A stretch of DNA of 34,168 nt from a virus. The notes beneath the pieces were generated by a model that ran no database searches, was not told where the DNA came from, and was given only the letters and a program-made list of their open reading frames with translations. Shown here piece after piece: positions 1 through 34,168 of the stretch (positions are counted from its first letter, which is position 1; each line of letters starts with the position of its first letter). The DNA is taken from positions 1 to 34,168 of the IMG/VR virus record IMGVR_UViG_3300009431_000633; one strand, written 5' to 3'. A program made the translations under genes and the position numbers.

Positions 1-119
1 GAAATGCGATCGGTATGGGGCTGCGGACCTGATCTGTCTGGAACCCATCGCGGAGGGCCTGGAATGGCTGGCGGACCCCGTCCGCGGGGTGATCGTCCGG
101 CTGCTGTCTGGCCTTGGGG
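1..119. repeat. Terminal direct repeat, left copy (assembly overlap)
   Basis: These 119 bases are identical to the last 119 bases of the window (34050-34168); the next base here is A, where the window ends. A reading frame continues across the join without interruption. An exact 119-base overlap is what an assembler leaves when a circular or circularly permuted molecule is closed with a k-mer of that size. A genuine short terminal repeat is possible but less likely. Confidence 0.93.
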
Positions 120-430
120 ACTTTCCCGACCTGGCCCAGGTCATTCCGCGTGAGTATCACCATGATCAGTGGGTGGGCGTGGGCCCGGACGTGCTGACCA
201 AGGTGGTCAAGGCCCTGGGTGACCCCAAGGGGGTTGGGCTGGCTCTGCAACCCCAGGATGACGCACAGGGAGGGGTGGACGAGCTGGCCGCTATCCGGGT
301 ATTTCCGGCCACTGAGGAGGATGGTCGGCGGTTGCCCGTGGCCATCTTGATGCCCCAGCGGCAGGACCGGCCGTCCGAGGTGGCGGGCCAGACGGCGATG
401 GAATTTGGGGGGGATCAAGGGGATGGGTAA
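2..430 (+). CDS. Sliding-clamp-like protein 2, C-terminal part (gene begins at 33808)
   Basis: This is the 3' part of the gene that starts at 33808 and crosses the circle join; the whole product is 223 residues. This part carries the strongest clamp signature. FPDLAQVIP (residues 122-130) matches the FPDY-x-x-VIP element that opens the last domain of bacterial DnaN. PDVLTKVVKALG (143-154) matches the following helix, and LPVAILMPQ (192-200) resembles the closing strand of DnaN with its VMPMR ending. A hydrophilic tail follows, containing QTAMEF (211-216), which loosely resembles a clamp-binding peptide. The gene ends at TAA 428-430, overlapping the next start. The family call rests on motif reading; function in this phage is inferred. 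Confidence 0.75.
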   Translation, partial: KCDRYGAADLICLEPIAEGLEWLADPVRGVIVRLLSGLGDFPDLAQVIPREYHHDQWVGVGPDVLTKVVKALGDPKGVGLALQPQDDAQGGVDELAAIRVFPATEEDGRRLPVAILMPQRQDRPSEVAGQTAMEFGGDQGDG

Positions 431-680
431 GTGGACGAAAGAGCGGGAAGAGGCGGCTAAAAAGCGGTACGAATTGGGTGAAAAAGGGATTTGGCAGGGG
501 GAGCCGTGGCCCTCAGACGACCTCCCCGCCGCCATCGCTCACGCCGCCGAGGTGCGGGCTGCGTTGCAAGAGATCGTTGGCCTGGTGGACGTGCTTTGCG
601 CGCGCAATGGCATCCCGCGCGATGTAAGCATGTGGCCCGAAATCCGTGCCCGCGCCATCCTGGAAAGGTTTGACTCGTGA
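423..680 (+). CDS. Small hypothetical protein
   Basis: An 85-residue product of unknown function starting MGKWTKEREE. I chose ATG 423 because it overlaps the upstream TAA as ATGGGTAA and has AAGGGG just upstream; an in-frame start at 405 is possible. The N-terminal third is strongly charged and Lys/Glu-rich. The rest (AIAHAAEVRAALQEIVGLV and onward) looks helical and contains one Cys. It follows the clamp-like pair and is probably cotranscribed with it. I recognise no family. Confidence 0.6.
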   Translation: MGKWTKEREEAAKKRYELGEKGIWQGEPWPSDDLPAAIAHAAEVRAALQEIVGLVDVLCARNGIPRDVSMWPEIRARAILERFDS

Positions 681-727
681 CCCCCCGGGCCCCCGCGGTA
701 ACCGCCACCAGGTCCGCGGAGGGCCCT

Positions 728-766
728 GGCTGGGCCGCCCGCCCGCCCCCCCAGGGCGGCCCAGCC
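728..766 (+). terminator. Strong GC hairpin, terminator-like without a U-run
   Basis: GGCTGGGCCGCCC (728-740) is exactly complementary to GGGCGGCCCAGCC (754-766), giving a 13-bp stem around a 13-base loop. No T-tract follows, so it is not a classical intrinsic terminator. It lies 48 bases after the stop at 680 and may end or attenuate transcription of the clamp operon, or protect the 3' end of the RNA. Confidence 0.45.
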
Positions 767-929
767 GCTCATACCCGGGATCGGCTGCATCCATGCTGTG
801 GAGGCGTCTATCACTCTGTGGTGGTCACCGCCCCGCTTGGCTGCTGGTTTCGTCGTGCCGCAGTCTACGAAACGACTAACCAAGGTCGATCCCGGGTCTT
901 TGAAACAACCGCCTTGTGGAGGAGGCGGA

Positions 930-949
930 GTGGCCGAGGATTCGGCCAC
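930..949 (+). other. Perfect 8-bp stem-loop upstream of a small gene
   Basis: GTGGCCGA (930-937) pairs with TCGGCCAC (942-949) across a GGAT loop. A closely similar element, GGCCGAGGATACGGCC, occurs at about 1931-1946 inside the gene ending at 1961. The recurrence suggests a shared RNA or protein-binding element, or chance in GC-rich DNA. A role is not shown. Confidence 0.35.
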
Positions 950-1017
950 GGTAACCGGTCGGCGGTGTTGGGTAGCGCTGCATTGCCGGCCGGTTGCCTA
1001 GCTTTGAGGAGGGTGTG

Positions 1018-1104
1018 ATGCGCTGGTTGCGTGCCTTGGCCATGTACCTGGGTCCGGTCCCGTCCCTGACGTGTGACGACTGCTGCGGGGGGTGGGGGGT
1101 GTAG
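1018..1104 (+). CDS. Tiny 28-residue peptide with a Cys pair
   Basis: ATG 1018 is preceded by GAGGAGGG at good spacing, and the frame closes at TAG 1102-1104, two bases before the next start. The product begins MRWLRALAMYLG and contains a CDDCC cluster near its end. The strong ribosome site is the main argument that it is translated; such a short frame could also be a leader peptide for the zinc-ribbon gene that follows. I do not recognise a family. Confidence 0.4.
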   Translation: MRWLRALAMYLGPVPSLTCDDCCGGWGV

Positions 1105-1106
1105 TG

Positions 1107-1334
1107 ATGGATCGTTGGCAGCATGTCTGGACCTGTCCCCATTGTGGACACGTGCATCGTTGGTCATGGCCGAACTACGAACAGGCCCGCATCGGTGATC
1201 TCGTATGGATGGAAGGCGATTGCGGACATATCCCTCGGATGCGGTGGACTGACAGGGGATGGACATACACAGGGGAGGATTCGCAACGGCGGAGTGATGG
1301 TTCCCGCAGTCGTGCGCGGAGGGCGAAAGCATGA
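1107..1334 (+). CDS. Small zinc-ribbon-like protein
   Basis: A 75-residue product beginning MDRWQHVWTCPHCGHVH. The CPHCGHVH motif near the N-terminus and DCGH about 30 residues later could form a small metal site. The C-terminus is Arg/Ser-rich and basic. I prefer ATG 1107 over the upstream GTG 1092 because it lies just behind the stop at 1104. It overlaps the next gene as ATGA at 1331-1334, so translational coupling is likely. Probably a nucleic-acid-binding or adaptor protein, but no specific function can be given. Confidence 0.6.
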   Translation: MDRWQHVWTCPHCGHVHRWSWPNYEQARIGDLVWMEGDCGHIPRMRWTDRGWTYTGEDSQRRSDGSRSRARRAKA

Positions 1335-1618
1335 CCCAGCTGTCCCTGGTCCCCCAGGACCCCCTGGACGTGCCTGGGCTGCGTTGCGGGGAGTGTCTGG
1401 AGTGGGAGCGGGTCCAGGGAGCTGTGGGGAGCTGTGCGAGGGGCTGGGGGCGGTATAACCCCCACCTGGGGCTGGAAAACTGGGCGCACAGATACGATCC
1501 GTGTATCGGTCGCCAGGCGGTGGAGTGGTGGAAAACGAACGGGCATAGGTGGGTGCAGGATACAGAGCGGGGGTTCTGGCGGCCGTGGGCCGAGGTGGAG
1601 GGCATAGGACGTGGGTAA
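1331..1618 (+). CDS. Small Cys-containing hypothetical protein
   Basis: A 95-residue product with C-x-x-C (CGEC) near residue 19, further Cys residues at the SCARGWGRY and DPCIGR segments, and many Trp. This pattern is common in small phage early proteins that may bind metal. The ATG overlaps the upstream TGA (ATGA), and the end overlaps the next gene as GTGGGTAA. No family recognised; the 30923 product is similar only in being short and Cys/Trp-rich. Confidence 0.6.
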   Translation: MTQLSLVPQDPLDVPGLRCGECLEWERVQGAVGSCARGWGRYNPHLGLENWAHRYDPCIGRQAVEWWKTNGHRWVQDTERGFWRPWAEVEGIGRG

Positions 1619-1961
1619 CGAAACGAAAGCACCACCAGCAGCCCAGGACAGGGAGCCGATGTCTGTCGCGGATGCGATCCTGGACCTGTACCAGCACGGC
1701 GGGAGCCGGCGGGAGTGGGTGATAGCCCACGAGGTCCACAGGCTCCGCCAGGCCGAGTCCGATGCCCACAGGGACTGCGTGGAGTCGCTGGACAGGCTCC
1801 ACGACCGGATAGACGCGTTGGAGGCCATGGTGCGGGAGCTGAGCGGGGATCCGGGGCAGTGGCGACCATGGGCCGCGTCCGTATCCTCGGACGCCAAGGG
1901 AGAGAAGAACGCGCGGACGCGCGTGGAGGCGGCCGAGGATACGGCCGCGGAGGAGGACTAG
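1611..1961 (+). CDS. Hypothetical coiled-coil protein
   Basis: A 116-residue product from GTG 1611, which overlaps the upstream TAA. The central part (about residues 40-78) has heptad-like spacing of Leu/Ile/Val with many charged residues and is probably a coiled coil. The C-terminal 35 residues are Ala/Glu-rich and acidic. Its DNA contains the GGCCGAGGATACGGCC hairpin similar to the one at 930-949. It could be a small oligomeric adaptor; the function is unknown. Confidence 0.6.
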   Translation: MGNETKAPPAAQDREPMSVADAILDLYQHGGSRREWVIAHEVHRLRQAESDAHRDCVESLDRLHDRIDALEAMVRELSGDPGQWRPWAASVSSDAKGEKNARTRVEAAEDTAAEED

Positions 1962-1963
1962 CC

Positions 1964-2278
1964 ATGTCCCTATGCCTACGCATCACCACGGCTCCGTGGT
2001 CCGCTGGATACGAGCTCCTGGTCATGGACGTGGACGACAGGGGGAGACGTCGGGCCGTGTCCAGGGCCATAGAGGCGGAGGAGGTGGACGAGGGCACGGC
2101 CGTGGGGCCCACCGCCATCCTGGAACAGGAGGCGGCCCAGGTCCTGCTGGATGACCTGTGGCGGGCTGGGTTGCGGCCCTCGGACGAAGTGTCCACCACG
2201 GGGCAGCTGCGGGCCACGCAATACCATCTCGAGGACATGCGGCGGCTGGTGTTCAGGAGGGAGGACGATCGTGGATGA
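1964..2278 (+). CDS. Hypothetical protein
   Basis: A 104-residue product starting MSLCLRITTAPWSAGYEL. ATG 1964 has a textbook AGGAGG (1951-1956) upstream, inside the end of the preceding gene, which decides the start. The first half alternates hydrophobic and charged residues like a small beta sheet (ELLVMDVDDRGRRR). The second half looks helical with several acidic residues. No motif is recognised. It is part of the tightly packed small-gene series after the clamp-like pair. Confidence 0.6.
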   Translation: MSLCLRITTAPWSAGYELLVMDVDDRGRRRAVSRAIEAEEVDEGTAVGPTAILEQEAAQVLLDDLWRAGLRPSDEVSTTGQLRATQYHLEDMRRLVFRREDDRG

Positions 2279-2409
2279 CATCAATGGAATGGGCACGCAA
2301 AGGGGCTTACTGCTGGCCGATGGCCGCATCCTGACACCGAATCAAGGGGCTGGGGCTGCTGGCTGGCTGGGACGAGGACAACGAAGACGACGAGGAGAGC
2401 CAGGGGTGA
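2271..2409 (+). pseudogene. Small gene with an interrupted or shifted frame
   Basis: The 2335-2409 segment has clear coding bias in the frame that reads IKGLGLLAGWDEDNEDDEES and stops at TGA 2407-2409 (21 of 24 third positions are G or C). That frame has no start codon after the in-frame TGA at 2332-2334. Upstream, two starts compete: GTG 2271, with an AGGAGGG site, reads VDDINGMGTQRG in the other frame; ATG 2275 (ATGA overlap) reads MTSMEWARKGAY and hits TGA 2332. A +1 shift near 2334, a stop readthrough, a sequence error or decay would each explain it. A continuous protein from GTG 2271 into the next gene is possible but needs codons with poor bias. Confidence 0.4.
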
Positions 2410-2900
2410 AGACGTTCTTCCGAATCGAGTGGAAAGGGTACGAGGGCTCGCGGCAGAAGCGGGAGCTTCGGATCGAGTACGGTCTGAAGCGGAAGGTGCT
2501 GGAGTACCTGTTTCGGCGGTATCGCGAGGAGGGGTTGGAGCACCCGCCCGTGGAGAAGGAGTCGAAGCTGCCGGTGGAGCTCCAGACGTTCGAGGACCGC
2601 GTTCGTGGCTCTGGTGATGGTGGAGGCGGGGACGAGTGGGTGGATGTCGCTGGCGTCGTTGTGGTGCGTCCGTACGACATCGCACACGGGTACTACCAGG
2701 AGATGCTGGAGAATGGGATTCGGCGGGCGAAGGCCAAGGGCCACCCGGAGTGGGGGTGGGTGTCGAACTACCACGCGAAGTGGGCGATGAGGACGGCGAC
2801 GATGCAGAAGATGCTGGATGAGCTGCGTCGTCTCCGACCTGGGTTGTTGAAGATCGAGAAGCAACGGCAGGCGGCGAAGAAGCGCCGTCGTCGTCGATGA
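2406..2900 (+). CDS. Hypothetical basic protein
   Basis: A 164-residue product from GTG 2406, chosen because it overlaps the preceding stop as GTGA and has GAGGAG at good spacing. The first 60 residues are strongly charged and helical (RQKRELRIEYGLKRKVLEYL). A glycine/acid linker (GSGDGGGGDE) follows. The second half contains aromatic residues (HGYYQEMLENG, GWVSNYHAKWA) and ends in a run of Arg/Lys suited to nucleic-acid contact. No family is recognised. It sits near the end of the small-gene block, shortly before the packaging genes. Confidence 0.6.
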   Translation: MKTFFRIEWKGYEGSRQKRELRIEYGLKRKVLEYLFRRYREEGLEHPPVEKESKLPVELQTFEDRVRGSGDGGGGDEWVDVAGVVVVRPYDIAHGYYQEMLENGIRRAKAKGHPEWGWVSNYHAKWAMRTATMQKMLDELRRLRPGLLKIEKQRQAAKKRRRRR

Positions 2901-3115
2901 TGATGCAAGCGCAATTGATTGCGCGGGAGGAACGGCTGGCGTTGGACGCGGAGGCCAAGGTCAGAGCTGTGGAAACCGAGCTCAAGTCATTGGCCGAGGC
3001 CCGTTATACCAGACCCGGGAGGGAAGGGGAGTGGACACGGCATATCATCCGATGCGTCCGAAAGGCCATGAAAGAGGCCAAAACCGGCAAGAAATTGCCC
3101 GAAAAAGGCCCATAA
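2897..3115 (+). CDS. Small hypothetical protein, probably helical
   Basis: A 72-residue product starting with three Met codons; the first ATG overlaps the upstream TGA (ATGA). Residues 1-35 are Ala/Glu/Arg-rich and probably form one long helix or coiled coil. The C-terminus is Lys-rich. It is the last gene before a 95-bp gap and the packaging/structural block, so it probably ends the early transcription unit. Function unknown. Confidence 0.55.
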   Translation: MMMQAQLIAREERLALDAEAKVRAVETELKSLAEARYTRPGREGEWTRHIIRCVRKAMKEAKTGKKLPEKGP

Positions 3116-3210
3116 CCCGTGTGTCTGGGGCCGATCACCCCGGGTGCTAGTTTCCCGTCGAATTTTTCGCGTGAGCGAACAAAAAAAACCCAAGAATCCA
3201 CGGAGTTAGG
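3116..3210. promoter_or_regulatory. AT-tract gap before the packaging genes, with a small inverted repeat
   Basis: This gap separates the small-gene block from the terminase genes. It holds TTCGC-GTGA-GCGAA (3166-3179), with T-residues on its left and an A-tract on its right (3181-3188). The T-run lies on the wrong side for an intrinsic terminator on either strand. Together with its AT content, that fits an operator or promoter for the late block better. No confident -10/-35 pair is visible. Confidence 0.35.
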
Positions 3211-3705
3211 ATGAAAGCGGACCCAAAGAAGAGACTCCGCAAGTCCAAGATCAAGGAGCTGCGGTCAGACATCCGGGCGGCCCGGGAGGCTGGGTCCTGG
3301 TCCGCGCTTGCGCAGCTGCATCGCCAGGAGATCCAGCTCAAGGGACTCGACGATCCCCCCTATGTCCCAGACCCGCGGCCCCTCCCGGATGACCCGCTCG
3401 AGGCGGCTGCGGAGCGGGCCAAACGGCTGGGCCGCAAGGCGGAGCTCGCCGGGTCCTGGGTGGCTGCCCGGGACTTCCTGCGGGAGGAACAGTCCATCCG
3501 TGAGCGCATTGCAGCGCGGACGCTGCAAGCGGAGGAGGCGGCCCGCCGTGCCACGTCAGACGGGGACGTGGTGGGCAAGTTCCGGGCGGAGCTGGATGGA
3601 TTGCCGGACGTCCTGGTGGAACAGCTGCAAGATGCTTGTGAGGACCGGCTGCGTGGTCAGCCAGTCATGGTGGACAAGCCGGACGAACAGGTCCCCGCCG
3701 AATAG
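3211..3705 (+). CDS. terS: Candidate terminase small subunit
   Basis: A 164-residue, highly charged helical protein immediately upstream of the large terminase, the usual place for the DNA-recognition subunit of the packaging motor. I see no clear helix-turn-helix. It contains two related segments, AREAGSWSALAQLHRQE (about residues 24-40) and AELAGSWVAARDFLREE (about 76-92), indicating an internal duplication of a helical unit. Similar A-x-x-x-G-x-(W/F)-x-A-A helices occur in the oligomerisation region of other small terminases. The stop overlaps the next GTG as TAGTG. The assignment rests mainly on position. Confidence 0.55.
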   Translation: MKADPKKRLRKSKIKELRSDIRAAREAGSWSALAQLHRQEIQLKGLDDPPYVPDPRPLPDDPLEAAAERAKRLGRKAELAGSWVAARDFLREEQSIRERIAARTLQAEEAARRATSDGDVVGKFRAELDGLPDVLVEQLQDACEDRLRGQPVMVDKPDEQVPAE

Positions 3706-5186
3706 TGTACGAGCTTGCATCCAGCGCGGAGACGGGGTTTCTGGGCCCCGTGGTGGAGCTGTCCGATCGGGCAGCTGTCAACCCGCTGGCCTACGTTCGG
3801 TGGACCCCTCCCCAGCGCGCGTTTCTCGAATGCCTGGCTAGGTTCAAACTCCTCCGGACAGGGAACCAGTTTGGCAAGACATGGGCGGGGTGCGCGGACA
3901 CCATCTGGTATGCCATGGGTGTCCATCCCTATCGGGATGTCCCCCAGGTCCCCACCGAGCAATGGATCGTCTGCAAGTCGTGGTCCCAGTCCATCGCCAT
4001 CCAGGCCAAGCTGTGGGCCCTGCTGCCCAAACACCTGTTGGCCCCCGATACGACGTTCCGACCCAAAACCGGGTTTGCCGGGGTCCAGAAGGCCATCGAA
4101 ATCCGGCACAAGTCCGGCGGATGGTCGATCATCCGAATCAAGACGATCGGCCAGGATAACCTGGACTTGGCGTCCGCCACGGTCCACCGCATCTGGATAG
4201 ACGAACCCCTCGGGGATGCGGAGACGTTCAGCGAGCTGCAAATGCGGCTGCGGCGGACGGGCGGGGAGCTGGCCATCACCATGACCCCGGCCACCACCGG
4301 GGACCTGGTGTGGTTGCGGGAGCTCGTGGAGGCGGGCCAGGTCGAGGACATGCACTATCGGATGGAACCCGCGAATTTCATCCCCGTGGGGTCCGCGCGT
4401 CCTCTGCTGTCGGAAAACGGCGAGGTCATGGACGCCGCGTGGGTGGCCCGCGAGATCGCCAACACCCTGTCCTGGGCCCGCCCTGTCCGCTGTCACGGGG
4501 AGTGGGAATACGGCCGGATAGACGCGGTGTTCGAAAACTTCCACCCGAACCTGCACGTGGTCCCCAACCTGGTGTCCTCGGACGTGGGCCCCCGCGGGGA
4601 GGTCCAGTTGGCCTATGGGGTGGATTACGGGGAGGATCGGCTGCGGACGGCCGGGGTGCTGGTGGCGGTTGAAGCGTCCGAGGCCCACGGGCTCCGGGTG
4701 TTCATCTTGCGGGAGTATGCCCCCAATGCGGCCACCACCATCCAGATGGACGCGGGCGGGGTCCTCGAGTCCGTGTCCACCCTGGGCGTGCAGTGGAACC
4801 AGCTGGACCACGCGCACGGTGACAAGCGGTACACGGACGCGAGGGGCCGCATCACCCGCAAGTCAAATGCCATGCTGACCGAGGCGATAGAAAAGGCCCT
4901 GGGCAGACGGCGGGGAATCAAGCCCGCGTTCAGGTCCGCCAAGCGGGGCACGGGTGCGGGGCGGGGATCCGTCTGGGCGGGGGTGCGGTGGCTGAATGAC
5001 CGGATGATCACCCCGGATGCGTTCTACGTGGACGCCAGCTGTACCCGCACGATCGAGTGTTTGCAGAAATGGCAGGGCGGCCCGGCCGAGGAATACAAGG
5101 ACCAGCTGGACGCCGTCCGCTATGCCTTGCGGCCGTTCATCTTCCGCAGGCGTGTGGTTCGTCCGCGGACGGTTCGTGTGGGATGA
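3705..5186 (+). CDS. terL: Terminase large subunit
   Basis: A 493-residue ATP-driven DNA packaging motor and headful/cos nuclease that docks on the portal. Visible motifs: a Walker A-like RTGNQFGKT (51-59), Walker B IWIDEP (163-168) with the D/E pair at 166-167, and coupling motif TMTP (192-195). The C-terminal RNase H-like nuclease shows acidic residues at D307 (YGVDYGED), D373 (HGDKRYT) and D469 (KDQLDAVRY). Length is normal for the family. The GTG start overlaps the upstream stop by one base and has a weak ribosome site, consistent with translational coupling to the small subunit. Confidence 0.93.
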   Translation: MYELASSAETGFLGPVVELSDRAAVNPLAYVRWTPPQRAFLECLARFKLLRTGNQFGKTWAGCADTIWYAMGVHPYRDVPQVPTEQWIVCKSWSQSIAIQAKLWALLPKHLLAPDTTFRPKTGFAGVQKAIEIRHKSGGWSIIRIKTIGQDNLDLASATVHRIWIDEPLGDAETFSELQMRLRRTGGELAITMTPATTGDLVWLRELVEAGQVEDMHYRMEPANFIPVGSARPLLSENGEVMDAAWVAREIANTLSWARPVRCHGEWEYGRIDAVFENFHPNLHVVPNLVSSDVGPRGEVQLAYGVDYGEDRLRTAGVLVAVEASEAHGLRVFILREYAPNAATTIQMDAGGVLESVSTLGVQWNQLDHAHGDKRYTDARGRITRKSNAMLTEAIEKALGRRRGIKPAFRSAKRGTGAGRGSVWAGVRWLNDRMITPDAFYVDASCTRTIECLQKWQGGPAEEYKDQLDAVRYALRPFIFRRRVVRPRTVRVG

Positions 5187-5195
5187 CACGGCGGA

Positions 5196-5253
5196 TTGTG
5201 ATAGATACAATTGTGAAACCCACAATCGTACCACGGTTGTGATAATGACAACC
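5196..5253. promoter_or_regulatory. Cluster of TTGTGA-containing inverted repeats before the portal gene
   Basis: Three TTGTGA copies occur on the + strand (5196-5201, 5211-5216, 5237-5242) and one reversed half-site CACAAT at 5221-5226. Two perfect inverted repeats result: ATTGTG-AAACC-CACAAT (5210-5226) and GGTTGT-GATAATG-ACAACC (5235-5253). The stretch is much more AT-rich than its flanks and lies in the only gap between terminase and portal. A regulator-binding operator or promoter for the head genes is the simplest reading. Confidence 0.5.
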
Positions 5254-5269
5254 ATCGCCGGGAGTCGTC

Positions 5270-6709
5270 GTGGCCACAGCATCCGCCTTGCTCACTTCCC
5301 CCCCTACCCCTTCAGACCCCGCCGAATCGCAACGTTGGATGCACACCAGGCTCCGCCGCAGGATGCTGGACGGGGCTTGGCGGGAGGACATCGAAACCCG
5401 CGTCCGCAAGGCCGTGGGCACCCAACGCAAGGACGCGTGGGGTGCTGCGGACATGTCCTCCAACCCGTTCCGGACCATCTGCCGGGAGCTGGCGGTTCTG
5501 TACGCCACGCAGCCGGACATCCGCCACCAGCTGGGCAGGGATGCCACCAAGGGCCTGGTAAAGGAGATAGCACGGTCCGGGCTGTGGTCCACCATGGCCC
5601 GGGTCCAGGCTTGGGCCATCGGATGCAGGGAGTACCTGGTGCGCGCGCACGTGGACCAGGGCGGGCGGCTGCGGTACAGGCCCGTGGCTCCGGACTACAT
5701 CCAGGCCAGGGCGTCCACGGACTCCCCCATGGACCCCGTCCGTATCCAGGAGCTACGGATGCGGTACAATCCCGCGACCAAGGAACCCGCGTGGACCTTC
5801 GATGTCCTGGACATCTCGGACCCGGCCCGTCCCATCTACGAGGTCCGAGAGGCCGAGTCCGGGGACGAGGTGGGTGCGGACTGGTCCTCCACGTTCCTGG
5901 CGGACCTGGTGGAGGCCCCAGACCGATACCCGTACCGGGACGAGGATGGTGCCCCAGTTCTTCCCTATGTGGTCTATCACGCATCCCGCACGGGTGATCG
6001 GCTGTGGGACCCCTACGAGATGATCGAGGTTGTCGAGGGGTCCTTGAACCTGGCCACGGGCGGGTCCTTCTGGTTGCACATGCTACGGTCCGCAAGCTGG
6101 CCCCAGCGGTATGCGGTGGACGCGATGGTGGCGGGCGGGGACATCCCCACCAGCGGGGATGCTCGCCGGTCCGAGGTGGTCATGGACCCCGCCGTCCTGC
6201 TGCACCTGACGCGGACGGAACCCGAGGCCCAGCCCATTGTCAGCCAGTTCCAGACCGCGGGGGATGTGGAGGGCACCCAGCGGGCCCTGGAATCCTATGC
6301 CACGAGGCTGGGTCAGGATGCGGGGTTGCCCCAGTCTGACGTCCAGCGGCTGGGTGGGACCGCACGCAGCGGGTATGCCATCGCCATGTCCAACGAGGGA
6401 AAGCGGGCGGCCCAGCGTCACTTCGGGCCGCAGTTCGGGCCCTCGGATGCCCAGCTGGTGGCCCTGTCCGCCATGCTGCTGAACAGGGAGACGGGGACAC
6501 GGTATCCGGAAAAGGATTATTCCGTGGTCTACCGGGAAATCCCGCTGTCGCCACAGGAGCTGGACTCGAGGCGAAAGCACGCGATCGAGCTCATGGACCG
6601 CCGGCTTATGTCGGACGTTCAGGCGTACATGTACCTGAACCCCGGGGTGGACGAGGTGGGGGCCCAGGAGGACCTGGATCGGATACGAGGCCAGGAACCG
6701 CCGCAGTAA
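5270..6709 (+). CDS. Portal protein
   Basis: A 479-residue protein directly after the large terminase, with the size and position of a siphovirus portal, the dodecameric ring through which DNA enters the capsid and to which the tail joins. The sequence has the mixed alpha/beta pattern of the family, with a central region (WDPYEMIEVVEGSLN, about 249-263) typical of the portal stem and clip. The C-terminal third is helical. GTG 5270 has GGGAG at 5260-5264. The gene ends with tandem stops TAATAA, followed by a terminator. There is no fused Mu F-like domain. Confidence 0.82.
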   Translation: MATASALLTSPPTPSDPAESQRWMHTRLRRRMLDGAWREDIETRVRKAVGTQRKDAWGAADMSSNPFRTICRELAVLYATQPDIRHQLGRDATKGLVKEIARSGLWSTMARVQAWAIGCREYLVRAHVDQGGRLRYRPVAPDYIQARASTDSPMDPVRIQELRMRYNPATKEPAWTFDVLDISDPARPIYEVREAESGDEVGADWSSTFLADLVEAPDRYPYRDEDGAPVLPYVVYHASRTGDRLWDPYEMIEVVEGSLNLATGGSFWLHMLRSASWPQRYAVDAMVAGGDIPTSGDARRSEVVMDPAVLLHLTRTEPEAQPIVSQFQTAGDVEGTQRALESYATRLGQDAGLPQSDVQRLGGTARSGYAIAMSNEGKRAAQRHFGPQFGPSDAQLVALSAMLLNRETGTRYPEKDYSVVYREIPLSPQELDSRRKHAIELMDRRLMSDVQAYMYLNPGVDEVGAQEDLDRIRGQEPPQ

Positions 6710-6719
6710 TAAAACCGCC

Positions 6720-6740
6720 GCCCCGTGATCGGGGCTTTTT
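6720..6740 (+). terminator. Intrinsic terminator after the portal gene
   Basis: GCCCCG (6720-6725) pairs exactly with CGGGGC (6730-6735) across a TGAT loop and is followed by five T residues. This is a canonical Rho-independent terminator, ten bases after the portal stop. It would lower readthrough into the scaffold and capsid genes, so these probably have their own promoter or rely on partial readthrough or antitermination. Confidence 0.85.
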
Positions 6741-6752
6741 GGAGGAGGCCGC

Positions 6753-7448
6753 ATGCCATTCAATTGTCCACATTGCAGCCAGGGGATTGACAACGTCATA
6801 CCCAAGGACCGCTTTGACCAGGTCAACCAGCAGAAACAGGACGCGGAGACCGCGTTGGCCACGGCCCAGCAGCAGGTCCAGCAGGGCCAGCAGACCGCCG
6901 AACAGCTGGCCGCAGCCCAGCAACAGCTGGCCGCCGCCCAGGGGACCCTGTACGCACACCAGACCATCACGGCCGCGGGAGTCAATCCCCAGCTGGTGGA
7001 CTTGATGGTGTGGGAACACTCGAGGATCCCGGAGGATGCGCGGCCCGAGCTGGCCGAGTGGGTGACTGCGTTGCGTGCGGACCCCACGCAGGCCCCGCTA
7101 TCGCTGCAGCCACACCTTGCTCCGCAGCAACCCGCGGGCCCTGCCCCTGTTGCCCCCGCTCCCATGGGGCCCGTGGGAGTTCCGCCAGCGGCTCCGCCGC
7201 TGGCCCCTGCGCCGGCCGTTGCCCCGCCCCCGCCAGCGGCTCCGCCCCCGCCAGCGGCCCCCGCCCCCGCAGCTGCATTGGGAACCGTGGCCCCGCCGCA
7301 ACCCGCAGCACCCAGCCCGCCGTCCCACAACCCCAACGCGGGAGCCCAGCCCGTGGTGGCCGCCCCGGACGCGTTGTCCGCGGATGCCATCCTTTCGATG
7401 TCCACAAAGGAATACAAAGCCCAGCGGGACCAGATCATCAGAAAATAG
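6753..7448 (+). CDS. Scaffolding-like protein with a Pro/Ala-rich linker
   Basis: A 231-residue protein between portal and major capsid protein, the usual place of the head scaffold. It starts MPFNCPHCSQGID with one C-x-x-C. A Gln/Ala-rich coiled coil follows (about 22-65), then a small helical segment, then a low-complexity Pro/Ala linker (about 115-205). A conserved-looking C-terminal end (SADAILSMSTKEYKAQRDQ) would be the natural capsid-binding helix. The start has an ideal GGAGGAGG. The position and shape support a scaffold; the disordered linker and N-terminal Cys pair are less usual. Confidence 0.6.
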   Translation: MPFNCPHCSQGIDNVIPKDRFDQVNQQKQDAETALATAQQQVQQGQQTAEQLAAAQQQLAAAQGTLYAHQTITAAGVNPQLVDLMVWEHSRIPEDARPELAEWVTALRADPTQAPLSLQPHLAPQQPAGPAPVAPAPMGPVGVPPAAPPLAPAPAVAPPPPAAPPPPAAPAPAAALGTVAPPQPAAPSPPSHNPNAGAQPVVAAPDALSADAILSMSTKEYKAQRDQIIRK

Positions 7449-7478
7449 TTGTCATTTCTACAAACGCGCGTGTAGGCT
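7449..7478 (+). promoter_or_regulatory. Possible promoter for the capsid gene
   Basis: TTGTCA (7449-7454) and TAGGCT (7473-7478) are separated by 18 bases, a poor but possible sigma-70-like pair in a GC-rich genome. The 123-base gap before the capsid gene and the terminator upstream at 6720-6740 make a promoter here plausible. The rest of the gap carries only short hairpins (for example CGGGT-CGC-ACCCG). Confidence 0.22.
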
Positions 7479-7571
7479 GATCGCGTACACGTTAGATCCC
7501 CGCCCGGGTCGCACCCGTAACAGCGGAAAAGGCGGAAAGCCTGAACCACTGTTCTACGGGAGGCCCCTTCA

Positions 7572-8501
7572 ATGGCCGTCAATGCAAATGGACTTCTCTA
7601 CTCGGGGCTGGGTGATCTGCGCCTGGCCGCAGCCCTCCACCAGGAAATGCTGTTGCTCCTGGCGGACCGCGCGGATCTCATGGGCGATCCCACGATCGTC
7701 TACCTCGGAAACAAGGCAAAGCAGGGTAGCACCGCGTTCGAGATCGGCTTGGCCGGTCTGGACGGGTACAACCGCATGGCCGCCGTTGCCGAGGACGCGG
7801 ACACGGGTGTTACCGCCCTGACGGACGCGAGTCCCCAGGTTGTGATCGCCCGCCAGTCTCTCCGCCGCCAGATGACCTATCTGGCCCAGCTGACGGACAC
7901 CGTTGGCCTGGACATCCCGCGCCTGGCGCAGGACATGGTAGGGGCCGCGCGCATGCGGCTGACGGAGATGATCGCGGGGATCACCGATGATTTCACCGCC
8001 ACGGTCGGAACCACCACGGTGGACCTGGCGGTGGATGACTACATGGACGCGAACTATACGCTGACCCAGGCGTCCGTCCCGGGTCCGTACCTGTGCGTCC
8101 TGTACCCCGTCCAGGTCACCGACCTGCAGAACAGCATCCGTGCCGAGGCCGGCGCGATGCAGTTCAAGGACGATGCCCAGGAAATGCTGGACATCAAGGG
8201 CCCGGGCTACAAGGGCTCGTTCCTGGGTGTTCCGATTTTCGGTTCGTCCCTGGTCCCCACCGCCAACGCGGGTGCGGACTCGGCTGGCGGGATGTTCGGA
8301 CGCGGGGCCGTGGGATACGCGGACTTCGCAGCCACGGAGATCGTCCAGATCGGGGAACGCGTGTACCCCGCGGGCACCAGCATTTTCGTCGGACTCGACA
8401 ACGACGAACCCGGAGCCTACAACGAAATCGTGGGCAACTACTTCTGCGGCGTGGTCCAGATCGAGGACGGCCGCGGAGTGTCGATCATCACGGACCGCTA
8501 G
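7572..8501 (+). CDS. Major capsid protein
   Basis: A 309-residue protein placed after the scaffold-like gene and before the connectors. Its length and mixed alpha/beta composition fit the HK97-fold major capsid proteins without a long N-terminal delta domain, which agrees with a separate scaffold. The centre holds long acidic helices (LAQDMVGAARMRLTEMI). The second half holds the Gly/Ala-rich strands and P-domain-like segments, with FLGVPIFGSSLVP resembling the conserved end of such proteins. GGGAGG lies at 7559-7564. The stop codon sits in the loop of a perfect hairpin. I assign the fold from context and general pattern, not from alignment. Confidence 0.8.
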   Translation: MAVNANGLLYSGLGDLRLAAALHQEMLLLLADRADLMGDPTIVYLGNKAKQGSTAFEIGLAGLDGYNRMAAVAEDADTGVTALTDASPQVVIARQSLRRQMTYLAQLTDTVGLDIPRLAQDMVGAARMRLTEMIAGITDDFTATVGTTTVDLAVDDYMDANYTLTQASVPGPYLCVLYPVQVTDLQNSIRAEAGAMQFKDDAQEMLDIKGPGYKGSFLGVPIFGSSLVPTANAGADSAGGMFGRGAVGYADFAATEIVQIGERVYPAGTSIFVGLDNDEPGAYNEIVGNYFCGVVQIEDGRGVSIITDR

Positions 8502-8557
8502 GTCCGTGGTCGGGGAGGCGGTCCCCGCGGGGAGCTCCCGCAGCCTCCTCCGCGGGG
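8489..8557 (+). terminator. Hairpins at the end of the capsid gene
   Basis: CACGGACC (8489-8496) pairs with GGTCCGTG (8501-8508) across GCTA; the capsid stop TAG (8499-8501) straddles loop and stem. A second pairing, CCCCGCGG (8523-8530) with CCGCGGGG (8550-8557), encloses the palindrome GGAGCTCC. Neither has a T-run, so mRNA stabilisation or partial termination after a highly expressed gene is likelier than full termination. Confidence 0.4.
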
Positions 8558-8591
8558 GCCCCCACCTTTCCGAAATCAGGAGGAGGAAACC

Positions 8592-9305
8592 ATGGCCCAT
8601 ACGTTCGAAAGGGACGAGGTCACGGGACAGGCTACCGCCGCCAGCCCCGCATCCTCGGGTCCCGCCCAGTTCGAGGAAATCCCGCCGACCCAGCCCGTGG
8701 TCCGGGAACAGCTTGTAAACCTGCATCCGGCCGCGTCGTTCTATTACTGGTGGCACGAGGCCCGCTGGACGTGCATGGACGGCGAGTGGTTGCCCCAGCT
8801 GGGGATCATGCGCCTGGACCCCGGGGTGGCTGGCGTTGCCGAGGGGGGCAGCAAGAAAATCGCGGAGATGGATGCCAAGGCCAAGGGTCGGACGCTGATA
8901 CCCCACGATGCCATCAAGTTGACCATGCCCGATCGTACGAGCTACGTGCGGGCTTTCAAGGTCCGTGCCGGCGAGAACCGGACGGGCAAGCACCACATGT
9001 CCGTGTGGGAGACCCCGAAACAGATCGGGGCAAAGGTGATCATCAAGTCGGACACCGATGGGTATCGGGACTGGCTGCGGGCCCTCGTCCGAGAGGGGTA
9101 CATCCCTCCCCCCGATCCGGACATCGTGGATGCGCTGCTGGATTCCCAGCGGCAACGGCTCGAGGCTGCAGCCGGGTCCAACAACCCCAAGCGGGCGGAG
9201 CGGGCCCAGGCAAGGCTGGAGGAGATGGAAAACGCAGCCCAGCCCGGGAAGAAGAAGAAGAAGCCCGGGCGGCCCAAGGGCAGCAAGTCCAAGGGCAAGG
9301 ACTAG
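8592..9305 (+). CDS. Hypothetical head-region protein with basic tail
   Basis: A 237-residue protein directly after the capsid gene with an ideal AGGAGGAGG site. It has an Ala/Ser/Pro-rich N-terminus and an aromatic segment (FYYWWHEARW, about 50-59). A central beta-like region with Lys and Asp follows, then a helical region (about 175-217). The end is Lys-rich and includes an AT-hook-like PGRPKGSK. The basic tail suggests contact with DNA or the inner capsid. Head decoration, minor capsid or connector roles are all possible. Confidence 0.65.
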   Translation: MAHTFERDEVTGQATAASPASSGPAQFEEIPPTQPVVREQLVNLHPAASFYYWWHEARWTCMDGEWLPQLGIMRLDPGVAGVAEGGSKKIAEMDAKAKGRTLIPHDAIKLTMPDRTSYVRAFKVRAGENRTGKHHMSVWETPKQIGAKVIIKSDTDGYRDWLRALVREGYIPPPDPDIVDALLDSQRQRLEAAAGSNNPKRAERAQARLEEMENAAQPGKKKKKPGRPKGSKSKGKD

Positions 9306-9308
9306 ACC

Positions 9309-9593
9309 GTGGCGATTTACGAGTACCGGTGTGGAAACTGCGGAGCGGAGGTGGAGACCCTGACGTCGAAACCCCAGGACGCGATCCCTTGCCCGTACTG
9401 TGAGGCGGACTGCCCGCGGGTGCCCAGCGTACCGGCCAGGGTGGCATCCCTGCAGGCCCACCCGGAATCCCGGGATGCGTTCGCAGCCAAGTGCGTGGCG
9501 CACGGAGCCACGGAGCAATGGGCAAAGCACAAGTCCCGCGGGGTCCATGACCGCTGGCGGGACCGCCAGGTCGGAAACGAGTACCACTCGTGA
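9309..9593 (+). CDS. FmdB-like zinc-ribbon protein
   Basis: A 94-residue protein whose start, MAIYEYRCGNCGAEVE, matches the small FmdB/CXXC zinc-ribbon family. C8 and C11 pair with CPYC (28-31), forming a four-Cys metal site; another Cys follows. The C-terminal half is charged (HDRWRDRQVGNEYHS). The GTG start follows the upstream stop closely and the end overlaps the next gene as GTGA. In phages such ribbons occur among head genes, where the role is unknown; assembly or nucleic-acid contact is conceivable. Confidence 0.7.
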   Translation: MAIYEYRCGNCGAEVETLTSKPQDAIPCPYCEADCPRVPSVPARVASLQAHPESRDAFAAKCVAHGATEQWAKHKSRGVHDRWRDRQVGNEYHS

Positions 9594-10339
9594 GTAGCAC
9601 GGACACCCGATACTCCGCGCGGTACCAGCTCCCGGACCTTTTGGAACAGGGGCGGGACAGTGACATCCAGTGTCCCGTGTACGTGGATGGTGCGCTCGAG
9701 GCCCCCACGCAGGCGGGGTCAACCGTGACCATCCGCAATCAGGTGGGGGATGATGTGGTGTCGCCAGCGGCCGTGACCGTGACCGGGTCCATTGCCACGT
9801 ACACGGTTCCGTCCGCAACGCTGGACGCGGAGGACCTGTCCGAGGGGTGGATCCTGGAATGGGCCCTGGTCATGTCGGACGTGACCCACACGTTCCGCAA
9901 TGATGGGGCCCTGGTGTCCGCTCGCCTGTACCCATCGATCACGGACCTGGACCTGTTCCGCCGGGAAACCGCGCTGGACCCCAACAGCTCGGACCCCATG
10001 ACCGATGCCACGGACTATCAGTCCTACATCGATGAAGCGGACGTGGAAGTCCAGCTCCGGCTGATCGAACAGGGAAACCGCCCGAACCTGATCGTATCGC
10101 CCAGTGCGCTGCGTGGAATCTGGCTGAATCTGACCTTGGCGATCATCTTCGATGACCTGGCCACGCGTCAGTATGAAGCGTTTGCGGCCAAGGCCACGGA
10201 GTACCGCAGGCGGTACGAACAGGCTTGGAACCGTTGCAACTTCCTGTATGACAGCGACGACGACGGGACCCCGGACAGCCCGGACCATCGGGTGGGAGCT
10301 CGTCCCACCACCTGGCTTTGCTCGAGGGGTTACCGATGA
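9590..10339 (+). CDS. Head-tail connector with an N-terminal Ig-like segment
   Basis: A 249-residue protein from GTG 9590 (GTGA overlap). Residues about 20-110 alternate Thr/Val strands and turns like a small immunoglobulin-type beta sandwich. Residues about 120-225 are helical (SITDLDLFRRETALD, then a segment ending ATEYRRRYEQAWNR) and resemble the four-helix adaptors of the HK97 gp6 type that form a ring beneath the portal. The order capsid, this gene, tail terminator supports an adaptor. The fusion of an Ig-like part is the unusual point. The function is inferred from position and pattern. Confidence 0.6.
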   Translation: MSSTDTRYSARYQLPDLLEQGRDSDIQCPVYVDGALEAPTQAGSTVTIRNQVGDDVVSPAAVTVTGSIATYTVPSATLDAEDLSEGWILEWALVMSDVTHTFRNDGALVSARLYPSITDLDLFRRETALDPNSSDPMTDATDYQSYIDEADVEVQLRLIEQGNRPNLIVSPSALRGIWLNLTLAIIFDDLATRQYEAFAAKATEYRRRYEQAWNRCNFLYDSDDDGTPDSPDHRVGARPTTWLCSRGYR

Positions 10340-10779
10340 CCGCAGTTGCCCCCGCGACCATCCGCCAGGGGGTGGCCACCGCCTTGGACGCCGTGACCGG
10401 CTTTCGGGAATCCCGTTGGCCGTTCGACCTGATCGCGTTCGATCCCAAGACATACGTCCACAAGTCCTTTGCCGTGGGCCTGGGTCGTACTCAGCTGGTC
10501 CAGCAGACGGACCGCCAGCGGCTGTCCGTGGGGGCCTACGTGCGGACCCAGGTCCTGGCCCGGTTCCTGTGGCGCATCCGGGGGAATCGAATGCGGGCGG
10601 ACTATGACCTGGCCTTGGGCGGGGAGCTGTCCCTGGTGGCTGCGGCCAAGGGGTCTCCGCCCACGAACACACATATCGTATTTGAAGAGGTCCTGGGGCG
10701 GGAGCTCCTGTCTGAGGACCACGTTTACTTCGTTGGCACAATCGCGTTCAGGGTGCTGCACCATTACGCCCTGAGCTAA
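10336..10779 (+). CDS. Candidate tail terminator protein
   Basis: A 147-residue protein from ATG 10336 (ATGA overlap). Size, alpha/beta make-up and position just before the tail proteins fit the lambda gpU/HK97 gp10-type tail terminators, which cap the tail tube and join it to the head. Residues 1-40 form a helix and strand (TIRQGVATALDAVTGF). The middle is an Arg-rich strand pair, and the C-terminus (VYFVGTIAFRVLHHYAL) is a strand typical of the family. I cannot exclude a head-closure role. Confidence 0.55.
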   Translation: MTAVAPATIRQGVATALDAVTGFRESRWPFDLIAFDPKTYVHKSFAVGLGRTQLVQQTDRQRLSVGAYVRTQVLARFLWRIRGNRMRADYDLALGGELSLVAAAKGSPPTNTHIVFEEVLGRELLSEDHVYFVGTIAFRVLHHYALS

Positions 10780-10811
10780 ACGACCGTCCAAGGGGCGGTG
10801 GAGGAATACCG

Positions 10812-13800
10812 ATGGCAAGCCAGTTCGCTATTCGACGCCGGAAGCCGATCGCGGCTACGGGTCTGGGCGTCCGAACCTCTGCGACTCAGCGGGACGCGGA
10901 TGTCCCGATGATCATCGCGGGGGCGGGTGCTCCCTCTGGAAACTACGGATATGACGTCAATGAGATGGTCTATCTCCGTGATGGTGCCACCGGCACCAAC
11001 GCCCTGGTGTACAAAACCGTGGACAACGGGACCACCTGGCGGCTGGACAATCAAGATTTGATTCTGCCGGCTGCCACCGAGCTGACCATCGCGACCGGGG
11101 CAATCACCGCCACCCAGTCGTTGCACAACATCGATACCGAGGGTGACGCCGCGTCGGACGACCTGGACACCATCAACGGTTTGGCCGCGGGTGAGGTTTG
11201 TTTCTTCTATCCGAACAACGCGGCCCGCACCGTCGTGTTCAAGCACGGCACGGGCAACATCCTGTGCCCAAACGCTCGTGACATCTCCCTGGCCGAGGTC
11301 ACGGACTATGTTATGTGTATCGGGAACGGGACCAACGTCATCGTCGTGGCGGAGTCCACCCTGTCCCGGGACACCCTGCCCGAGCTGATTTTTGATGCAG
11401 CATCCGAGCTGACGATCGCCACGGGTGCGATCACCGTGACCCAGTTTGCCCACACGGTGGATACCGAGGGTGACGCCGCGTCGGACGACCTGGACACCAT
11501 CAACGGTGGGACCGCGGAGGAGATGGTCATTCTCCGCGCGAACAACGCAGGCCGCACCGTGGTGGTCAAGCATGGCACGGGCAACATCTATTGCCCGGAC
11601 GGCCGTGACATCTCCCTGGCCGAGGTCACGGACTCCGTGGTCCTGTACTACAACGGGTCCAACTGGATGGTCGTCGGGGAGTCCGTACTGTCTCGGGACA
11701 CCCTGCCCGAGGTCATCTTTGATGCGGCCACCGAGCTGACGATCAGCACGGGTGCGATCACCGCGACCCAGGCCGCGCACACGGTGGACACCGAGGGTGA
11801 CGCCGCGTCGGACGACCTGGACACCATCAACGGTGGGACCGCAGAGGAGGTCATCTGGCTGCGCCCCAACAACGCCGCGCGGACCGTGGTGGTCAAGCAT
11901 GGCACGGGCAACATCCTGTGCCCCAACGGCCGTGACATCTCCCTGGCCGAGGTCACGGACTATGTCCAGCTGTACTACGACGGTTCCAACTGGGCAGTCA
12001 TCGCATCCAATACCCTGGCTGCGGACACGCATCCGGATCTGATCTTTGATGCGGCCACCGAGTTGACGATCAGCACGGGCGCGATCACCGTGACCCAGGC
12101 CGCGCACACGGTGGACACCGAGGGTGACGCCGGGTCCGATGACCTGGACACCGTCAGCGGTGGGACCGCAGAGGAGGTCATCTGGCTGCGGGCCGAGAAC
12201 GCCGGCCGGGACGTGGTGGTCAAGCACGGGACCGGCAACATCCTGTGCCCGGAGGCCCAGGACATCACGCTGGCCGAGGTTTCGGACTTCGTCCAGCTGT
12301 ACTACGACGGTTCCAACTGGACGGTCGTGGCCTGGCGGACCGCCGCCCAGCGGCCCACCACCAAGTTCCTGACCTATGCGGGATCGTCCCTGACGATCGC
12401 CACGGGTGCGATCACAGTGACCGGCGGTTCCCACGCCGTGGACACCGAGGCCGCGGCTGCGTCGGATGACCTGGACACCATCAATGGCGGGACCGCGGAC
12501 GAGCTCGTGTTGCTCCGCCTGGCGGATGCCACGCACAACGTGGTGGTCAAGCACGGGACCGGCAACATCACGTGTCCGGATGGCGATGACATCATCCTGG
12601 ACACCCTGACGGACTTTGTCCTGGTGGCCTACGAGGGGACCGGCTGGCGGGTGATTGCGTCCTCCCTGGACGTCAGCACCCCGCACAGTGATCTGCGGTT
12701 CCAGGCGGCCACGGAGCTGACGATCGCCACGGGTGAGATCACAGTGACCCAGGCCCGGCATACCATCGACACGGAGGCGGATGCGGGGACCGATGACCTG
12801 GACACCATCAATGGCCTGGGGGCGGACGAGCTGGTTTGGCTGACCGCCGAGAATGCCGGCCGAGACGTGGTGGTCAAGCATGGCACGGGCAACATCCTGT
12901 GCCCCAACGGCCGTGACATTACGCTGGCCGAGGTCACGGACGGAGTCATGGTCCTGGGCGATGGCTCCAACGCCATCGTACTGGCTGCGGGCACGCTGGC
13001 CGCAGACACCCACCCGGATCTGGTGTTCGACGCGGCCACGGAGCTGACGATCAGCACGGGTGCGATCACTGCGACCCAGGGAATCCACTCGGTGGACACC
13101 GAGGGTGACGCTGCGTCGGACGACCTGGACACCATCAACGGAGTGGTTGCCGGGGAGCTCGTGATCTTCTATCCGGAGAATGCCGCGCGCACCGTGGTGG
13201 TCAAGCACGGCACGGGCAACATCTATTGCCCGAACTCCCGTGACATCTCCCTGGCCGAGGTCACGGACTACGTCATTGGCGTGGGAGACGGAACCAACGT
13301 GATCATTGTCGCGGCCAGCACCCTGGCCCGTGACACGCTGCCCGAGCTGATCTTCGATGCGGCCACCGAGCTGACGATCAGCACGGGTGCGATCACCGCG
13401 ACCCAGGCCGCGCACAAGGTGGACACCGAGGGTGACGCCGCGTCGGACGACCTGGACACCATCAACGGCGGAACCGCGGAGGAGGTCATCTGGCTGCGTG
13501 CCGAAAACTCCGGGCGCACCGTGGTGGTCAAGCACGGCACGGGCAACATTGTGTGTCCCAACGGCCGTGACATCTCCCTGGCCGAGGTCACGGACTACGT
13601 CCAGGTTGTCTACGACGGTTCCAACTGGGTGGTCGTCTCCTGGTCCACCACGGTGGATGATCTCGAGGACGTGCGAATCGACACGTTCACAAACCCGGCC
13701 GCGGCTGGGACCAACATCCTGGTCCAGAAGGCTGCAGATTTCGACGAAACCACCTGGGGCAACCTCACGCAGCCGGACGTTCCGCGCGTGGCCCAGGTGG

Positions 13801-14162
13801 CTGCGTCCGCTGGTCCGGACTGGGACGGCGGAGACATCGAGGTCACCGGGCTGACCATGGCGGGCGATGACGCGACCGACACCATCACCCCGGTGGCGGG
13901 CTCCACGGTACAGGGAACCATTCCGTTCCAGCTCATTCGTCGGGTGCGCAACCTGGGCACCCACTCCGCGGGAACCATGGATGTCCAGTGCGGGATCGCC
14001 ATGGGCGTGGTCGTGGGCAGCAAGTCCCCGACCTTGCTCGAGGCATACGAGACCAGCGCGGGCGGCCGGGACGCTGGGGCCACCCTGTCCGCGGATGGGG
14101 CGTTCACCCCGACCGCGGCACCGGATGGAGCCAAGGACTACGTGGTTTCTTACAAGACCTGA
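10812..14162 (+). CDS. Giant eight-repeat tail-associated protein
   Basis: A 1,116-residue protein between tail terminator and tail tube, where most siphoviruses have nothing of this size. Residues 1-87 form an N-terminal module with an Asp-box-like TVDNGTTW (about 69-76). Eight tandem repeats of 109 residues follow (about 88-959). Each contains L-T-I-(A/S)-T-G, V-D-T-E, S-D-D-L-D-T, V-V-K-H-G-T-G-N-I, a C-P motif and a closing strand pair. The C-terminal domain (about 960-1116) is unlike the repeats. Single repeats of this type occur in phage fibre-like and decoration proteins; that similarity is from memory. A role as surface fibre or tail decoration is inferred. The start has GGAGGA. Confidence 0.75.
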   Translation: MASQFAIRRRKPIAATGLGVRTSATQRDADVPMIIAGAGAPSGNYGYDVNEMVYLRDGATGTNALVYKTVDNGTTWRLDNQDLILPAATELTIATGAITATQSLHNIDTEGDAASDDLDTINGLAAGEVCFFYPNNAARTVVFKHGTGNILCPNARDISLAEVTDYVMCIGNGTNVIVVAESTLSRDTLPELIFDAASELTIATGAITVTQFAHTVDTEGDAASDDLDTINGGTAEEMVILRANNAGRTVVVKHGTGNIYCPDGRDISLAEVTDSVVLYYNGSNWMVVGESVLSRDTLPEVIFDAATELTISTGAITATQAAHTVDTEGDAASDDLDTINGGTAEEVIWLRPNNAARTVVVKHGTGNILCPNGRDISLAEVTDYVQLYYDGSNWAVIASNTLAADTHPDLIFDAATELTISTGAITVTQAAHTVDTEGDAGSDDLDTVSGGTAEEVIWLRAENAGRDVVVKHGTGNILCPEAQDITLAEVSDFVQLYYDGSNWTVVAWRTAAQRPTTKFLTYAGSSLTIATGAITVTGGSHAVDTEAAAASDDLDTINGGTADELVLLRLADATHNVVVKHGTGNITCPDGDDIILDTLTDFVLVAYEGTGWRVIASSLDVSTPHSDLRFQAATELTIATGEITVTQARHTIDTEADAGTDDLDTINGLGADELVWLTAENAGRDVVVKHGTGNILCPNGRDITLAEVTDGVMVLGDGSNAIVLAAGTLAADTHPDLVFDAATELTISTGAITATQGIHSVDTEGDAASDDLDTINGVVAGELVIFYPENAARTVVVKHGTGNIYCPNSRDISLAEVTDYVIGVGDGTNVIIVAASTLARDTLPELIFDAATELTISTGAITATQAAHKVDTEGDAASDDLDTINGGTAEEVIWLRAENSGRTVVVKHGTGNIVCPNGRDISLAEVTDYVQVVYDGSNWVVVSWSTTVDDLEDVRIDTFTNPAAAGTNILVQKAADFDETTWGNLTQPDVPRVAQVAASAGPDWDGGDIEVTGLTMAGDDATDTITPVAGSTVQGTIPFQLIRRVRNLGTHSAGTMDVQCGIAMGVVVGSKSPTLLEAYETSAGGRDAGATLSADGAFTPTAAPDGAKDYVVSYKT
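11073..13688 (+). repeat. Eight in-frame 327-bp tandem repeats
   Basis: Units begin at 11073, 11400, 11727, 12054, 12381, 12708, 13035 and 13362, each exactly 327 bp (109 codons); the last one diverges near its end. Long tracts are nearly identical at the DNA level between units 3, 7 and 8, while units 5 and 6 are the most diverged. Every unit keeps the AAGCA(C/T)GG core of the KHGTG motif. The strict length and unequal identity indicate duplication followed by recombination or gene conversion. Confidence 0.92.
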
Positions 14163-14187
14163 ACCGTCAGCTGAAAGGGGCTGATCG

Positions 14188-14673
14188 ATGGCTTTCGAAT
14201 CGACGATCGTCAAGCATTTCACGGACGCTACGCTGGTCCTGAAGGACGGCACCGGAACGCCCGTGACGCTGACCACTCAGCTGGACAACGGGGATCTGAA
14301 GATCGACGGGTTGACGCCGGACCTGAAGGAAACCCACGCGTACTATTCGCGGGGGACCCTGGTGGGTCTACGGAGCGGCAACCCAAAGCATCCATCCCTG
14401 TCCCTGTCGTTCATGCAAGCGGGTCTTTCGGACGCCACGGATGACGCGATCTTGGACTTCCTGCTGTTCCGCAACAAGTACAGCGGGAATACCTCGACCA
14501 CGGAGTCCATAGGCGACGTCAAGACCATCATTGCGGAATTGACGATTGCCTACGACGCGGAAACCCACGTGTTCACCATCAACGACTTCCACCCGGAGGT
14601 GGCGTTTGCTGAGGGTGAGCCCAACACTATCTCCACGTCTGGGACGGTGTACGGGGCCGTGGCTACCACCTGA
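14188..14673 (+). CDS. Major tail (tube) protein
   Basis: A 161-residue protein directly before the tail chaperone genes, as expected for the tail tube subunit that polymerises around the tape measure. It is mostly beta-structured with a central segment (ATDDAILDFLLFRNKY, about 83-98) that would be the conserved helix of the tube fold. The C-terminal part contains alternating strands ending in TSGTVYGAVATT. An AAAGGGG site precedes the ATG. There is no additional Ig domain. The assignment rests on gene order, size and composition. Confidence 0.7.
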   Translation: MAFESTIVKHFTDATLVLKDGTGTPVTLTTQLDNGDLKIDGLTPDLKETHAYYSRGTLVGLRSGNPKHPSLSLSFMQAGLSDATDDAILDFLLFRNKYSGNTSTTESIGDVKTIIAELTIAYDAETHVFTINDFHPEVAFAEGEPNTISTSGTVYGAVATT

Positions 14674-14696
14674 TCGGTATGACGGAGGAGGAGGCA

Positions 14697-15071
14697 ATGT
14701 CCGACGCACCGATCGTGACCATCCAAGGCCAGGAGGTGGAACTGGAAATTCCCACCTCCCAGGCCGAGGTCCTGGCCGTTATCAATATCGGAGTCCGCCA
14801 TCCCCAGTGGTCCGCAGCTGCGGCCCTGGGGGTGTGCTGGCCGCGACATATCACCTGGCCTGGCCAGGCCCGTCCCGAGATGTTGCGTTGTCGGTTCGAT
14901 GGCCTCGTGTACGGGTCCAACGTGATCGACTCCATGTGTTCGGCTGGTGTGCCGCTGGGTGAAGTGATTGCGGCGGGGATCGCTGCTTACGAGCTCTTGC
15001 CCGATTTGCTGCTATCCCCGGAGGAGCTGGCCGCGGCCAAGGCTTTTATCGATCCCCACGGGGAAGCATAG
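14697..15071 (+). CDS. Tail assembly chaperone, unshifted product (G-like)
   Basis: A 124-residue protein between tail tube and tape measure. ATG 14697 is preceded by GGAGGAGGAGG; an in-frame ATG 14679 is less well placed. It begins with a short beta segment (IVTIQGQEVELEIP). A hydrophobic helical part with Trp and Cys follows, ending in a helix (SPEELAAAKAFIDPHG). In siphoviruses this slot encodes gpG, which with its frameshifted longer form binds the tape measure and recruits tube subunits. The frame -1 to its end continues as a convincing protein (15068-15199). Confidence 0.65.
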   Translation: MSDAPIVTIQGQEVELEIPTSQAEVLAVINIGVRHPQWSAAAALGVCWPRHITWPGQARPEMLRCRFDGLVYGSNVIDSMCSAGVPLGEVIAAGIAAYELLPDLLLSPEELAAAKAFIDPHGEA

Positions 15072-15199
15072 AGGTTGCCATCCTCGAGCTGTGCGCCCTG
15101 TGGGGAAAGGAGCCTAGCTGGTGGGCCACGTTGAGCCGGGAGGACCAGACCAAGATGCTGGCGTGGCACCAGGCCAAGCTGGCGGGCCAAAAGGAGTGA
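15068..15199 (+). CDS. Tail assembly chaperone, -1 frameshift extension (T-like)
   Basis: In the -1 frame relative to the upstream gene, 43 codons read IEVAILELCALWGKEPSWW and onward to TGA 15197-15199, with strong coding character and the W/D/LAW pattern seen in the T part of gpGT proteins. There is no ATG, GTG or TTG near its beginning in this frame, while the frame is open well upstream, so it is probably reached by ribosomal slippage. The best candidate is the T-run at 15044-15047, where the Phe TTT codon can re-pair one base back. The fused product would be about 167 residues. The exact slip site is uncertain because the preceding Ala codon re-pairs poorly. Confidence 0.65.
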   Translation: MEVAILELCALWGKEPSWWATLSREDQTKMLAWHQAKLAGQKE

Positions 15200-15202
15200 G
15201 CC

Positions 15203-15709
15203 GTGGGCGGAGTCTCCGCCAGCGATGGAACCACCACGGTCCGCATGGATGGGGCGCTGTTCGATCTGGAGCGCACCATCCCCGATGGGCTGGCTCCTGT
15301 CGTCGTCCGCCGGTTTGAGGAGACCAGCGCGCGGATCGTCCGGGATGCGCTCGAGCGATGGCCGCGCAAGACCGGCCGATCCGCTGCTGCGTTTCGCATC
15401 CTGTCTCGGTTGACCCCCGATGGAATCGAAACCGTGCTGTACAACGACGCGCGGGACGCATCGGGACGGCCGTATGCCTACATGATCAAGTTCTCGCGAT
15501 ACACGGAGGCGGAGCTGCGGGCCCGAGCCAAGAGTTCCGCCCAGCTGCGTTACCTGCAACGTAAGTTTGGCAAGGGTGCGCCCAGCGATGCGCTCACCTA
15601 CAAAAGCCCGTGGCAGGTCCTGGTACGAAGTCCCCACCGCAAGGCCCAGCCCAAGCTGGCGGACGAGTTGCAGGACGAGTTGATTCGCCTGGCGGACGGG
15701 GGTAGCTGA
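15203..15709 (+). CDS. Hypothetical tail protein
   Basis: A 168-residue protein from GTG 15203 with AAAAGGAG upstream, between the chaperone extension and the tape measure. It has an N-terminal helix (VVVRRFEETSARIVRDALERW, about residues 34-54), a central beta segment (GIETVLYNDARDASGRPYAYM) and a C-terminal helix. This helix-strand-helix pattern recalls HK97 gp10-like tail completion proteins, although another candidate for that role lies at 10336. It may help close the tail or act as a tail adaptor. Confidence 0.6.
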   Translation: MGGVSASDGTTTVRMDGALFDLERTIPDGLAPVVVRRFEETSARIVRDALERWPRKTGRSAAAFRILSRLTPDGIETVLYNDARDASGRPYAYMIKFSRYTEAELRARAKSSAQLRYLQRKFGKGAPSDALTYKSPWQVLVRSPHRKAQPKLADELQDELIRLADGGS

Positions 15710-15710
15710 C

Positions 15711-17573
15711 ATGGCACGTACCGCAACTGTCTCGTTCCAGGCGGACCTGGCCAACATGCGAAAGGAGCTCAAAAAGCTCCCAGGGATGACCGAGGCCGAG
15801 GCCAAGCGCATGGTCAAGGGCTTCACATCCCAGATGAAGAAAGCGGAGGCCGCGTCCAAGAAAGCATGGAAAGCGTCCAAGAGGGGGGCCCAGGATTTCG
15901 GAGACCAGCTGGCGTCCGTTGAGGATTTGATGGACGGAATTGGTGCGGGCCCCCTGTCCGACGTGGCCCGACAGCTGCGGTATCTGTCCATCGGGTCCAA
16001 GGAACTGGGCAAGGGTTTTGCCGTGGCCACCGTGGGAAGCGTGGCCTTGGGTGCGGCGGTCGTTGGTGTGGGGGCTGGTATCGTTGCAGCCGTCCGCAAT
16101 GCGGAGGACTTGCGGGACGAGCTCGAGGACTTTGCGGACGTCCCGGGATTCGAGCTGTTGACCGCGGAACAGGTGGCCACCCTGGAGCGGGCCAACGCAT
16201 CGTTGGATGCGTTGGGCACCGTGGCCAAGGCCGTGGTGGTCACCCTGGGCGGGGAGCTGGCCCCCGTGGTGGAAAAATCAGGGACCGTGATCGTTGCCAT
16301 GGCGTTGATGTCCAAGGATCTGTTTTCGGGTCTGGACGCTGGCCGAGCCGTGATCAAGGACCTGGCGATCGACATCACGGACAAGCTGATACAGGCCCTG
16401 CTGGGTGGCGTGACAGGGATCGTGGACATGCTGGGCCTGCTGGGCAAGGCCGCCAGCGCGCTGGGCATGGAGGGCCTCGGTGGTTCGTTGCAGGATGTCA
16501 ACGCGGAATACGACGCGTGGACCCGGAACCTGGCCAAGGGTGCGGTGGAAAACTGGGTCACAGGATCCGGGGAGGCAATCCGCTGGTACACCGATGGCCT
16601 GGGCGGGTACATGGGCCAGGCGGAACAGCTGATCAGCGTCCAGACCGAGGTCAACCGCACGGGGGAAGAGGGAGCCAAGACCACCAAAAAGCAAACGGCC
16701 GCGATCAAGGATCTTGAGCGTGCCGCTGCATCCTTACAGTCCATCCGCATGCGTGCGCAGGAAGCGGTCATGGGGGCGGAGGAACGGATACTCCATCTGC
16801 GGGATGTGGAGCTGGCCAAGATAGACGAATTGGCGGCAAAGGTAGGTGCGTCCGTTGAGGTGGAGGCCGCACGCTACGCGGTACTCGAGCGTGCAGAACA
16901 CCAGCTGTCCGCGCTGCGGCAGCAACAGCAGGAACAGGCGGAGCGGTTGGCCGAGGAAATGCACGAACGGGAGTTGGCCCGCATCGAGGCGGAGCAAGCG
17001 GCCCGGTTCAGTGCAACCCAGACGTTCCTGGGTGGGTGGGCTGACTTGGCGCAAACCACGGCGGACACCATCAACGAAAGCAACGCGGACGCGGCCCGCA
17101 AGTGGTTCACGTTCTACAAGCTGGCGGCGGTGGCCCAGATACAGGTGGATGCGGCTGCGGCCATCATGAAAGCGTTTGCCACGCTGGGGCCCATCGGCGG
17201 GGCTATCGCATCCGCGGGAATCGTCGGGACCGCCACGGCCCAAACCATGGCCGTCACATCCCAGCGTCTTCCCACGTTCCACACGGGTCTGGTGGGCGGA
17301 GCTCCGGACGAAACCCCGGCCGTGATTCGTCGTGGTGAGCGGGTGTTGACCCGTCCGCAGCAGGATGCCATGGGCGGGCCCAAGGCCGTGGACGCCGCAG
17401 CCAGCGGCGGCGGTATCCAATCCTTGCTGGCCGTGTGGAAGATCGATCACAAGGTCATCGGCACCAGCCTGTATGAACATCTCCGCACCCGTTCCCGCCG
17501 AACGATCGAAGCCCTGGAACGCGCACAGCCTCGCACGGGCCGCCGTGTTCCTGCTGCTTACGGAGTGGTGTAA
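15711..17573 (+). CDS. Tape measure protein
   Basis: A 620-residue protein after the chaperone genes. Tape measures fix tail length and are ejected with DNA; this one is short for the family, predicting a tail of roughly 90 nm by the usual 1.5 angstrom per residue rule. It has a Lys-rich helical N-terminus (1-60), a hydrophobic stretch at about 102-128 (FAVATVGSVALGAAVVGVG), another at about 172-200, a Gln/Glu-rich coiled coil at about 400-430, and an Ala/Gly-rich hydrophobic segment near 485-520. The C-terminus is basic. There is no lytic domain. The stop overlaps the next start as TAATG. Confidence 0.88.
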   Translation: MARTATVSFQADLANMRKELKKLPGMTEAEAKRMVKGFTSQMKKAEAASKKAWKASKRGAQDFGDQLASVEDLMDGIGAGPLSDVARQLRYLSIGSKELGKGFAVATVGSVALGAAVVGVGAGIVAAVRNAEDLRDELEDFADVPGFELLTAEQVATLERANASLDALGTVAKAVVVTLGGELAPVVEKSGTVIVAMALMSKDLFSGLDAGRAVIKDLAIDITDKLIQALLGGVTGIVDMLGLLGKAASALGMEGLGGSLQDVNAEYDAWTRNLAKGAVENWVTGSGEAIRWYTDGLGGYMGQAEQLISVQTEVNRTGEEGAKTTKKQTAAIKDLERAAASLQSIRMRAQEAVMGAEERILHLRDVELAKIDELAAKVGASVEVEAARYAVLERAEHQLSALRQQQQEQAERLAEEMHERELARIEAEQAARFSATQTFLGGWADLAQTTADTINESNADAARKWFTFYKLAAVAQIQVDAAAAIMKAFATLGPIGGAIASAGIVGTATAQTMAVTSQRLPTFHTGLVGGAPDETPAVIRRGERVLTRPQQDAMGGPKAVDAAASGGGIQSLLAVWKIDHKVIGTSLYEHLRTRSRRTIEALERAQPRTGRRVPAAYGVV

Positions 17574-20500
17574 TGGGAACCGAGACCGTACCCAGCCAGT
17601 CCCAGGGTCTGATACGCCAGGACGAGCGGATCTCAACGGATACCCTGCAGGCCAAGGGTGCGGGAGCCACGGACAGCAGTTACACGCAGGCTGGCCCCCG
17701 GCCTGGTGGAGCGGTGGCCGCACAGGACACCCATCTCACCCTGGCCACCAGCGGCACGCAATCCGAGGATGGCCACCTGAAGGTTCGCACTTTGCGCGCA
17801 GGTCATCCTGGGCCGTCCGGCCGGGGACGGATGGGCTGGCGGGACATGGACGCTGGAGACGGGTCCGACGATTACAAGGGATGGGATCCATACTGTACGG
17901 TCACAGGGTTTGACTACCTGTATGCGTCCGTAGCAGCGGACCCCGTCCTGGTCCCACACGTCATCCGGCTGCAGTCCGGGGAGTTGCTGGTCTGCGGAAT
18001 CGAAACGCAGGGGGCCAACCCCAACCACGTCTACAAATACGATCCCACCACGGCTGCGTGGACCGGATACGAGGTCACCGCTGCATCGGACATCGTGGCC
18101 ACGGTCGTGGCCTCCACCATTGTCCAGCTGGATAGCGGCCGAGTTGTGCTGTACATGGCCCGCAGCGATGATCAGGTGGACGCGTTCCACTCGGATGACG
18201 ACGGGGAAACCTGGGATTTGTACTCGGCCCGCGTGCTGGATACTCCATGTGCCCAGACCATCACCGAGGTCCGGGCCGCCTGCGACGGGGACGAGGTCCT
18301 GTTGTTGGTGGGGTATGCCAAGGCTGGCCCCACGTACACGTTCGATCAGCATGGCAGCGACGATCAGGGGCAGTCGTTTGTCATAGTCATGGAGGACTAT
18401 CACACGGCCACCGCAAACACAGCATGGCACGTCAACGTGGTGGCCAAGCCGGGCGGTGGGTTTATCGTTGGATACAACGCGGATGTTCGCCACGTGGATT
18501 CCGCGTTTTCGGACGTCACGGACCAGGAGGAGATCGACATAGACGGAGTGGATGGGGCGTTCTTCCTGACCATCTGGATGGATGAAGACGGCACCTGGTA
18601 CAGCCTGGCTGGGGAGGCCATCTTCGGGGGTGTATGGCCGGGGGCCACGCTCACCACGTCCCATGATGGTGGGTATACCTGGGAGGATAGCCGGACCACA
18701 TCCTGGTGGTATGGCACCAACACGGAATACGAGCTGTCCGGGTCCTGCTGCAGCACGGGCGGCCGTGCGTTCTTCGTTACCCATTTCGAGAGCTCGGTTA
18801 CTGCATACCACCAGGAAACCGTGGCGGTCCTCGAGCTGGGTGGATTTTCTCGCCACACCCACCCCGCCAGCTGGGAGGCCACGGAGTTTGACGATCGGGA
18901 CTACCTGCATTGGCGGGGTGACTGGACCTACGCGGGGATTTTGTGGACCGCGATAGAGGAGCCCGGGAACATCGGGGCAATCTGGGCGGTCGGTGGCCTG
19001 GGGACGGACACGCTGGGCTCCACGGGCGAGATGAACGTCAATACGGCCTTGGCCCAACAGCGAAACTACACGCGCACCGAGGCCGAGGACCCCGATGCCA
19101 TCAACGTGGAATTCCACGTGCGGGTGGACACGGGGGATGGGGCCCTTGGGTCCGATGACATCGCTGTGCGGATCATCCACTCGGACGCCGCGGCCTATGA
19201 GCGTGACATCTCGCTGCGGATCTCGGACACGGCCTATCGGCTGTGGGACAATGTGGCGGGTGCGCAGATCGGCTCGGACGAATCCGTGGATTTCACCCAG
19301 GAGACCATGGTGCGAATCACCATGTCCAAGGGTGCCGGCGGTGTGGACAAGGTCAAGACGTTTTGGGCACACAAGGCCCACGTCCGGGAGTTTGCCGAGG
19401 GACCGGGGGGAGACGCCACGGACACAGGCGGTCCCTATGCCACCAACAACACCTACGAGTGGGGCCACCTGGCCAACGCAGCCAATGACAGCTGGTGGTC
19501 CCTGTTTGGCTACAACAACTGGTGTACCCGGTACAACGAACGGGCCACCCACAACCCGGGCACCGCGTGGACGAATCCCACGCACATCCACGGCAAGAGC
19601 TGGCCGACGCTGCCCGCGTTGATCTTCGATGGGGTCAAGATTCAGGCGACGTCCGGGCCCTCGCACATCGGGGAAACCCAGGACATTGAAGCGGATTACG
19701 ACTACCCGATTGCCGCCGTTTTCCCGAACACGCACCCAAGTCCCCAGCGGACATGGAGGTCCACCGCGCACAACGTGGACGTGGCTTTGGTGTTCGACCT
19801 GGAGAGCTCGTTTTCCAACACACGGTTTGACAGCTCCACCCTGGGTCTGGCGTTGTTTAATACCAACGTCCGGGAGGCCAAACTACAGCGGTGGACGGGA
19901 GCTGCGTGGACGGACGTGGTGGCCCTCAACGGAGCTGCGGGATTCACATCCCTGGCCTACACCAGGGATGGCCGCAAGCTGCATCCGGACACGGGCCAGA
20001 CCACCCAGGCTTCCCAGTGGCTTTGGTACAACGCGGCCCGCGGTGCGCAGTGGGACATGGGAGCTGGCGCGGACGCGGCCCGGTACAAGCGGATCGAGGC
20101 CAATACGTCCGGCAGCTGGGTGGGGTCTGGCGGCACCACCAAGCGCCCCATGCTGACCATCGCCCAGGACACCATCAACGGCGCGGAGGCCGCGTCCGGA
20201 TTGTCCGGGCGGTTGTCCATGCCCAACCACCTGGGCACGGTCCACGAGTATACCAACAACCCCGACTACTATCGGATCTACATTCCTGCCCAGAAGACCG
20301 CGGAAGGGTACTACGAGATCGGAACCATCGTGGTTGGGGATGTCCTGGTGTTCGGGCGGGCCTACGATTGGGAACGGCCGACCACGGCCCAGCACAACGT
20401 GGAAGTTATCGAACGCAAGGACGGTACGGACTACGCACGCAAGCACGGCCCCACCCGCAGGGAGTTTGGGTTTGCCTGGATGCGGACGGCCGTGGACGAA

Positions 20501-20815
20501 TCCCAGGCATGGGAGACGGACCCATCCCCCGACTACATCGCCGGCAGCGCGGGCGGGGAGGCCATCGCTACCCCAGCGGATACCCTGCGGGCCATCACCG
20601 GCTGGCTCGAGCGGGAAGAGGGGGCCAAGGGTGTGGGTGTGCTGCTGCTGCAGCTGTCCGCCGGCACGGGGTCCAAACTTCTCAATGATGCAGAGTTGTT
20701 CGCGATCGGCCGCATCCACACGCACCCCACCCGGGAAAACGTGCAGGGGGAAGAGGGGGACACCGAGTTGGCCCGCCTGAATGAAATCATCTTCCGGGAG
20801 CTCCCCCACGAATGA
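17573..20815 (+). CDS. Large distal tail protein with Asp-box (sialidase-like) repeats
   Basis: A 1,080-residue protein directly after the tape measure. The N-terminal 90 residues are flexible. Residues about 100-460 contain Asp boxes typical of sialidase-type beta-propellers: SDDDGETW (207-214), SHDGGYTW (363-370) and a degenerate SDDQGQSF (262-269). A beta-sandwich-like part follows (about 500-620, INVEFHVRVDTGDGALGSDD), and the C-terminal 250 residues resemble tail-tip proteins. Asp boxes stabilise the fold and do not prove enzyme activity; I do not see the sialidase Arg triad with confidence. Tail tip, receptor binding or glycan contact is likely. The end overlaps the next ATG as ATGA. 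Confidence 0.65.
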   Translation: MGTETVPSQSQGLIRQDERISTDTLQAKGAGATDSSYTQAGPRPGGAVAAQDTHLTLATSGTQSEDGHLKVRTLRAGHPGPSGRGRMGWRDMDAGDGSDDYKGWDPYCTVTGFDYLYASVAADPVLVPHVIRLQSGELLVCGIETQGANPNHVYKYDPTTAAWTGYEVTAASDIVATVVASTIVQLDSGRVVLYMARSDDQVDAFHSDDDGETWDLYSARVLDTPCAQTITEVRAACDGDEVLLLVGYAKAGPTYTFDQHGSDDQGQSFVIVMEDYHTATANTAWHVNVVAKPGGGFIVGYNADVRHVDSAFSDVTDQEEIDIDGVDGAFFLTIWMDEDGTWYSLAGEAIFGGVWPGATLTTSHDGGYTWEDSRTTSWWYGTNTEYELSGSCCSTGGRAFFVTHFESSVTAYHQETVAVLELGGFSRHTHPASWEATEFDDRDYLHWRGDWTYAGILWTAIEEPGNIGAIWAVGGLGTDTLGSTGEMNVNTALAQQRNYTRTEAEDPDAINVEFHVRVDTGDGALGSDDIAVRIIHSDAAAYERDISLRISDTAYRLWDNVAGAQIGSDESVDFTQETMVRITMSKGAGGVDKVKTFWAHKAHVREFAEGPGGDATDTGGPYATNNTYEWGHLANAANDSWWSLFGYNNWCTRYNERATHNPGTAWTNPTHIHGKSWPTLPALIFDGVKIQATSGPSHIGETQDIEADYDYPIAAVFPNTHPSPQRTWRSTAHNVDVALVFDLESSFSNTRFDSSTLGLALFNTNVREAKLQRWTGAAWTDVVALNGAAGFTSLAYTRDGRKLHPDTGQTTQASQWLWYNAARGAQWDMGAGADAARYKRIEANTSGSWVGSGGTTKRPMLTIAQDTINGAEAASGLSGRLSMPNHLGTVHEYTNNPDYYRIYIPAQKTAEGYYEIGTIVVGDVLVFGRAYDWERPTTAQHNVEVIERKDGTDYARKHGPTRREFGFAWMRTAVDESQAWETDPSPDYIAGSAGGEAIATPADTLRAITGWLEREEGAKGVGVLLLQLSAGTGSKLLNDAELFAIGRIHTHPTRENVQGEEGDTELARLNEIIFRELPHE

Positions 20816-22443
20816 CGGAGATTGCGCCAGGCGGATTCAGCCTTGCGGACCTGCGGGGCCAGGAGCTGGTGTGGATCTGTGAGTTTACCTGGGCGGGGGA
20901 AACCCTGTATCTGTCTCGGTCAAGAGAGACGGATGTACCCGCTGGGCCAGATGGCGCGGACGTTGAGTGCTTCGATGGCCTCGAGTGGGGGGAGGAGCAA
21001 CCGGACGATTTGTCCTTGCTGCAGGACACCCTGGAGTCCAAGCGCGCGTCCTTGACCTTGCACCTGTACCCGGAACTGGATGTCCCCGCCCGCATTTCCG
21101 AGGGCCATAACCTGGCCACGGCAACGGGTCGCCTGCGGCTGTGGCCGCGGGGAACCACCACGGTCCTGGACGTGATCGAGGGGGACATGATGGACCCCAC
21201 ATGGGATCTTCCGGAGACCCCGATCGTAGTCACGTTGGAAGAGGACCCCGTCCAGGATCGGTCCTTGTGGCCAGCGTCAAATGCCAAGGTGGACGCGGAC
21301 AGCTGGGCCAACCATGACCCGGCAATCGAGGGGGAGTTCTATCCTTGGGTGTTCGGCGGTCCCGGGACCACCACGACCACGGACACCTGGACGCCGGGTT
21401 TAATCGTCGATACCGCATCCGCCCCCATGAAAATCTTGATTGCGGGCCATGCCTGTCCCCTGGCCAGCAACGTGGACGTGGTCAACGTCACGCAAGGAAC
21501 GCAGGCTGTCCGAGCTGTCCAGCACATGCAAGACGGTCACGGCAGGATGATTGCCTATGTGGAACCCGCGCTTGGCTGGCTGGCGGCCGGGGACGAAGTG
21601 TGGATCAACTGGTACAGCGGTGGCGCACGGGCCTGGGGGCATGTCTCGCCGTTCGACGGTTCCGAGCCCCTGCGGGGTGCTGGTGACCTGCTGATCTGGT
21701 GGCTGCGGCAATCCACCGTGCGATTTGATGCGGGCCGCCTGGCGGCTGTGCGGGCCCGTCTCAACGAATACAAGATCGATACCTACGTGGTTGCGGACCC
21801 CGGGTCCCGTATCAGCCCTTACCACTGGGTCCAGGACAATCTGTTACCCATACTTCCGGTCAGTCCCCGTATCGGCCCCCGCGGTCTCTACTTCGTGGTG
21901 TGGGATCTCAAGTCCACGGCCGAGGATGCGCGGGTTCATTTGAAAGAGGGGTTGAACTGTGAGCGGGCGGGACCTGTGACCACCACGTCCCGAAACGAGG
22001 TGGCCACAGAGGTGACCGTTTCCTACCACCACGATCCGCGGGAGGGTGAGCCCACGGCCCGCCTGGTTTTGACCGGCGATGATGTTACGCTGGACCAGGA
22101 CGCGGATGCCCGCCGCAGCTTCCAGGCCCGCCGCGCATGGCTGCAGCAGCGGACCAACATCTGTTACGAGCTCGCGGCCCCCCATGTCCAGGACGCGTCC
22201 ACGGCTGGGTTGATTGCGGCCACGGAGATCCGGCGGCGGGGTCTGCAATGGGATCTCCTGTCTTACGACGTGGACCAGGAGATTGCGGGCCAGCTCGATC
22301 CTGGGGACGTGGTGGCCTTGACTGACGTCGGCCGCAGCATCAACAACCGCCCGTGCCTGGTGGTGTCTCGCCCGTGGTTGTCCGATGGGCGGATGCCCGT
22401 TGGACTGCAGGGGCACATGGGTGTTCTGGGGGGGGTGGTCTAG
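20812..22443 (+). CDS. Tail hub / tail-tip protein
   Basis: A 543-residue protein following the distal tail gene. The first 130 residues form a beta domain (ELVWICEFTWAGETLYLS). The middle contains further strands. The C-terminal part (VATEVTVSYHHDPREGEP, then a segment ending in LDPGDVVALTDVG, about 390-520) has the order and spacing of the gp27/Tal-like hub proteins, in which a line of the type GDVVxLTD is common. It would form the central hub through which the tape measure leaves. Its stop TAG shares the palindrome CTAG with the stop of the opposite-strand lipoprotein gene. Confidence 0.65.
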   Translation: MTEIAPGGFSLADLRGQELVWICEFTWAGETLYLSRSRETDVPAGPDGADVECFDGLEWGEEQPDDLSLLQDTLESKRASLTLHLYPELDVPARISEGHNLATATGRLRLWPRGTTTVLDVIEGDMMDPTWDLPETPIVVTLEEDPVQDRSLWPASNAKVDADSWANHDPAIEGEFYPWVFGGPGTTTTTDTWTPGLIVDTASAPMKILIAGHACPLASNVDVVNVTQGTQAVRAVQHMQDGHGRMIAYVEPALGWLAAGDEVWINWYSGGARAWGHVSPFDGSEPLRGAGDLLIWWLRQSTVRFDAGRLAAVRARLNEYKIDTYVVADPGSRISPYHWVQDNLLPILPVSPRIGPRGLYFVVWDLKSTAEDARVHLKEGLNCERAGPVTTTSRNEVATEVTVSYHHDPREGEPTARLVLTGDDVTLDQDADARRSFQARRAWLQQRTNICYELAAPHVQDASTAGLIAATEIRRRGLQWDLLSYDVDQEIAGQLDPGDVVALTDVGRSINNRPCLVVSRPWLSDGRMPVGLQGHMGVLGGVV

Positions 22444-22805
22444 ATGGGATGCCAGGTCACGATGGTCAGCCCGGTGGGCCCAGCCTCGAGAGCTCCAAAG
22501 TCATCCCAGTTGGGTGGTTTGTTGCACAGGCAACCATCACAGAGGGAAAACTCCGCAGTGACATCGTTGCAGGCTTCGTGCCATCCGTTGTCATCGCGGA
22601 CGCATTGCCACACTTGCCAGGCCACCAAATCGCACACGTCCCCTGATTCGCCTGAATCGAGGTGGAGTGTTTGCAGCTCGTATTGGGCACCGTTGTTGCC
22701 GGACCAGCTGACATCTCCTGTTCCGCTGCTGTCGTCGTCGTCGGTGGCAGACACACACCCCAGGGCCAGCAGGCCCAGGGCCAGAACCAATAACCGATCT
22801 CGCAT
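22440..22805 (-). CDS. Cys-rich lipoprotein, moron candidate
   Basis: The only gene on the minus strand: 121 residues, with a perfect GGAGGA ribosome site upstream of its ATG. The N-terminus MRDRLLVLALGLLALGC is a signal peptide with a lipobox-like ending; C17 would be lipidated, though Leu at -2 is not ideal. DDDD follows within a few residues, as in many surface lipoproteins of myxobacteria-like hosts. Six more Cys (58, 68, 79, 89, 92, 94) could form disulfides in the periplasm. Opposite orientation within the tail genes and lower GC by eye suggest an independently expressed lysogenic gene. Phage lipoproteins such as T5 Llp or TP-J34 Ltp block superinfection; that role here is inference. 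Confidence 0.72.
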   Translation of the reverse strand: MRDRLLVLALGLLALGCVSATDDDDSSGTGDVSWSGNNGAQYELQTLHLDSGESGDVCDLVAWQVWQCVRDDNGWHEACNDVTAEFSLCDGCLCNKPPNWDDFGALEAGPTGLTIVTWHPI

Positions 22806-22867
22806 TCAGTCCTCCGTTTCCAGGTACTACGGGCGGGCCCGCGGGATGTTCCCTGGAGGATCGTAGC
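22806..22867. promoter_or_regulatory. Divergent gap with a 10-bp palindrome
   Basis: This short gap separates the minus-strand lipoprotein start from the next + strand gene and holds ribosome sites for both. GCGGGCCCGC (22833-22842) is a perfect palindrome, a possible operator. Any promoter for the lipoprotein must lie here or inside the start of the rightward gene; no convincing -10/-35 pair is visible. Confidence 0.3.
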
Positions 22868-23068
22868 ATGCGACACCATATCGGGGCAGGTCGTCCGCAG
22901 GAACCATCTGCTGATCGGGCGTGGCTGGCCGATCCCACCAACGACAAAAAGACAATGGACGAATGGGCCGCAAGATGCCACGTTGCTGGGATCGCATGGC
23001 CCACCCACGGCCGCAAAGCGGACCGCATCAGCAAAGTACGGAAAGCCCTGAAATCAGGAGGAAAATAG
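22868..23068 (+). CDS. Small basic hypothetical protein
   Basis: A 66-residue product beginning MRHHIGAGRPQEP, with GGAGGAT upstream of ATG 22868. The C-terminal half (MDEWAARCHVAGIAWPTHGRK, then RISKVRKALKSGGK) could form two or three helices with a basic surface, so DNA binding is possible but no standard helix-turn-helix is evident. It lies between the lipoprotein and the fibre-like gene; its end carries the AGGAGG for the next gene. A regulator of the divergent lipoprotein gene is one option. Confidence 0.55.
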   Translation: MRHHIGAGRPQEPSADRAWLADPTNDKKTMDEWAARCHVAGIAWPTHGRKADRISKVRKALKSGGK

Positions 23069-23069
23069 A

Positions 23070-23885
23070 ATGTTGCACCTTGGCCGCACAGTCGTCAATG
23101 CACTGAAGGCTTTGACTCAAGAGGGGATCAAGTATTCGGATCTCACGGATGGTTACATTCCCAAGCGCAGTGGGTCCGGTTGGAGTGAGGAGGATCCAGA
23201 CGGGCTTGGCGATATTGTAGTGTGGGATGCGGACTTGTCTGGGACCTATGACTGGCAAGCCAATGGTGACAGCTCTCAAGATCCAACCAGTCTGATTTTT
23301 GCTTACGGCGACGTCACGGACGCCACCACGCTGGAAGTGGGGAGTTCCCAGATCAGCTTCGATCTGTCTGGCAGCGGTGCCGACAAGCAGGTCCACCTCT
23401 ACCGCGCCCTGTCCGCTGAGGGCCTGCCCGATTTGAACAAGGCGAGCTTGATCGTCGTTACCGCCACGATCGACCTTGACAACCTTGATGTCAACGACGA
23501 CACGATCAGCTTTCGTGTTCGCAACGTCACGGCGGGCGGTGGCGGAGACACGGAAAATTGTTCTGGAGCGTTCTACAATGACTCGGGGACTGTCCGACTG
23601 TTGACGGGCCGCGAGGTCAACAACTCCGGAGCCAGCGGCGCGGGCACGACTGCGGCCACCGGCTGGAACAGTGAAGGTCAGTTGCGCGTCATTGACGAGG
23701 TTGGTCACCAGGAGTGCCAATTCTTCGACGGAACCAACCTCAGCGAATCCGCCGGTCTGACACAGACGACCATGCATTGTCGGGACGGGGACGCTACCAC
23801 GCCGCACCTGTACATCTGGATCCGCGCCAAGAACGGCGGCCGGGTGAAGGGTGTGATCAAAGACATCAAAGTTTCGATGGTCTAG
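23070..23885 (+). CDS. Tail-fibre-like protein
   Basis: A 271-residue protein with AGGAGGAAA at ideal spacing. After a short helix it is rich in Asp, Ser, Thr and Gly with alternating strands (ISFDLSGSGADKQVHLY, VVTATIDLDNLDVND), as in jelly-roll or lectin-like host-binding modules. DNA counted at 23101-23280 is 54% GC (97 of 180), well below the tape-measure gene, which suggests acquisition from elsewhere. Position between tail hub and endolysin fits a receptor-binding protein. No named family is recognised. Confidence 0.6.
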   Translation: MLHLGRTVVNALKALTQEGIKYSDLTDGYIPKRSGSGWSEEDPDGLGDIVVWDADLSGTYDWQANGDSSQDPTSLIFAYGDVTDATTLEVGSSQISFDLSGSGADKQVHLYRALSAEGLPDLNKASLIVVTATIDLDNLDVNDDTISFRVRNVTAGGGGDTENCSGAFYNDSGTVRLLTGREVNNSGASGAGTTAATGWNSEGQLRVIDEVGHQECQFFDGTNLSESAGLTQTTMHCRDGDATTPHLYIWIRAKNGGRVKGVIKDIKVSMV

Positions 23886-23893
23886 GAGGGATC

Positions 23894-24214
23894 ATGTTCG
23901 CACTCGTACCATTTTCCAACGGCCAGCCGATTCGTCGAGCTTCGTACTGGGAAGGCTGCGAAGTTGTTGAAGGATCGGATGCCGTGGTCCGTATCGTCGG
24001 GCCGCATGGCATAGAGGAATACCCCGCGGGGGTTGATTTTCGCCGGGTGTCCATACCTGCCCATTGGCCTCGTCCCGTCGAGCCGGCCGAGTGGGACGAC
24101 GAGGTTACCGCCGCCACCCGTGAGCGGTGGCAATTGCGTGCGGCCGAAATGGAAACGGACAAAACTGTGAATCGTGATGTTGTTACCGGCCGCGGTCATG
24201 GGAACGGCCGATGA
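23894..24214 (+). CDS. Hypothetical protein between fibre and endolysin
   Basis: A 106-residue product from ATG 23894, with TAGGAGGG upstream overlapping the fibre gene's stop. It starts with a small beta segment (MFALVPFSNGQPIRR) and includes a Trp/Pro-rich stretch (HWPRPVEPAEWDDE, about 57-70) followed by a helix. Its position suggests a fibre accessory or chaperone. The end overlaps the amidase start as ATGA. Confidence 0.6.
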   Translation: MFALVPFSNGQPIRRASYWEGCEVVEGSDAVVRIVGPHGIEEYPAGVDFRRVSIPAHWPRPVEPAEWDDEVTAATRERWQLRAAEMETDKTVNRDVVTGRGHGNGR

Positions 24215-24762
24215 TCGCGATCGTCATCGGCCACCGGCTGTCCTCCCAGGGTGCCCGCAACACCCACGGACAGACGGAGTACACCTGGAATACCCAGCTG
24301 GCCGCGGACGTCAAGGCCGCATTGTTGGTGTACGGGGTGCCCGCCGAGGTGTACGAACGGCCAAACCACTCTGCTGGATACGGCGAGCTCGCACAGCTCC
24401 TGAACCGGGACCAGGTGGCGGCCGTGGTTTCCTTGCACTTCAACGGTGGGCCTGCTGCGGCCACGGGTACGGAGACCCTTTGCCACCCGGCCAGCCTCCT
24501 GGGTCAGGACCTGGCGTCCCGCATCCAGCACCACGTGGTGCAGTGCCTGGGGCTGCGGGACCGCGGGGTCAAGCAACAGACCCACAATGACCGTGGGAAA
24601 GAGCTCAAGATCCTGACCCGGACGAAAGCCCCGGCCGTGATCGTCGAATCCTACTTTGGGAGCAACGATCAGGACACCGCCGTGGCCACGCTCAAGAGGG
24701 CCTCCGGGGATCTGGGGAAAGCCATCGCCATGGGCGTGGTGGATTGGAGGGACACGCCGTGA
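24211..24762 (+). CDS. N-acetylmuramoyl-L-alanine amidase endolysin (Amidase_3 type)
   Basis: A 183-residue peptidoglycan hydrolase that cuts the bond between MurNAc and L-Ala. Zinc and catalytic residues of the Amidase_3 (AmiC/CwlV-like) fold are in order: H8 in IVIGHRL, E23 in QTEYTWN, H76 in SLHFNGG, and E146 in VIVESYFG. No cell-wall-binding domain and no signal peptide are present, so it is a single-domain endolysin needing a holin to reach the wall. It opens the lysis cassette; the next gene starts inside its stop codon (GTGA). Confidence 0.88.
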   Translation: MIAIVIGHRLSSQGARNTHGQTEYTWNTQLAADVKAALLVYGVPAEVYERPNHSAGYGELAQLLNRDQVAAVVSLHFNGGPAAATGTETLCHPASLLGQDLASRIQHHVVQCLGLRDRGVKQQTHNDRGKELKILTRTKAPAVIVESYFGSNDQDTAVATLKRASGDLGKAIAMGVVDWRDTP

Positions 24763-25046
24763 AAGTCCAGTTCTCGAGGACGTTTGCCCTGGCGGCCGTG
24801 GGGCTGCTGGGGCTGCTGCTGATCGGGGCGTTTCTGCTGGGAGCCCTGGTGTTCTGTCTGTGGTCCGTGGACCGCGCGGACCACGTGGCCCCGTTACTCA
24901 CAGCCTTGCAGGTCCTGGTTCCGTCCATTGCGGCGGTGGCGGGGTGTGGTGCCGGGTCCATGGCCCTGCGGGACTATGGGTCTGGTGGGCTGACCAGCTC
25001 CCAGGCGGCCAACGTCCACTACCACCAGGCGGCCGGCGAACCATGA
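24759..25046 (+). CDS. Holin-like membrane protein
   Basis: A 95-residue protein from GTG 24759. Two hydrophobic segments are visible, about 9-36 (ALAAVGLLGLLLIGAFLLGA) and 46-66 (LLTALQVLVPSIAAVAG), with a polar, His-containing C-terminus. Size, topology and position right after the endolysin fit a class II-type holin. The first segment is long enough for a full transmembrane helix. An antiholin or another small lysis membrane protein remains possible. Confidence 0.6.
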   Translation: MKVQFSRTFALAAVGLLGLLLIGAFLLGALVFCLWSVDRADHVAPLLTALQVLVPSIAAVAGCGAGSMALRDYGSGGLTSSQAANVHYHQAAGEP

Positions 25047-25312
25047 CCCTGACGGTCCCCACCTGGCTGTGGTGGTTGCTGGGCGGCGTGTTCGTCCTGG
25101 CCGCTGGTATGGTGGGGTCTCTCGTGTTTTTGCTCCCCCGCCGTCCCCCCGGCCATTTGCCACTCCACGTTCCATCCACGGAGGGGCGGCGGGTGGAGCG
25201 TATCCAGCGGGACCTGGTGGCCGCGGACGCCAAGGTCCAGCGGGCCATGGACCAGCCGGACATCGGGACCCAGGCCCGCGAGCTGGCCAAGCTGTTTGGG
25301 GCCGCACCATGA
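25043..25312 (+). CDS. Small membrane protein of the lysis cassette
   Basis: An 89-residue protein with one N-terminal transmembrane helix (about 6-31), followed by a basic, Pro-rich patch (PRRPPGHLPLH) and a charged helical end. Start and stop overlap neighbours as ATGA. One membrane anchor plus a helical domain in the lysis cassette could be an inner-membrane spanin, but the soluble part is short and the next gene looks like a complete spanin. A holin partner is an alternative. Confidence 0.55.
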   Translation: MTLTVPTWLWWLLGGVFVLAAGMVGSLVFLLPRRPPGHLPLHVPSTEGRRVERIQRDLVAADAKVQRAMDQPDIGTQARELAKLFGAAP

Positions 25313-25797
25313 CTCGGCTGGTCCCCCTGCTGCTGGTTTTGCTGGTGGTAGGGTGCGCCCCCAAGTCCGTGGCGGTGTACACGTCCGCGATCCCAGACAC
25401 CACACCCCCGGTTTTGACCCTGCTCGAGGTGGCGGAAGGGGATTGTCCGGCGGAGTCTGCCCTGGTCCCCGGGTCCCCAGCTCCTTACGTGGATGCGGTG
25501 GGGGTGGCCGAGTGCGGGGCCGTGGTGCTGCCCGTGGCCAGGGCGTCCGAGTTGTACCGGGATGCGCGGGTCCTACTGCCGTACTGGCGGGAGATGACCG
25601 CGGCCCAGGTGGAGGGCCGGCAGGCGGATCGGGACCATTGCCAGCGGACCGTGGACCTGCTGGCCGAGGACCGCAATGGATATCGGCGGGATGCGCTGGT
25701 GTTGCGGGTGGTGCTGCCCGTGGCCGTGACCGTGGCGGCCGTGGCTGCGGCGGGTGTTGGGTTCGGGGTGGGTGCTGCTGCGGCTGGGGGGCTGTGA
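25309..25797 (+). CDS. Lipoprotein with C-terminal membrane segment, candidate unimolecular spanin
   Basis: A 162-residue protein with an N-terminal signal MTRLVPLLLVLLVVGC; VVGC is a canonical lipobox and C16 the predicted lipidation site. The middle contains a helical stretch (about 80-130, YWREMTAAQVEGRQADRD), and residues about 133-162 are one hydrophobic Ala/Val/Gly segment. Outer-membrane lipid anchor plus C-terminal inner-membrane helix is the architecture of u-spanins such as T1 gp11, which fuse the two membranes in the last step of lysis. Position after endolysin and holin agrees. Cys in the mature part (ECG, HCQ) are extra. Confidence 0.6.
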   Translation: MTRLVPLLLVLLVVGCAPKSVAVYTSAIPDTTPPVLTLLEVAEGDCPAESALVPGSPAPYVDAVGVAECGAVVLPVARASELYRDARVLLPYWREMTAAQVEGRQADRDHCQRTVDLLAEDRNGYRRDALVLRVVLPVAVTVAAVAAAGVGFGVGAAAAGGL

Positions 25798-26201
25798 TGG
25801 GGAACCGCTGGCGGAGATTGGGGGAGAAGGACGAACCCACGGGGATCGGCCAAATGCTGGACGAGCTCCGCCAGATTGAGGAGGAGATACAACAGACGGA
25901 ATCCCAGGTGATGTCCATCTGCCCGGCCATGGAACCTCTGTGGGTGGACGCGGGCGGGGCTTTGGCCGTTGGGGACATCTTGCCGCGGAACGTTGAGATT
26001 GCGTGCCACGTCCACGTGGTGCTGGTGTGTCTGACCGGCCGGGCCATCCTGTCTGTGGAGGGGCAGTTCCAGGCCATGCAACCCGTGGGCTATCCGGGGG
26101 AAGATGCGGCCCCCAGCCATCGGTACATACCTGCGGGTACGCCGTGGCGGGCGGTCAACATCAAGGGGCGGACGGTGGCCCTGGTGGTCCATACTGGGTA
26201 G
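25797..26201 (+). CDS. Small cupin-like protein
   Basis: A 134-residue protein whose ATG overlaps the upstream TGA (TGATG). Residues 1-40 are a charged helix (IGQMLDELRQIEEEIQQTE). The rest looks like a small beta barrel. HVHVVLVCLTGRAILSVEG (about 71-89), followed by IPAGTPWRAVNIKGRTVAL (about 112-130), follows the order of a cupin fold. Only some metal-ligand His positions are visible, so an enzyme is not certain. It may be structural or a lysis regulator. The helix plus cupin combination is unusual in a lysis region. Confidence 0.5.
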   Translation: MGNRWRRLGEKDEPTGIGQMLDELRQIEEEIQQTESQVMSICPAMEPLWVDAGGALAVGDILPRNVEIACHVHVVLVCLTGRAILSVEGQFQAMQPVGYPGEDAAPSHRYIPAGTPWRAVNIKGRTVALVVHTG

Positions 26202-26216
26202 GGGGCGGGAGCTGAT

Positions 26217-26519
26217 ATGCCGAACGACAGATCGAGTATGAATGGCACCAGCAGCGGCGGACGGGACCGTCAAGCGGAGTGGCGGGGCAAAATGCTGGCC
26301 ACGACCGAGGGCCTACACGAACGGCTGGCCGAGCTCCGCAGCGAAAACGGGGACGAGCACAAGGAGCTCCGCGCAGCAGTCGAGGACATCCGCGGGCTGG
26401 TGGCGGACAACAAAGCGTCCATCGCGGTCCTGCAGGTCAAGGCGGGACTGGTTGGGCTGGTGGGTGGGGCCATTCCTGCGGGGGCGGCCGTGGTGTACCT
26501 GCTGCTTTCTTCCGGATAG
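26217..26519 (+). CDS. XhlA-like protein: coiled coil plus C-terminal membrane helix
   Basis: A 100-residue protein with a polar N-terminus, a coiled-coil segment (about 28-70, LHERLAELRSENGDEHKEL) and a C-terminal transmembrane helix (about 74-97). This is the layout of haemolysin XhlA-type proteins found beside phage holins, which help membrane disruption. The ribosome site is GGGAG. It is the last gene of the late block. Identity is by architecture only. Confidence 0.5.
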   Translation: MPNDRSSMNGTSSGGRDRQAEWRGKMLATTEGLHERLAELRSENGDEHKELRAAVEDIRGLVADNKASIAVLQVKAGLVGLVGGAIPAGAAVVYLLLSSG

Positions 26520-26707
26520 GACTTGACAAACCAAATCCGCTTCCTTCAACCTGGACCCATGGCACGGCAATGCCGCCATCGGGGGCAGGTTCCCGATAAA
26601 CGACGACAGACCTAGCCTGCCCCAGGTCTGTGTCCAGTCCCCCTGCCCTGGGTTGCCGCCCAGGGCGGGGGGCATTTCGACGACAACCCCTGTCGTTTGG
26701 AGGAGTG
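26520..26707. other. 188-bp gap between late and early blocks
   Basis: No gene is visible. A perfect -35 hexamer TTGACA lies at 26524-26529, but the best-spaced -10 (TCAACC at 17 bases) is poor. CAGACCT and AGGTCTG pair across ten bases at about 26607-26630, and a strong hairpin follows at 26641-26670. ACGACA and TGTCGT flank ACCCC just before the next ribosome site and could hide it. The gap probably ends the late transcript and starts the next one. Confidence 0.45.
26641..26670 (+). terminator. Terminator-like hairpin after the lysis cassette
   Basis: GCCCTGGG (26645-26652) pairs with CCCAGGGC (26659-26666) across TTGCCG. The pairing extends outward through CCCT and GGGG, with one GU pair, to a 12-bp stem. 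Only ATTT follows after several G residues, so it is not a classic intrinsic terminator, but its strength and position between blocks favour transcription arrest. Confidence 0.5.
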
Positions 26708-27307
26708 GTGGACGAGCACAACAACCATCCCGCAGGACTGATTGGTGGTCGTGACCCGCGGCAGCTGGTCCAGGCCGAGCTGGAAAACGAGGCCCGCCAG
26801 AAGGCATTAACCAAGGCCATGGCTCCGTTCCTGGCCCCGTTGCATGCTCGCATTCAGGTCCTGGCGGCCAAGGGCAGGGCCTTGGCCCACGACCTGGAAA
26901 CGGAACGGCAGCTTCGCAGGGAGTTGGAAGCGTTCCTGGGCGATGACAGCCTGGACCAGGAGGACCTGTTCCCCCGGCTCGAGGCCATCCAGCAGGACCG
27001 GGACCGCCTGTGGATCACCACGTCCGCCCCTCGCCGGCCCCTGACGTTCAACGGGGATGGCACCCCGCAGATGGACGTGCTGGGGGAACCCCTGGTGGGG
27101 GCAGCCCAGGAGGTGGACGAGGTGGCCCGCACGGCAACCGTCACCATCATGGTTCTGACGGACCACCCGCTGGCCTACCTGACAGGGGAGTCATTCGAGG
27201 GCAACGGCAAGAACGCCTTGGGTGATGCGTTGCGCAAGGCGTCCGCCAGGGTCCAGGAGGAACTGGACAGGCTGCAAGGGGAGCAAGCCAATGCGCCGTC
27301 TATGTAG
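26708..27307 (+). CDS. Hypothetical protein, coiled coil plus beta domain
   Basis: A 199-residue product from GTG 26708 (GGAGGAG directly upstream; GTG 26705 is an alternative). Residues about 18-85 are helical and charged (QLVQAELENEARQKALTKAM). The centre (RRPLTFNGDGTPQMDVLG, about 112-129) and VARTATVTIMVLTDHPLAY (about 140-158) look like strands. The end is a helix (ARVQEELDRLQ). It is the first gene of the early block and encodes no recognised family. Its place upstream of the replication region suggests an early or replication-linked role. Confidence 0.6.
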   Translation: MDEHNNHPAGLIGGRDPRQLVQAELENEARQKALTKAMAPFLAPLHARIQVLAAKGRALAHDLETERQLRRELEAFLGDDSLDQEDLFPRLEAIQQDRDRLWITTSAPRRPLTFNGDGTPQMDVLGEPLVGAAQEVDEVARTATVTIMVLTDHPLAYLTGESFEGNGKNALGDALRKASARVQEELDRLQGEQANAPSM

Positions 27308-27428
27308 GTGGGCCTTGTTCGTGGTCTCGGTCCCCGTGCTGTTCGTGCGGTACACGATGGAGGAGTTGGAGTTTGCACGACTCCGCCGCAAGGCGGCCCA
27401 GCGTCGGCGGGACCTGGGTCTGCAGTGA
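27291..27428 (+). CDS. Small single-pass membrane protein
   Basis: A 45-residue product starting MRRLCRWALFVVSVPVLFV with AAGGGGAG upstream, beginning inside the end of the preceding gene. A transmembrane segment (about 6-22) is followed by a strongly basic cytoplasmic helix (RLRRKAAQRRRDLG). It overlaps the next gene as GTGA. Such small phage membrane proteins often act in exclusion or host takeover, but nothing specific can be claimed. Confidence 0.5.
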   Translation: MRRLCRWALFVVSVPVLFVRYTMEELEFARLRRKAAQRRRDLGLQ

Positions 27429-27733
27429 CCGAACACACCCAGTGGGTCCGCTGGCAATGCGGCTACCTGACCCACCACCAGACCGTGTTGATGGGCTGGG
27501 AGGGAACCCTGGTGTTCCCCCACCTGGTGGCGTGGGCCAAGGCCCAGGGGTTTGGTGGGCGGCTGCCCCGTCCTTGCCTGGAACCAAGGGCCCTGTCCGC
27601 CATCATGCGAGGGCTGCCCGAGGACTCCGCCGCAGAGGCTGTCCGGCAGATGATCGGGGCTGGGCTGCTGGAACCCAACGGTGATAGCGGATTCGTTGCC
27701 ATTCACAACTACCGGAAATGGCAAAGGAAATAA
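27425..27733 (+). CDS. Winged-helix, replisome-organizer-like protein
   Basis: A 102-residue protein from GTG 27425. The layout WVRWQCGYLTHHQTV, a helical middle, MRGLPEDSAAEAVRQMIGAG, then LLEPNGDSGFVAIHNYRKWQ resembles the N-terminal winged-helix domain of phage replication initiators/replisome organizers, in which a W-V-R-L start and a closing W-R-I-H-D-Y-like strand are typical. The usual C-terminal DnaD-like or helicase-loading part is absent, so this is domain-sized. It ends immediately before the DnaA-box cluster, which supports origin binding. Confidence 0.55.
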   Translation: MTEHTQWVRWQCGYLTHHQTVLMGWEGTLVFPHLVAWAKAQGFGGRLPRPCLEPRALSAIMRGLPEDSAAEAVRQMIGAGLLEPNGDSGFVAIHNYRKWQRK

Positions 27734-27822
27734 CCCGATGATTAGGCATGACTATCTGTTGTCGGGTTTCGGGTGTTTGCGGCAGTTGTGTACCAAACCA
27801 GTGAATGGGGTTCAATCGGACG

Positions 27823-27850
27823 ACGGGACGGGACGGGACGGGACGGGACG
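27823..27850 (+). repeat. Pentamer array ACGGG, 5.6 copies
   Basis: ACGGG is repeated five times without change, followed by ACG. It lies 28 bp before the first DnaA-like box. Half-turn phasing of such repeats can create an initiator-binding platform, though a five-base repeat may also arise by slippage. Confidence 0.85.
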
Positions 27851-27878
27851 TTCTTACGATGACGATCATACAGGGCGG

Positions 27879-27933
27879 TTATCCGCAGGCTTTCCCACAG
27901 GGTTATTCACAGTATTCGGGCTAGTTGTCCACA
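27879..27933 (+). promoter_or_regulatory. Four DnaA boxes in one orientation
   Basis: Boxes compared with TTATNCACA: TTATCCGCA (27879-27887, one mismatch), TTTCCCACA (27891-27899, two differences from TTATCCACA), TTATTCACA (27903-27911, exact) and TTGTCCACA (27925-27933, one mismatch). Starts are 12, 12 and 22 bp apart, close to helical phasing. Such a cluster is very unlikely by chance in GC-rich DNA and is the hallmark of DnaA-dependent origins. Confidence 0.75.
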
Positions 27934-27976
27934 TTCCTACTCCGTTGGTCGGAATCTTCTGAGGGAGGATGCCACC

Positions 27977-28216
27977 GTGGCTTTGGAGTTGTTTGTCAGG
28001 AAGAATGGGCGGTTCGGGCACAAGGCCCGGGACCGTGAAATCGTGGCCTACGTGATGAAGCGCCGGACACTCCGGGAGCGTATCGTGCGGGCCGTCCTCG
28101 AGATCGATGCCCAGCTCGGACAGCGTGCCATGCCTCTTCCCAAGGACCAGACCGCTGGGGGGCTGGTGGTCCGCCAGCTTCCGGACGGGTCCGTCCACAT
28201 CCGGAGGGCTGGGTGA
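27977..28216 (+). CDS. Small basic hypothetical protein after the origin
   Basis: A 79-residue product from GTG 27977, with GGGAGGA at 9-base spacing. It contains a basic helical part (FVRKNGRFGHKARDREI, RRTLRERIVRAVLEID) and a C-terminal strand pair (GGLVVRQLPDGSVHIRR). Many Arg/Lys suggest nucleic-acid binding. It is the first gene downstream of the origin and is coupled to the repair gene that follows (TGATG). No family recognised. Confidence 0.55.
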   Translation: MALELFVRKNGRFGHKARDREIVAYVMKRRTLRERIVRAVLEIDAQLGQRAMPLPKDQTAGGLVVRQLPDGSVHIRRAG

Positions 28217-28587
28217 TGCGGATGTGGCTGGGGGTGGAACCCCGTTACCTGTGCGTGGCCCACCTGGGCGGGGAGCACCGCGAGCTCCACGGTATCGCCT
28301 TTGCCTTGCGGCGGATTGCCGAGGGCAAGGACGTGGACCGCTGGACAAACAAGCTGTTGGGCCACATTGCCCGCGGCCAGGTGGACCTGGACCAGGTGGT
28401 GGCCCGCCACGCTGCCCTGGCTTTGGAGATGGAACGGCGGGGGTGCAACCACCGCAGCATCCTGGACGAGTTGCCCTCCTGGCCTTACGACACGGGCACC
28501 GTGGACGAGGGGGTTTCCACGCTGGCCCTGTACGGTCGGTGTAACGCGTGCTGGGGCAGACTCCACGCGGTCGGGGGTCAGCTGTGA
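28216..28587 (+). CDS. denV: Pyrimidine dimer DNA glycosylase (T4 endonuclease V-like)
   Basis: A 123-residue protein resembling phage endonuclease V, which removes UV-induced pyrimidine dimers by N-glycosylase and AP-lyase action. With ATG 28216 as start, H16, L17, E20, R22, E23 and L24 fall at exactly the same positions as in T4 DenV (HLMAEYREL there, HLGGEHREL here); E23 is catalytic in T4. GKDVDRW matches T4 GKRVRDF, and ALEMERRGCNHRSI matches a T4 helix. The exact register supports this start over GTG 28213. T4 uses the free amine of Thr2; here residue 2 is Arg, so Met removal is unlikely and the nucleophile may differ. The C-terminus has a CNAC pair absent from T4. Confidence 0.75.
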   Translation: MRMWLGVEPRYLCVAHLGGEHRELHGIAFALRRIAEGKDVDRWTNKLLGHIARGQVDLDQVVARHAALALEMERRGCNHRSILDELPSWPYDTGTVDEGVSTLALYGRCNACWGRLHAVGGQL

Positions 28588-29252
28588 ACAAAACCAAAAT
28601 CGAGTGGACGGACTACACCTGGAACCCGGTCACCGGGTGTCTGCACGGTTGTGACTACTGCTACGCTCGCCGGCTGGCCAAGCGGTTTGCGGGCCGCAAT
28701 GGCTACCCGGTCAGCAACCCGTTCCAGTTCCGATACCACGCGGATCGCCTGGACGAACCGGGCAAGGCCAAGAATCCATCCCGCATCTTCGTGTGTTCCA
28801 TGGGGGATCTGTTCGGGGCCTGGGTTCCGGGAGGTATCATCCGAGATGTCATCCACCCTGCGTGGATGCACCCCCGCCACACGTTCCAGTTCCTGACCAA
28901 GGCTCCATCCCGCTATGCCCGGTTCAAGTTCCCTCCCAATGCGTGGCTTGGGTTCAGTGCTCCGGACAGGTTCGAGCTGGACTTGAGGAAGCGGGGGCTG
29001 TGGTCCAGTGCCCAGGTGGACCGTGTCCAGTACGTGAGCCTGGAACCCATCCGCGATCGGTTCAGTCCGCAAAACCTGGCGGGGCTGGATTGGGTGATCG
29101 TCGGGGGGCAGACCGGGGCGGGGGCCAAGGCTCCGGACTTGGACCACGTCCAGTCCGTGATCGATGCCACGGCCCAGCTGGGGATCCCCTGTTTCGTGAA
29201 AGACAACTGCCGGGTCGCGGGGCCCAGGGAGTTTCCGGAGGTCCGCACGTGA
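28584..29252 (+). CDS. DUF5131 (Gp37/Gp68-family) radical-SAM-type protein
   Basis: A 222-residue protein starting VNKTKIEWTDYTWNPVTGC, the characteristic opening of the phage Gp37/Gp68 family. Cys at 19, 23 and 26 form the C-x3-C-x2-C iron-sulfur motif of radical SAM enzymes. Further on, FVCSMGDLFG, FQFLTKAPSRY, VSLEPI and WVIVGGQTG are family-typical. The biochemical function of the family is not established; some members are compared with spore photoproduct lyase. The GTG overlaps the stop of the dimer glycosylase, so the two are translationally coupled and may both act on damaged or modified nucleic acid. Confidence 0.88.
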   Translation: MNKTKIEWTDYTWNPVTGCLHGCDYCYARRLAKRFAGRNGYPVSNPFQFRYHADRLDEPGKAKNPSRIFVCSMGDLFGAWVPGGIIRDVIHPAWMHPRHTFQFLTKAPSRYARFKFPPNAWLGFSAPDRFELDLRKRGLWSSAQVDRVQYVSLEPIRDRFSPQNLAGLDWVIVGGQTGAGAKAPDLDHVQSVIDATAQLGIPCFVKDNCRVAGPREFPEVRT

Positions 29253-29584
29253 TTACCTTCCGCGTCCACGTCAACCGCGAGGGCCAACCGTACTGGAAAG
29301 GGTCTGACCACTCCGTGTCCACGGCTGTCCGCCTGTCCGCCAACCGCCTGCCCCTGGGCAGTACGGCGGCGGTGGGGGAATCCGGGGTGTACACCGTGGT
29401 GGCCGATGGCCACGGCCGCCACATTTGGACGGACACGGATGGCCGCTATCGAGATGACATTCTGTATGTACCTGCCTACCAGCGAAACCCAGGTACTGTG
29501 ATCACCGTGGTGGAGGGGGACGTGGCCCGGGACGACACGGCCCAGGCTCCCACCCTGACCCTGGCCACCCCGGTGGAGGAGTAG
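29249..29584 (+). CDS. Hypothetical protein
   Basis: A 111-residue product whose GTG overlaps the upstream TGA. It looks largely beta-structured (VITFRVHVNREGQPYWKG, GVYTVVADGHGRHIWTD), with an acidic C-terminus. No Cys. It is coupled to the DUF5131 gene and lies before the excisionase-like gene, so an accessory role with either neighbour is possible. No family recognised. Confidence 0.55.
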   Translation: MITFRVHVNREGQPYWKGSDHSVSTAVRLSANRLPLGSTAAVGESGVYTVVADGHGRHIWTDTDGRYRDDILYVPAYQRNPGTVITVVEGDVARDDTAQAPTLTLATPVEE

Positions 29585-29589
29585 CGGCG

Positions 29590-30003
29590 GTGGGTGCTGT
29601 GGCCCAGCGGTTCCTGTCCACGGACGAGGTGGTGGACTTGATGCCGTTCGGACGGGACGTCCTGCAATCCATGATGCAGGACACCCCGCCGGACTACTCG
29701 CCTCCCTGGGCCAACGTGTCCACGGGCCGCGGTCGCCAGGCCCGATACATCTGGACCCCGGACCTGGATCGCCTGCTAGACTGGGCCCAGGCCGTGGAGG
29801 CTTGGCGGAGTGGCGAATGGCCAGCATTGACAGACGGGGGGACCGCTGGCGGTTGCGCTGGCGGGACCCGGACGGATCCCAGCGACAGCACACCACGACC
29901 ACCAGACGAGTGGTCTACCAGCTCCTCCCCTTTGCCCAGGCGGCCGAGGACGGCGGACGCCGATGGCGACCCGTTGCAGCTGCCCCGGAGCTCCGCGCGT
30001 TGA
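29590..30003 (+). CDS. Excisionase-like DNA-binding protein overlapping the integrase
   Basis: A 137-residue product from GTG 29590 with GGAGGAG upstream. The N-terminal 75 residues (RFLSTDEVVDLMPFGRDVLQ, then YIWTPDLDRLLDWAQA) have the S-T/V-x-E-V start and spacing of MerR/AlpA-type helix-turn-helix proteins used as phage excisionases or repressors. No stop occurs before 30003, so the C-terminal third, a Ser/Thr/Pro/Arg-rich low-complexity tail, overlaps 187 bp of the integrase gene in another frame. Excision control is inferred from the neighbour. Confidence 0.6.
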   Translation: MGAVAQRFLSTDEVVDLMPFGRDVLQSMMQDTPPDYSPPWANVSTGRGRQARYIWTPDLDRLLDWAQAVEAWRSGEWPALTDGGTAGGCAGGTRTDPSDSTPRPPDEWSTSSSPLPRRPRTADADGDPLQLPRSSAR

Positions 30004-30920
30004 TGCAACGTCACCTTGACGAGACCCACACTCTGGTGGCCCGTCGCACCCTGCAGGCCCGCAGGACTGCGCTCGAGCGGTTCCGCGGGTTTCTCAAGGT
30101 CCAGGACGGCAGACGGCTGCGGGCTCACACGGCCCACGACCTGTCCCAGGCCAACCTGCGGCGGTTCCACGCGTGGCTGGCGGAGGAGGGGTGTGCCCCG
30201 GCCACCCGCAACGCGTATGCCACCCAGGTGATGGTGTTTTGGCGGTGGGCCCATGACCACGAGCTCTTAGGAGACCAGGTCCCCAGGCCCAGGCCCATCC
30301 GGTTGCCCACTCCCCCGGCCCATCCGGTCCGGGCACCGAGCTGGGCGGAGATGGATGCGGCCATCGAGGCGGCCACCGATGAATGGCACAGGCGGGTGCT
30401 GCTGGTGCTGCGGTGTACGGGGCTGCGGTGCCACCACCAGGCTTTGGCCCTGCGCTGGGATGACCTGGACTTTGACCGCGGGACCCTGACCCTGCGCGGG
30501 GAGCTGGGCAAGACCAGCGCGGAGAAGCGGGGCCGCATCATGCCCGTGGCCCCCGTGCTGCTGCGGGAGCTGGGGACCTGGGGTGTCCGCGAGGGGTTGA
30601 TACTGCGGGGTGCCGAGGGGCGGCCCTTACCCAAGTCCACGTTGCTGCAGCGGACCAGGGGGGCCTGGGAGCGAGCGGGGGTGGATGGGCTGCTGTGGGC
30701 CAAGCGTCCGCATCACGCGTTTCGCAAGGGGTTTGAGACGTCGTTGATTCGGATGGGTGTCAACTATGTGACTGCAGAGTTTCTGGTTGGACACCAGCTG
30801 CCGGGGATGCTGGACATGTACATGGATCCGACCTTGGCGGTGGACCTTGAAGGGGCTGTGGGGATGGTCCCGGAGGTCGGGTCCGTGCCCATGTTCCGCA
30901 GACGGACGGAGGAGGGGTAG
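29817..30920 (+). CDS. int: Tyrosine integrase
   Basis: A 367-residue site-specific recombinase for lysogeny. ATG 29817 has GGAG six bases upstream. An N-terminal arm-binding-like region (IDRRGDRWRLRWRDPDGSQ) and a SAM-like core-binding domain (about 60-150) precede the catalytic domain. Catalytic residues are all visible: R204 in CTGLR, H300 and R303 in HHAFR, H326 in VGHQL, and nucleophile Y335 in LDMYMDP. The enzyme therefore looks active. Its start lies within the excisionase-like gene. No attachment site can be defined without a host sequence, but phased 10-bp repeats lie 410 bp downstream. Confidence 0.92.
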   Translation: MASIDRRGDRWRLRWRDPDGSQRQHTTTTRRVVYQLLPFAQAAEDGGRRWRPVAAAPELRALMQRHLDETHTLVARRTLQARRTALERFRGFLKVQDGRRLRAHTAHDLSQANLRRFHAWLAEEGCAPATRNAYATQVMVFWRWAHDHELLGDQVPRPRPIRLPTPPAHPVRAPSWAEMDAAIEAATDEWHRRVLLVLRCTGLRCHHQALALRWDDLDFDRGTLTLRGELGKTSAEKRGRIMPVAPVLLRELGTWGVREGLILRGAEGRPLPKSTLLQRTRGAWERAGVDGLLWAKRPHHAFRKGFETSLIRMGVNYVTAEFLVGHQLPGMLDMYMDPTLAVDLEGAVGMVPEVGSVPMFRRRTEEG

Positions 30921-30922
30921 CT

Positions 30923-31231
30923 GTGGATAGAGATTACACACCAGTATGTCCAATCCTTGCCCCTGAAATGAAGTTGCGTGGCGTTCACGCAGTCACCCAG
31001 GAACCCGATTACCCAACGTGTATGGGCTCGCTTTGTGCCTTTTGGGTCCCGGAGATGACCACCAAGCTACCGCTAGGCGGTGTCCCGTCTGAATGCTGGA
31101 GTGGGTACGGGGAGTGGGATGTTCGAACCCAGGAGGAAACGGGGGAGCCTGCATTTACAGGCCGTGGGTGGTGTGCGCGGAACCTTAGATGCCCGCCCTG
31201 GGTGGACCCGTTTTTGGAATACACCCGATGA
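30923..31231 (+). CDS. Small Cys-rich protein
   Basis: A 102-residue product from GTG 30923 with GGAGGAGGGG just upstream. Six Cys (C9, C33, C38, C58, C84, C89) and many Trp/Pro suggest a small metal-binding or disulfide-rich fold; CMGSLCAFWV is a motif style often seen in small phage proteins. It lacks a signal peptide. It is cotranscribed with the integrase. Function unknown. Confidence 0.55.
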   Translation: MDRDYTPVCPILAPEMKLRGVHAVTQEPDYPTCMGSLCAFWVPEMTTKLPLGGVPSECWSGYGEWDVRTQEETGEPAFTGRGWCARNLRCPPWVDPFLEYTR

Positions 31232-31418
31232 CTCCCCCATTTTGCTCCCCCCGTGGGTGTCTCGTGGGCAAGGATTCGGCTGTTCGGGGCACGTCTCCCC
31301 ATGCCGCTCCTTTCCTACCGAACGCGCGTAATCGGAACAGTACGGAACAGTCCGGTACAGGTCGGAACAAACGGGGGACAAACGCGTCCATTCCTTTGGG
31401 CGCAGATAGGTGGGTGGA
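31232..31418. promoter_or_regulatory. 187-bp gap with a phased repeat array
   Basis: No gene visible. The feature of interest is the four-unit 10-bp repeat at 31331-31370. GGGG-CACGTCT-CCCC (about 31287-31301) is a small hairpin, and CTGTTCGG at about 31280 resembles a reversed, imperfect repeat half. The gap probably includes a promoter for the small genes that follow, or the phage attachment site. Confidence 0.45.
31331..31370 (+). repeat. Four direct repeats of NNCGGAACAG at exact 10-bp phase
   Basis: Units: atCGGAACAG, taCGGAACAG, tcCGGTACAG and gtCGGAACAa. Spacing is exactly one helical turn. Such arrays are bound cooperatively on one DNA face by integrase arm domains, excisionases, initiators or repressors. 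They lie 410 bp downstream of the integrase gene. Confidence 0.85.
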
Positions 31419-31700
31419 ATGGGCATGTTGAGATACGAACACGGGGACGTGATGGACCTGAACTGGGAATATGGGGTGGAAGCCCTGTATATCCGCGGCC
31501 ATGTGGACCCGGGGGACGCGCACAGCACCCTGCTGGGGTATTACGGAGATACCTACCAATGGGAAACGCCCAGGGCCAAATGGGGGCGGTGGTCCTGTGA
31601 AGGTGCGGGCTGTGACGGACAGACCCTGCGGGAATACGACAGCTCCGGTCGTGGGCGGTTCCCGATCATGGCGGCCAAAGTGGTGAGGAGGCCGGGGTGA
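31419..31700 (+). CDS. Small hypothetical protein
   Basis: A 93-residue product from ATG 31419 (AGGTGGG upstream; ATG 31425 also possible). It contains a beta-like part with several Tyr/Trp (NWEYGVEALYIRGHVD) and a C-terminal CEGAGC Cys pair followed by a basic end. No family recognised. It overlaps the next gene as GTGA. Confidence 0.55.
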   Translation: MGMLRYEHGDVMDLNWEYGVEALYIRGHVDPGDAHSTLLGYYGDTYQWETPRAKWGRWSCEGAGCDGQTLREYDSSGRGRFPIMAAKVVRRPG

Positions 31701-32110
31701 ATCCGAAAAGCAACAAATTTGAACAGCTACGCAAGGCGGACTGGGCCGAGCAACAGGAAAAGATGCTGAGTGAACAGCTTCGCCAGATCACCGCCGCCCA
31801 GGAGGAGCTGGTGCGTGGCTCGCACCAGCTGGTCCGGCCCAACGGTGAACCCGTGCCCAAGCATTGGGCCGTGTTCACGGTCGGGGAACGGGTGGTGCTC
31901 AAGGACTACACGTTCGAGGTGGTGGACATCTCGGAAGACCGGATTCTCTTCAAGCCCATGGGGCTGGCTATTGGGGAAGCGGACGGCCCCGGGGCTTGCT
32001 CGCATTGCGGGGCCAAGCTGATCAAGCTGCCGAACCCAGCGGGCTGGGGCTGGTACTGCTCCGCGCAGTGTCAGTGTCGGGGGGCGGTCGAGGAGGGGGA
32101 TACCCCGTGA
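31697..32110 (+). CDS. Hypothetical protein with coiled coil and zinc ribbon
   Basis: A 137-residue product. Residues 5-40 form a charged helix (FEQLRKADWAEQQEKMLSEQ). The centre is a small beta domain (VFTVGERVVLKDYTFEVVD). The C-terminus carries CSHCGAKL, then YCSAQCQC, a probable zinc ribbon. GTG start overlapping the upstream stop. A nucleic-acid or protein adaptor is likely, without a known partner. Confidence 0.6.
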   Translation: MNPKSNKFEQLRKADWAEQQEKMLSEQLRQITAAQEELVRGSHQLVRPNGEPVPKHWAVFTVGERVVLKDYTFEVVDISEDRILFKPMGLAIGEADGPGACSHCGAKLIKLPNPAGWGWYCSAQCQCRGAVEEGDTP

Positions 32111-32184
32111 TTCCCGAGCTCCTGGTGGTGGGGGTGGCTGGGCTCTGGGCCGTGTGGGCGTGGAGGAGGGTGGCCCGTGGGTGA
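32107..32184 (+). CDS. Tiny 25-residue membrane peptide
   Basis: GTG 32107 overlaps the upstream stop as GTGA, and the frame ends at TGA 32182-32184 overlapping the methyltransferase start (GTGGGTGA). The product, with LLVVGVAGLWAVWAW followed by basic residues, is a single transmembrane helix. The tight overlaps on both sides support translation; alternatively the frame only couples the methyltransferase to its upstream gene. Confidence 0.4.
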   Translation: MIPELLVVGVAGLWAVWAWRRVARG

Positions 32185-32995
32185 CCAGCTCCCCCGGAAC
32201 GTCATCCTGCAGGGGGATGCCCTGGATAGGCTGCGGGAGCTCCCGGCCGAGTCCGTTCATTGCTGCGTGACTTCCCCGCCTTACTGGGGGCTGCGGGACT
32301 ATGGGGAGGACGGCCAGCTTGGGTTGGAGGCGACCCCGGAGGAGTATGTTCAGCGGCTGGTTGGGGTGTTCCAGGAGGTTCGGCGGGTGCTGCGTGGGGA
32401 CGGGGTTTTGTGGCTGAACACGCGGCCCAGGTATGCCACGGGGGGCCTGGGTGGAGGTGGCCGAGCTCTGGACCGTCCGGGCTGGACCACGCAGGCTGGA
32501 TGGCGATCCACGCCAGGCTATCGCCATAAGGAACTGGTTCCTGTCCATGAAATGACCGTTTGTGCGTTGCGTGCGGATGGGTGGTTGCGGCGGGCGGATG
32601 TCATCTGGGACCAGCGGACAGCCTCGGAACCCATGCGGGCCGATCGTCCAGCGATGCGCCATGAGTACCTCTACCTGTTGACTAAGGAACCACATTACTG
32701 GGCCAAGCCCGGGGAGCGGTGCGAGACCGTTTGGGCCATCACCCCCGCCCGGGACGCAGCCCACCCAGCGACCATGCCGCGAGCTCTGGCGGAGCGGTGC
32801 ATTGTCGGGTGGTGTCCACCAGGTGGGGTTGTTCTTGACCCATTCGCCGGGAGCGGGACTACGTCCGTGGCTGCCATCGAAACGGGCCGGGACTGGCTGG
32901 CCATAGAGCTCTCCGCCGAATATATCGAGCTCGCGCAAACCCGGATTCTAGCTGCCCAACCCGTGTTACCGGGTGTTGTCGTGGGGGCCCGATGA
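32177..32995 (+). CDS. DNA methyltransferase (N4-cytosine/N6-adenine type), orphan
   Basis: A 272-residue S-adenosylmethionine-dependent DNA methylase of the beta class. Catalytic motif IV is TSPPYWGLRDY (SPPY at 33-36) near the N-terminus, and the cofactor motif I DPFAGSGTT (221-229) is near the C-terminus, the order of the beta group. SPPY is compatible with N4-cytosine as well as N6-adenine methylation. GGAGGAGGG lies upstream of GTG 32177. No restriction gene is adjacent, so protection against host restriction or regulation is likelier than a restriction-modification system. Confidence 0.9.
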   Translation: MGDQLPRNVILQGDALDRLRELPAESVHCCVTSPPYWGLRDYGEDGQLGLEATPEEYVQRLVGVFQEVRRVLRGDGVLWLNTRPRYATGGLGGGGRALDRPGWTTQAGWRSTPGYRHKELVPVHEMTVCALRADGWLRRADVIWDQRTASEPMRADRPAMRHEYLYLLTKEPHYWAKPGERCETVWAITPARDAAHPATMPRALAERCIVGWCPPGGVVLDPFAGSGTTSVAAIETGRDWLAIELSAEYIELAQTRILAAQPVLPGVVVGAR

Positions 32996-33231
32996 CCCCC
33001 CAGCGCCTGGCCGAGCTGACCCGCAAATGGGGGTTTTACATGGGGGCCTGGTGCCACGGGTTCACCGCGGGATTCGAGGGGGAGGAGGCCCCCAGGCGGT
33101 ACAGGACAAGGTCCAAGGAACTGAACAAGTCCGTTCGGGCATGGGCGTCCGGGTGGAGAGATGGACACGAGGCCCGGTCAGGGTCTCTTTTTGGAGGAGG
33201 TAACGGAGATGGACAAGCTGGTACTACCTGA
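32992..33231 (+). CDS. Small hypothetical protein
   Basis: A 79-residue product from ATG 32992 (ATGA overlap). It starts with a helix (MTPQRLAELTRKWGFYMGAW) and has an Arg-rich centre. The last 15 residues (SLFGGGNGDGQAG) are simply what the frame reads through the next gene's ribosome site and start, so the stop overlaps the first clamp-like gene by 23 bases. Unknown function; its position suggests coupling to that gene. Confidence 0.5.
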   Translation: MTPQRLAELTRKWGFYMGAWCHGFTAGFEGEEAPRRYRTRSKELNKSVRAWASGWRDGHEARSGSLFGGGNGDGQAGTT

Positions 33232-33811
33232 TCGGGTGTTCAACCTGCGGCACATCACACGGCCGGACAGTGACCGTGGCCTGCAGGGTGTCCACATCAC
33301 GCGGAAGTATGCGGAGGCCACGAACGGTTATGCCCTGGTTCGCATCGCGTTTTCGGCCAAGGAACAAGCCCACATGTCCGAGGCCAAAGGGCTGCCCCCT
33401 GCCAAAGGCTGCGGGATTCGGTTCGTGTCCGGTCGCAAGCCCCTGCGTAAGGCCAGCAGCGGCCAGCTGGATAAGTGGGGCAAGCGCGGGCGAAAGCCCA
33501 CGGATGACATGCTGTTGCTGGTCAGCTGTGGAAAGGGCTGGATGGCGGACCCCGAGCGGGCCACGACCGTCCAGGTTTTGCCCATGGACTTCCCGCCCGT
33601 GGGGGACCTGATCAAGCGAGAGGACAAGGTCAAGCGCCGTAAGCTGGGGTTGGATCCCCAGTTGATCGTGGCCTGCCAAAAGGCGGTGGGTGTGAGCTAT
33701 CGCACGGGTGCGACGATTTACGCCGCAAAGGACATCCTGAACCCATACAAGGTGGAGCTGCACGGAGCCAAGGACGCGACCTGCTACGTGATGGCAATGG
33801 CGGTGGGATGA
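33209..33811 (+). CDS. Sliding-clamp-like protein 1 (two-domain, DnaN-like)
   Basis: A 200-residue protein; ATG 33209 has GGAGGAGG at 8-base spacing. Two clamp-like segments are visible. GVHITRKYAEATNGYALV (27-44) resembles the strand-turn of a DnaN domain ending in the A-T-D-G-H-R-L element. FPPVGDLI (128-135), LGLDPQLIVACQKAVG (146-161) and CYVMAMAV (192-199) follow the order of DnaN's last domain. It is paralogous to the next gene: LPD-x-V-x-x-LRH, the (T/V)NG(Y/H)A(L/M)VR motif and the ending align. DnaN has three domains, so a 200-residue form would be PCNA/gp45-like in size. It probably encircles DNA as a processivity factor or modifies the host clamp; this is inference. Confidence 0.65.
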   Translation: MDKLVLPDRVFNLRHITRPDSDRGLQGVHITRKYAEATNGYALVRIAFSAKEQAHMSEAKGLPPAKGCGIRFVSGRKPLRKASSGQLDKWGKRGRKPTDDMLLLVSCGKGWMADPERATTVQVLPMDFPPVGDLIKREDKVKRRKLGLDPQLIVACQKAVGVSYRTGATIYAAKDILNPYKVELHGAKDATCYVMAMAVG

Positions 33812-34168
33812 TGCTGGTATTCCCCGACTGGGTACACGATCTGCGCCACACGGTTCTGGTGGACAAGGACAGGCCCTTGGACCCCATGTCCGGGGTCATG
33901 ATCACCCCGGATTACGCTCAGTCCGTCAACGGCCACGCCATGGTCCGGCGGTACTACACGCACAACGAACAGCAGCGCATGGACGAGCTGGGAGGGATGC
34001 CCCCGGAGGATGGGCTGCTGGTGGTGTTCGAGACCAGCGCAAAGCCCAAGAAATGCGATCGGTATGGGGCTGCGGACCTGATCTGTCTGGAACCCATCGC
34101 GGAGGGCCTGGAATGGCTGGCGGACCCCGTCCGCGGGGTGATCGTCCGGCTGCTGTCTGGCCTTGGGG
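33808..34168 (+). CDS. Sliding-clamp-like protein 2, N-terminal part (continues at 2-430)
   Basis: The ATG overlaps the upstream stop as ATGA. The window end falls inside the gene, which continues without interruption in the copy at the window start (after removing the 119-base overlap) and ends at 430. The N-terminal segment LVFPDWVHDLRH (3-14) and SVNGHAMVRR (39-48) match the first paralogue. The product is 223 residues and has the clearer DnaN-like C-terminal domain. The two genes are translationally coupled, so equal amounts and perhaps a mixed ring are likely. Confidence 0.72.
   Translation, partial: MMLVFPDWVHDLRHTVLVDKDRPLDPMSGVMITPDYAQSVNGHAMVRRYYTHNEQQRMDELGGMPPEDGLLVVFETSAKPKKCDRYGAADLICLEPIAEGLEWLADPVRGVIVRLLSGLG
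34050..34168. repeat. Terminal direct repeat, right copy (assembly overlap)
   Basis: Identical to 1-119. It lies inside the second clamp-like gene and should be removed once when the circle is closed. Confidence 0.93.

Follow-up and report, generated by a model that had tools for sequence, protein, structure and literature searches.

Two overlapping genes, here called A and B, lie at the junction of the window, which is the whole stretch of viral DNA that was analysed (34,168 nt). The ends of the window are identical over 119 bp (1-119 and 34050-34168), and it is therefore read as a circle; because this terminal repeat is exact, gene B is read up to the last base of the window and then onwards from position 120, giving a single open frame of 223 codons, while the bases at 2-119 are the same as those at 34051-34168. 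The stop codon of A (TGA) and the start codon of B (ATG) share the sequence ATGA at 33808-33811. The start codon of A (ATG, 33209) is preceded by GGAGGAGG, a predicted ribosome-binding site that is rated good, and an alternative in-frame ATG at 33161 is possible. Upstream of A are a DNA methyltransferase gene (32177-32995) and then a small open reading frame. The position-specific GC contents of A (0.63/0.45/0.80) and B (0.75/0.40/0.80) agree with those of the phage's other genes.

Table 1. Positions of genes A and B and of their clamp-related elements in the window
Feature	Position	Strand	Basis
Gene A, predicted reduced DnaN-like protein, 200 aa	33209-33811 with stop codon (33209-33808 without)	+	Open reading frame, Shine-Dalgarno sequence, GC3
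Putative ribosome-binding site of A, GGAGGAGG	33193-33200	+	Sequence
Gene B, 5′ part, codons 1-120 and one base	33808-34168	+	ATGA overlap, terminal repeat
Gene B, 3′ part to stop codon	120-430	+	Open frame 2-430
A residues 25-49, LQGVHITRKYAEATNGYALVRIAFS	33281-33355	+	Alignments: DnaN L155 to ~180, one wall of the peptide-binding pocket
B residues 120-131, GDFPDLAQVIPR	116-151	+	Alignments: DnaN ~239-250, pocket residues P242 and V247 kept
B residues 191-202, RLPVAILMPQRQ	329-364	+	Alignments: final DnaN strand, M362, P363 and R365 kept

An earlier note on this DNA had described A and B as two coupled paralogues of 200 and 223 residues. Both open reading frames are present, and BLASTP aligns their products with 33% identity over 179 aa (E 6e-24). 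The FPDLAQVIP and LPVAILMPQ elements that it had pointed out are both located in B. In a family tree, A and B are sisters (100/99) on a long stem (4.0); only this pairing is relied upon, the other branches being long and partly unresolved.

The same note had stated that no polymerase or helicase was visible, and profile searches agree: DNA polymerase (including PolA), DnaB helicase and DnaN (PF00712) profiles have no match in the record. The larger open reading frames tested show no likeness to replication enzymes, except for a weak 'replication initiation' match at 27308-27733 (E 0.0015). A tyrosine integrase (PF00589, E 4e-13) is encoded at 29802-30920, so the phage is probably temperate. 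Nearby, a pyrimidine-dimer DNA glycosylase gene (PF03013, E 8e-11; 28213-28587) overlaps a DUF5131/radical-SAM-like gene (PF07505, E 4e-45; 28548-29252), and the two could possibly be a UV-damage repair pair. Further, a gene encoding 1116 aa (10812-14162) has a 327-bp (109-aa) unit that is repeated in tandem ~7.8 times at 11073-13637. In contig L073, which is 96-98% identical to the window, the alignment offset shifts by 327 bp (from 1105 to 1432), equal to one unit fewer; the number of repeats varies between near-identical phages. The part of L073 that was compared matches window positions 1106-15510 only, and its record has no match to the family of A and B. Close relatives of the phage, sought through its terminase, its integrase and a neighbouring gene, also led to no homologue of A or B.

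Membership of a reduced phage clamp family

Neither A nor B has an accepted Pfam or NCBIfam match, and neither tblastn searches of annotated phages nor single-protein scans of IMG/VR returned matches to them. A search with the alignment of A and B was the first to recover any relatives (21 in IMG/VR), and later scans found more, including in genomes of Providencia, Xenorhabdus, Pantoea and Symbiopectobacterium. The relatives tested are full members of phrog_3007 (E 1e-29 to 1e-63), which is also the sole, and weak, PHROG match of A and B (E 0.0013 and 0.0008). As a guard against circularity, a family HMM was built without A and B; it matches B at 1.3e-6, in two stretches with one per half, and A at 2.5e-8, with the significance confined to its first half; among 2,000 shuffled copies, none did better than E ~8. 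The relatives found by tblastn with B align over its residues 16-203, and thus over both halves, whereas the second half of A is placed through its alignment with B. By these comparisons, A and B are classified as members of the phrog_3007 family of reduced phage clamps. They belong to the same length class as other phrog_3007 proteins (~170-215 aa), such as Sodalis phage SO-1 gp07, Burkholderia phage BcepC6B gp31 and Shewanella phage 1/41 S141_43, and they share with them the ordered motifs GVHIT-TNGH, FPDxxRVIP and VVMPxR and probably the absence of the same parts of DnaN. Unlike these relatives, A and B each carry an additional insertion ahead of the FP motif.

A family profile (18 rows, A and B among them) matches DnaN structures in the PDB at E 1e-13, over DnaN residues 137-291 (domains II-III), whereas a profile from A and B only returned noise. 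SO-1 gp07 by itself has a DnaN match at E 2e-8. Moreover, the family profile recovers the chromosomal DnaN in seven of seven whole host genomes (2e-13 to 5e-12), and PHROG 947, a 368-position model of phage processivity factors, matches family members from its position 136-160 onwards. The AlphaFold2 model of A itself is unusable (pLDDT 38.8), which makes a fold search with it meaningless. The relative L012 is modelled well (pLDDT 89.6, pTM 0.85): the first 44 PDB matches of its model in Foldseek are all bacterial clamps (best E 5.8e-6), followed by PCNA (E 0.035), and in a viral library it matches many proteins of 180-250 aa, several of them named DNA polymerase III beta subunit. Because the family profile matches DnaN and the fold of a relative matches clamps, the descent of A and B from the clamp is supported, and the DnaN-like identity proposed earlier stands.

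Annotation of phrog_3007 is split between 'DNA polymerase III beta subunit/clamp' and 'RusA-like resolvase'. It is very improbable that A and B are RusA-like Holliday junction resolvases, as the label on their sole PHROG match and the names of RefSeq copies would have it, given the DnaN profile and fold matches. Even with loose cut-offs, RusA Pfam models match neither A and B nor any of 11 relatives. Several phrog_3007 members match the Pfam DnaN central domain, and the RefSeq copies named RusA-like have GenBank originals that say 'beta subunit' (for example H42/H43 and H44/H45). Overall, the 'RusA-like Holliday junction resolvase' label on phrog_3007 and on many phage clamp homologues in RefSeq appears to be wrong.

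The family is widespread, with 226-252 phage records matched per tblastn query (three family members used), so a diverged, short phage clamp is not new in the sense that the earlier note had supposed. In a copy-number scan, the family was present once in each phage or virus record that contained it, two matches within one record being pieces of one broken gene; the tblastn count of 254 places in 252 phage records would allow a second place in up to two records. Xenorhabdus hominickii has several copies at separate places, none of them in tandem. Because the phage and virus records examined hold single copies, a tandem, diverged pair in a phage that seems to lack a polymerase and a replicative helicase is unusual and perhaps unique among the records searched. 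Salmonella phage Fels-1 (L077) holds a remnant of a reduced clamp gene, which matches profile positions 76-176 of 177 only.

Parts of the clamp that are kept and lost

DnaN (PF00712/PF02767, TIGR00663) has ~366 residues in three domains. The homology of A and B with it covers domain II and a portion of domain III; they have pocket residues in common with it and score below the Pfam and NCBIfam cut-offs. In the alignment with DnaN, the first aligned position of the family falls near residue 132, which leaves out domain I; nor is there a counterpart in the family of DnaN residues ~287-317 and 335-352, amounting to ~50 residues of domain III. In agreement with a shortened domain III, the FP motif and the final strand are ~72 residues apart in A and ~80 in B, as compared to 126 in DnaN. 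Domains II and III of DnaN together have four channel helices; the L012 model shows two helices that are long (5-13 and 123-133) and two that are short (105-108 and 159-164). Judging by the relatives and by their own lengths, A and B would each comprise about one and a half clamp domains. The earlier note had placed them closer to the two-domain layout of PCNA and T4 gp45. That layout does not hold, since domain I and parts of domain III are absent and the modelled relative has two long helices: the subunit of T4 gp45 is of similar size, but PCNA and gp45 are complete two-domain subunits, and the sequence kinship of A and B is to DnaN rather than to PCNA.

The dimer interface of DnaN includes I272, L273, E298 and E304 (PMC11139829). 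In the family, I272 and L273 are mostly replaced by K and M, and E298 and E304 are absent, which leaves A and B without an interface of the DnaN type. The earlier suggestion of a ring that captures the host polymerase finds no support, though A and B may form a ring of another construction. A processivity clamp, in which A and B together or each alone form a small ring that is loaded by the host and tethers host Pol III, is an unlikely reading, although it agrees with the clamp homology by profile and fold, with the lack of a detectable polymerase in the record, and with the persistence in the family of domain III helix 1 with a hydrophobic pair near the I272/L273 position. The duplicated, diverged genes with overlapping ends also suggest a matched pair. 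Against it, A and B are too short to hold two full clamp domains, the modelled relative lacks two of the four channel helices, the interface residues are not conserved, and the relatives are single copy. More doubtful still is the specific arrangement in which A and B would co-assemble into a heteromeric miniature ring or half-ring on phage DNA, recruit the host replisome and divide the work.

The loss of the same interface residues bears on a second reading, in which host replication is blocked or altered by the reduced protein through its association with the host clamp or clamp loader. Retention of the pocket and of part of domain III is consistent with such a poison subunit, and the clamp gene has a cargo-like position in several phages: in SO-1 and Shewanella phage 1/41, it stands alone among structural genes of the opposite strand, and gp07 of SO-1 is annotated as a 'possible moron gene product'. 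With the DnaN dimer interface not conserved, we consider this pairing unlikely.

The peptide-binding pocket has fared differently from the rest of the aligned region. A review (PMC11139829) lists the residues of the clamp-binding-motif pocket. At 28 aligned positions, most of 22 relatives are identical to DnaN, and 11 of these 28 are pocket residues, as compared to 6 of the 137 other aligned positions (odds ratio 14, p 3e-6; the p-value assumes independent columns though the sequences are related). T172, G174 and P242 are invariant across the 22 relatives. Subsite I of the pocket is kept in the family, and subsite II is largely gone (N320, Y323 and V344 lost). Each of the two proteins retains seven of 18 listed pocket residues: L155, T172, G174, L177, P242, M362 and M364 in A, and G174, H175, P242, V247, M362, P363 and R365 in B. 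The losses include H175Y, R246D, P363A and R365A in A, and T172V, R246Q and M364Q in B.

Proposed role and its meaning

The account that we favour, while holding it at slightly below an even chance, is that A and B are a tandem duplicate that acts as a soluble decoy of the docking pocket, or as an adaptor, for partners of the host clamp, rather than as a ring. A and B would have arisen when a reduced phage DnaN homologue of the phrog_3007 kind was duplicated in tandem within their lineage, and they would form no closed ring around DNA such as DnaN does. Instead, they would be soluble copies of the docking pocket that bind the clamp-binding peptides of host proteins, with polymerases, the delta subunit of the clamp loader, Hda, MutL and others as candidate partners. 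As a result, the host clamp may be outcompeted for its partners, or a host polymerase or repair protein may be brought to the phage DNA. Because the pocket residues that are kept differ between the two, A and B may split the partners between themselves. Conservation of the pocket combined with loss of the ring parts suggests selection for holding clamp-binding peptides, not for encircling DNA.

Some findings count against a decoy. Pocket residues are lost in both A and B, and subsite II is mostly gone across the family. SO-1, BcepC6B and C7 carry a single clamp copy plus their own polymerase or primase-polymerase, which is also consistent with a role in processivity. Within the proteins of the phage itself, clamp-binding-type peptides occur no more often than expected by chance; one candidate is the N-terminus MTQLSLVPQD of the open reading frame at 1331-1618, which may resemble the N-terminal clamp-binding peptide of Hda. 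Of the earlier proposal that the pair might poison or replace the host clamp, a weak form, competition for clamp partners, fits best, and replacement by a ring is unsupported.

The pocket losses, together with the strong divergence of A and B (stem length 4.0), would also suit a reuse of the clamp fold elsewhere, for example as an accessory to DNA repair or methylation, with a pocket that no longer binds the usual peptides; the neighbouring methyltransferase, glycosylase and DUF5131 genes point in the same direction. Still, G174, P242 and M362 persist in both proteins, and we regard such a reuse as improbable.

Among open-access papers, no functional study of reduced phage clamps was found. 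The bacterial clamp is a replication hub and an antibiotic target. If the decoy or adaptor account is true, a reduced clamp that has lost the ring and retained the partner pocket would act as a natural decoy for this hub, and the duplicated pair would be a natural experiment on the role of each part of the pocket, within a family that over 200 phage records contain, some of them with an apparently mistaken annotation.
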